Translations under genes and position numbers: made by a program
Notes under the pieces: generated by a model
Databases searched by the model: none
What the model saw: the letters and a program-made list of their open reading frames with translations, nothing else
What the model was told of the DNA's origin: nothing
Source: an uncultured bacterium
GTDB taxonomy: Bacteria > Krumholzibacteriota > Krumholzibacteriia > LZORAL124-64-63
DNA length: 34,943 nt
Reading direction: 5' to 3'
NCBI GenBank assembly: GCA_903859215.1
Contig: CAIOLW010000087.1
Location: 1-34,943, forward strand
Part shown: one piece after another, positions 1 to 34,943 of the stretch
How the letters are laid out: each line of letters starts with the position of its first letter
How positions within the stretch are numbered: position 1 is the first letter of the stretch

Positions 1-146
1 CCGACGGTGTGCCCCATGTCGAAGATGTACTGCGTCCCGGCGTTCGTGGGCGGGATGGCGCCGCGGTCGTTGTACTGCGTCCAGAGCAGGAGGGGGCACT
101 GGATGCCGGAGAGGAACTTGGATTTGGAGATGGTGGGGTGGATCAT
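1..146 (-). CDS. DUF2779 / Cas4-like RecB-family nuclease, N-terminal fragment
   Basis: Only the first 48 codons are inside the window; the rest lies beyond the left edge. The translation contains SKSKFLSGIQCPLLLW near residue 7 and FDMGHTVG near residue 41. This pairing (a short-Ser-Lys start, a Q-C-P-x-x-L-W motif and a later F-D-x-G-H-x-V-G) is typical of the N-terminus of DUF2779 proteins and related Cas4/RecB-like PD-(D/E)XK nucleases. The conserved Cys in QCP is one that in Cas4-like proteins belongs to an iron-sulphur cluster; whether it does so here cannot be seen. The ATG at 146 is preceded by an AGGA ribosome-binding site at good distance. The catalytic core is not visible, so activity is unknown. 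A defence or repair role is inference. Confidence 0.7.
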   Translation of the reverse strand, partial: MIHPTISKSKFLSGIQCPLLLWTQYNDRGAIPPTNAGTQYIFDMGHTV

Positions 147-650
147 TCGGCATCCTCGTTCGTGGCCTTGTCGCCCGTCGTCATGCACGCCGGCATCCCG
201 ATATCCAGTGCGACCATTATCCCGTTCCGCCGCCGTCGCGTCCACCACCGTGCGCTACCGTTCGAACGCCGGCCGCCCGTGCTCAGCGAGATCCCCGGCA
301 GCGCGTGGCTTGCCGGTGTGGGAAACCCGACAAATGACGTCCTGTCGCATTTTATGGGGAAGATTCTCAGGGACATAGGGTTATCCGCCTGGGACTTTGT
401 GGACCAACCGAGCGACGGCGGTCTGGAGCCTGCTCTTCGCACCCGCCGCATTTGACTTAAAATGAGATTCCGTCGCTCTCACTGCTTCCCCCACCCGGCC
501 CCGCGTCATTATTTTTGATCCCGCAACTTGCGCAAATTTAACAACTTATCCGTTATGGTTCCGCCAGACGGAACAGTGTGCTTTCCTTTTCATTTACGGC
601 TATATTATAATTGCTCCGGTAGTCATCGCCCAAATGACGCAGGAAGTACA
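147..650. other. Gene-free divergent spacer, AT-richer towards its right end
   Basis: About 500 bases lie between the leftward nuclease gene and the rightward gene starting at 651. Open frames exist here on both strands, but none resembles a protein or has a convincing ribosome-binding site. From about 450 onward the sequence becomes clearly AT-richer than the rest of the window, including an ATTATTTTTG run near 508 and the palindrome TTGCGCAA at 528-535. This suggests a regulatory region or a junction with acquired DNA. No RNA gene was recognised. Confidence 0.6.
606..611 (+). promoter_or_regulatory. Candidate -10 box TATAAT for the gene at 651
   Basis: A perfect TATAAT lies 39 bases before the ATG at 651, in an AT-rich stretch. 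The -35 position (about 582-588, TTTCCTT) matches the consensus poorly. The call rests mainly on the -10 box and its location. Confidence 0.45.
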
Positions 651-1544
651 ATGATGTTGTTGTTCGCTACGGAATTCCCGATCGACCATGGCGCCGATCC
701 CGCTGAATTCCTCCGTGTCATCCGGGAGTGGATCCTTGCCACCCCCGAGACCACGCTGACCCCTGAAGCGCTGGCCGCCTTCGATTCCTCGGACACCTTC
801 ACCGCCGGTGAGGGTGACGAGTTGGTGCGCGTGCTGCGCGTCAACCTGCCCGAGGACGAGTCGGTCGCCGTCGGCTTCGCCCGCCAGGAGGGCCTGCTCA
901 AGTGGGCCACGACCCTGGTCTATTCGCGCCAGGCCGACGATACGTGGATTTCCGTCCGCGTGTCGGCCGATGCGCGCGGGCCCGGCGTGCCCGTGCCTGC
1001 GGTGAAGAAGCCCGTCATCGTCCACACGCTGATCGAAGAGCTCGGCGGCGCGATGGACGGCGCCCTCGCCGTGCGCTCGACGCCCGTCCGGCTGTCCGAC
1101 CTGGACATGGAGCTGGCGGTGCGCTGCGTCACCGGCGATGCCGGCTGTCGCCTGCCGGTCGCTTACGTCAGTGTCGACCAGACCGGCGGCCATGTGCTGC
1201 ATGTCGATGCACTGGCGCTGGCCCTGACCGGCATTGCGCACGTTTTGGTCGAGCCCGACCGCATGTTCTCGATGCAGCTGAAGCACCTGTCCGGCTCGCG
1301 CAACGTCTACGGCGGGACCATCGGCGTGCACTGGCCCGACGGCAACGGCCGTCGCCCGTTCTTCGTCGGCGGCGCCTTCCGCACGGCGGCCGACCTGGGC
1401 CCGGCCATCCTCGACGAGATCCGCCGCGCGCTGTGCGGCCGGCCCACGCTGACGCGGTGCGCCTGGGGCACGGTGCAGCAGATGCATGCGCGCCTGAACC
1501 CGCCCGCCGCCGCGGCGCCGGCGGTGCAGGAGGCCGAAGGCTAA
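651..1544 (+). CDS. Conserved hypothetical protein, 297 aa, accessory/defence-island type
   Basis: The start at 651 was chosen because GGAAG precedes it at normal spacing and the protein then begins MMLLFATEFPIDHG. The frame is open back to 528, but that extension is rich in non-coding-looking AT sequence. The protein has no signal peptide or membrane segment. It looks like a soluble alpha/beta protein with a conserved-looking core: a VPVPAVKKPVIVHTLIEELGG segment, then RLPVAYVSVD, then AHVLVEPDRMFS and NVYGGTIGVHWP. I do not recognise a named domain. From memory, proteins with this pattern (ATEFP start, HVxVEP, YGGxxGI) occur beside large ATPase or helicase genes in accessory islands, but no such partner is present here. 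It is monocistronic, with a terminator 37 bases after its stop. A link to the divergent DUF2779 nuclease gene is only suggested by position. Confidence 0.75.
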   Translation: MMLLFATEFPIDHGADPAEFLRVIREWILATPETTLTPEALAAFDSSDTFTAGEGDELVRVLRVNLPEDESVAVGFARQEGLLKWATTLVYSRQADDTWISVRVSADARGPGVPVPAVKKPVIVHTLIEELGGAMDGALAVRSTPVRLSDLDMELAVRCVTGDAGCRLPVAYVSVDQTGGHVLHVDALALALTGIAHVLVEPDRMFSMQLKHLSGSRNVYGGTIGVHWPDGNGRRPFFVGGAFRTAADLGPAILDEIRRALCGRPTLTRCAWGTVQQMHARLNPPAAAAPAVQEAEG

Positions 1545-1547
1545 GCC

Positions 1548-1567
1548 GACTTGCGCCGGCGCAAGTC
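1548..1567. repeat. Perfect 20-bp palindrome just after the stop codon
   Basis: GACTTGCGCC is followed immediately by its reverse complement GGCGCAAGTC, three bases after the stop of the upstream gene. The RNA could form a short tight hairpin; in DNA it could be a dimeric protein-binding site. The related TTGCGCAA occurs on the other side of the same gene at 528-535. Confidence 0.8.
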
Positions 1568-1580
1568 CTGAACGACACGG

Positions 1581-1612
1581 GGGACCCGGGCTGTGGCTCG
1601 GGTCCCTTTTTT
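1581..1612 (+). terminator. Rho-independent terminator of the 297-aa gene
   Basis: An 11-bp stem (1581-1591 with 1596-1606, one G-T wobble) closes a TGTG loop and is followed directly by six T residues. It isolates the preceding gene from the sigma-factor operon. Confidence 0.92.
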
Positions 1613-1821
1613 GCAATCCGCCTGCCCGACTTCCAGAGCACCACCATCGACTCGTTCGACAGCGGCCGGCGCGCCCCGGGGAACCCGCGAACCCATTTGA
1701 CGGCCCCGGCCCGGGCCCCGAAACTGACCGCAGCCACCCCGGCGCCTCGTTCGATCGGCGACCGCAGGTAAACGAACCCCTCCCGGCGTTCGTCTTGTGG
1801 TCCAGAACGAGGAGGATGCTC

Positions 1822-2451
1822 ATGGGCAAACTGGATCAGCAAGACCCGTCGGGCGCGTCACCACCCGAGCGCGCCCCCCAACAGGACCTGGAACTGGCCC
1901 GCGCCGCCGCCCTGGGCGACGAGGAGGCCTGGCGCCGCCTGTACGACGCCACCTGCCAGCCGCTGTTCAACTTCCTGGTCTACCAGACCGGCGACCGCGA
2001 GGCTGCGCGCGATCTCGTGCAGGAGACGTACGTGACGGCGCTCGGGCGCCTGGACACGTACCGCGGGCAGGGCACGCTGCTCAGCTGGCTGCGGTCGGTC
2101 GGCCTGCGCAAGAGCCTGGACTGGCGACGGCGCGTGAAGCTCGGCGTCCGCAAGGTCGCCGCGCTGGCCCTCGAGCGCACAGCCCTCACGTCTTCCGGTT
2201 CCGAAGCCGCGTTCCCCGGCCTGGGGGACGGCTTCCAGGCGGCGCTGAACCGCCTGTCGCCGCACCAGCGCGCCGCGCTGCTGCTGCGTGAACTGGAGGA
2301 CGCTTCCTTCGCCGAGATCGCCGCGGTCCTGGACTGCGGCGAACCCACCGCGAGGGTTCATCACCACCGGGCCTGCCGGAAGCTGCGCCTTTGGCTGCGC
2401 GACGGCGACGACCTGGTGTTCAGCGAGCTGCCGGGAGGGGAACAGTCATGA
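1822..2451 (+). CDS. ECF-type RNA polymerase sigma factor
   Basis: A 209-aa sigma-70 family protein of the extracytoplasmic-function size class. Region 2 spans roughly residues 30-100, with the motif DLVQETYVTALGRLDTYRGQ followed by LLSWLRSV, the promoter-melting and core-binding part. Region 4 is at about 140-190, with LSPHQRAALLLREL and a helix-turn-helix FAEIAAVLDC...ARVHHHRACRKLR that would read the -35 element. The ATG at 1822 sits six bases after GGAGG; an in-frame ATG at 1816 lies inside the ribosome-binding site and a TTG at 1795 is less likely. The stop overlaps the ATG of the next gene (ATGA), so sigma factor and vWA protein are translationally coupled. This arrangement commonly places a sigma factor with its membrane regulator. 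The target promoters are unknown. Confidence 0.9.
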   Translation: MGKLDQQDPSGASPPERAPQQDLELARAAALGDEEAWRRLYDATCQPLFNFLVYQTGDREAARDLVQETYVTALGRLDTYRGQGTLLSWLRSVGLRKSLDWRRRVKLGVRKVAALALERTALTSSGSEAAFPGLGDGFQAALNRLSPHQRAALLLRELEDASFAEIAAVLDCGEPTARVHHHRACRKLRLWLRDGDDLVFSELPGGEQS

Positions 2452-4616
2452 AGCGCTACCTGAAGAACGATCGCTACCGGATGACGGAACACGAGGCCGG
2501 CAATGTGTGGTACGCGGTGCGCCGCGAGTTGAACGGGTCCGGGGGCGGCGCCGCGGGTCGCCGCGGCATGCGCGCGTGGCGGCCGGCCATGGCGACGGTC
2601 GCCGTCCTGGCCGTGGCCGTGGTTTCGGTGGTCTGGTGGCAGGACGGCCGCGCCCCCATGCCCACGCAGCCGGGCCGGTCATCGATCCCCTACGAGTCGA
2701 TCGGCGTCCCGCCGGCGCCGCCGGCCGTGGCGAAGACCGAACGGCGCGGCGCGCCCGCGCAGAAGGAGACGCCGCCGGAGGTGGCGGCAGCTCCCCGGGG
2801 CGAGCGGCAGGCGGAACGGCCCGCGACCCCGCAGCCCCCCACTGCCAAGCCCGCCGCCGCGGAGCCGGCGAAGGGCAAGGACGCGGAGTCGACCGTCGTG
2901 GCGACCCTCGAGCCGCTCGAGGTCACGTCCGAGGAGTACATGGTCGACACCAGGAGCATGCCGGCCGGCGCGGGTGACCTGGCGGGCGCCAACCAGGGCG
3001 TGGTCACCCGGACGTTCGACAAGTACGCCGTCGATTCGGTCAACGACGCCCTCGCGAAGCAGTCGGCCGAACGGCAGTCCCTCGTCGGCTACCCGGCCGG
3101 CGGCGTGCGCGGCGGCGCCGAACAGACGGCGCCCGGGTTCGCTCCCGGCTCGGTCACCGGCGGGTCCACGCCCCCCAACGGGGAGAAGTACGAACTGATG
3201 TACTTCGAGCACGCCGGCGTGAATCCGTTCATCGCCACCGAGGATGACGCGCTGTCGACCTTCGCGCTGGACGTGGACAACGCCTCGTTCTCGCTGGCCC
3301 GCAGCTACCTCGACCGCGGCGAACTGCCGCCCGCAGCCGCCATCCGCGTCGAGGAGTTCGTCAACGCCATCGATGCGGGCTGGGAGAGCGTGCGGAACGA
3401 GACCTTCCGCATCGGCCTGGACGGCGGACCGTCGCGCTTCGGCGAGGGCTACCAGCTGCTGCGCGTGGGCATCGTCGGGCGCAGCGTGGATGATGCGCAT
3501 CGCAAGGCCGCCAACCTGGTGTTCGTGATCGACACGTCCGGCTCGATGGGGCGCGAGAATCGCCTGGAGTCGGTCAAGCGGGCGCTGCGCACGCTGGTCG
3601 ACGAGCTGGGCGAGGGCGACCGCGTGGGCATCGTCACCTACGGCTCGCAGGCCGAGGTGCGGTTGCCGCTGACGGATGTCTCGCGGCGCGGCGAGATCCT
3701 CGGCATCATCGACGGGCTGGCCACCGACGGCAGCACCAACGTGGCCGATGGCCTGAAGCTGGGCTACGGGGTGGCGCGTCGCGGTTTCGACGCCGGGCTC
3801 ATCAACCGGCTGGTCCTGTGCTCGGACGGCGTGGCCAACACCGGCCAGGCCACCGACGCCGGGGGCATCCTGGACCTGGCGCGCCGCGGGTCCGACGACG
3901 GCATCACCCTGTCGGCCGTCGGCTTCGGCATGGGCAACTACAACGACGTGCTGATGGAGCAGCTGGCCGACCAGGGCGACGGCAACTACTTCTACGTGGA
4001 CGGCCCGCGCGAGGCCGAGCGGGTGTTCCACGAGAACCTGACCGGCATGTTGCAGACCATCGCCCGCCAGGCCAAGGTGCAGGTCGAGTTCGACCCGAAG
4101 CGCGTGTCGCGCTGGCGCCTGCTGGGCTACGAGAACCGCGACGTGGCCGACCGCGACTTCCGCAACGACGCCGTCGATGCGGGCGAAGTGGGCGCCGGGA
4201 ACCAGGTCACCGCGCTGTACGAGGTGAAGCTGGCGGAGCCCGAGAGCGACCGCGGGGCGCTCGAGGGACGGCTCGGTGCGGTGCATCTGCGGTGGGAAGC
4301 GCCCGAGCACGACACCGCGCATGCCGGCAAGGTGACCGAGATCGAGCGCCCGATCGATGCCTCGCTGTTCGCGGCGCGGGACGGCGGCGGTTCGGCCCAT
4401 CGCCGCGCGCAGGTGCTGGCGGCCGAGTTCGCCGAGATCCTGCGCGGCAGCTACTGGGCGAAGGAGAGCCGCGTCTCGTCGCTGGTGCCGCTGGCCGACG
4501 GACTGGCGGCCGAACTGCCCCGCGAGCAGGCGGTGCAGGACCTGGCGCGGATGATCCGGCGGGCGGCCGACCTGGCGGACGGGCGCGGGCGGGTCGAGCC
4601 GATGGAAGACAAGTAG
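2448..4616 (+). CDS. YfbK-type membrane-anchored von Willebrand factor A protein, possible anti-sigma regulator
   Basis: A 722-aa protein whose ATG overlaps the sigma-factor stop, behind GGGAGGGG. Residues 1-45 are cytoplasmic-looking, with a TEHEAGNVWYAVRREL segment of the kind that precedes the membrane helix in many anti-sigma factors. One membrane helix follows at about 46-64, then a long Pro/Ala-rich linker. Residues about 154-205 (VTSEEYMVDTRS, then FDKYAVDSVNDALAKQSA) resemble a TonB-receptor plug segment. The C-terminal two thirds match the YfbK family: an N-terminal vWF_A region (about 250-310), a vWA domain with an intact metal-binding motif DTSGSM at 362-367, and a C-terminal DUF3520-like region (about 545-715). 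Adhesion or sensing at the cell surface with control of the sigma factor is inference; the family has no firm biochemical role. Confidence 0.88.
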   Translation: MKRYLKNDRYRMTEHEAGNVWYAVRRELNGSGGGAAGRRGMRAWRPAMATVAVLAVAVVSVVWWQDGRAPMPTQPGRSSIPYESIGVPPAPPAVAKTERRGAPAQKETPPEVAAAPRGERQAERPATPQPPTAKPAAAEPAKGKDAESTVVATLEPLEVTSEEYMVDTRSMPAGAGDLAGANQGVVTRTFDKYAVDSVNDALAKQSAERQSLVGYPAGGVRGGAEQTAPGFAPGSVTGGSTPPNGEKYELMYFEHAGVNPFIATEDDALSTFALDVDNASFSLARSYLDRGELPPAAAIRVEEFVNAIDAGWESVRNETFRIGLDGGPSRFGEGYQLLRVGIVGRSVDDAHRKAANLVFVIDTSGSMGRENRLESVKRALRTLVDELGEGDRVGIVTYGSQAEVRLPLTDVSRRGEILGIIDGLATDGSTNVADGLKLGYGVARRGFDAGLINRLVLCSDGVANTGQATDAGGILDLARRGSDDGITLSAVGFGMGNYNDVLMEQLADQGDGNYFYVDGPREAERVFHENLTGMLQTIARQAKVQVEFDPKRVSRWRLLGYENRDVADRDFRNDAVDAGEVGAGNQVTALYEVKLAEPESDRGALEGRLGAVHLRWEAPEHDTAHAGKVTEIERPIDASLFAARDGGGSAHRRAQVLAAEFAEILRGSYWAKESRVSSLVPLADGLAAELPREQAVQDLARMIRRAADLADGRGRVEPMEDK

Positions 4617-4639
4617 CAAACTCCGACACCGGGAGGACC

Positions 4640-5164
4640 ATGCCCCGCAACATCGAGATCAAGGCCCGGCTGGGCGGCGAAGGGGCGTCACTGGACGCGG
4701 TCGCCGCCCGCGCCGCGGCGCTGGCCACCGAGCCGGCCTGCGAGATCCTGCAGGACGACACCTTCTTCCGCTGCGAAACGGGGCGCCTGAAGCTGCGTGC
4801 GTTCGCTTCCGGGGGCGGTGAACTGATCTACTACCGCCGCGCCGACGCCGCCGGCCCCAAGGAGTCGTTCTACGTGCTGGCCCCGGTCGACGACTGCGAA
4901 GCGCTCCGGCGCGCCCTGTCGCTGGCCTACGGCGAGGCGGGCCGCGTGCGCAAGCGGCGCACGCTGGTCATGGTCGGGCGCACGCGCGTGCACCTGGACC
5001 GTGTGGAGGGGCTGGGGGAATTCATGGAGTTGGAAGTCGTGCTGCGCGACGACGAAGCCGGCGCCGTGGGCGAGGAAGAGGCGCGCGCGTTGATGGAGCG
5101 GCTGGGAGTTGCACCGGCGCAACTGGTCGAGGGGGCGTACGTCGACCTGATCGAAGGCCGGTAG
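4640..5164 (+). CDS. CYTH-domain protein (class IV adenylate cyclase / triphosphatase fold)
   Basis: A 174-aa single-domain protein beginning MPRNIEIKARL, the ExEIKxR-type signature that starts the CYTH triphosphate tunnel. Further tunnel-like elements follow: DDTFFRC near residue 40, LKLRAF, LIYYRRAD, VRKRRTLVMV and VHLDRVEGLGEFMELEVVL. Family members bind a triphosphate through paired acidic and basic residues and act as adenylate cyclases, thiamine triphosphatases or inorganic triphosphatases; sequence alone does not separate these. The start at 4640 follows GGGAGG at short spacing. It lies 23 bases after the vWA gene on the same strand and is probably the last gene of that operon. Why a CYTH enzyme accompanies the sigma/vWA pair is not evident. 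Confidence 0.85.
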   Translation: MPRNIEIKARLGGEGASLDAVAARAAALATEPACEILQDDTFFRCETGRLKLRAFASGGGELIYYRRADAAGPKESFYVLAPVDDCEALRRALSLAYGEAGRVRKRRTLVMVGRTRVHLDRVEGLGEFMELEVVLRDDEAGAVGEEEARALMERLGVAPAQLVEGAYVDLIEGR

Positions 5165-5198
5165 AAAAAGGCGCGGCGCCCGCCGAAGCGGACGCCGC
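5165..5198 (-). terminator. Rho-independent terminator for the chemoreceptor gene
   Basis: Read on the minus strand, GCGGCG, one mismatch and CCGC pair with GCGG and CGCCGC around a stable TTCG tetraloop (5173-5198). GC and then CCTTTTT follow (T run at 5165-5169). It lies between two convergent genes and its T run abuts the CYTH stop codon, so it suits the minus strand best. Confidence 0.85.
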
Positions 5199-5223
5199 AC
5201 CCGTCCCGTCGCAGGGACCCGGA

Positions 5224-7233
5224 CTAGATGTCGATCATGTCCCGGCCGGAGCCGACCAGCTCAAGCTCGTCCTCGTCGAAGGCGATCACATGATCGACCT
5301 TCTTCGAGCGGGCCGGAGCCGGCTTGCGCGCGGGAGCCTGCGCCTGGGCCTTGGGGGCCTTCGGAGCGGAGGCAGCCTTGCGCATCGGCATGGCCGGCAT
5401 CTTCGCCTGCGGGCCGTAGCCGGTGTTCTCGCCACCGACCATCGACTCGAGCTCGCGAACCATCGAGGACAGCTCCTCGGCCTGGCCCGACAGCTCCTCG
5501 CTGGCCGACGCGGTCTCTTCCGCGTTGGCAGCGTTGGCCTGCGTGATGTGGTCCATCTGGCCCACGGCCGTGTTGATCTGGGCATTGCCCTCGGCCTGCT
5601 CGTTGCTGGCCTTGGCGATGCCGGCCACCAGCTCGTTGACCTCGGCGGCCGCCGAACTGATCTCCGCCAGCGCCGCGCCCACTTCGCGGGTGATGGCCAC
5701 GCCGTTGTCGGCGTTCTTGACCGACTCCTCGATCATCTGGGCCGTGTTCTTCGCAGCCTCGGCCGAACGCTGCGCCAGGTTGCGCACTTCCTCGGCCACG
5801 ACCGCGAAGCCCTTGCCCGCCTCGCCGGCGCGCGCCGCTTCGACAGCCGCGTTGAGGGCCAGCAGGTTGGTCTGGAAGGCGATCTCGTCGATCGTCTTGA
5901 TGATGCGCGCGGTCGAATCGCTCGACTTCTTGATGTCGTCGATGGCGGTGTTCATGCGCTGCATCGCGTCCACGCCGCGGTCGGCGCTGGACTTCGTCTG
6001 CGACGCCAGGGCATTGGCCTTGATGGCGTTCGCCGCGTTCTGGCGGGTCATCGCGGCCATCTCTTCCATGGAGGAGGAGGTTTCCTCGATGGCTGCCGCC
6101 TGGCGGCTGGCGCCGTCCGCGAGCGAGACGCTGGCCGACGACACCTGGCCGGCGGCGCTGGACGTCTGCTGCGAACCGGCGGTCAGGCCGCCGATGATCC
6201 GACGCAGCGGGCCGACGATCGAACGGGTGATCATCAGGGCTGCGAACACGCCGATCGCGATGCAGATCACCAGGCCGACCAGCAGGGTCAGCGACGAGGC
6301 GGTCAGGCTCGCCGAAGCCTCGTCGGCGATCTTGCGAGCGCCTTCGACGCCGGCCGCGGCGGTTTCCTGGGCCTGAGCCACGACGGCGTTGCCGACTTCG
6401 CCACGCTTGACGCCGACCGCCTGCAGGGCTTCCCAGTCCGTCAGGAATTCCTTCATCGCGGTGCGGTAGTCGTTGCCCGCCTTCTCGGTCGCCGCGATCT
6501 GCTCGATGTTGGCCGGATCGGCCGTGATCGCGCGCATTTCGTTGAACTTCGCGGCCATGGGATCGAACTTGGCGTCGGCGTCGATCATCAACTGGGGCTC
6601 ACGCAGGGCCTGGGCCTTCCAGTTGGCGATGCGGACCGAGTTGCCGAGGTCGATCACGTCGTTGACCAGCGTGATCTTCTTCATGCGCTCGCGCAGCTTG
6701 GCGCCCTTGAGGCCGGCCGCGATGTCCTTGTCCATCTTGTCGTTCTGGTTCGCCAGGTAGGCATTGCAGTTGTCCATGAACGCAGCCGCCGACGTGTTCA
6801 GCGTCGTGCGGTTGTCGCCCAACTGGCCGATGAGGTCCTTGGTCTGCTTCAGCAGGCCTTCGTACTCGGTGACCGACGCCTGGGCCGCCTGCACGGCGGG
6901 CCCCAGCTTGACCAGGTGCTTGGCCTCAGTGGCCAGCTTGGCGCAGTCGTCCAGAGACTTGTTGACGTCGGCCAAGTTCTTGGTGCCCTCGTCGTAGTAC
7001 TTCGGGTCCTCGCTCAGGCCGTAACTGCGGACCGCGAGCATCGTCACGTGCGACGCGCGCTCGACGTCCGTGCACAACTGCACTTCCGGCATGTATTCGG
7101 TAGCCAGGATGTTGGAGTTCTTCCGGACCATGTTCATGCTCACGACGCCCAGCGCGCCGAGGACGGACGCCAGACAGATCACCATCGCGAAGCCGAGGCT
7201 GATCTTAGCGCCGAGCTTCATGTTCTTCAGCAT
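5224..7233 (-). CDS. Methyl-accepting chemotaxis protein
   Basis: A 669-aa transmembrane chemoreceptor. The first membrane helix is at about residues 10-32. A mostly helical periplasmic sensor follows (about 33-310), probably of the 4HB/HBM class. The second helix is at about 311-335, then a HAMP-like stretch beginning [15 protein letters not shown]. The signalling domain has the [11 protein letters not shown] methylation region and the highly conserved hairpin tip ([19 protein letters not shown], then [15 protein letters not shown]) near 448-485, which binds CheW and CheA. The C-terminus is a Pro/Ala/Lys linker ending in an acidic tail without an NWETF-type CheR tether. The ATG at 7233 follows GGGAG. 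CheW is encoded 49 bases upstream, so the two are co-transcribed. The ligand cannot be predicted. Confidence 0.95.
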
Positions 7234-7282
7234 GGGTACGCTCCCTTCACACGGCCGTTCTTACGCGGCCGGCAGATGGTGA

Positions 7283-7771
7283 TCACGCCGTAAGACAGAG
7301 ATCCGCGATCTCGCTGGCAATGAGCACACGATTGATGTCGAGAAGCAGGGTGACGTGATCGCCGACCTTGCCGATGCCAAGGATGAATTCCGTGTCGACG
7401 CCCTGCCCGAAGGCCGGAGGATCCTGGATGTCGGCGGCGTTGAAGTACTGGACCTCGGAGACCTGGTCCACCAGGACCCCGATCTCGCGATCGCCGACGT
7501 GCGCCACGATGATGCACGTCTCGGCGGTGGCCTCGACTTCGTCCATGCCGAACTTCAGGCGCAGGTCAACCACGGGGATGACCGTGCCGCGCAGGTTGAT
7601 GACACCCTTCACATGGTGCGGAGCCAGCGGGATGGCGGTGACGCCGATGATCCCGATGATCTCGCGAACCTTGAGGATCTCCAGCCCGTAATGGCCGGGA
7701 CCCAGCTTGAAGGTGAGGTACTTGCCGGCCTTCTCCTGCGAGTTGGGCCGCACCGCCTCATTCTCCGTCAT
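7283..7771 (-). CDS. cheW: Chemotaxis adaptor protein CheW
   Basis: A 162-aa CheW-like domain protein that couples chemoreceptors to the kinase CheA. Characteristic segments are KYLTFKLGPGHYGLEILKV near the start, HHVKGVINLRGTVIPVVDL in the middle and REIGVLVDQVSEV later. The start at 7771 was chosen because GGAGGA lies just upstream and the family normally begins shortly before this strand. The open frame extends further upstream to 7858, but that part is not CheW-like. The receptor gene follows directly. No cheA, cheY, cheB or cheR lies in the window, so the partner kinase must be encoded elsewhere. Confidence 0.93.
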   Translation of the reverse strand: MTENEAVRPNSQEKAGKYLTFKLGPGHYGLEILKVREIIGIIGVTAIPLAPHHVKGVINLRGTVIPVVDLRLKFGMDEVEATAETCIIVAHVGDREIGVLVDQVSEVQYFNAADIQDPPAFGQGVDTEFILGIGKVGDHVTLLLDINRVLIASEIADLCLTA

Positions 7772-7934
7772 GTGATCCTCCTCATGCAGGGCGACCCCGT
7801 TGATCGCCACGATGCGTGCGCCCAGGGAGCCCGTCGCCGTCTTTCCGGCAGTGTCCACGCTGCCGATCCGGTGTCGGGCGCCCGCCCCAGGGCGTCACCT
7901 CTTCCGTGACCGTTTTCGGACGTACAACAGGGAC

Positions 7935-7970
7935 ATTTAGGGAATTTTTGGGAATTTTTGGAAATAACCC
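7935..7970. repeat. AT-rich tandem 10-mers upstream of cheW
   Basis: GGAATTTTTG occurs twice in direct tandem at 7941-7960 and continues as GGAAATAAC, preceded by ATTTAG. In a very GC-rich window this is conspicuous. It lies about 170-190 bases upstream of the CheW start, between the response regulator stop and cheW, and could be an UP-like element or a factor-binding array for the cheW-receptor transcript. No clear -10/-35 pair was found. Confidence 0.6.
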
Positions 7971-8013
7971 TCCCCAGCTAAGGATCACGCTAGCCGCCTT
8001 TCCTGATTGGCCC

Positions 8014-8586
8014 CTAAACGACTGTAGGCTGGTGCACCGCGAGCAGGCTCAGCAGGCGGCTGAAGTTCACCGGCTTGGCGAGGAAGGCGGCGGCGCCCGC
8101 CTCGAGGATGGTGTCGCGCACGTCCGGCGTGTCGTTGGCCGACATCGCGATGACCGTGGTGCCTGCGGAGTCGGGTCGCGCTTTCAGGCGGCGGCACACC
8201 TCGAACCCGTCGAGGCCGGGCAGGTAGATGTCCAGGAGCACGGTGTCCGGCTGCTCGAGGGCGACCAGCTCGCCGGCGCGGAATCCGTCCTGGGCCAGGA
8301 ACACGTGCAGGTCCGGCCGCGCGGTCATCAACTGCAGGACGAGCCAGGGGCCGACCTGGGGGTCGTCCTCGACGACGAGGACCGTGTGCTGGCGCTCTGC
8401 CGGTCCTTCGGGCAACCGCATGCCGCTCGCGGCGAGGAATTGCTCGAGGTCGCCGGCCTCGACGCGCCGGTGACCGCCGGGAGTGCGCGTGGCGCGCAAT
8501 TGCCCATGGTCGATCCAGTTGGCGATGGTCTGCGCGCTGACGCCGAGCATCGTGGCGACCTGGGTCGTGGACAGGACGGTCTTCAT
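8014..8586 (-). CDS. Response regulator with N-terminal excisionase/MerR-type HTH and C-terminal receiver
   Basis: A 190-aa protein with the domain order reversed relative to ordinary response regulators. Residues 1-55 form an excisionase/BldC-like winged helix (STTQVATMLGVSAQTIANWI, then TPGGHRRVEAGDLEQFL). Residues about 67-187 form a receiver domain with the acidic pair VVEDD (73-75), the phospho-acceptor Asp119 in LLDIYLPGLDG, a Ser in AMSAND and Lys in LAKPVN. Phosphorylation of Asp119 would presumably alter DNA binding by the N-terminal domain. Its ATG overlaps the stop of the hybrid kinase (ATGA), so that kinase is the likely partner and the two are translationally coupled. Its targets are unknown. 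Confidence 0.92.
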   Translation of the reverse strand: MKTVLSTTQVATMLGVSAQTIANWIDHGQLRATRTPGGHRRVEAGDLEQFLAASGMRLPEGPAERQHTVLVVEDDPQVGPWLVLQLMTARPDLHVFLAQDGFRAGELVALEQPDTVLLDIYLPGLDGFEVCRRLKARPDSAGTTVIAMSANDTPDVRDTILEAGAAAFLAKPVNFSRLLSLLAVHQPTVV

Positions 8587-11273
8587 GGCAGGCTCCGGGC
8601 GCCACGGGACGTCGGCACGGTGAGAGGCTCCTGCAGTACGTTCTGGACCATGTCGACCAGCTCCCGCACCGCGAACGGCTTGGTCAGCAGTGGCCCCTGC
8701 AGCGCGATCGTCCGGCCGTCGTGGTAACCGGACATGTAGACCACCTTGTCCACGCGGCCGGTTGCGACCAGGTGCGACGCCATCTCATCGCCGCGCATCC
8801 CGGGCAACCCGATGTCGGTGATCAGGACATCGAAGCGCGGCCCTGATGCGATCCGGGCAAAGGCCTCTCCGGGTGAAGCGGCGATGACGACTTCCGCCCC
8901 GCCCCGGCGCAGGACGTCGGCCACGAGCTCACGGACGGGTTCGGAATCCTCCACCACCATGAATCGTCCCTTGAACTGTCCGGGAGCGCCGTTGACGGCG
9001 GCCGGCGTCGGCAGCACCGCCGGCGTGACTGCGGCAGCCGTCGCCGGGAGCACGATCGTTGCCGTCGTGCCCGCGCCAGGGCGGCTGCGCATCTCGACCG
9101 TGCCGCCGCTCTGCTCGGCGAAGCCCCGCACCATGGGCAGGCCCAGACCGGTGCCCTGTCCCTCGCCCTTGGTGGTGAAGAACGGCTCGAACACGTGCTC
9201 GAGGTCGTCTGCCCCGATGCCCTGGCCGTTGTCCTCGACCGACAGCGTGACCATGCCGGCGCCGGGCGCACCCGCGGGCGCTGCCCGGTTGGCGGTGCGC
9301 AGCACAAGGGTGCCGCCGCTGGTCATCGCATCGCGCGCGTTGATGATCAGGTTGACGACGGCTTGCTGCAGCGCGCCCGGGTCCACAGAGACGGGCCGCA
9401 GCCGGGGCGAGAGTTCCATGCGCACGCGGATCGTCTCGCCGATCAGCTTGCCGACCGGGTGGATGAGGTCGTGCACGAGGTTGTTGAGGTCCACTTCCCG
9501 CGGCGCCAGGTTGCGCCTGCGGCTGAACGCCAACAGGTGCCCGGTGGTGGACGAGGCCCGTTCGGTGGCGCGTCTGATTTGGCCGAGCGGCGGGCGCAGG
9601 GGGCTGTCCTCGGGTGTCTGGGCCAGCAGGAGGTCGCAATAGCCCGAGATGACCGTCAACTGGTTGTTGAAGTCGTGCGAGACGCCGGCGGCAAGGCGCC
9701 CGAGCGCATCCATCTTCTGGGCCTGCCAAAGCTGGGCCTCCAGGCGCCGCCGCTCAGAGACGTCGGCTGCGACCCAATGCGTGACCTCGACGGCGCCCTG
9801 TTCGTCCAGGCCGCCACGGCCGACGCAGAAAACGGTCACGGCCTGGCCGTCGGCGCCGTGGACCCCGCACTCGATCTGCTCATCGCAACCCGCCTGGATG
9901 CGGGTGCGCGCGGCGGCGAAACCTTCGACGTGCCCTTCGCGCAGATGGTCGGCAAAACGTTGGCCATCGACCTGCTCGCGGGTCAGCCCCAGCAGGTCCA
10001 GCCAGGCGGGGTTGGCGTCCACATAGCGGCCGTCGCGGTCCAGGCCGAAGTAGCCGATCGGCAGCTGCTCGTGCAGGCGACGGAAGCGGCGTTCGCTCTC
10101 GCGCAGTTGGTTCACGCGCCGCTTGTCCTCGGTAATGTCGGTGGCGATCCCGCACATGCCGACGGGCACGCCATGCTCGTCGTGCACGAGCGATGTCCGG
10201 CAGTGCAGCAGGGCCGCCGAGCCGTCGGCGGCGATGTTGACGACCTCGCCCTGCCAGGAGCCTTCCGTCGTGGTTTTCTCGACGATCTCCTGTTGGGTCG
10301 CGCCGCGCTCCGGATCCTCGCCGAGGTCGGCGACGCTGCCGCCGATCAGGTCCTCGCGGCGCCGGCCCAGCGACTGGCACGCGGCGTTGTTGACGTAGAC
10401 GATGGTTCCCCGCAGGTCGGTCACGGTCACGCGGTCCTGGATCTGGTCCAGCACCATCGCCTTGAAGGCGACGTCGGTCTCGGCGCGGTGCAGCCGCGTG
10501 ATGTCCTGGAGCGACAGCAGTACCTGCGGTTGTCCGTCGATCGTCACCGGAGCCGCCGAGACCAGCACCCGCTTCAGTTCGCGTCCGTCCGGGCCCTCGA
10601 CCGGCAGGGTCACGGCCAGCCCGCTGACGACCGTGCCGTCTTCCAGCACGCCGCGAACGGCCAGGCGCAGCTCGCAGGCGGCGCAGTCCGGCCCGTAGCC
10701 ACAGCCGCGCTCGTCGTCCAGGTGGTTCAGGCAACCGAGCGCGGCGCCGCCGACGCGGTTGATCACGTCCTCCCGCGGCACACCGGCCATTCGGGCAACG
10801 GCCCGGTTGGCCTTGGTGACGCGGCGTTCGGCGTCAAGCAGCAGGATGCCGACCGGCACCTGGGCATGGATGGTTTCCAGTTCGTTCGACTTTGCGAGGC
10901 GTTGCTGTTCGGACTGGACGCGGGCGGTCACGTCGGCGATATGGATCGCGAGGCGCGTGACCCGGCCGGCGTCGTCGCGGATGGGGCACACGCGGTGCTC
11001 GAGGTAGCGGCCGTTCAATTCGTCGGTGAAGGTGACGGGTTCGCCCGAGCGCAGGACATCCGCCGCGATCCGGCGCCGGTGGTCGACAACCTCCGGCGGC
11101 AGCATGTCGTAGACGCACCGGCCCACGACACTGTCCCGCGTACGCCCGAACTGTCCGGCCCCTGATTCGTTGATCATCAGCACGGTACCGTCGGGCGCAA
11201 GGAGCGCCACGGTCTCGTCCAGCGAGTCGACCAGGTCGAACATGAGGTTGTCCGGGTTCAACTCGCTGGTCAT
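8583..11273 (-). CDS. Multi-PAS hybrid sensor histidine kinase
   Basis: An 896-aa apparently soluble kinase with no membrane helix. Four PAS domains occupy roughly residues 10-125, 135-260, 265-385 and 390-510. The second carries a cysteine cluster (Cys181, Cys191, Cys197, Cys200) in a C-x9-C-G-x-G-x2-C-x2-C pattern. The HisKA domain has phospho-acceptor His533 in GVSHDFNN. A complete HATPase follows (N box LIINARDAM; DNGQGIG; GTGLGLPMV). A receiver is fused at the C-terminus (about 770-890) with Asp820 in ITDIGLPGM and Lys in LTKPFA. The start at 11273 has GGAG six bases upstream; the frame is open to 11348 without support. The stop overlaps the HTH-receiver gene. Cytosolic redox, metal or small-molecule sensing is plausible from the PAS cysteines but unproven. 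Confidence 0.93.
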   Translation of the reverse strand: MTSELNPDNLMFDLVDSLDETVALLAPDGTVLMINESGAGQFGRTRDSVVGRCVYDMLPPEVVDHRRRIAADVLRSGEPVTFTDELNGRYLEHRVCPIRDDAGRVTRLAIHIADVTARVQSEQQRLAKSNELETIHAQVPVGILLLDAERRVTKANRAVARMAGVPREDVINRVGGAALGCLNHLDDERGCGYGPDCAACELRLAVRGVLEDGTVVSGLAVTLPVEGPDGRELKRVLVSAAPVTIDGQPQVLLSLQDITRLHRAETDVAFKAMVLDQIQDRVTVTDLRGTIVYVNNAACQSLGRRREDLIGGSVADLGEDPERGATQQEIVEKTTTEGSWQGEVVNIAADGSAALLHCRTSLVHDEHGVPVGMCGIATDITEDKRRVNQLRESERRFRRLHEQLPIGYFGLDRDGRYVDANPAWLDLLGLTREQVDGQRFADHLREGHVEGFAAARTRIQAGCDEQIECGVHGADGQAVTVFCVGRGGLDEQGAVEVTHWVAADVSERRRLEAQLWQAQKMDALGRLAAGVSHDFNNQLTVISGYCDLLLAQTPEDSPLRPPLGQIRRATERASSTTGHLLAFSRRRNLAPREVDLNNLVHDLIHPVGKLIGETIRVRMELSPRLRPVSVDPGALQQAVVNLIINARDAMTSGGTLVLRTANRAAPAGAPGAGMVTLSVEDNGQGIGADDLEHVFEPFFTTKGEGQGTGLGLPMVRGFAEQSGGTVEMRSRPGAGTTATIVLPATAAAVTPAVLPTPAAVNGAPGQFKGRFMVVEDSEPVRELVADVLRRGGAEVVIAASPGEAFARIASGPRFDVLITDIGLPGMRGDEMASHLVATGRVDKVVYMSGYHDGRTIALQGPLLTKPFAVRELVDMVQNVLQEPLTVPTSRGARSLP

Positions 11274-11497
11274 CGTCGACTCCGGGTCCGCGCCAACGGG
11301 GCAGGGCGGCGCCGTTAGCGGGCGCCACCAGACCCGGCTGACTAGCACGTTCCGTGCGCGGCGCAGCGGCGAAGGCGCCTGGCTTCAAGTGGGCCAATTG
11401 CAGCTTGTTATGGTTGCATTGGGGGAGGTCGGCGACGGCCGGTGGCCGAAGACGGCGCGGCACGGATGCCCAGCGATGAGACGACTTTGCCTACCCG

Positions 11498-12844
11498 CTA
11501 GCCGATCATGTCGTCGTCCAGTTCGGCCAAAGGCAGGAAGACCCGGAAGGTCGAGCCCTTGCCAGGTTCGCTGGACACCTCGATGCGCCCGCCGTGGTCC
11601 GAGACGATCCCGTGGCTGATCGACAGCCCGAGCCCGGTGCCCTTGCCTACGTCCTTCGTGGTGAAGAACGGGTCGAAGATGTGCTGCATGATTTCCGGCG
11701 TCATGCCGCAGCCGGTGTCGGACACGGCGAGCTCGACCGCGCTTTCGTGCGCCTGCGTGCGGATCGTGATGGTCCCGCCGGACGGTCCCATGGCATGGGC
11801 CGCATTGACCAGGATGTTCATGATCACCTGGTTGACCTGGCCGGCGTGGCACAGGACCGGCGGCAGGTCGGCCAGGTCCTTCTCCACCTTGCACGAGTAC
11901 TTGAGCTCGTTCCAGACCATGCGGATCATGGCCTCGACGCCTTCGTTGAGGTCATGGGGAATCTTTTTGAGCGAATCGTCGCGCGCGAAGCTCTTCAGGT
12001 TCTGGACGATGTCCGCCACCCGCGTGGTGCCCTCGACCGATTCCCGCAGGACCACGTCGAGGTCACCCAGGACATAGTCGAGGTCTTCTTCCGCCAGCGC
12101 CTCGGTAAGCTCGTCGATGACGACGTCGCGCTGCGGGTCGCTTTCCGACATCTCGGCCAGCTTGCGGTAGAGCAAGAGCAGCGTGCGCAGGAAGTCCGTG
12201 TACTGGGAGATCGTGGCCAGATTGCTGGTGATGTAGCCGATGGGGTTGTTGATCTCGTGCGCGACGCCGGCCGCCAGCTGGCCGATGCTGGCCATCTTCT
12301 CCGACTGGATGATCGCGTCGCGCTGGGATTCCAGGCGCTCGAGCGCGTCTTCCAGGTGGACGTGCGACTGCCGCAGCTGCTCCTGGACCGCGCTGATGTC
12401 GCCGATGTCCACGAAGCTCAGGAGCACGACATTGCGTTCGCCGAACTCGAGCACGACGGCCGACAGGATGACGGGGATACGCGACCCGTCGCTGCGCTGG
12501 AGCGCGGTCTCGTGCCGTTCCAGGCGGGTCGCGCCGCCCCGGAGGGCCTCGAACACCTCGCCGAACCCGTGGATCGCGGCCGAGCGCCCGCAGAGGTCGT
12601 CGGCGGCGGCGCCGATGATCTCGGCGGCCGCCGGGTTGAAGTCCATGATGCACTCGGTCCGGGCGTCCGCGATGAGCAGGCCCGTCTGGGCGGCATGGAA
12701 CAGCGCGCGGGAGTAGCTCTCGCTGTCCTCGAGCGAGCGCAGGGACGATTCACGGCGGTCCCGTTCAATCCCGACGGCGGGCGTTTCCGCATCCGACGAC
12801 GGCGGGGCGGCTGTTTCCAGGCACTGTGGCTGAATGGTAACCAA
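11498..12844 (-). CDS. PAS-domain sensor histidine kinase
   Basis: A 448-aa soluble kinase. A PAS domain covers about residues 50-155 (SRALFHAAQTGLLIADA...), followed by a coiled coil to about 190. The HisKA motif is GVAHEINNPIGYI with phospho-acceptor His196, and the ATPase domain has VIMNILVNAAHAM, DTGCGM and GKGTGLGLSISHG. The HisKA region contains a long insert with an acidic EALAEEDLDYVLGDLD stretch, a feature of the family with PAS plus EINNPIGY. A TTG at 12844 preceded by AAAGGAG at ideal spacing is preferred over the far ATG at 12889, which has no ribosome-binding site. The kinase is divergent from the receiver/HD protein, a likely partner, and precedes the hybrid kinase after a 224-base gap. 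There is no receiver of its own. Confidence 0.9.
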   Translation of the reverse strand: MVTIQPQCLETAAPPSSDAETPAVGIERDRRESSLRSLEDSESYSRALFHAAQTGLLIADARTECIMDFNPAAAEIIGAAADDLCGRSAAIHGFGEVFEALRGGATRLERHETALQRSDGSRIPVILSAVVLEFGERNVVLLSFVDIGDISAVQEQLRQSHVHLEDALERLESQRDAIIQSEKMASIGQLAAGVAHEINNPIGYITSNLATISQYTDFLRTLLLLYRKLAEMSESDPQRDVVIDELTEALAEEDLDYVLGDLDVVLRESVEGTTRVADIVQNLKSFARDDSLKKIPHDLNEGVEAMIRMVWNELKYSCKVEKDLADLPPVLCHAGQVNQVIMNILVNAAHAMGPSGGTITIRTQAHESAVELAVSDTGCGMTPEIMQHIFDPFFTTKDVGKGTGLGLSISHGIVSDHGGRIEVSSEPGKGSTFRVFLPLAELDDDMIG

Positions 12845-12883
12845 GTACGTCTCCTTTCGGGGGCCATGCGGGATTCCCCGATG

Positions 12884-12919
12884 ACTCAAGGTGTCGGCAG
12901 ATGCGGCCGAACATTGAGT
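12884..12919. promoter_or_regulatory. Composite inverted repeat in a divergent kinase/regulator promoter region
   Basis: ACTCAA (12884-12889) and TTGAGT (12914-12919) form an outer inverted repeat. TCGGC (12894-12898) and GCCGA (12906-12910) form an inner one, and the two are nearly symmetric about the same centre. It lies between two divergent genes that both start with TTG, so it could bind a regulator of both. No clear core promoter was found around it. Confidence 0.4.
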
Positions 12920-12966
12920 GTAGCCCGTATTCGCAGGCCGCCGCAGGCGCCGCCCGGGAGGCGTGT

Positions 12967-14178
12967 TTGAGGACGAAAGCCGTACTGCCGCGCGTGTTGT
13001 GCGTGGACGACGAAATACGCGTCCTCAATGCCATCGAGCGCACCCTGCGGGACAAGCTCGACCTGACGATGGCGTCGAGCGCCGCGCAGGCGCTGGCGAC
13101 CCTCCGCGAAACCAGGGAGCCCTTCCAGGTCATCGTCTCGGACATGCGCATGCCCGAGATGAACGGGATCAACCTCCTGATGCACGTGCGGCGCGAATTC
13201 CCGGACGTCGTCCGGGTCCTCCTGACGGGATACGCCGACCTCGACGTCGTGGTGCGGGCCGTGAACGACGGCAACATCTTCCGTTTCCTGGCCAAGCCGT
13301 GCTCGATGGCCGACCTGCTCGATGCGGTGCGCGCCGCCGTCCGCCAGAACAACCTGATCTGCGCCGAGCGCGTCCTGCTCGAGCAGACGGTCAAGGGCAG
13401 CATCGACGCCATGAGCGGGATCCTTGCCCTGGCCAGCCCGACCCTGTTCGGCCGCGGTTCGCGCGTGAAGAACCTGGCGGAGCTGATGTGCGCCGAGGCG
13501 GGCATCGCGTTCGACTGGCAGCTGCAGGTTTCGGCGCTCCTTTCGCAGATCGGACGCATCACGCTGCCGGACACCATCGCCGCCAAGCTGGCGACGGGCG
13601 AGCCGCTCACCGATCAGGAGGCGGCGATGGTGCAGCGCGTGCCCGAGGTCACGTACAACATCATCTGCAGCATCCCGCGCCTGGACGAGGTCCTCATGGC
13701 CATCCAGTTCATGGACAAGAACTTCGACGGGACGGGCTCGCCGCGCGGGAAGATCTCGGGGGAGGACATTCCCGTCGCGGCGCGCGTCCTGAAGCTCGCG
13801 AACCGCATCGAGGAATTGCAGGGCCGCGGCTACTCCGCCCGGCGCGTGCTGGACTCGCTGCGCGTCGAGGTCGGCGCCTACGATCCCCGGCTCCTGAAGG
13901 CGTACGAAGCCGTCGCCGACATGGCGGAGGAACGCGCGGGTCCCCGCGGGCTGCTCATGCACGAATTGCGGATCGGCATGGTGATGGTGGAGCCGGTGTG
14001 GTCGCGGGCGGGCGTCATGCTGGTGGCGGCGGGGCAGGAGGTCACCGAGGGCCTTCTCGGCCGTATCCAGAACTATCACGACACGGTCGGCATCGCGGTG
14101 CCGCTGTGGATCCGGCCCGCCGCCGTGGCCGACGAACCGAGGCCCCGATTCGTGCTAGAAGACCAGCTCACCCACTGA
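12967..14178 (+). CDS. Receiver domain fused to a degenerate HD-GYP-like domain
   Basis: A 403-aa regulator. Residues 1-125 are a canonical receiver: RVLCVDDE, phospho-acceptor Asp59 in VSDMRMPEMNG, Thr in LLTGYAD and Lys in LAKPC. Residues about 165-300 follow the HD-GYP fold but lack its metal-binding residues. The usual HDIGK is replaced by LSQIGRITLPD, and the usual HHExxDGxGYP by FMDKNFDGTGSP. Cyclic-di-GMP hydrolysis is therefore unlikely and a binding or scaffolding role more plausible. A small C-terminal domain (LLMHELRIGMVMVEPV...) follows. The TTG at 12967 has GGGAGG five bases upstream and gives the normal receiver N-terminus; the frame is open to an ATG at 12901 that lacks a ribosome-binding site. 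It is divergent from the PAS kinase and overlaps the HDOD gene by 24 bases at their 3' ends. Confidence 0.9.
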   Translation: MRTKAVLPRVLCVDDEIRVLNAIERTLRDKLDLTMASSAAQALATLRETREPFQVIVSDMRMPEMNGINLLMHVRREFPDVVRVLLTGYADLDVVVRAVNDGNIFRFLAKPCSMADLLDAVRAAVRQNNLICAERVLLEQTVKGSIDAMSGILALASPTLFGRGSRVKNLAELMCAEAGIAFDWQLQVSALLSQIGRITLPDTIAAKLATGEPLTDQEAAMVQRVPEVTYNIICSIPRLDEVLMAIQFMDKNFDGTGSPRGKISGEDIPVAARVLKLANRIEELQGRGYSARRVLDSLRVEVGAYDPRLLKAYEAVADMAEERAGPRGLLMHELRIGMVMVEPVWSRAGVMLVAAGQEVTEGLLGRIQNYHDTVGIAVPLWIRPAAVADEPRPRFVLEDQLTH

Positions 14179-15369
14179 GAAGACCATCGGCAGGCTGCTG
14201 CAGTGCGCGCGCCACGAGGCCGGAACCCGCCGCACGTCTCCCGGCTGCGGCACGATGACCCGCGCCCCCGACCCTGCCAGCACCGGCTCGAGCCGCGCCA
14301 GCTGCTCGGGCGAGTAGCTCACCACATCGAGGATGACGAGGGCCGGGTCGCGTTGCGGGCCGGCAGCCAGCCAGGGGGCCGCCTCCGCCGGTTCGTAGCC
14401 GTTGCGCTCCGCCAGCCTTTCCAGCCACTCGCCGCGACGGACATCGTTCGCCAGGACCACGACCGGCAGGCCGTTGGGCGGGAACATTCCGAAGGATTCC
14501 GAAGTCCAGTCGAGGTCGAGGTCGCCGACGCCGAGGACGGCCCGCGCCTCGTCGAAGCGCGCCGTGATGGTCGGCAGCATCCCGACGACGGCGACGGGGT
14601 TGCTCCGCAGCGCCGTCGAGAGCGCCACCACGTCGGCGGTGACGTCCGGCGACTCGCCGATGTCGCCCTGCAGCCGCGCCAGGCGGTCCGCGAGCGCGAC
14701 GACCGTCAACTGGGGCGAGGTCGCGTTCAGGCACGCACCTTCGCTGTGGTGCAGGCGCACGCACTCGATCAGGGGGGACGGCAGTTTCCAGTGCTGCAGG
14801 ACCAGTCGGCCGGCGCGGCAGTGGTCCATGCCGATGGCTGTGCGCTCGCGCTCGGGGTCGCCGAGGATCCCGTCGGCAAAGGCCTTTTCGCATTCCTGCG
14901 GCAGCGCGATCGCGAGGATCAGGTGGCCGATGTCGTGCAGGAGCCCGGCCACGAACGCTTCCTCCGGCTCGGGCAAGCCGAATTCGCGCGCCAGGACCTC
15001 CGCGCCCGCCGCCGTCGCGAGGGCGTGCTGCCAGAAGACCTGGCGCCGCTCGGCCGGCAGGCCCTGCCCGATGCTGTCGACGACCGAGAGGCTCACCGCG
15101 AGGCTGCGCAAGGCAGCGTGGCCAAGGATGACGACCGCCTGCGAGATCGTCCCGACACGGCCGGGCATGCCGTAGAACGAGGAATTGACCAGGCGCAGGA
15201 TCTTGCCGGCCAGGGCCTGGTCGGCGCTCAGGACGCGCGTGATATCGTCCGCGGAACTCTCCGGTTTGCGCATGACGGACATGAGCTCCCGGATCACCAG
15301 CGGCAGGGGCGGCAGTTCGCGGACGCGTCCAAGCACGAGTTCACGGGGATCCTGGGCGACGTGTGCCAT
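14155..15369 (-). CDS. HDOD-domain signalling protein
   Basis: A 404-aa cytosolic protein. The HDOD domain (about residues 15-215) has its usual opening LPPLPLVIRELMSVM, the LVNSSFYGMPGRVGTISQAV motif and LLHDIGHLILA. HDOD proteins are non-enzymatic relatives of HD phosphohydrolases and act as signalling scaffolds, often with response regulators and chemotaxis systems. A second region (about 299-404), starting LPVVVLANDVRRGEWLERLA and including PALVILDVV, looks like a divergent receiver-type alpha/beta domain, though its identity is uncertain. The ATG at 15369 lies two bases after the stop of the receiver-PAS gene, so the two are coupled in an operon. The 3' end runs 24 bases into the convergent receiver/HD-GYP-like gene. 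Confidence 0.92.
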   Translation of the reverse strand: MAHVAQDPRELVLGRVRELPPLPLVIRELMSVMRKPESSADDITRVLSADQALAGKILRLVNSSFYGMPGRVGTISQAVVILGHAALRSLAVSLSVVDSIGQGLPAERRQVFWQHALATAAGAEVLAREFGLPEPEEAFVAGLLHDIGHLILAIALPQECEKAFADGILGDPERERTAIGMDHCRAGRLVLQHWKLPSPLIECVRLHHSEGACLNATSPQLTVVALADRLARLQGDIGESPDVTADVVALSTALRSNPVAVVGMLPTITARFDEARAVLGVGDLDLDWTSESFGMFPPNGLPVVVLANDVRRGEWLERLAERNGYEPAEAAPWLAAGPQRDPALVILDVVSYSPEQLARLEPVLAGSGARVIVPQPGDVRRVPASWRAHCSSLPMVFSVGELVF

Positions 15370-15371
15370 GG

Positions 15372-16163
15372 CTAGTCACCCTCAAGCAGGAGGACGCAGC
15401 CTCGCGGCGCGGCGGGATCGCCCAGCAGGGCGACATGGGCCTGCATCGTGCCGCCGTCGCATTCCACGGTCGCTGTTGCATCGTCCCCCGACGCGAAACA
15501 GGCCGTAATTGCCGAGACGGCTGCTTCCGAGAGGACCTCGGAGATGTCCGTCCCCGGGAGCGTGGTCGCGAGCGCCGGCACCAGGCGCCGCGCGGCGCCG
15601 TTGGCGATGACCAGTTCGTGGTCGCGGCTGATGCCCAGCACCGCGCGCGGCAGGCATTCCAGGACATCCTGCGCGCAGGCCAGCGAACGCGTGCGCTCGG
15701 CCACGGCGGTCTCGAGCCGCAGGTTGAGCGTTTCCATCTCGATGACCTGCTTGGCCGACAGGTCCGACAGCCGGCGGTTTTCCTGCAGGATGTGGTAGTG
15801 CTCCATGCACTGGCGCAGGATCTGCTTCAGCTCGTCGTCGTTCCATGGCTTGCTGACGAAGCGGTAGACGCCGCCGCTGTTGATCGCCTCGACGATGATG
15901 CTGGCTTCGGCATAGCCCGACAGGATGACGCGCACCGTGGCGGGGCTGATTTCCTGGACCTTGTGGAGGAACTGCGACCCGGTCATGACGGGCATGCGCT
16001 GGTCGGAGACAACGAGGTGCACGTCCTCGTGGGCGATGATCTCGAGGCCTTCCTCTCCGCTGTTGGCGGTGAGGATGCGGTACGGTTCCTTGCGGAGCGC
16101 GCGCTGGAGCGCCCGCAGGATGGGTTCCTCGTCATCAACGAACAGAACCGTCGGCTCGGTCAT
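15372..16163 (-). CDS. Response regulator with receiver and PAS-like C-terminal domain
   Basis: A 263-aa protein. The receiver (residues 1-125) has VDDEEP at 10-14, phospho-acceptor Asp54 in VSDQRMPVMTG, Ser in ILSGYAEA and Lys in VSKPWND. This is the RpfG/YcbB-like receiver type often attached to HD or HDOD outputs. After a helical linker (about 125-170), residues about 170-263 form a PAS-like domain (CLPRAVLGISRDHELVIANG...). There is no DNA-binding domain. The ATG at 16163 follows GAGGGAG. The frame stays open far upstream into the GH1 gene, but that is a GC-rich artefact. The HDOD gene begins two bases downstream, suggesting that the receiver controls the HDOD protein as a separate subunit. 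Confidence 0.92.
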   Translation of the reverse strand: MTEPTVLFVDDEEPILRALQRALRKEPYRILTANSGEEGLEIIAHEDVHLVVSDQRMPVMTGSQFLHKVQEISPATVRVILSGYAEASIIVEAINSGGVYRFVSKPWNDDELKQILRQCMEHYHILQENRRLSDLSAKQVIEMETLNLRLETAVAERTRSLACAQDVLECLPRAVLGISRDHELVIANGAARRLVPALATTLPGTDISEVLSEAAVSAITACFASGDDATATVECDGGTMQAHVALLGDPAAPRGCVLLLEGD

Positions 16164-16306
16164 GCGGACTCCCTCGCGTCGCGGCGATCGACGCTGAATG
16201 GTTATCGGCAGAATCGGCCCGGGCTTGACGGGCGCTGGTCGTGCGCCGTGGCGGGAATCGAACGGCTGGGGACATCGGCCACCAAGACGTTCGGCAGCAA
16301 GGAGTT

Positions 16307-16324
16307 GGGCGACGACAGTCGCCC
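16307..16324 (-). terminator. Hairpin after the GH1 gene, weak terminator candidate
   Basis: GGGCGAC pairs with GTCGCCC around a four-base loop, 13 bases after the GH1 stop on the minus strand. There is no T run behind it, so it may stabilise the mRNA end or act with Rho rather than terminate by itself. Confidence 0.35.
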
Positions 16325-16336
16325 GTAGCGCGCTGC

Positions 16337-17683
16337 TCAGCCGTCCAGCGCCAGCCCGTTCGAGGCGATCACGTCGCGGTAGAAACGCCCGCTGTCCTTG
16401 ATGGTGCGTTCCTGCGTGGCGAAGTCCACCTGCACCAGGCCGAACGTCTTCGCGTAGCCGCAGGCCCACTCGAAGTTGTCCAGCAGTGACCAGGCGAAGT
16501 AGCCGCGCACGTCGACGCCGTCGGCGATCGCGTCGCGGACGGCCGAGAGGTGGCCGCGGAAGTAGTCGACGCGGGGGCGGTCGGCCACGCGGCCGTCCTG
16601 GTCGGCGCGCGGGTCGGCGAACGCGGCGCCGTTTTCGGTGATGTAGACGGGCAGGTCGCCGTAGCGCGCCTTGATCCAGCCCAGCACCTCGCGCAGGCTT
16701 TCGGGCCGCACTTCCCAGCCGGTCTCGGTGTAAACCGCGCCGGGCTGTCGCACGGGCGCGGCGCCCACGGGTACGGCCGCGGCATCGGCCCGGTTGACCG
16801 AACGCGTGTAGTAGTTGAGGCCCAGGAAGTCGATGGGTTCGGTGATCAGCGCGAAATCGTCGGCCGGGAAGGTCGGCCAGTTCGCGCCGAAGATGTCGCG
16901 CATCTCGTCGGGGTAGCGGCCCTTCACCAGCGCGTCCAGGTACCAGCGGTTCATGTAGGCGTCCGCGCGCCGGGTGGCTTCCCGGTCGGCCGGGCGATCG
17001 GAGGCCGCGTCCTTGGGCTCCAGGTTCACGACGACGCCGACCTGCCCGCGCGCCTCGGCCCGCAGGCAGCGCACGGCCAGGCCGTGGCCGCGCAGCAGGT
17101 TGTGGGCGGCCAGGGGCGCCAGGGCCAGGTCGCGCTTGCCCGGCGCGTGCACGCCGAACACGTAGCCGCCGTCGACGACGACCCACGGCTCGTTCAGCGT
17201 CATCCAGTGGTCGATGCGGTCGCCCAGTCGCGCACACACGACGCGGGCGTAGTCGGCGAACCACTCCGCGCAGTCGCGGTTGGCCCAGCCGCCGCGCTCG
17301 TCCAGCGCCTGCGGCAGGTCCCAGTGGAAGAGCGTGGGCCACGGCTGGATGCCGGCGGCGAGCAGGCCGTCGACCAGGCGGTCGTAGAAGTCGAGGCCCG
17401 CCTTGTTGACCCGGCCCGTGCCTTCGGGCAGTACGCGGCTCCAGGACAGGCTGAACCGGTAGGACTGCAGGCCCAGTTCGCGCATCAGCGCGATGTCGTC
17501 GCGCCAGCGGTGGTAATGGTCGCACGCCACATCGGCGTGCTCGTTGCCGGACGTGCAGCCGGGCGTGTGCGCGAAGACGTGCCAGTTGCTCGGGCCGGCG
17601 CCGTCGGCCAGCGGCGAGCCCTCGATCTGGTAGGCCGAGGTCGCGGCGCCCCACAGGAAGCCGTCGGGGAAGGCGCCGTTCAT
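16337..17683 (-). CDS. GH1 family beta-glucosidase, cytoplasmic
   Basis: A 448-aa enzyme of normal GH1 length without a signal peptide. It begins with the GH1 start FPDGFLWGAATSAYQIEG and contains LGLQSYRFSLSWSRVLPEGTG, the acid/base Glu165 in TLNEPW, LGLNYYTR and the nucleophile Glu350 in YITENGAAF, followed by YFAWSLLDNFEWA. GH1 enzymes hydrolyse terminal beta-glucosides with retention of configuration; beta-1,2-, 1,3- and 1,4-linked disaccharides are all possible substrates. Its ATG overlaps the stop of the GH94 gene (ATGA), so the two are translationally coupled. The natural role is probably to split the disaccharide (sophorose, if the locus handles beta-1,2-glucan) and aryl glucosides left after phosphorolysis. 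Confidence 0.93.
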   Translation of the reverse strand: MNGAFPDGFLWGAATSAYQIEGSPLADGAGPSNWHVFAHTPGCTSGNEHADVACDHYHRWRDDIALMRELGLQSYRFSLSWSRVLPEGTGRVNKAGLDFYDRLVDGLLAAGIQPWPTLFHWDLPQALDERGGWANRDCAEWFADYARVVCARLGDRIDHWMTLNEPWVVVDGGYVFGVHAPGKRDLALAPLAAHNLLRGHGLAVRCLRAEARGQVGVVVNLEPKDAASDRPADREATRRADAYMNRWYLDALVKGRYPDEMRDIFGANWPTFPADDFALITEPIDFLGLNYYTRSVNRADAAAVPVGAAPVRQPGAVYTETGWEVRPESLREVLGWIKARYGDLPVYITENGAAFADPRADQDGRVADRPRVDYFRGHLSAVRDAIADGVDVRGYFAWSLLDNFEWACGYAKTFGLVQVDFATQERTIKDSGRFYRDVIASNGLALDG

Positions 17684-20600
17684 CGGGGATCTCCGCCATG
17701 GCCGAGGGTGATGTGCACGCGGTGATGCCCGCCGTCGCGCCGCAGGGGCAGGCGGGCCCGGCCGTCGCAGGGCGCCAGTTCCTGGCCGTCGACCGTCACG
17801 GCGACCACGGCGGCGCTGCAGTCGTCAGGATTCTCCACCGTGATGTCGTAACGCGTGCCGTCGCCCGGCAGGCGCCAGGTCACGGTGAAACGCGGCCAAT
17901 CGTCGGGCACGCACGGCGCGACCACCAGCAGCTGGCCGCCTTCCAGGCGCAGGCCCAGCACCGACTCGAGCGCCACGCGCTGCAGCCAGCCTGACGATCC
18001 CGTGTACCACGTCCAGCCGCCGCGGCCCACGTGCGGCTCGGCGCCGTAGACGTCGGCGGCCACCACGTAGGGCTCGACCAGGTAGCGAGCGACCTGTTCC
18101 GGGGTCGCGGCGTGCAGGATGGGGTTGATCAGGTCCAGCAGCGCGGCCGCGCGGTCGCGGCGGCCCAGTTCGGCCATCGCGCGCACGACCCAGGTGGCCG
18201 CGTGCGTGTACTGGCCGCCGTTCTCGCGGACGCCGGCCACGTAGCCGCGGATGTAGCCGGGATCGCGCGGCGTGTCGACGAAAGGCGGGGTCAGCAGGCG
18301 GACCAGCCGCTCGTCGTCGTTGATGAGCTGCTTCTCGACCTCGTCCATGGCCTGCGCGGCGCGGGCGGGCGGCGCAACCTTCGACAGCACCGACCAGGCC
18401 TGTGCCAGGGCGTCGATGCGGCATTCGCGGTTGTCGCGCGAGCCCAGCGGCGCGCCGTCGTCATAGTAGCCGCGCCGGTACCAGTCGCCGTCCCAGCCGG
18501 TGTCGTTCAGGGCGGCGGCCAGGCGGGCGCGGTGCGCGCGGTAGCGGTCGGCGCGCTCGCGATCGCCGCGCTGCTCGCACAGGGGGGCGAAGGCGTCGAT
18601 GATGCTCACCAGGAAGAAGCCCATCCACGTGCTCTCGCCGCGGCCCTCGCGCCCGACGCGGTTCATGCCGTCGTTCCAGTCGCCGGTGCCGAACAGGGGC
18701 AGGCCGTGGGCGCCCACCTTCAGCGAGCGGTCCAGCGCGCGGCAGCAGTGCTCGAAGACGCTGCCCCGCTGCCCGCTGTCCGTCACGTGGACGAAGACCT
18801 CATCCTCGCCGTCTGGCAGCAGCGGCGCGGTCACCCAGGGCGCGCTCTCGTCGAACACCGCCACATCGCCGGTCTGGGCGGCGTATTCGCAGGCGATGTA
18901 CGGCAGCCACAGCAGGTCGTCGGCGAAGCGTGTGCGGATGCCGGCTTCCAGCGGCGGGTGCCACCAGTGCAGCACGTCGCCCTCGACGAACTGGTGCCCG
19001 GCGTGCAGCACGACCTGCCGGCGGGTCAATTCGGGCCAGTACGGCAGCAGCGACAGCGAATCCTGCAGCTGGTCGCGGAAGCCGAAGGCGCCGCCCGACT
19101 GGTAGAACGCCGAGCGGCCGCGCACGCGGCACGACAGCGTCTGGTAGCCGAGCCAGCCGCCGAGCATCAGGTCGAGCGCCGGCGACGGCGTGGTGACGGA
19201 CAGGGCGCCCAGGCCTTCGCGCCAGAAGTCGCAGGCCTGCTGCCAGGCGGCTGCGCAGGCGGTGGGCGTCGCGAGGGCCGCGGCCACGGCCAGCGCGCCT
19301 GCGTCGCCCCGTTCCTGGCCCAGGAGGAAGGTGACCCCGGCGGTGCCGCCGGCCTCCAGTTCCACCACGGCCTGCAACGCGAAGCAGGCGTCCAGCCCGG
19401 CGCCGGTGCGGCCGTCGAGCGTCGGCGAAGCCAGGGCCAGCGGGTTCGCGGCGTCGCGGTCGGGGCCGAGGAACGTGGCGCGATCGCCGCTCGCGTACAC
19501 GGCCGTCACGTGCGCGTCGGGCACCACGGCGGCGAAGGCCACGTGGTCGGCGAACGCGCCTGCGGTCCGGTTGCGGGCCAGCAGGGCGCCGCTGTTCGCA
19601 TCCCGAGAGGTGACCACGAAACGGCCGCTGCCGGTCGGCTCGTCGCCGAGCACGAGCCGGCTGTAGGCGAACAGCGACAGGCGCCGGGGCGAGCCGCCCG
19701 TGTTGGTCACGCGGACACGGCTCAGGCGCACCGGCCGGTCACGGTCGACGAAGACCGTGGTCTCGATCGCAAGGTTGTCGGCCTGGCGCCGCCAGGTGGT
19801 GTAGCCGAAGCCGTGCCGCACCTCGCAGGCGCCGCCGCCGGGCACCGGGCCGCCCAGGCAGGACAGCCGGGTGCCGCTCGCGTCGTCGCGCAGGTAGAGC
19901 GCCTCGGCGGGCGGGTCCAGGACCGGGTCGTTGCTCCACGGCGTCAGGCGGTTCTCGCGGCTGTTGTCGCACCATGCCGAGCCGAACGCCGTCTCGCTGA
20001 CGATGCAGCCGAGGCGGTCGTTGGCGATCACGTTGGTCCAGGGCAGCGGCGGCAGTGCCAGCCGGCCGGCCCCGTCGGGCGACAGGCGGATGACGTACTC
20101 GCTGCCGTCGGCGCTGAAGCCGCCCAGTCCGTTGGCGAACTGCAGGACCTCGTCGCTGCTCATGACGCCGGCGGCGGCAAGGGGGGGCGGGACCGCGGGC
20201 GCCGGCATAGGCCGGGCGAAGGCAGGCAGCACCAGGGGACCGGCGACCACGAGGCGGGCCACGGTGTCGAGCAGGTCGAGCGTCACGTCGTCGAGTGTTT
20301 CGACATCGAGTCGCGTGACACCGGGCGATGTGAGGCCACCGGTTCCCGCCCGGCCGATCACCGCGAGTTGGATGGGCAGCCCCAGGTCGCGCCACATGGC
20401 GTGCATCGCGAGCAGGCGGCGGGCGGTCGCATTGTCGGTGTGTTCCTCGCGCAGGACGACAAGGGCGTCGTTGCCCGGCAGTCCCAGGCCGGCCAGGGTT
20501 GCCGGGGAACCCGACGCGCGGGCGATGACCTCGGGCGCGGCGCGCAGCGACGGGTCGCCCGCCAGGATGGCGGCGGCCAGGGCGCGCGCTTCGGCGTCGT

Positions 20601-21540
20601 CCTGCGGTTGCCAGTCGCGCCGGGCCAGGTCGGCCGCGGCAACCGACTGTGCGGCGGCGAAGGCGGCCTCGCACGCGTCGTCATCGCCGGCCAGCGCGGC
20701 CAGTTCCAGCGCCGCGCTGCGGTCGGCGCCCACGCCCAGCAGCACGAAGAAGGTCGCCTGGCCGCCGGGGGCCACGTCGGCTTCGCGCCTCAGGCTGAAC
20801 AGCGGGTCCAGCACGTTGCCGGTCGTCCCCGCCAGGAGGGCGCCCGCATCCAGCATGGCGGGCTCGTCGCGGTGGCGACCCCGGCCGCGCCAGCGCAGGC
20901 GGTCGGTTTCCCATTGCAGCGGCCCGACCGCAGTCACGCCTGCGGACGCGGACACCGCAAGCGCGTGCACGAGCACCGGCCAGTTGTCCTGCGGCGAGCG
21001 CGGTCGGCGCCGCGCCACCAGCGCGCCCAGTTCGGGCACGGCTTCGGTCTGCACGAAGAGCTTGGAAAAACCGGGGTGCGAAGCGTGGGCCAGCGGGTCG
21101 TTGAGGACCACTTCGGCCAGCGTCGTGATGTCCACGCGGCGAGGCCCGGTCCCACGGTTGGTGAACGTGACCCGGCGCAGTTCAGCCTGATGGCCCGGCA
21201 CCACGCAGAGGTCGAGCGCGACCCTCAGGTCGCCGCGGTCTTCGCTGTAACAAATGAGGCCGGGCACAGCGAACGGCCCCTCGCCCGCAGGGTCGGCCCC
21301 CACCCGGAACCGGGTCCCGCCGTCGATGCCTCCATATATAAGGAGGCCGTCGCACGTCCCGGATTCCGACCAGGTCCCTCCTGTCAGGACGAGGTTTCCG
21401 GCCCGCGAGCCGCCGGTACCATCTCCTCGCATAAAGACGGTGTAACCGTTTTCACGAGCGGGGGTTGGCGCACCCAGCAAGCTGCCATCAAAAGGGAACC
21501 CACTCCCGGCGGGGGTGGGGTGATATACAGGATTCCGCAA
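17680..21540 (-). CDS. GH94 protein resembling the C-terminal half of cyclic beta-1,2-glucan synthase (1,2-beta-oligoglucan phosphorylase-like)
   Basis: A 1286-aa cytoplasmic protein with no signal peptide or membrane helix. The N-terminal part (about 25-430) matches the first beta-sandwich region of cyclic glucan synthase (RVTFTNRGTGPRRVDITTLA, HPGFSKLFVQTE, ALVARRRPRSP). The second part (about 465-1286) is a complete GH94 unit: NGLGGFSADGSEYVI, ETAFGSAWCDNSRENRLTPW, RDQLQDSL, and GDWNDGM at 953-959 carrying the general-acid Asp. The GT84 and transmembrane half of the synthase is absent, as in 1,2-beta-oligoglucan phosphorylase (EC 2.4.1.333). That enzyme releases glucose 1-phosphate from beta-1,2-glucooligosaccharides. 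The TTG at 21540 has GGGAGG nine bases upstream. It is followed by GH1 with a four-base overlap and is divergent from LacI. The linkage preference is inferred. Confidence 0.85.
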   Translation of the reverse strand: MRNPVYHPTPAGSGFPFDGSLLGAPTPARENGYTVFMRGDGTGGSRAGNLVLTGGTWSESGTCDGLLIYGGIDGGTRFRVGADPAGEGPFAVPGLICYSEDRGDLRVALDLCVVPGHQAELRRVTFTNRGTGPRRVDITTLAEVVLNDPLAHASHPGFSKLFVQTEAVPELGALVARRRPRSPQDNWPVLVHALAVSASAGVTAVGPLQWETDRLRWRGRGRHRDEPAMLDAGALLAGTTGNVLDPLFSLRREADVAPGGQATFFVLLGVGADRSAALELAALAGDDDACEAAFAAAQSVAAADLARRDWQPQDDAEARALAAAILAGDPSLRAAPEVIARASGSPATLAGLGLPGNDALVVLREEHTDNATARRLLAMHAMWRDLGLPIQLAVIGRAGTGGLTSPGVTRLDVETLDDVTLDLLDTVARLVVAGPLVLPAFARPMPAPAVPPPLAAAGVMSSDEVLQFANGLGGFSADGSEYVIRLSPDGAGRLALPPLPWTNVIANDRLGCIVSETAFGSAWCDNSRENRLTPWSNDPVLDPPAEALYLRDDASGTRLSCLGGPVPGGGACEVRHGFGYTTWRRQADNLAIETTVFVDRDRPVRLSRVRVTNTGGSPRRLSLFAYSRLVLGDEPTGSGRFVVTSRDANSGALLARNRTAGAFADHVAFAAVVPDAHVTAVYASGDRATFLGPDRDAANPLALASPTLDGRTGAGLDACFALQAVVELEAGGTAGVTFLLGQERGDAGALAVAAALATPTACAAAWQQACDFWREGLGALSVTTPSPALDLMLGGWLGYQTLSCRVRGRSAFYQSGGAFGFRDQLQDSLSLLPYWPELTRRQVVLHAGHQFVEGDVLHWWHPPLEAGIRTRFADDLLWLPYIACEYAAQTGDVAVFDESAPWVTAPLLPDGEDEVFVHVTDSGQRGSVFEHCCRALDRSLKVGAHGLPLFGTGDWNDGMNRVGREGRGESTWMGFFLVSIIDAFAPLCEQRGDRERADRYRAHRARLAAALNDTGWDGDWYRRGYYDDGAPLGSRDNRECRIDALAQAWSVLSKVAPPARAAQAMDEVEKQLINDDERLVRLLTPPFVDTPRDPGYIRGYVAGVRENGGQYTHAATWVVRAMAELGRRDRAAALLDLINPILHAATPEQVARYLVEPYVVAADVYGAEPHVGRGGWTWYTGSSGWLQRVALESVLGLRLEGGQLLVVAPCVPDDWPRFTVTWRLPGDGTRYDITVENPDDCSAAVVAVTVDGQELAPCDGRARLPLRRDGGHHRVHITLGHGGDPR
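21441..21454. promoter_or_regulatory. LacI-type operator O2 inside the start of the GH94 gene
   Basis: TGTAACCGTTTTCA fits the LacI/GalR pattern TGNAANCGNTTNCA exactly. It differs from O1 at only two of 14 positions and lies within codons 29-34 of the GH94 gene. An internal operator is known from gal and lac. The bases also encode a segment (ENGYTV) that looks conserved, so coincidence is possible. Confidence 0.55.
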
Positions 21541-21596
21541 GCTTTGGTGCCTCCCGGCGGCGGCGGCCGGCGCGACTCAGCGCCGGGTGCCCGCGA

Positions 21597-21626
21597 ATGC
21601 TACGCTGCCGGTGACCCGTTTGTCAA
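21597..21626 (-). promoter_or_regulatory. Promoter of the GH94-GH1 operon
   Basis: On the minus strand a perfect TTGACA (21621-21626) is followed after 18 bases by TAGCAT (21597-21602). It would start transcription near 21590, giving a leader of about 50 bases before the TTG at 21540. It lies between the two operator-like sites. Confidence 0.65.
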
Positions 21627-21633
21627 AGACGGC

Positions 21634-21639
21634 TTGACA
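21634..21639 (+). promoter_or_regulatory. Candidate -35 box TTGACA facing lacI
   Basis: A perfect TTGACA on the plus strand sits back to back with the GH94 -35 box. No good -10 is seen at 16-19 bases; that position overlaps operator O1, which would fit autorepression. Confidence 0.4.
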
Positions 21640-21653
21640 GGTCGGGCCAAGTA

Positions 21654-21667
21654 TGAAACCGTTTACA
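21654..21667. promoter_or_regulatory. LacI-type operator O1 in the divergent promoter region
   Basis: TGAAACCGTTTACA matches TGNAANCGNTTNCA at every defined position and is palindromic around the central CG. It lies where the lacI -10 is expected and about 70 bases upstream of the predicted GH94 start point. Its centre is 213 bp from that of O2, about 20 helical turns, which would allow looping. Confidence 0.75.
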
Positions 21668-21759
21668 TCGGGAGCGGACGACGGAGTGTCTGCACACCAT
21701 GAGGAACCCCGCGGAAGCCGCAGGACCGGCGCGCGGGGCCATCGGCGGGAGCCATCCGC

Positions 21760-22827
21760 TTGGCCACGATTCGCGACGTCGCCCGCGCCGCCGGGGTTTC
21801 CATCGCCACCGTTTCGCGGGTCTTCAACGACCACACGCTGGTCAATCCCGAGACGGCCAGTCGCGTGCTCGAGATCGCGACCAAGCTGGACTACTGGCCC
21901 AATGGCGCCGCGCAGAGCCTGACCACCCGCCGCACGCAGACCCTGGGCGTGATGCTGCCCGAACTCTTCGGCGAATTCTATTCCGAGGTCATCCGCGGCA
22001 TCGACCGCCAGTCGCGCGCCCACGACTACCAGATCCTGCTCTCCAGTTCGCATTCCAACGGCGAAGAGGTGCTCATCGCCGGTCGCGCCATGCTCGGTCG
22101 CATCGACGGGCTCATCATGATGGCGCCGGACGAGGCGTCGATCGAGACCGTCGAGCGCGTGCGGCGCCGCGTGCCTGTCGTGCTGCTGAACCCGCGCATC
22201 GAGGTGGAGGGCTGCTGTTCGGTGGCCTTCGAGAACTTCAGCGGCGCCCGTGCCGCCGTCACGCACCTGATCGGACTCGGGCATCGTGACATTGCCATCA
22301 TCACCGGGCCCCCAGGCAACGTCGACGCGGAGGAACGCCTCCGCGGTTTTCGTCGTGCCCTGGCCGACGCGGGCATGGACCCGGACGCGGCCGCCGTCAT
22401 CCCCGGTGATTTCCGGGAATCGGCAGGCTACGAAGCCGGCGTGGCCCTCCTGGCGCGGAAGCCCCGGCCCACGGCCGTGTTCGCCGCCAACGACGGCATG
22501 GCCGTCGGTCTGCTGGCGGCCCTCGCTGCGGCCGGCAAGCGCGTTCCGCGCGATATTGCCGTCGTGGGTTTCGACGACATCGCGATGGCGGCCTACCTGA
22601 ATCCGCCGCTCACGACGGTCAGCGTCGACGCCTGCGGGCTCGGCCATCGCGCCGTGGACTTGATGATGGGCGCGATCGAGAGCGGGCCCACGGGCGGCAG
22701 CCTGAGGCAGCAGTTGCCGGCGGTGCTCGTGGTGCGGCAGTCGTGCGGTTCGGCGACTGCAGGGACCGGCCTGCTGGAGCAGACGGCCGGCAGCAGCGGG
22801 GGAACGGTGAGGCGCGGGCGGAAATAG
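21760..22827 (+). CDS. LacI-family transcriptional regulator
   Basis: A 355-aa LacI/GalR repressor. Residues 1-55 form the DNA-binding headpiece: MATIRDVARAAGVSIATVSR, then a hinge region with YWPNGAAQSL. Residues about 60-340 form the sugar-binding core typical of the family (TLGVMLPELFGEFYSEVIRG, FENFSGARAAVTHLIGLGHR, AVFAANDGMAVGLLAAL, IAVVGFDDIAMAAYLNPPLT). The TTG at 21760 gives the standard family N-terminus and follows GGGAG. The Ser-Arg recognition helix with IATVSR suits a TGNAANCGNTTNCA operator, found twice in this region. It is divergent from GH94-GH1 and reads into the CBM9 gene. It probably represses both arms and is released by an oligosaccharide from the locus; the inducer is unknown. 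Confidence 0.95.
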   Translation: MATIRDVARAAGVSIATVSRVFNDHTLVNPETASRVLEIATKLDYWPNGAAQSLTTRRTQTLGVMLPELFGEFYSEVIRGIDRQSRAHDYQILLSSSHSNGEEVLIAGRAMLGRIDGLIMMAPDEASIETVERVRRRVPVVLLNPRIEVEGCCSVAFENFSGARAAVTHLIGLGHRDIAIITGPPGNVDAEERLRGFRRALADAGMDPDAAAVIPGDFRESAGYEAGVALLARKPRPTAVFAANDGMAVGLLAALAAAGKRVPRDIAVVGFDDIAMAAYLNPPLTTVSVDACGLGHRAVDLMMGAIESGPTGGSLRQQLPAVLVVRQSCGSATAGTGLLEQTAGSSGGTVRRGRK

Positions 22828-22941
22828 TTCACGACACCGGACAGGAGCTCGGGGGGAACATTCGGATAAGCAGGATGCGACGCAGGCGGCCACTCGCTGG
22901 AAGCGGAACCGCGGAACTGACACCTTGGAGGAGGTAGCAAC

Positions 22942-24831
22942 ATGAAGAAATGGATCACGGCCCTGCTGGTAGGCGGGGTGGTTGCGGTGGCGGCGCTGCC
23001 TGCCCTGGCGCAGGCACCGCGGGCGGACGCAATCTGGGCGCGGGCGGCGCAGGCCAACATCACGCTCGACGGCGTCCTGAACGAGGCTGACTGGGCGGGC
23101 GCCCAGTCCTGGACCATCGACTACGGTGTGGATGCGGGCATCCCCGGCAGCGGTTGGAAGACCGAGGCCGGCTGGGATCCCCCGGCCAACCCGACGCACG
23201 CGGTGGTCAAGTTCCTGACCCGCGGCAACCAGCTCTACATGGGCGTCGAGGTCGCCGACAACTCGGTGGGCGGCAGCGCGTCGTTCAACCGCTTCGACGG
23301 CTTCCTGATGGGCCTGAAGGACAAGTCGTCGGGCGGCCAGCCGAAGCCCGTGCTGGAGTACCTGTACTCCTGGTGGCATGACGAGCATCTCGACCCGCAG
23401 CCGGCCGGGCAGCTGCCCGGGTTCATCGGCGCCTGGGCCGAGCTGCCCCACGGTTCGCCGCGGACCGCGGCGCAGATCGCGGCCTGGGATGCGGCCACGG
23501 TCGTTCACGGCACGTCCAACAGCGACACGACGCCCGACACGGGCTACACGGTCGAGATGCGCTTCGACCTGTCGGTCCTGGGCTACGACGTGACCCAGCC
23601 CGCCGGCGATACGGTCGAGTTCAACCTCTCGATCTACGACTGCGACGGCTTCTGGCCGATCAGTCCCGTCACTTTCAGCACGAACCGCGTGTGGTGGCAG
23701 GGACCCTGGGGCAACGACACCTGGTACAACGAAGTGCGTGTCATGGGACGCCCCGACGTGACGACGGTGTCCGGTCCGGCGCCGGCCATCGCCCCGGACC
23801 TGACCATCCCCACCATCGACGTCCTGCCGACGATGGACGGCGCGCTGACCGAGCCCGTGTGGTCGAGCGGCACCCCGTACGCCCTGAACATCCGGTGGGA
23901 CGATGCCGCCCTGCGGGCGACGTATCCCGGTGTCGGGCCGCTGCGCGCGGGCCAGTACCAGCCGAACGTGAACGGCGGCGCCGCGTTCGTGATCGACCCC
24001 GCCGACGCGACGATCAAGATGTACCACCGCGGTTCGAAGCTGTACCTGGGCTTCGACGTGCGTGACGCAGTCGTCCAGTACCATCCGGACATCAACCGCT
24101 GGGACGGCGCCATCGTCACGATCAACGATCGTGTGTTGCGCGGCCCCGACCGCACGCTGCTGGGCAAGCGCCTGTCGTTCCAGATCGCGCAGAACGGCAC
24201 CGCGCTTGCGCAGGACGACCTGCTGAGCATGGTGACCGCCGGCACCGCCCGCGTGGCGGCGCACATGAACGCCGGCACGACGGTCGACACGCTGGGCACG
24301 CAGATGGACAACGGGTACCAGGTCGAGATGGAACTGGACCTGACCGCGCTCGGCTATCCCGCCAACCTGGGCGACGGCGCCCTGTTCATGGGCATCAACC
24401 TGTTCGACGGCGACAGTTTCCAGGTCGCGTCCGACAGCTACGGTACCCGGACGTGGTGGCAGCGCGAGTGGCAGGGCACCTGCTGCCCGGCGGCGGTCTA
24501 CCTGCAGCCTTCGTACATCAGCGGCGTCGGGCCGTGGACCCCGGGCGGCGACTATGCGCGCCTGCTCGGGAGCCTGAACCCGTCACCGCGGCCGGAAGTG
24601 TCGTTCGCGATCCCGGATCGCAACCTCGTGAAGCTCGAGGTCTACGATGTGCGCGGCCGCCTGGTCGAGCGCCGTGACCTGGGCGACATGGGTGAGGGCG
24701 ACGCGAGCGTGCCCCTGTTCGCGAACGGGGAAGCGGCCGCGGGCGTGTACCTGTACCGCGTGCAGTTCATCAACCCGTCGACCGGCCAGGTGCGCGGCAC
24801 GTTGACCGGCAAGACGCTGTTGATCAAGTAG
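22942..24831 (+). CDS. Secreted protein with two CBM9-like sugar-binding domains and a C-terminal sorting domain
   Basis: A 629-aa exported protein. A signal peptide ends near residue 24 (PALAQA). Two CBM9/DOMON-like beta-sandwich domains follow at about 35-275 and 295-540. Each begins with an ITLDGVLNEADW- or LPTMDGALTEPVW-type opening and ends with a Trp-rich strand (NRVWWQGPW; TRTWWQREW). Residues about 545-629 form a FlgD-Ig/T9SS type A-like domain (KLEVYDVRGRLVERRDLG, AGVYLYRVQF) ending GKTLLIK. CBM9 modules bind reducing ends or sugars. Here they probably capture glycan at the cell surface or present it to the TonB receptor encoded next. GGAGGAGG precedes the ATG. No catalytic domain is seen. 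It lies 114 bases after lacI with no terminator, so partial co-transcription is possible. Confidence 0.85.
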   Translation: MKKWITALLVGGVVAVAALPALAQAPRADAIWARAAQANITLDGVLNEADWAGAQSWTIDYGVDAGIPGSGWKTEAGWDPPANPTHAVVKFLTRGNQLYMGVEVADNSVGGSASFNRFDGFLMGLKDKSSGGQPKPVLEYLYSWWHDEHLDPQPAGQLPGFIGAWAELPHGSPRTAAQIAAWDAATVVHGTSNSDTTPDTGYTVEMRFDLSVLGYDVTQPAGDTVEFNLSIYDCDGFWPISPVTFSTNRVWWQGPWGNDTWYNEVRVMGRPDVTTVSGPAPAIAPDLTIPTIDVLPTMDGALTEPVWSSGTPYALNIRWDDAALRATYPGVGPLRAGQYQPNVNGGAAFVIDPADATIKMYHRGSKLYLGFDVRDAVVQYHPDINRWDGAIVTINDRVLRGPDRTLLGKRLSFQIAQNGTALAQDDLLSMVTAGTARVAAHMNAGTTVDTLGTQMDNGYQVEMELDLTALGYPANLGDGALFMGINLFDGDSFQVASDSYGTRTWWQREWQGTCCPAAVYLQPSYISGVGPWTPGGDYARLLGSLNPSPRPEVSFAIPDRNLVKLEVYDVRGRLVERRDLGDMGEGDASVPLFANGEAAAGVYLYRVQFINPSTGQVRGTLTGKTLLIK

Positions 24832-24878
24832 GGACGACGAGTCTGACGAAGATCGACGAATAGAGGATCGGCGGCCGA

Positions 24879-24914
24879 CCGCCGCGCCGGGCCCCGGGGG
24901 CTCCGGCGCGGCGG
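24879..24914. repeat. Very strong 12-bp inverted repeat between the CBM9 and TonB-receptor genes
   Basis: CCGCCGCGCCGG pairs perfectly with CCGGCGCGGCGG around a 12-base GC-rich loop that can pair further. There is no T run, so it is more likely a processing, stability or attenuation element adjusting expression of the receptor relative to the binding protein than a simple terminator. Confidence 0.7.
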
Positions 24915-24955
24915 CGACACCGCCCGGGGACGGATCGACCGGAGGCGGATCACAG

Positions 24956-27595
24956 GTGTTGCAGCCCCTTCACAAGTCGCGTGCGCTGGCGTTGCTGCTG
25001 GGCAGCCTGCTGCTGCTTGCCGCATTGCCCCTGCAGGCCGGCACCACCGGTACGCTGGCCGGCCGCGTGATCGACGCGGGCGGGAAACCCGTCGTCGCCG
25101 CCACCGTCCTGGTGACGGGAACGCGCCTGGGCGCGTATACCGATGCCGAGGGCAAGTTCCTGATCCTGAACGTGGCTCCCGGCACGTACGTGGTGAAGGC
25201 CAGTCGGCTCGGTTTCAATGCCGTGACCATGAGCGAGGTCGTCGTGTCGGCCGACAACACGATGCGCCTGGACTTCAAGATGGGCGACACCAACCTCAAG
25301 ACCGAGGAAGTGGTGATCGTCGCCGAGCGGCCGCCCGTGGACCTGAAGGTCACCAGTTCGCAGGCCACCATGACGACGCAGGAGATCGAAGAGCTGCCGG
25401 TCCAGAGCCTGGACGATGTCGTGAACCTGCAGGCGGGCGTGGTCGACGGCCACTTCCGCGGCGGCCGCAGCGGCGAGGTGCAGTACCAGGTCGACGGCGT
25501 CAGCATCAACAACGCTTTCGACAACAAATCGAGCCTGAATGTCGACCGTTCGCTGCTGCAGGAAGTGCAGGTCATCAGCGGCACGTTCGACGCCGAGTAC
25601 GGCCAGGCCATGTCGGGTGTGGTCAACGCCGTGCTGAAGCAGGGCGGCGAGGAATACAAGACCGAGGGCGAGATCTACCTGGGCGGCTTCCGGTTTTCGG
25701 ATGGCGGGAACCGGCGCAGGGTCGATGCCACGAGCCACCTGGCCGGGACGAACAACTTCCAGGCGACGCTGAGCGGCCCGCTGCCGTCGGACAAGACGAA
25801 CTTCCTGGTCAGCGGCCGCTACTACCATTGGGAGGACTACGTCCGGGGCCTGCGGGTCTACAATCCGTCGGACGGTTTCCCGGGCCACCCCGACACCCCG
25901 TTCATCGCGAGCGGCGACCGCGCGCAGATGCCCCTCGGCTACACGGACGAATGGTCCGGCGTGGCCAAGCTGACCAGCAATGCCCTGGCCAACACGAAAA
26001 TCAGCTACCAGATGCTGGTGAACCGTCGTGAGAGCCGGCCGACCATCTGGCAGTTCCGCTACCTGCCTGACGCGGTGTCCATCCAGCGCACGCTGTCGGT
26101 CGCCCAGGGATTCGACGTGACCCACACGCTGGGGCCCTCGACGTTCCTCGACTTCAGTGCGCGGCGGAATTCGTTCGATTACACCGATCATCTCTACGCT
26201 GATCCGTTCGACCCCCGCTACGACAGCGTGCTGCAGCTTCGTTCCGATGTGAACGGTGGCTTCGCCTACCAGGGCGTCCAGACGAACAACTACATCCAGA
26301 AGACGGTTTCCTACATCCTGAAGGGCGCGCTCGTCAGCCAGCTCGACAGCCAGAACCAGGCCAAGACGGGATTCGAGCTGAGCCTGCCCACGGTCGAGTT
26401 CGGAACGCCCATGCACCTGGTCTACGTCAACAGCGCGCTGCTGCGGAAGGTGAACGAGGAGGGCTATCCCGGGCCGATGAAGCGGTACCCGGTCATGGGA
26501 GCCTTCTATGCCCAGGATCAGCTGGACAAGGGTGACCTGATCGTGCGCTACGGCGGCCGCCTGGACTACTTCGACGCCCGCTCGACCATTCCCGGCGATC
26601 TTGCCAACCCGGCCAATGCCATTTCCGGCGTGCCGACGGCCGACCCGGTGGCAACGACGGTGAAGGCGACGTTCTCGCCGCGCGTGGGTGTGGCTTATCC
26701 GATCGAGGACAAGGCCGCGATCCATTTCGCCTACGGGCACTTTCGCCAGTTCCCCTCGGTCAGCACGATGTTCTCCAATTCGGACTACTCGGTCCTGGCG
26801 AACCTCCAGGCAGGCGCGGCGGACTACGGCGTGTTGGGCAATCCGGACGTGAAGCCGGAATCGACGGTGCAGTACGAGGTCGGCTACAAGCAGGTCGTCA
26901 ACCCGGACTTCGGCTTCGACCTGACGGTCTACTACAAGGACATCCGCGACCTGCTGGGCGTGGAATTCATCGACACCTATACCGGGGCCACCTATTCCCG
27001 GTTGACCAATGTCGACCACGGCAGCGCGCTGGGCCTCACGCTGGCGCTGGATCACCGGCAGGTCGGTCCATTGTCCATGTCGCTGGACTACACCTGGCAG
27101 CAGGCGATGGGCAATGCGAGCGACCCGAGCGAGACGGCGACGCGCGCGGCGGCCGGCGAGGACCCGCGGCCACGGTTGGTGCCGTTCAACTGGGACCAGC
27201 GTCACACGGTCAACCTGACGGCCGCCCTGAACACGCCCGGTGCCTGGACGTTCGCGGCAGTGGCCAAGGTGGCCAGCGGACAGCCGTACACGCCCGAGAC
27301 CGAAGAGGCCTTCGGCTTCGGCGCCGCCACCAATTCGGGCCGCAAGCCGGCCGGCCTGCTGGTCGACGTGCGCGCGGAGAAGAAGTTCGGCAAGAACGAG
27401 GCGGGCAGTGTGTTCCTGCGCGTGTTCAACCTTTTCGACACGCGGTATTTCAATGGAGCGGTATTCCCGACCACGGGCAGCCCCTACTACAGCATTCCCA
27501 GCCCGAACGCACAGTTGGCGCTAGCCGATCCCACGCGCCTTTACCCGCCGCGCCGCCTGGAAATGGGCATGCGCCTGACCTGGGGGGGCAAGTGA
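24956..27595 (+). CDS. TonB-dependent outer-membrane receptor
   Basis: An 879-aa outer-membrane receptor for energy-dependent import. A signal peptide ends near residue 28. A CarboxypepD_reg-like domain spans about 30-110 (GTLAGRVIDAGGKPVVAATV, GKFLILNVAPGTYVVKASRLG), as in SusC-like proteins. A TonB-box-like stretch (EEVVIVAERPP) precedes the plug (about 125-235; IEELPVQSLDDVVNLQAGVV, YQVDGVSINNAF, SGVVNAVLKQGG). The remaining residues form the barrel (YGGRLDYFD, PRVGVAYPI, YEVGYKQVVN, FDTRYFNGA) and end RLTWGGK. The GTG at 24956 has GGAGG ten bases upstream. There is no SusD gene next to it; instead a large secreted protein and a PorV-like protein follow. The substrate is inferred to be the oligosaccharide made by the GH144 enzyme. 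Confidence 0.93.
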   Translation: MLQPLHKSRALALLLGSLLLLAALPLQAGTTGTLAGRVIDAGGKPVVAATVLVTGTRLGAYTDAEGKFLILNVAPGTYVVKASRLGFNAVTMSEVVVSADNTMRLDFKMGDTNLKTEEVVIVAERPPVDLKVTSSQATMTTQEIEELPVQSLDDVVNLQAGVVDGHFRGGRSGEVQYQVDGVSINNAFDNKSSLNVDRSLLQEVQVISGTFDAEYGQAMSGVVNAVLKQGGEEYKTEGEIYLGGFRFSDGGNRRRVDATSHLAGTNNFQATLSGPLPSDKTNFLVSGRYYHWEDYVRGLRVYNPSDGFPGHPDTPFIASGDRAQMPLGYTDEWSGVAKLTSNALANTKISYQMLVNRRESRPTIWQFRYLPDAVSIQRTLSVAQGFDVTHTLGPSTFLDFSARRNSFDYTDHLYADPFDPRYDSVLQLRSDVNGGFAYQGVQTNNYIQKTVSYILKGALVSQLDSQNQAKTGFELSLPTVEFGTPMHLVYVNSALLRKVNEEGYPGPMKRYPVMGAFYAQDQLDKGDLIVRYGGRLDYFDARSTIPGDLANPANAISGVPTADPVATTVKATFSPRVGVAYPIEDKAAIHFAYGHFRQFPSVSTMFSNSDYSVLANLQAGAADYGVLGNPDVKPESTVQYEVGYKQVVNPDFGFDLTVYYKDIRDLLGVEFIDTYTGATYSRLTNVDHGSALGLTLALDHRQVGPLSMSLDYTWQQAMGNASDPSETATRAAAGEDPRPRLVPFNWDQRHTVNLTAALNTPGAWTFAAVAKVASGQPYTPETEEAFGFGAATNSGRKPAGLLVDVRAEKKFGKNEAGSVFLRVFNLFDTRYFNGAVFPTTGSPYYSIPSPNAQLALADPTRLYPPRRLEMGMRLTWGGK

Positions 27596-30500
27596 TGGAT
27601 CACATGCGGAACGAACGCGGAGGATGGTGCGCGGTGGCCGTTGGCAGGCGGACGAGGAACGTGTGGGCGACACGGGCGGCGGGATGCGCGGCGGCGGCGA
27701 TGGTGCTGGCGCTGGCGACGGGTCGGGGCGGGGCCGAAGTGGTGACGCCGGTGCCCCAGGAGCAGCGCGGCCGGTTCGACGCCGAGCGCGCCGGCCAGCA
27801 CGACGCCAACAACCTGCGCACGATCTTCTGGAATTTCGGCATGGTCGGCGACTATCCGCGCGACCCGGCCAACGTCGACCTGAGCGTCTTCCACTCGGCC
27901 GAGGCCCCCAAGGGCAGCGGCATGAACTACAGCGACGGCGTGACACCCTTCGTGCTGGCGAAGATCCAGACGACCGGCGGCTCGGACGTGTACCTGATGG
28001 AGACGGGGTTCCGCGAGCGCCAGGGTGTCAGCCCCTACCACAACCGGGACATGCGCTTCGAGCCGCGCCCGGGCTACATGCAGCCGGACCCGAACCTGAA
28101 TCCGGGGCGTTCACCCGCGCTGAGCAACGACCCGCGCACGTGGCCTTCGCTGTGGCCCGACCGCCTCGACGACCCGGATGACCCGGGTTGGGGCGGCAGC
28201 TGGAACGGCTATTTCGGCAAGCAGGTCGCGGCCGACCAGGAAAGCTACTCGGTGATGGACGACGACTACTACGACGGCTGGAACTATTACCCGGACAGTC
28301 GCGATTCGACGCGCCATGGCCTGGGCCTTCGCGTCGAGGTGCGCGGCTTCCAGTGGGCCAACCCGCAGGCGCGCAACGTCATCTTCTGGCATTACGACAT
28401 CACCAACGAGGGCACGACCGACTACAACGACAACATCATCTTCGGGCTCTACATGGACTCGGGCGTGGGCGGTTCGGCGCTGTCCTGCGACGGCATCTAC
28501 GAGTCGGACGACGACAACGCCTTCTTCCAGCAGACGTTCCACAACCAGCGCATCAACCTGGTCTACACCTGGGACAACAAGGGCCACGGCCGCGACCTGG
28601 CCGGCTCGTGCTCGCGCACCGGCTACCTGGGCTACGCCTACATGGAGACGCCCGGCAACCCGACCAACGGGCTGGACGACGACCAGGACGGCATCACCGA
28701 TGAGCGGCGCGACGGCGGCCCCGGTACGAAACTGGTCGGCGAATCCGAGATCCTGGCCTATGTGGGCGCGCACTACGACCGCACGCGCTTCGAGGCCGAG
28801 TATGGGCCGGTGGAACTGCGCCCGGCCTTCCGCGCGGGCGAGTGGTGGACCGGCGACGAGGATATGGACTGGGTCGCGGCCAATCACGACCTGGGCGCCG
28901 ACGGCATCGCGTCCGATGTCCACACGCCGCCCGACGCGGGCGAGGGTGACGGCATGCCGACCGCGGGCGAGCCCAACTTCGACGGCACGGACCTGAACGA
29001 GTCCGACCAGATCGGGCTGACCGGCTTCAAGCTGAACCGGATCCGCCCCGGCCAGGGCAATCCCGACCAGACCATCGACGGCGTGGTGTTCTACACCGAT
29101 TCCCAGAACTGGCCGCAGCGGCTGTACGAGAAGTTCAGTTCGACGAACGCGGCCGAGCGCTTCGACCCGCCGCTGGCGTCGAACTACAACATCGGGTTCC
29201 TGTTCGCGTCGGGACCGTTCCGCCTGGCGGCGGGCCAGACGGAGCGGTTCAGCCTGGCCATGGCATACGCCGCCGACCTGGATGAACTGGCGCGCAACAC
29301 GCAGACGGTGCAGCAGATCTACAACGCGAACTACCGTTTCGCGACGCCGCCCAAGCAACCGACGGCGACTGCCGAAACCGGCGATGGATTCGTGCGGATC
29401 TCGTGGGACGATGTGGCCGAGCGCGGCGCCGACCCCGTGACGGGCGAGGAGGACTTCGAGGGGTACCGCATCTACCGCTCGACGGACCCGGAATTCCGCG
29501 ATCCGCAGGTGATCTGGACGGGCACCGGCTCCGGCCCCATCGGCAACGGCAAGCCCATCGCCCAGTTCGACCTGGACAACGGGTTCTCCGGGTTCTCGGA
29601 CCTGGCTGTCGAGGGCGTGCAGTACTTCCTGGGCACCAACACCGGCCTGACGCACACCTGGACCGACCACAGCGCCGTGAACGGCCAGGCGTACTACTAC
29701 GCCGTGACGGCCTACGACCACGGCTCGGCCGCCTTCAATTTCTACCCGTCCGAGAACGCGATCGCCCCGTCACGCACGCCGCGCGGCGGCCTGATCCTGC
29801 CGTCGAACGTCGTGGCGGTCCGGCCGGAGCCGCGCGTGCTCGGGTTCGTGGCAGCGCAGGCGGATACCGCGGTGGCCATGGCGGGGCGCGGTTCGGGCTC
29901 GGTGGCGCTGCAGGTGGTCAACTCCGGGCTCGTCCCGGACGGGCACAAGTTCCGGATCAACTTCACCACGCCGAATGCGGACAGCGTGGCTGCCACGCGG
30001 TATTCGCTGACGGATGTCACCGACAACGTCGTCAGTTTCACCAGCGGCAGCGACCTGCGCGGCCAGGGCATCGGGCCGGTCGGCCTGGGCCTGTTGCCGG
30101 TGATCGCGACCGGCAGCGCGGTGGCGATCGATTCGGCCGGCACCGGCTTCATTTCCGGCAGCAGTACGGACGCCCACATGACGGTCGCCTACGAGCACAG
30201 CGTGCTGTCGGCCAACCGCCTGCGCCCGGGCTATCCGGACGACATCACCGTGTTCTTCTACGACAGCGTCATGGACACCTCGCTCGTGGCGCCGTTCTAC
30301 CCGGCCACGCCGGCGAAATTCGAGGTCATCGCGCACGGCCCGACGGGCGACCGCAAGCTGGACTTCATCTTCCGCGACCGGGACGCCAACCAGACGATCA
30401 GCCGCGCGGACGAGGTCCTGGACATCGTGACCTACGTGGCCGGCGATGCGGCGCCCAAGGTGACGTGGCGGCTGAAGGTCACGGCGACGACGGCGCGGCC

Positions 30501-30924
30501 GCCGCACGCGGGCGACGCCTGGCACCTGAAGCTGGTCCGGCCGTTCGGCGTCGACGACGTCTACGAGTTCAACACGACCGCAGAGTCCGTGACGGCAGCC
30601 GCGGGCGGCCAGAAGCTGGCGCCCTACGTGGTGCCGAACCCGTACCTCGGGTCGGCGAGCTTCGAGCCGGAACGGTTCGCGGTGTCCGGGCGCGGCGAGC
30701 GGCGGATCGAGTTCCGCGGCCTGCCCGCGAACTGCGTCATCCGCATCTACAACGTGATCGGCGAGCTTGTGCAGACGCTGCGTCACGACGGTTCGAACGA
30801 CGGCATGGTGCCCTGGGACCTGCGAACGAAGGACGAGCTCGACGTGGCGCCGGGCCTCTACATCTTCTACGTGGACGGCGGTCCGGCCGGGACGGCCACC
30901 GGCAAGTTCGCGATCGTCAAGTGA
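27595..30924 (+). CDS. Very large secreted protein with fibronectin-like and C-terminal FlgD-Ig/sorting domains
   Basis: An 1109-aa protein. Its ATG overlaps the receptor stop by one base (TGATG), so the two are coupled. After a long basic N-terminus there is a hydrophobic export segment (about 28-45). Residues about 60-570 are of unknown fold and rich in Asp, Tyr and Trp, with acidic loops of calcium-binding appearance (DDDQDGITDE). A fibronectin type III-like domain lies at about 580-720 (GFVRISWDDV, YRIYRSTDPEF, AYYYAVTAYDHG). A second beta-rich part contains a dockerin-like DRDANQTISRADEV. The C-terminal domain (about 1005-1109) has VVPNPYLGS, IRIYNVIGELVQTL and PGLYIFYV and ends GKFAIVK. 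By position and coupling it may do the job SusD does in Bacteroidetes loci, namely capturing substrate for the receptor. The function is not known. Confidence 0.8.
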   Translation: MDHMRNERGGWCAVAVGRRTRNVWATRAAGCAAAAMVLALATGRGGAEVVTPVPQEQRGRFDAERAGQHDANNLRTIFWNFGMVGDYPRDPANVDLSVFHSAEAPKGSGMNYSDGVTPFVLAKIQTTGGSDVYLMETGFRERQGVSPYHNRDMRFEPRPGYMQPDPNLNPGRSPALSNDPRTWPSLWPDRLDDPDDPGWGGSWNGYFGKQVAADQESYSVMDDDYYDGWNYYPDSRDSTRHGLGLRVEVRGFQWANPQARNVIFWHYDITNEGTTDYNDNIIFGLYMDSGVGGSALSCDGIYESDDDNAFFQQTFHNQRINLVYTWDNKGHGRDLAGSCSRTGYLGYAYMETPGNPTNGLDDDQDGITDERRDGGPGTKLVGESEILAYVGAHYDRTRFEAEYGPVELRPAFRAGEWWTGDEDMDWVAANHDLGADGIASDVHTPPDAGEGDGMPTAGEPNFDGTDLNESDQIGLTGFKLNRIRPGQGNPDQTIDGVVFYTDSQNWPQRLYEKFSSTNAAERFDPPLASNYNIGFLFASGPFRLAAGQTERFSLAMAYAADLDELARNTQTVQQIYNANYRFATPPKQPTATAETGDGFVRISWDDVAERGADPVTGEEDFEGYRIYRSTDPEFRDPQVIWTGTGSGPIGNGKPIAQFDLDNGFSGFSDLAVEGVQYFLGTNTGLTHTWTDHSAVNGQAYYYAVTAYDHGSAAFNFYPSENAIAPSRTPRGGLILPSNVVAVRPEPRVLGFVAAQADTAVAMAGRGSGSVALQVVNSGLVPDGHKFRINFTTPNADSVAATRYSLTDVTDNVVSFTSGSDLRGQGIGPVGLGLLPVIATGSAVAIDSAGTGFISGSSTDAHMTVAYEHSVLSANRLRPGYPDDITVFFYDSVMDTSLVAPFYPATPAKFEVIAHGPTGDRKLDFIFRDRDANQTISRADEVLDIVTYVAGDAAPKVTWRLKVTATTARPPHAGDAWHLKLVRPFGVDDVYEFNTTAESVTAAAGGQKLAPYVVPNPYLGSASFEPERFAVSGRGERRIEFRGLPANCVIRIYNVIGELVQTLRHDGSNDGMVPWDLRTKDELDVAPGLYIFYVDGGPAGTATGKFAIVK

Positions 30925-30938
30925 GCGCGGGGAGCGAC

Positions 30939-31958
30939 ATGAGGAAAGCGGGACTCGTACTGATGATCGTGGGCGCCTGCGCCTTGGCGGCAGCCGTGCC
31001 GGCCAGTGCGCAGACGAAGGTGGGTTCGACGCTCGGCACGTTCCTGAGGATCGAGCCGGGCGCGCGCGGCGCCGCCCTGGGGAACGCCGGTTCGGCGCTG
31101 CCCGGCGGCATCGAGGCGGTCTACTACAACGCGGGCGCGCTCGGGCTCCTGGACCAGGCCGCCGTGCTGTATTCGCACGCCGACTGGTTCGTCGGCATCA
31201 GCCATGACTACATCGGCATCGCGCTGCCGGTCAAGGGACTCGGCAACGTGTTCACCAGCGTGACGTCCCTGAATTCGGGTCCCATCGAGGTGCGGACGGT
31301 GGAGAATCCACTGGGCACCGGCGTCGAATACACGGTGAGCAACGTCGCCCTGGGCCTCGGTTACGGGCGCCGGATCACCGAGCGTTTCGCCGCCGGCCTC
31401 CAGGCGAACTACGTGACCGAGAAGATCTGGAACACATCGGAACGGACGATGACGTTCAACCTGGGTTCGCTCTACCGGTTGAACAAACAGGGTGCGCTGC
31501 TGGGCTTCAGCCTGGCCAACGTGGGCACGCAGGCCCGGTTCACCGGCCGTGACCTGAACTTCACCTACGATGCGAACCCCGACCTGTACGGCGACAACAG
31601 CGGGCTGCCGGGCGAGCAATCGACCGATTCGTTCCCGCTGCCCGGCCTGTTCCGTCTCGGGCTGAGCTGGCCGCTGACCCTGGGCGAGCACAGCCACATG
31701 CTGCTGCTGGCCGAGGGGCTGCACCCCAACGACAACAGCGAGAGCGTGAACCTGGGCGCCGAGTGGAACCTGCGCGAACTTCTCGCGCTGCGCATCGGCT
31801 ACCAGACGTTGTTCCAGACCGACAGCCAGCTGGGCCTGACGTTCGGCTTCGGCGTGCGGGGCAAGCTGGGCGGCAACCAATACCGCTTCGATTACGCGTG
31901 GGCAGGCCACGACTACCTTGACGATACGCATCGCTTGACCATGGTGGTCGAGTTCTAG
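30939..31958 (+). CDS. PorV/PorQ-family outer-membrane protein
   Basis: A 339-aa predicted beta-barrel. The signal peptide ends near residue 25 (VPASA). The mature protein begins with the family signature LGTFLRIEPGARGAALGNAG, followed by AVYYNAGALGLL, alternating barrel strands (NVALGLGYGRRI, AAGLQANYVTEK) and the terminal strand HRLTMVVEF, which ends in Phe as barrel-assembly substrates do. PorV in type IX secretion shuttles cargo carrying a C-terminal domain to the attachment complex; other family members are of unknown role. It lies 14 bases after the large protein and 51 before the GH144 gene, both with sorting domains, so it may handle these products specifically. No other secretion genes are in the window. 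Confidence 0.88.
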   Translation: MRKAGLVLMIVGACALAAAVPASAQTKVGSTLGTFLRIEPGARGAALGNAGSALPGGIEAVYYNAGALGLLDQAAVLYSHADWFVGISHDYIGIALPVKGLGNVFTSVTSLNSGPIEVRTVENPLGTGVEYTVSNVALGLGYGRRITERFAAGLQANYVTEKIWNTSERTMTFNLGSLYRLNKQGALLGFSLANVGTQARFTGRDLNFTYDANPDLYGDNSGLPGEQSTDSFPLPGLFRLGLSWPLTLGEHSHMLLLAEGLHPNDNSESVNLGAEWNLRELLALRIGYQTLFQTDSQLGLTFGFGVRGKLGGNQYRFDYAWAGHDYLDDTHRLTMVVEF

Positions 31959-32009
31959 GACGGGCATCAGCCGGCGCGGCACGGGCGGCGGCGGCGAAGG
32001 GGAAACGGC

Positions 32010-33707
32010 ATGAAGACGGGGCGCGGGATCCGGGCCGGTTGGCGATCGCCGATGGCCGGGCTGTGTGTGGGCCTGCTTCTGGCCGTCAGCGGCGCTGCGG
32101 CAGCAACGGTCGCGACGGCTGCGACGGTTGCGACGGATGCGCCGCGCGGAACGCGTGACGATTACCCGGTCATGACGCTGGGCGGCAAGTCGCTCACCAA
32201 CGAGGCGCTCCTGGACAGCCTGCAGCGGCGCAGCTTCAAGTACTTCTGGTACGAGGCCAATCCCGTCAACGGGCTGATCCGCGACCGCAGCCAGGCCGGT
32301 TCCCCGTGCAGCATCGCCGCGCAGGGCTTCGGCATCTCCGCGATCTGCATCGCCATCGACCACGGTTGGGTCACGCGCGAAGAGGGTCGCGCGCGCATCA
32401 TGCTCGGCATGCAGACCCTGTGGAACGGGGCGCAGGGCAACACGGTCTACAACACGAACGGCTACAAGGGCCTGTTCTACCACTTCCTGGACATCAACTC
32501 GGGCAACCGGACCTGGACCTGCGAACTGTCCACCATCGACACCGCCCTCCTGATGGCCGGCGTGCTGGACGCCAAGCAGTACTTCAACACCACTGACGCC
32601 GGCGACGTCGCCGTCCGCGACCTGGCCGACTCCATGTACCGGCGTGTGGACTGGGACTTCATGCGGAACGGCGGCGCCGGCATCCGCATGGGCTGGAACC
32701 CGGAGACCGGATTCGCGACCTTCGGCAGCTGGGTCGGCTACAACGAGGCCATGATCCTGTACATCCTGGCCCTGGGCTCGCCGACGCACCCGGTGCCCGC
32801 GACCTGCTGGAACTACTGGACCACCGGCTACGGCTGGGCCACCTACTACGGCCAGAGCTACGTCGCCTTCGCGCCGCTGTTCGGCCATCAGTACTCGCAC
32901 TGCTGGATCGACTTCCGCGGCATCCCCGACACCTACATGACGGCGCGCGGGATCGACTATTTCGAGAACTCGCGGCGGGCGACATACGCGGCGCGCTCCT
33001 ACTGCATCCAGAACCCGTACGGGCGCGCCGCCTACGGCGCGAACCTGTGGGGCCTGACGGCGTCGGACGACCCGAACGGGTACGCGGCGCACGGCGCCCC
33101 GCCATCGCAGAGCGACAACGGCACCATCTCGCCGACGGCGGCGGCCAGCTCGATCGCCTTCGCGCCCGAGATCGTGCTGCCCTGCCTGCAGAACATGTAC
33201 GACACGTGGGGCGTCGGCCTGTGGGGCAAGTACGGCTTCAAGGACGCCTTCAACCCGACCGTGTACTGGTGGGGCCCGGACTGGCTGGGCATCGACCAGG
33301 GCCCGATCGTCATCATGATCGAGAACTACCTGAACGGCTCGGTCTGGCACCGGTACATGATGAACGCCGATATCGTCAACGGCCTGAAGCGCGCCGGCTT
33401 CCAGAACGTGACGCCGACCCCGGAACAGTCCTACAAACCGGTATCGATGATAGAGTTGCAGCAAAATGCCCCCAACCCGTTCCACGGCTCCACCACGATT
33501 TCGTTCCGTGTGCGCGAGTCGGGACCGGTGATCCTGAAGATGTACGATCTGCGCGGGCGGCAGGTGCGCCGTGTCGACGCCGAGGCGTCGGCCGACGACC
33601 TGCAGCAGATCACGCTGGATGGCGGGGGCCTGCCCAGCGGTGTTTATGCCTATTCACTGGAAATCCACGGCCACAGGGAGTGGAAACGTTGTATCATCGT
33701 GAAGTAG
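32010..33707 (+). CDS. Secreted GH144-type (glycoamylase-fold) endo-beta-1,2-glucanase candidate
   Basis: A 565-aa exported enzyme. The signal peptide spans about residues 1-35. The (alpha/alpha)6 catalytic domain (about 60-455, PF10091) has the family landmarks LQRRSFKYFWYEANPVNGL, GFGISAICIAIDHGWVTREE, GYNE with Glu246, ANLWGLTASDDPNGYAAHG, ISPTAAASSIAFAPE, and IDQGPIVIMIENY with Asp429. At the site where I recall VETAFL in characterised GH144 members, this protein has TIDTALL (Asp177), with Glu172 just before. The C-terminal domain (about 480-565) has QNAPNPFHGSTTISF, MYDLRGRQV and SGVYAYSL and ends CIIVK, a T9SS type A-like tag. GH144 enzymes cleave linear beta-1,2-glucan into short oligosaccharides. 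Related PF10091 proteins may act on other glucans, so the linkage is inferred, supported by the GH94 partner. Confidence 0.82.
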   Translation: MKTGRGIRAGWRSPMAGLCVGLLLAVSGAAAATVATAATVATDAPRGTRDDYPVMTLGGKSLTNEALLDSLQRRSFKYFWYEANPVNGLIRDRSQAGSPCSIAAQGFGISAICIAIDHGWVTREEGRARIMLGMQTLWNGAQGNTVYNTNGYKGLFYHFLDINSGNRTWTCELSTIDTALLMAGVLDAKQYFNTTDAGDVAVRDLADSMYRRVDWDFMRNGGAGIRMGWNPETGFATFGSWVGYNEAMILYILALGSPTHPVPATCWNYWTTGYGWATYYGQSYVAFAPLFGHQYSHCWIDFRGIPDTYMTARGIDYFENSRRATYAARSYCIQNPYGRAAYGANLWGLTASDDPNGYAAHGAPPSQSDNGTISPTAAASSIAFAPEIVLPCLQNMYDTWGVGLWGKYGFKDAFNPTVYWWGPDWLGIDQGPIVIMIENYLNGSVWHRYMMNADIVNGLKRAGFQNVTPTPEQSYKPVSMIELQQNAPNPFHGSTTISFRVRESGPVILKMYDLRGRQVRRVDAEASADDLQQITLDGGGLPSGVYAYSLEIHGHREWKRCIIVK

Positions 33708-33815
33708 TTCCGGACGGAGTGAGGGGCCGGAATGGGAGGTGGTGTGAAGTCACTGGAGGATGAATTTTCCGACGAGTGCTAAAGAACCTGGGTTCACCGA
33801 CAAGGAGAAACAACC

Positions 33816-34607
33816 ATGACCAAGCTCAGTAAGTTCATCATCGTGGCCGCGCTTCTGGCGCTGGCCTGCTCGGCGTACGCCACGAGCGTGCCCGGCTCCG
33901 CCTCGTTCATCACCCGCATCTTCAACGACGATCCGTTTTCGACGCTGGTGACGACGAACAACTTCCCTTCGCTGGTCGAGATTTCCGACACCGCCGTGCC
34001 GCCCGCTGGTTGGGCCAACCTGCACGCCTGGCGCCTGTCGAATGACGGCATCAGCGCCGCCGATTTCATGAACGTCGACGGCTTCGCGATCAGCGCCGAC
34101 GTCCGCATCTCCGGCACCGCGAACGGCGAAGCCGGCCTGCAGCTTGCTCCCTGGTGGAGCGAGGCCGACGGCCGCTTCAACATCCGCACCCCGGACGGCG
34201 AAGTCGCCGTGTTCGGCGGCCGGCTGCCCTTCTACTCGTTCACGGGCACGAACGGTAAGTCCTACGTCGCGGGCACCTGGGTGCGCCTGACGATCATCTA
34301 CCGCACGAACGTGGACATGAACGAGACGCATCCCGCCACCGTCGAGTACATCTACAACGACGGCAGCCCGGTCAGCAGCGGCCAGCTGCCCTTCGACATG
34401 GGCAACCCGGGCGAAGATCCCCCGCACGGCCTGTGGGGCATCCTGAACCCGGCGCATGTCGGCGGCTACATGCAGTTCAACAACATGAGCGGCCAGAGCG
34501 GCCTGACGATGGTCGGTTCGTGGGCCAACATCCAGGTCGAGGATCTCGGCACGGTCGTCCCGTCCGAGCCGACCAGCTGGGGCGATGTGAAGTCGCTGTT
34601 CCGCTAG
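33816..34607 (+). CDS. Secreted jelly-roll (lectin-like) protein
   Basis: A 263-aa exported protein with a signal peptide ending near residue 22 (SAYA). The body is all beta, with strands such as GFAISADVRISG, GEAGLQLAPWWSEADGRFNI, EVAVFGGRLPFYSF and YVAGTWVRLTIIYR, and a late WANIQVEDLG. This suggests a concanavalin/laminin-G-like sandwich, and similar extracellular proteins of unknown function exist from memory. No catalytic motif was recognised. The C-terminus is TSWGDVKSLFR, unlike the IK/VK-ended sorting domains of its neighbours. It lies 108 bases after GH144, has AAGGAG before its ATG and ends the rightward gene set ahead of a strong terminator. A role in glycan binding is inferred from fold and location only. 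Confidence 0.7.
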   Translation: MTKLSKFIIVAALLALACSAYATSVPGSASFITRIFNDDPFSTLVTTNNFPSLVEISDTAVPPAGWANLHAWRLSNDGISAADFMNVDGFAISADVRISGTANGEAGLQLAPWWSEADGRFNIRTPDGEVAVFGGRLPFYSFTGTNGKSYVAGTWVRLTIIYRTNVDMNETHPATVEYIYNDGSPVSSGQLPFDMGNPGEDPPHGLWGILNPAHVGGYMQFNNMSGQSGLTMVGSWANIQVEDLGTVVPSEPTSWGDVKSLFR

Positions 34608-34633
34608 TCTACTGAAGCGACGCTCTCTGCAAG

Positions 34634-34664
34634 GGGCCCGGGGCAACCCGGGCCCTGCGCTTTT
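34634..34664 (+). terminator. Rho-independent terminator closing the glycan locus
   Basis: A perfect 9-bp stem GGGCCCGGG/CCCGGGCCC closes a GCAA tetraloop (34634-34655). A short TGCGC and a TTTT run follow. It lies 26 bases after the last gene and separates the locus from the transporter gene. Confidence 0.85.
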
Positions 34665-34723
34665 GCGCCGGGCGGCGGCGGGCGCTATTGTGGCTGAAAC
34701 CGACCGGATCATGGGGAGAGCAC

Positions 34724-34943
34724 GTGCCCGAGGACCTGAAACCCGCCGCCGCCGCGAGCGTGCCCTCATCGGCCCATTCGCCCGAGGGCCGGCGCGGCGC
34801 CATCTTCGGCGCGTCCGCCTTCCTGTGGTGGGGCTTCGCGCCGCTCTACTTCAAGGCGATCGGCTCGGTGACCCCGCTCGAGGTGCTGGCCCACCGCATC
34901 ACCTGGTCGCTGGTCTTCCTGGTCGTCCTGCTGGGCCTGCGCG
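34724..34943 (+). CDS. rarD: RarD/EamA-family transporter, N-terminal fragment
   Basis: The first 73 codons are visible; the gene continues past the right edge. After a short variable N-terminus the sequence AFLWWGFAPLYFKAIG, then LEVLAHRITWSLVFLVVLLGLR, matches the first two membrane helices of RarD, a ten-helix drug/metabolite-superfamily permease. GTG at 34724 follows GGGGAGAG; an ATG at 34711 is in another frame. It is a separate transcription unit behind the terminator and no link with the glycan locus is indicated. Confidence 0.88.
   Translation, partial: MPEDLKPAAAASVPSSAHSPEGRRGAIFGASAFLWWGFAPLYFKAIGSVTPLEVLAHRITWSLVFLVVLLGLR

Follow-up and report, generated by a model that had tools for sequence, protein, structure and literature searches.

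An ECF sigma-linked YfbK-type vWA protein with a segment resembling the half-plug of a TonB-dependent receptor from the same genome

The window (the whole stretch of 34,943 nt analysed here, contig C87 of a 4.33-Mb genome) contains an ECF sigma factor gene and, directly after it, a gene for a YfbK-type vWA protein. The vWA protein carries a segment that resembles the TonB box and the first half of the plug (half-plug) of one TonB-dependent receptor, termed T1. New findings are a short cytosolic motif confined to sigma-linked vWA proteins, a promoter motif ahead of the sigma gene that occurs once in the genome, and the likeness of such half-plugs to the T1 receptor of their own genome, which recurs in three groups. 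A match that holds genome by genome suggests that the cell uses the copy to sense or control T1. The reading proposed here, tentatively and at somewhat less than an even chance, is that of a self-regulating sigma/anti-sigma pair with a sensor that mimics the half-plug pulled by TonB from T1. Features of the locus are listed in Table 1. Most of the named relatives closest to the window are metagenome-assembled genomes of Candidatus Krumholzibacteriota.

Table 1. Features of the sigma/vWA locus (positions in the window; residues are those of the vWA protein).
Feature	Position	Strand	Basis
ECF-type promoter GTAAAC-N17-CGTC of the sigma gene (putative)	1768..1794	+	Conserved motif in most sigma-linked loci
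ECF sigma factor, 209 aa	1822..2451	+	Sigma70_r2 and r4_2 above cut-off; orthologue adjoins the vWA gene throughout the family
ATGA start/stop overlap of the sigma and vWA genes	2448..2451	+	Sequence
YfbK-type vWA protein, 722 aa	2448..4616	+	Open reading frame, Pfam domains
Cytosolic segment, residues 1–45, MK..L......LtdxEkexxWxxI; candidate sigma-binding, class II-like anti-sigma	2448..2582	+	Motif in sigma-linked proteins; predicted helix 14–29
Transmembrane helix, residues 46–66	2583..2645	+	AF2 helix 47–65; hydropathy scan of relatives
Disordered Pro/Ala/Lys-rich linker, residues 67–150; CarboxypepD_reg of relatives missing here	2646..2897	+	pLDDT < 50; no Pfam CarboxypepD_reg
TonB-box-like EPLEVTS, residues 155–161, then EEYMVD common to own T1	2910..2930	+	Genome search, alignment
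Degenerate half-plug, residues 151–223: TonB box, strand 186–191, helix 198–209, GGVRGG	2898..3116	+	T1 HMM, E = 1.1e-11; AF2
vWF_A N-terminal domain (PF12450), residues 252–339	3201..3464	+	Pfam
VWA domain with MIDAS DTSGSM, residues 356–524	3513..4019	+	Pfam; invariant MIDAS residues
YfbK_C (PF12034), residues 534–706	4047..4565	+	Pfam

The sigma factor is a short protein with regions 2 and 4 only (Pfam r2, 3.4e-9; r4_2, 2.1e-14; both above curated cut-offs), as is typical of the ECF type. Its TGA codon at positions 2449–2451 leaves a 4-nt overlap with the start of the vWA gene; the earlier note on this DNA had already read an overlap here. That note had also proposed a search for sigma/vWA pairs in relatives. 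Both genes are present in 26 of 38 family genomes (one of these, G019, has a fragmentary vWA at a contig end), and 10 have neither; in the two discordant genomes the sigma gene lies at a contig end (G006) or the vWA gene lies near one (G032). Among 80 named loci the sigma gene is directly upstream of the vWA gene in 28, with an overlap of 4 nt in 27 of these and of 8 nt in one; L054, L090 and L106, which start at a contig or locus edge, are scored as sigma-less. The 3′ neighbours of the pair vary among the loci whose downstream genes were compared, and no other anti-sigma gene is constantly found beside it there; a separate anti-sigma gene had been named in the note as a finding that would speak against its proposal. 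A CYTH gene was seen beside the pair in the same genus only.

Most sigma-linked loci whose upstream sequence is long enough carry the motif GTAAAC-N17-CGTC 5′ of the sigma gene; a few Eisenbacteria have variants of it. From this conservation we infer that it is the promoter driving both genes. The exact motif occurs as a single copy in the 4.33-Mb genome. A whole-genome scan shows no exact copy at T1 (this applies to the exact pattern, and weaker variants may exist). One-mismatch matches number 163 against 128 for the control, so close that a regulon scan at this level is uninformative. In the 38 family genomes, further exact copies, apart from the sigma promoter, are about as frequent as those of a reversed-pattern control. 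The search of the own genome and the 38 family genomes yielded no target besides the own operon, T1 included.

Amino acid positions 1–45 of the vWA protein are a candidate sigma-binding segment of the class II-like anti-sigma type. The general form of the motif is present in 28 of 28 sigma-linked vWA proteins (27 of them have the W, and three begin with MT) and was not found in the sigma-less ones, which make up 52 of the 80 named loci. This agrees with the description of the N-terminus as fitting a regulator. The median start of the transmembrane segment is residue 40.5 in sigma-linked proteins vs. 5.5 in sigma-less proteins (a segment was found in 44 of these 52). A short cytosolic segment, one transmembrane helix and an adjacent ECF gene, the layout of class II anti-sigma factors, are all present in the window protein, and the length of its cytosolic segment fits that class, e.g. 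CnrY, as given in an excerpt of PMC7406223.

The window protein has the YfbK-type domain order, vWF_A, VWA and YfbK_C (Pfam E-values 1.4e-17, 5.5e-23 and 1.4e-29, all above curated cut-offs). DTSGSM is at residues 362–367. D362, S364, S366, T430 and D460 show no variation across a 34-sequence alignment and form a complete MIDAS, the set of DxSxS with T and D. The AF2 model has a cytosolic helix, a single transmembrane helix, a disordered linker (residues 66–165), a short strand and a helix in the half-plug, and a well predicted vWA part. The assignment to YfbK-type proteins with one membrane helix and a metal-binding vWA domain stands. Pfam shows neither FecR or STN domains nor the beta-barrel of TonB-dependent receptors in this protein. 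The model of a relative (L053) gives a well predicted CarboxypepD_reg domain, with pLDDT < 50 over most of the half-plug. A fold search with L053 lists the vWA proteins ArnA/ArnB, 4fx5, ITI heavy chain and BatB among its matches; the half-plug is unmatched among the matches listed.

When the vWA protein is searched against the whole genome, it finds itself and one other place: its residues 144–235 match a 1027-aa open reading frame (E = 4e-8, 40%), which is T1. T1 is on contig C46, not on the contig of the sigma and vWA genes, and has CarboxypepD_reg, Plug and TonB-dependent barrel domains by Pfam, with no match to the STN signalling domain. The alignment pairs LEPLEVTSEEYMVD...GVVTRTFDKYAVDSVNDALAKQ of the vWA protein with LEDIDVTAEEYMVD...HTVSSETFEKYAIDSVEDAISKQ of T1. 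Residues 151–223 are homologous to the TonB box and the first half of the T1 plug. An HMM built from 36 T1 receptors matches the window N-terminal region (E-value in Table 1) and 24 of 25 family vWA N-terminal regions at E < 0.01. The TonB-plug-like segment described in the earlier note thus has a likeness above chance and is traced to one receptor.

The Pfam Plug model gives no match in the window protein. Among 77 N-terminal regions of relatives (L054, L106 and L113 are outside this set), Plug matches 8 (best 5.6e-10) and CarbopepD_reg_2 matches 36. Many relatives have a fuller module between the transmembrane helix and the vWA part, consisting of CarboxypepD_reg, TonB box and half-plug. Their half-plug ends at ..VRGGRSGEVSMQIDGV and the linker GSVTGGTTPPNGE then follows. 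In the window protein the CarboxypepD_reg part is gone, and so is most of the RGG hairpin. If the vWA copies are placed on BtuB, a placement that we presume to be correct, they span roughly the part extracted by TonB together with the next hairpin. In BtuB, TonB extracts the mechanically weak residues 23–73, some 50 residues following the Ton box, according to an excerpt of PMC5413942.

T1 or a close relative is present in 38 of 38 family genomes, including the 10 in which the sigma/vWA pair is missing, an observation that speaks against the reading proposed here. The genes after T1 in the own genome encode a 952-aa protein that has no Pfam match and a PorV-like (UPF0164) protein. A PorV relative also follows the T1-like receptor of a Zixibacteria genome (G041). 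The first 457 aa of the T1 frame have no sequence match among solved structures.

The half-plugs follow the receptor of their own genome. In 24 vWA/T1 pairs (from 25 vWA proteins; V_G026 was dropped for want of a T1 partner long enough), mean half-plug identity with the own T1 is 0.592, and with T1 of other genera 0.481. The genus-level statistic, 0.100, is above the maximum of 5000 label permutations, 0.061 (p = 2e-4). In 16 of the 24 pairs no other T1 is closer than the own one; in an earlier alignment, where the vWA N-terminal regions were cut too early, the own-genus T1 ranked first in 7 of 11 genera. With that earlier boundary the tracking likewise gives p = 2e-4. There is no own-genome tracking for receptors T2 (20 pairs, p = 0.50) and T3 (10 pairs, p = 0.53), nor for the adjacent CarboxypepD_reg part against T1 (15 pairs, p = 0.27). 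Half-plugs of vWA proteins from different genera have an identity of 0.35 to one another, which is below their likeness to T1.

Zixibacteria, in which the search turned up no sigma gene beside the vWA gene, show the same pattern more strongly. Their half-plug has an identity of 0.679 to the own receptor vs. 0.451 to others, with the own receptor best in 12 of 12 (p = 1e-4), and their CarboxypepD_reg part shows 0.598 vs. 0.443, own best in 11 of 12 (p = 1e-4); these p values take the genomes without a discount for relatedness. Two non-Zixibacteria genomes were excluded from this comparison and the L089 genome is outside the sample. Both the RGG hairpin and the TonB box are kept in the Zixibacteria vWA proteins. 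In further sigma-coupled genomes, Eisenbacteria among them, the own receptor is best in 6 of 8; here a single query, the L062 module, supplied the receptors compared, and the two failures, L066 and L077, may reflect missing loci.

In the proposed sigma/anti-sigma pair, the two genes would form a self-regulated operon in which the membrane-anchored vWA protein restrains the ECF sigma factor. Residues 1–45 may tether sigma at the membrane in the way of a short class II anti-sigma segment. By homology, the periplasmic part copies the N-terminal module of the PorV-linked T1: the TonB box with the half of the plug that TonB withdraws and, in relatives, CarboxypepD_reg as well. Because it copies the T1 plug, the mimic could bind the partners of T1, and for a TonB box with a half-plug the natural partner would be TonB, or the T1 barrel with its own half-plug withdrawn. 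The mimic may in this way report that T1 is working or unplugged. Engagement or its loss, possibly by way of proteolysis and the metal-dependent vWA domain, would release sigma, and released sigma would then transcribe the sigma and vWA genes. Since the vWA proteins of Zixibacteria have the plug copy without a sigma gene, plug mimicry can be separated from sigma control; the basic job of the mimic would then concern the receptor, with sigma gained by some lineages or lost from others. A wider form of this idea, that in at least three lineages the vWA half-plug is a working replica which co-evolves with T1 and binds TonB or re-plugs the receptor, and that in two of them it is wired to an ECF sigma factor as a sensor of opening, is regarded as rather doubtful.

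The copy and the own T1 may be kept alike by gene conversion, by selection or by both, and the pattern does not separate these causes. Conversion is suggested in some genomes by an excess of same codons in own pairs (0.151 vs. 0.093, p = 3e-5, in the earlier alignment with N-terminal regions cut too early) and by G009, where the half-plug has 87% nt identity to the own T1 vs. 52% in the CarboxypepD_reg part. Such tracts would also be expected if the plug module were a passive relic of an old receptor fusion, re-copied now and then by neutral conversion, otherwise decaying, and unused in any sigma control. Many half-plug copies carry deletions, and the window copy and several others have dN/dS near 1 (the set G000, G007, G034, G036 and G037). 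With a dN/dS of ~1.04 to the own T1, no Plug match and low model confidence, the window copy is degenerate and decaying. Against a relic stand the low dN/dS to own T1 (0.11–0.16) in G004, G013, G014, G015 and G029 and the recurrence of own-T1 tracking in three groups. In G004 and G029 the amino acids match the own T1 and the codons have diverged (dN/dS 0.11–0.14). Zixibacteria also show a same-codon excess (0.105 own vs. 0.029, p = 0.01), yet they keep lineage-specific residues despite near-saturated synonymous sites (pS 0.55–0.84, high to saturated; pN 0.15–0.37), so their likeness is not just recent copying. Within the genus of the window's genome the values are 0.37 for the TonB-box stretch, 0.48 for the strand–helix stretch, 0.58 for the cytosolic segment, 0.72–0.92 for linkers and 0.16–0.23 for the vWA domains: constraint on the TonB-box and strand–helix stretches is moderate, stronger than on linkers and weaker than on vWA domains, and constraint on the cytosolic segment is not strong. 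A passive relic is considered improbable.

It is also unlikely, if a little less so, that the vWA protein is itself an envelope effector, a decoy induced by sigma under stress which competes for TonB or caps damaged T1 barrels, with the cytosolic segment serving for feedback only. The own promoter of the operon is the sole exact copy in the genome, so the vWA protein is the main visible output, and sigma-less Zixibacteria keep the same mimic, RGG hairpin and TonB box included. However, other genes might use weaker variants of the promoter, and the cytosolic motif goes strictly with the sigma gene, as expected of an anti-sigma factor. Very little probability is given to a force transducer of the type in PMC12204202 that uses the half-plug as an outer-membrane hook, with sigma merely a co-transcribed regulator. 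The fold family, the transmembrane helix and the Pro-rich linker are alike, and several Poribacteria homologues have TonB-like transmembrane helices with His; from sequence, some of these appear to fit the motor-linked vWA transducers better than the window protein does. The transmembrane helix of the window protein (residues 46–66) has neither His nor the SHLS motif, so that it falls outside that class, and no tolQR/exbBD-like motor genes were seen in the part of the window ORFs that was scanned.

The earlier note had suggested a surface-signalling system in which the vWA protein contacts outer-membrane components and controls sigma. The strict genetic coupling of sigma and vWA and the cytosolic motif confined to sigma-linked proteins agree with this, as does a plug homology that follows the own receptor and so points to an outer-membrane partner. 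The suggestion is weakened by a T1 gene that is unlinked and without the promoter motif, and by the mimic in sigma-less Zixibacteria. Since the receptor gene is on another contig and lacks the promoter motif of sigma, control is not of the FecA/FecI style. Classical FecIRA signalling was rejected: there is no FecR/STN, the receptor is unlinked, no promoter is shared and the window copy is degenerate.

Titles and abstract beginnings in the open-licence PMC literature describe neither a vWA/plug fusion nor a vWA anti-sigma factor, and a search of the same literature for Krumholzibacter listed only general sigma or TonB papers. YfbK-type vWA proteins are widespread and their role is unclear; the function of the membrane-tethered YfbK-like family remains unknown according to an excerpt of PMC12204202. 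The match of the half-plug to the own receptor names a concrete partner and suggests a way to read whether an outer-membrane gate is open. If this is true, cell-surface signalling extends beyond STN-domain systems.

The window system can be compared with several known ones. With the YfbK family it shares all three domains. The sigma-less members seen begin with a signal peptide, a lipoprotein-like segment or a transmembrane segment; the window branch has in addition the cytosolic motif and the sigma gene, and also the receptor-derived module, which it shares with the Zixibacteria members. Like class II anti-sigma factors (CnrY with CnrH), it has a cytosolic segment of fewer than 50 aa, a single transmembrane helix and an adjacent ECF gene. 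Unlike CnrY, which was compared by description only, it has a different motif and one predicted helix, not two wrapping sigma 2 and sigma 4. It resembles the inner-membrane vWA force transducers (Mol Biol Evol 2025, PMC12204202, in excerpt) in its YfbK-like vWA part, transmembrane helix and disordered linker, and differs from them, as far as that excerpt describes them, in the missing SHLS/His, the coupling to sigma and the copy of a receptor plug. As in FecI-FecR-FecA (and FoxI-FoxR-FoxA), an ECF sigma factor is paired with a membrane protein, and the periplasmic part of this protein shares homology with the N-terminal region of a TonB-dependent receptor. FoxR/FoxA, in an excerpt of PMC11637429, is a precedent for an anti-sigma factor with a receptor-homologous domain that binds the receptor: the STN-like domain of FoxR binds the signalling domain (SD) of FoxA. 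Unlike FecIRA, the vWA protein has no FecR/STN, its homology lies in CarboxypepD_reg, TonB box and half-plug, a vWA domain is added, and the T1 gene is unlinked and without the exact promoter of sigma. By analogy, the window system may work somewhat like both FecIRA signalling and the motor-linked vWA transducers.

Synonymous divergence along the pair of ECF sigma factor and YfbK-type vWA protein (positions 1822–4616), compared with the relative locus L046, is 0.06 (uncorrected) in the sigma gene, about 0.2 in the vWA domains and 0.5–0.7 in the region of the linker and half-plug, i.e. the segment of the vWA protein that copies a TonB box and the first part of a receptor plug. This jump is a sign of recombination or of poor alignment in the linker/half-plug region.

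T1, the TonB-dependent receptor homologous to the half-plug, is found together with a 952-aa protein without a Pfam match and a PorV-like protein. PorV likewise follows the T1-like receptor in a Zixibacteria genome (G041). The grouping (L318:2669–9658 and L319) may represent a conserved receptor/PorV surface system. The half-plug of the second receptor in the window (T3, the control) displays no covariation with vWA proteins.

Other genes in the window
Positions	Strand	Feature	Remark
5227–7233	-	methyl-accepting chemotaxis protein	close to sigma/vWA locus
12901–14175	+	response regulator with HD domain (HD_5)	close to sigma/vWA locus
24956–27592	+	second TonB-dependent receptor	CarboxypepD_reg and Plug
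32010–33704	+	putative glycoamylase (PF10091)	Por_Secre_tail (PF18962)

The Por_Secre_tail is a type IX secretion sorting tail, and the host genome is Krumholzibacteriota-like.

YfbK homologues in Poribacteria (L092, L096, L101, L104, L114, L116 and L119) have TonB-like transmembrane helices containing His (e.g. SVVCHFIVV) and Pro-rich linkers. In both properties they resemble the proposed vWA force transducers of the inner membrane (PMC12204202).

What the first reader, a model, noticed from the sequence alone, without database searches (positions are those of the whole stretch)
24550..33707. Three co-encoded secreted proteins share a C-terminal sorting domain and a KxxI(I/V)K-like end, with a PorV protein among them
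The CBM9 protein ends GKTLLIK, the large protein GKFAIVK and the GH144 enzyme CIIVK. Each end follows a FlgD-Ig/T9SS type A-like domain. A PorV/PorQ homologue lies between two of these genes. A dedicated PorV shuttle for one locus's cargo would be unusual, since PorV is usually described as a general T9SS component.
Basis: partly seen in the sequence, partly recalled or inferred. Interest (0 to 1): 0.6.

Follow-up and report, generated by a model that had tools for sequence, protein, structure and literature searches.

The report
Sugar-uptake locus with its own PorV
In this uncultured bacterium, and in relatives from several phyla, a gene set for eating a rare sugar polymer carries a transporter, a large surface protein with a secretion tag, and a private copy of a secretion-system membrane barrel, which suggests a surface uptake complex built in a way that has not been described.

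Summary
The CBM9 protein, the large protein ("BIG", 27700-30924) and the GH144 enzyme end as described, and a PorV/PorQ-family barrel (30939-31958) lies between the last two. However, the three tails are not one kind. CBM9 and GH144 carry the general T9SS tag, of which the genome has about 130. BIG carries a different, PorZ-like C-terminal domain.

The genome has a T9SS core: SprA, PorU, and a separate PorV beside PorU. In 80 BIG loci from several FCB phyla, the order TBDT-BIG-PorV is kept wherever the contig allows. It usually sits with CBM9, LacI, GH144 and GH94 genes, i.e. a predicted beta-1,2-glucan utilisation locus. BIG-linked PorVs form one clade, apart from PorU-linked PorV. The same genome has two more loci with a TonB transporter, a BIG-type protein and a PorV, and no SusD was detected.

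Best reading: BIG is a T9SS-secreted surface partner of the TonB transporter. Its CTD is probably kept on the co-encoded barrel (like PorZ on PorQ), replacing SusD. The pairing is well supported by comparison; CTD retention and glycan capture are inferred. I found no description of it in the open-licence papers searched.

The parts
16337..17683 (-). GH1 beta-glucosidase
   Evidence: PF00232 535 bits; TIGR03356 595 bits over cut-off
17680..21540 (-). GH94 phosphorylase-like protein (start uncertain, perhaps 21267)
   Evidence: PF17167 374 bits and PF06165 345 bits
21760..22827 (+). LacI-family regulator
   Evidence: PF00356 and PF13377; syntenic in relatives
22942..24831 (+). CBM9-like secreted protein with general T9SS CTD (about 24550-24831), ends GKTLLIK
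   Evidence: PF06452 30.8 bits; CTD below Pfam/NCBIfam cut-offs but 41 bits on a general CTD profile; 61 of 61 homologues tagged
24956..27595 (+). TonB-dependent transporter with CarboxypepD_reg N-terminal domain
   Evidence: PF00593, PF07715, PF13620 over cut-off; upstream of BIG in 63 of 63 loci with room
27700..30924 (+). BIG: large secreted protein of unknown fold class, 1074 aa (start may lie up to 27592); PorZ-like CTD about 30622-30921, ends GKFAIVK
   Evidence: no Pfam family; PorZ CTD match in 14 of 17 orthologues; 471 relatives; AF2 mean pLDDT 86.7
30939..31958 (+). PorV/PorQ-family 14-strand outer-membrane barrel (NF033709)
   Evidence: 152 bits against 90; AF2 pLDDT 88.7, 14 strands; best PDB matches are PorV 8gl6_F and 6h3i_F
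32010..33707 (+). GH144-type endo-beta-1,2-glucanase candidate with general T9SS CTD (about 33471-33698), ends CIIVK
   Evidence: PF10091 275 bits; PF18962 30.1 bits over cut-off
33816..34607 (+). P0006: secreted protein of unknown function, syntenic in most close relatives; ends WGDVKSLFR
   Evidence: no family; synteny

Best explanation
The stretch is the outer-membrane part of a predicted beta-1,2-glucan utilisation locus of a Krumholzibacteriota bacterium. GH144 and the CBM9 protein are secreted by the genome's general T9SS and act on glucan at the surface. The TonB-dependent transporter imports the oligosaccharides. BIG is a T9SS-secreted surface protein that partners the transporter, in the role that SusD has in Bacteroidota. 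The co-encoded PorV/PorQ-type barrel is BIG's own barrel. It most likely binds BIG's PorZ-like CTD, accepts BIG from the SprA translocon and then keeps it at the surface beside the transporter, as PorQ keeps PorZ and PorP/SprF keep type B cargo. Shown here: the T9SS core, the conserved TBDT-BIG-PorV unit, the separate CTD class, the separate PorV clade, and absence of a SusD hit. Inferred: physical binding, CTD retention, glycan binding by BIG, and the substrate.
For: PorV lies directly 3' of BIG in all 79 relatives whose contig reaches that far: 76 by the automatic test, 3 missed by its distance/ORF filter; median gap 18 bases. TBDT is upstream in 63 of 63. Two loci carry a second, divergent copy and keep the unit: TBDT'-BIG'-PorV' at 33-38% identity in L086, BIG'-PorV' in L098. 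BIG-linked PorVs from several phyla form one clade (SH-aLRT 100); TBDT-linked PorVs group apart from PorU-linked and other PorVs (98), and neighbourhood labels need 7 changes where 6 is the minimum. Two further loci in the genome have a TBDT, a BIG-type tagged protein and a PorV. BIG-class CTDs match the genome's PorZ-like protein. Of 7 TBDT-linked PorVs scored, 6 score PorQ above PorV and 1 is a near tie; all 6 PorU-linked ones score PorV above PorQ. Extracellular loops of this PorV are more conserved than its strands, 0.71 against 0.62, permutation p 0.005. SusD gives no hit while the control rings. Papers: PorZ's CTD is retained on PorQ and cognate PorV-like barrels may protect CTDs (PMC10202324); PorP-like barrels hold their type B cargo (PMC9143113).
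Against: No binding or localisation data exist, and no complex model could be made with these tools. Conserved gene order shows functional linkage, not contact. BIG's N-terminal part has no recognised glycan-binding domain and its fold matches in the PDB are weak. The PorZ-like protein itself has no PorV beside it (L033). The equivalog cut-offs for PorV and PorQ are both missed by far. CTD retention cannot be read from sequence; the determinants of PorU cleavage are unknown (PMC11285876).
Confidence: 0.55

Rival explanations
1. Dedicated shuttle: the locus PorV is a true PorV that collects the locus's T9SS cargo (BIG, perhaps CBM9 and GH144) from SprA and delivers it to PorU for cleavage, with no lasting anchor role.
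For: PorV family fold with PDB PorV as best match; tagged genes on both sides of it; general model of PorV as shuttle (PMC10202324).
Against: CBM9 and GH144 carry the CTD type of about 130 other proteins, far more than the 11 PorV-family genes. The barrel is not in the PorU-linked PorV clade. PorV equivalog score is 46 of the 250 needed.
Confidence: 0.2
2. The barrel is a FadL-like channel or a structural partner of the TonB transporter and does not handle T9SS cargo; its place beside BIG is because all three serve glucan uptake.
For: FadL-family transporters are the next PDB matches. In two class members the barrel lies beside a TBDT with no tagged gene detected next to it (L173, L190). PorV and TBDT distances correlate best of the three pairs, r 0.83.
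Against: PorV-family genes in this class lie beside CTD-bearing genes far more often than chance, also where no TBDT is present. BIG is the immediate neighbour of this barrel across phyla.
Confidence: 0.2
3. Hitch-hiking: the PorV gene travels with a mobile or co-inherited sugar locus but has only the general PorV role.
For: The locus is patchy: full-length BIG in about 19 of 80 genomes of the phylum.
Against: The gene is never lost from the locus over several phyla and forms its own clade; divergent second units keep it too. The genome already has a PorU-linked PorV.
Confidence: 0.05

Closest known systems
PorZ-PorQ pair of the T9SS attachment complex (Porphyromonas gingivalis)
   Same: A surface protein with an uncleaved CTD held by a PorV-family barrel. 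BIG's CTD falls with the PorZ-like CTD class and the barrel scores PorQ above PorV.
   Different: PorZ serves A-LPS delivery and is part of the machinery. BIG is a different protein, sits in a sugar locus beside a TBDT, and CTD retention is untested.
Type B CTD cargo with co-encoded PorP/SprF barrel
   Same: One barrel per cargo, genes clustered, proposed surface anchoring (PMC9143113).
   Different: The barrel is PorV/PorQ-family, not PorP (TIGR03519 not detected in the genome, where the control was uninformative); the CTD is not shown to be type B.
SusC-SusD polysaccharide utilisation loci of Bacteroidota
   Same: TonB-dependent transporter with a surface partner, co-encoded glycanases and regulator.
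   Different: No SusD hit in the genome; the partner is a T9SS CTD protein with its own barrel; the transporter is far below the SusC cut-off (65 of 368 bits).
Beta-1,2-glucan gene cluster of Ignavibacterium album (IALB_1177-1187; PMC8861115)
   Same: GH144 and GH94 genes with a putative TonB-dependent transporter.
   Different: That paper treats the enzymes. A term search of its main text found one mention of TonB and none of the Por secretion system; I did not see its supplementary gene map, so whether it draws BIG and PorV is not known.

Membership tests
PorV/PorQ family (NF033709) | family score over curated cut-off (90 bits) | tested here: met
   152 bits; 70 of 70 homologues match the model
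PorV/PorQ family (NF033709) | 14-strand FadL-type barrel with N-terminal plug | tested here: met
   AF2 model pLDDT 88.7, 14 strands; PDB best matches PorV 8gl6_F and 6h3i_F, TMq 0.69 and 0.67
PorV equivalog (NF033710) | score over 250 bits; partner of PorU | tested here: not met
   46 bits. The PorU-linked paralogue on contig C166 also misses it at 110 bits, so the cut-off is strict outside Bacteroidota
PorQ equivalog (NF033711) | score over 220 bits | tested here: not met
   60.8 bits
T9SS type A CTD (TIGR04183/PF18962), GH144 | tag model over cut-off at the C-terminus | tested here: met
   PF18962 30.1 against 27; TIGR04183 25.9 bits in the genome scan, though 21.9 of 23 on the protein alone
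T9SS type A CTD, CBM9 protein | tag model over cut-off at the C-terminus | tested here: inconclusive
   14.7 of 23 bits; 4 of 15 orthologues match TIGR04183 at E 0.01; 41 bits on own-genome CTD profile
T9SS type A CTD, BIG | tag model over cut-off at the C-terminus | tested here: not met
   no TIGR04183/PF18962 hit for BIG; 1 of 17 orthologues at E 0.0096; 14 of 17 match the PorZ CTD instead
PorZ-PorQ-like pair | CTD of the PorZ class on the surface protein | tested here: met
PorZ-PorQ-like pair | CTD not cleaved and bound to the cognate barrel | not testable with these tools
   needs protein chemistry or a complex model
SusCD-type PUL | SusC (TIGR04056) over cut-off and a SusD next to it | tested here: not met
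   65 of 368 bits; no PF07980 hit in the genome, control rings in Bacteroides
Beta-1,2-glucan utilisation locus | GH144 and GH94 enzymes in one regulated cluster | tested here: met
   PF10091 275 bits, PF17167 374 bits, LacI; conserved in relatives
Beta-1,2-glucan utilisation locus | activity on beta-1,2-glucan | not testable with these tools
   GH144/GH94 specificity assumed from family

The most novel reading that the evidence does not exclude
A SusD-free class of TonB-dependent nutrient importer, widespread in FCB phyla. Its surface partner is a T9SS-secreted protein with a retained PorZ-like CTD, anchored by a dedicated PorV/PorQ-type barrel encoded in the same operon. Each such unit has its own barrel.
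Probability: 0.4. Interest if true: 0.8.

Novelty: new variant of a known kind. Interest (0 to 1): 0.62.

Why it matters
PorV is usually described as one general T9SS component. Here PorV-family barrels are several per genome and most are tied to particular tagged proteins, so T9SS may sort cargo through cognate barrels more widely than the PorP and PorQ cases show. If the TBDT-BIG-PorV unit is a physical complex, it answers how FCB bacteria without SusD equip their TonB transporters with a surface partner, and it gives a clean test of whether PorV-type barrels can be permanent anchors.

Tried and rejected
PorP/SprF search: no hit, but the control did not ring either. GldM search: no hit, and the control hits are below cut-off in unrelated species, so absence is not shown. 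BIG against PDB sequences: nothing. BIG fold search gave only weak, partial matches, among them PorZ 5m11 and the GH94 laminaribiose phosphorylase 6ggy/6gh3, too weak to name a fold. A first neighbour survey with a gene caller trained on this GC-rich window failed on other genomes and was replaced by six-frame ORFs. Idea that all three tails are one tag class: rejected. Idea that the PorV is a lone oddity: rejected. Mirror-tree correlations (r 0.68-0.83) do not separate partner choice from shared ancestry and are not used as evidence for binding. Literature searches on PorV with SusD, PUL, TonB or Ignavibacteria found no description of the unit, in open-licence papers only.
Full report
WHAT IS THERE. 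The window is a whole contig (C87) of a 4.33 Mb, 391-contig genome. The locus on the + strand is LacI (21760-22827), CBM9 protein (22942-24831), TonB-dependent transporter (24956-27595), a large protein here called BIG (27700-30924), a PorV/PorQ-family barrel (30939-31958), a GH144-type enzyme (32010-33707) and P0006 (33816-34607). A GH94 and a GH1 gene run the other way. GH144 and GH94 together point to beta-1,2-glucan.

CHECK OF THE TAILS. By curated models only GH144 passes a tag cut-off. The genome has 130 TIGR04183 matches at E 1e-3. I took 40 of these, built a general CTD profile, and built a second profile from BIG orthologues. GH144 (92.5 against 0), CBM9 (41.0 against 0) and PorU (64.5 against 21.9) fit the general class. 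BIG fits its own class, and so do three proteins that were not used to build it: the tagged protein next to the C46 PorV (60.8 against 36.6), that near the C3 PorV (65.9 against 27.6), and a beta-propeller protein on C165 (51.5 against 28.6). The last one matches the PorZ CTD with 51 bits. The 40 general ones and GH144 were training data for the general profile, as BIG was for the other, so only the remaining comparisons are fair tests. An alignment shows extra residues (roughly 8-20) after the PNP motif in the BIG class. BIG orthologues match the PorZ CTD in 14 of 17 cases.

THE T9SS CORE. SprA/Sov: 488 bits on C241. PorU: 472 bits on C166, with a PorV gene directly after it. GldM was not found, but that search is not informative.

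PORV PARALOGUES. Eleven PorV-family matches exist in the genome; the last of them is a FadL-type protein. Neighbours: PorU (C166); TBDT and BIG-type protein (C46, C3, and the window); other tagged or CTD-like proteins (C219, C51, C106, C274); none seen (C263, C123, C142). In 54 PorV loci of 8 less fragmented genomes of the class, 40 lie directly beside a CTD-bearing gene (PorU included), 3 more share the cluster, 2 lie beside a TBDT only, and 9 have neither (my count of its rows). With 130 tagged genes in roughly 3,600, about 7% would be expected; a rough binomial with 43 of 54 gives p about 1e-39. The gene number is my estimate from genome size. The weaker CTD calls (19-35 bits) are less certain; reversed sequences gave no hit.

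THE UNIT IS OLD. A scan of 84,980 species genomes with the BIG alignment found 471 relatives; the best 80 (51-83% identity) come from records named Krumholzibacteriota, Eisenbacteria, KSB1, Calditrichota, Ignavibacteria, Rhodothermaceae, Chlorobiales and others (some MAG names are probably wrong). Where the contig reaches far enough PorV follows BIG in 79 of 79. The automatic test gave 76; in L057 and L059 the PorV frame is open upstream through BIG, and in L112 the PorV ends 1,540 bases after BIG, just past the limit. TBDT precedes in 63 of 63. Typical gaps are 18 and 39 bases. Within the family and class the whole locus is collinear. L086 has a second TBDT-BIG-PorV unit at 33-38% identity to the first, and L098 a second BIG-PorV pair. 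In the phylum the locus is patchy: about 19 of 80 genomes hold full-length BIG.

TREE. In a tree of 83 PorV-family proteins, BIG-linked ones are one clade (SH-aLRT 100), PorU-linked ones are one clade (94), and TBDT-linked ones as a whole are split from the rest (98); one unlinked long-branch row falls among the former. Labels of neighbourhood need 7 changes where 6 is the least possible. The tree was a quick search without bootstrap, and its root is only the midpoint.

STRUCTURE. The PorV model has 14 strands with an N-terminal plug, best PDB matches PorV. Its presumed extracellular loops are more conserved than its strands (0.71 against 0.62, p 0.005), which is unusual for outer-membrane barrels (own knowledge) and suggests a conserved outside partner; the loop assignment is mine from topology. 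BIG is predicted as a chain of beta-rich domains with a C-terminal beta sandwich; no clear fold match.

MECHANISM. Inference: BIG is secreted by the T9SS, its CTD stays on the locus barrel, and BIG partners the TBDT in glucan capture. Support comes from the PorZ-like CTD, the PorQ-leaning barrel scores, the strict pairing, and the absence of a SusD hit. The literature gives two precedents: PorZ on PorQ (PMC10202324) and PorP-like barrels with type B cargo (PMC9143113). GH144 and CBM9 are ordinary cargo in this view. Of 86 GH144 homologue frames scored in the loci, 45 carry the general tag; the untagged rest include second GH144 genes in the same loci, perhaps periplasmic, and frames cut by contig ends.

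NOVELTY. The enzymes of such a cluster in Ignavibacterium album are known (PMC8861115). I found no account of the TBDT-BIG-PorV unit in the open-licence papers searched; subscription journals and preprints were not searchable.

Noticed in passing
window 33816-34607; L034-L051 homologues; L046:5752-6411; L048:13786-14670: P0006 and some other secreted neighbours end in a short motif (S/T)(W/F)xxVKxL(F/Y)R. 19 of 308 called proteins fit against 0.16 expected from shuffled tails, though most hits are homologues of one another. It may be a second, short C-terminal signal.
   Followed up: partly
L027 (contig C51): 6508-16454; similar order in L208: A FlgD_ig-tagged large protein and a PorV-like protein are followed by a TPR protein and small genes that look like ExbB, two ExbD and TonB (small genes named by eye). 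Could be another energy source for T9SS where GldM is not detected; not tested.
   Followed up: no
L033 (contig C165): 5840-8170: PorZ-like protein: beta-propeller (Ycf48/BNR matches) plus PorZ-type CTD (51 bits), with no PorV gene beside it.
   Followed up: partly
L026 and class homologues (L179, L187, L196, L202, L209, L215, L220, L225): A PorV2-like subfamily (clade support 100) with no CTD gene beside it; in L026 it lies near a LysM/transglycosylase gene. Role unknown.
   Followed up: no
L056, L057, L059 record titles: MAG records named Gemmatimonas, Latescibacterota and Fibrobacter have contigs of the same length as genomes of the window's own family (G016, G031, G008); the public names look wrong.
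   Followed up: no
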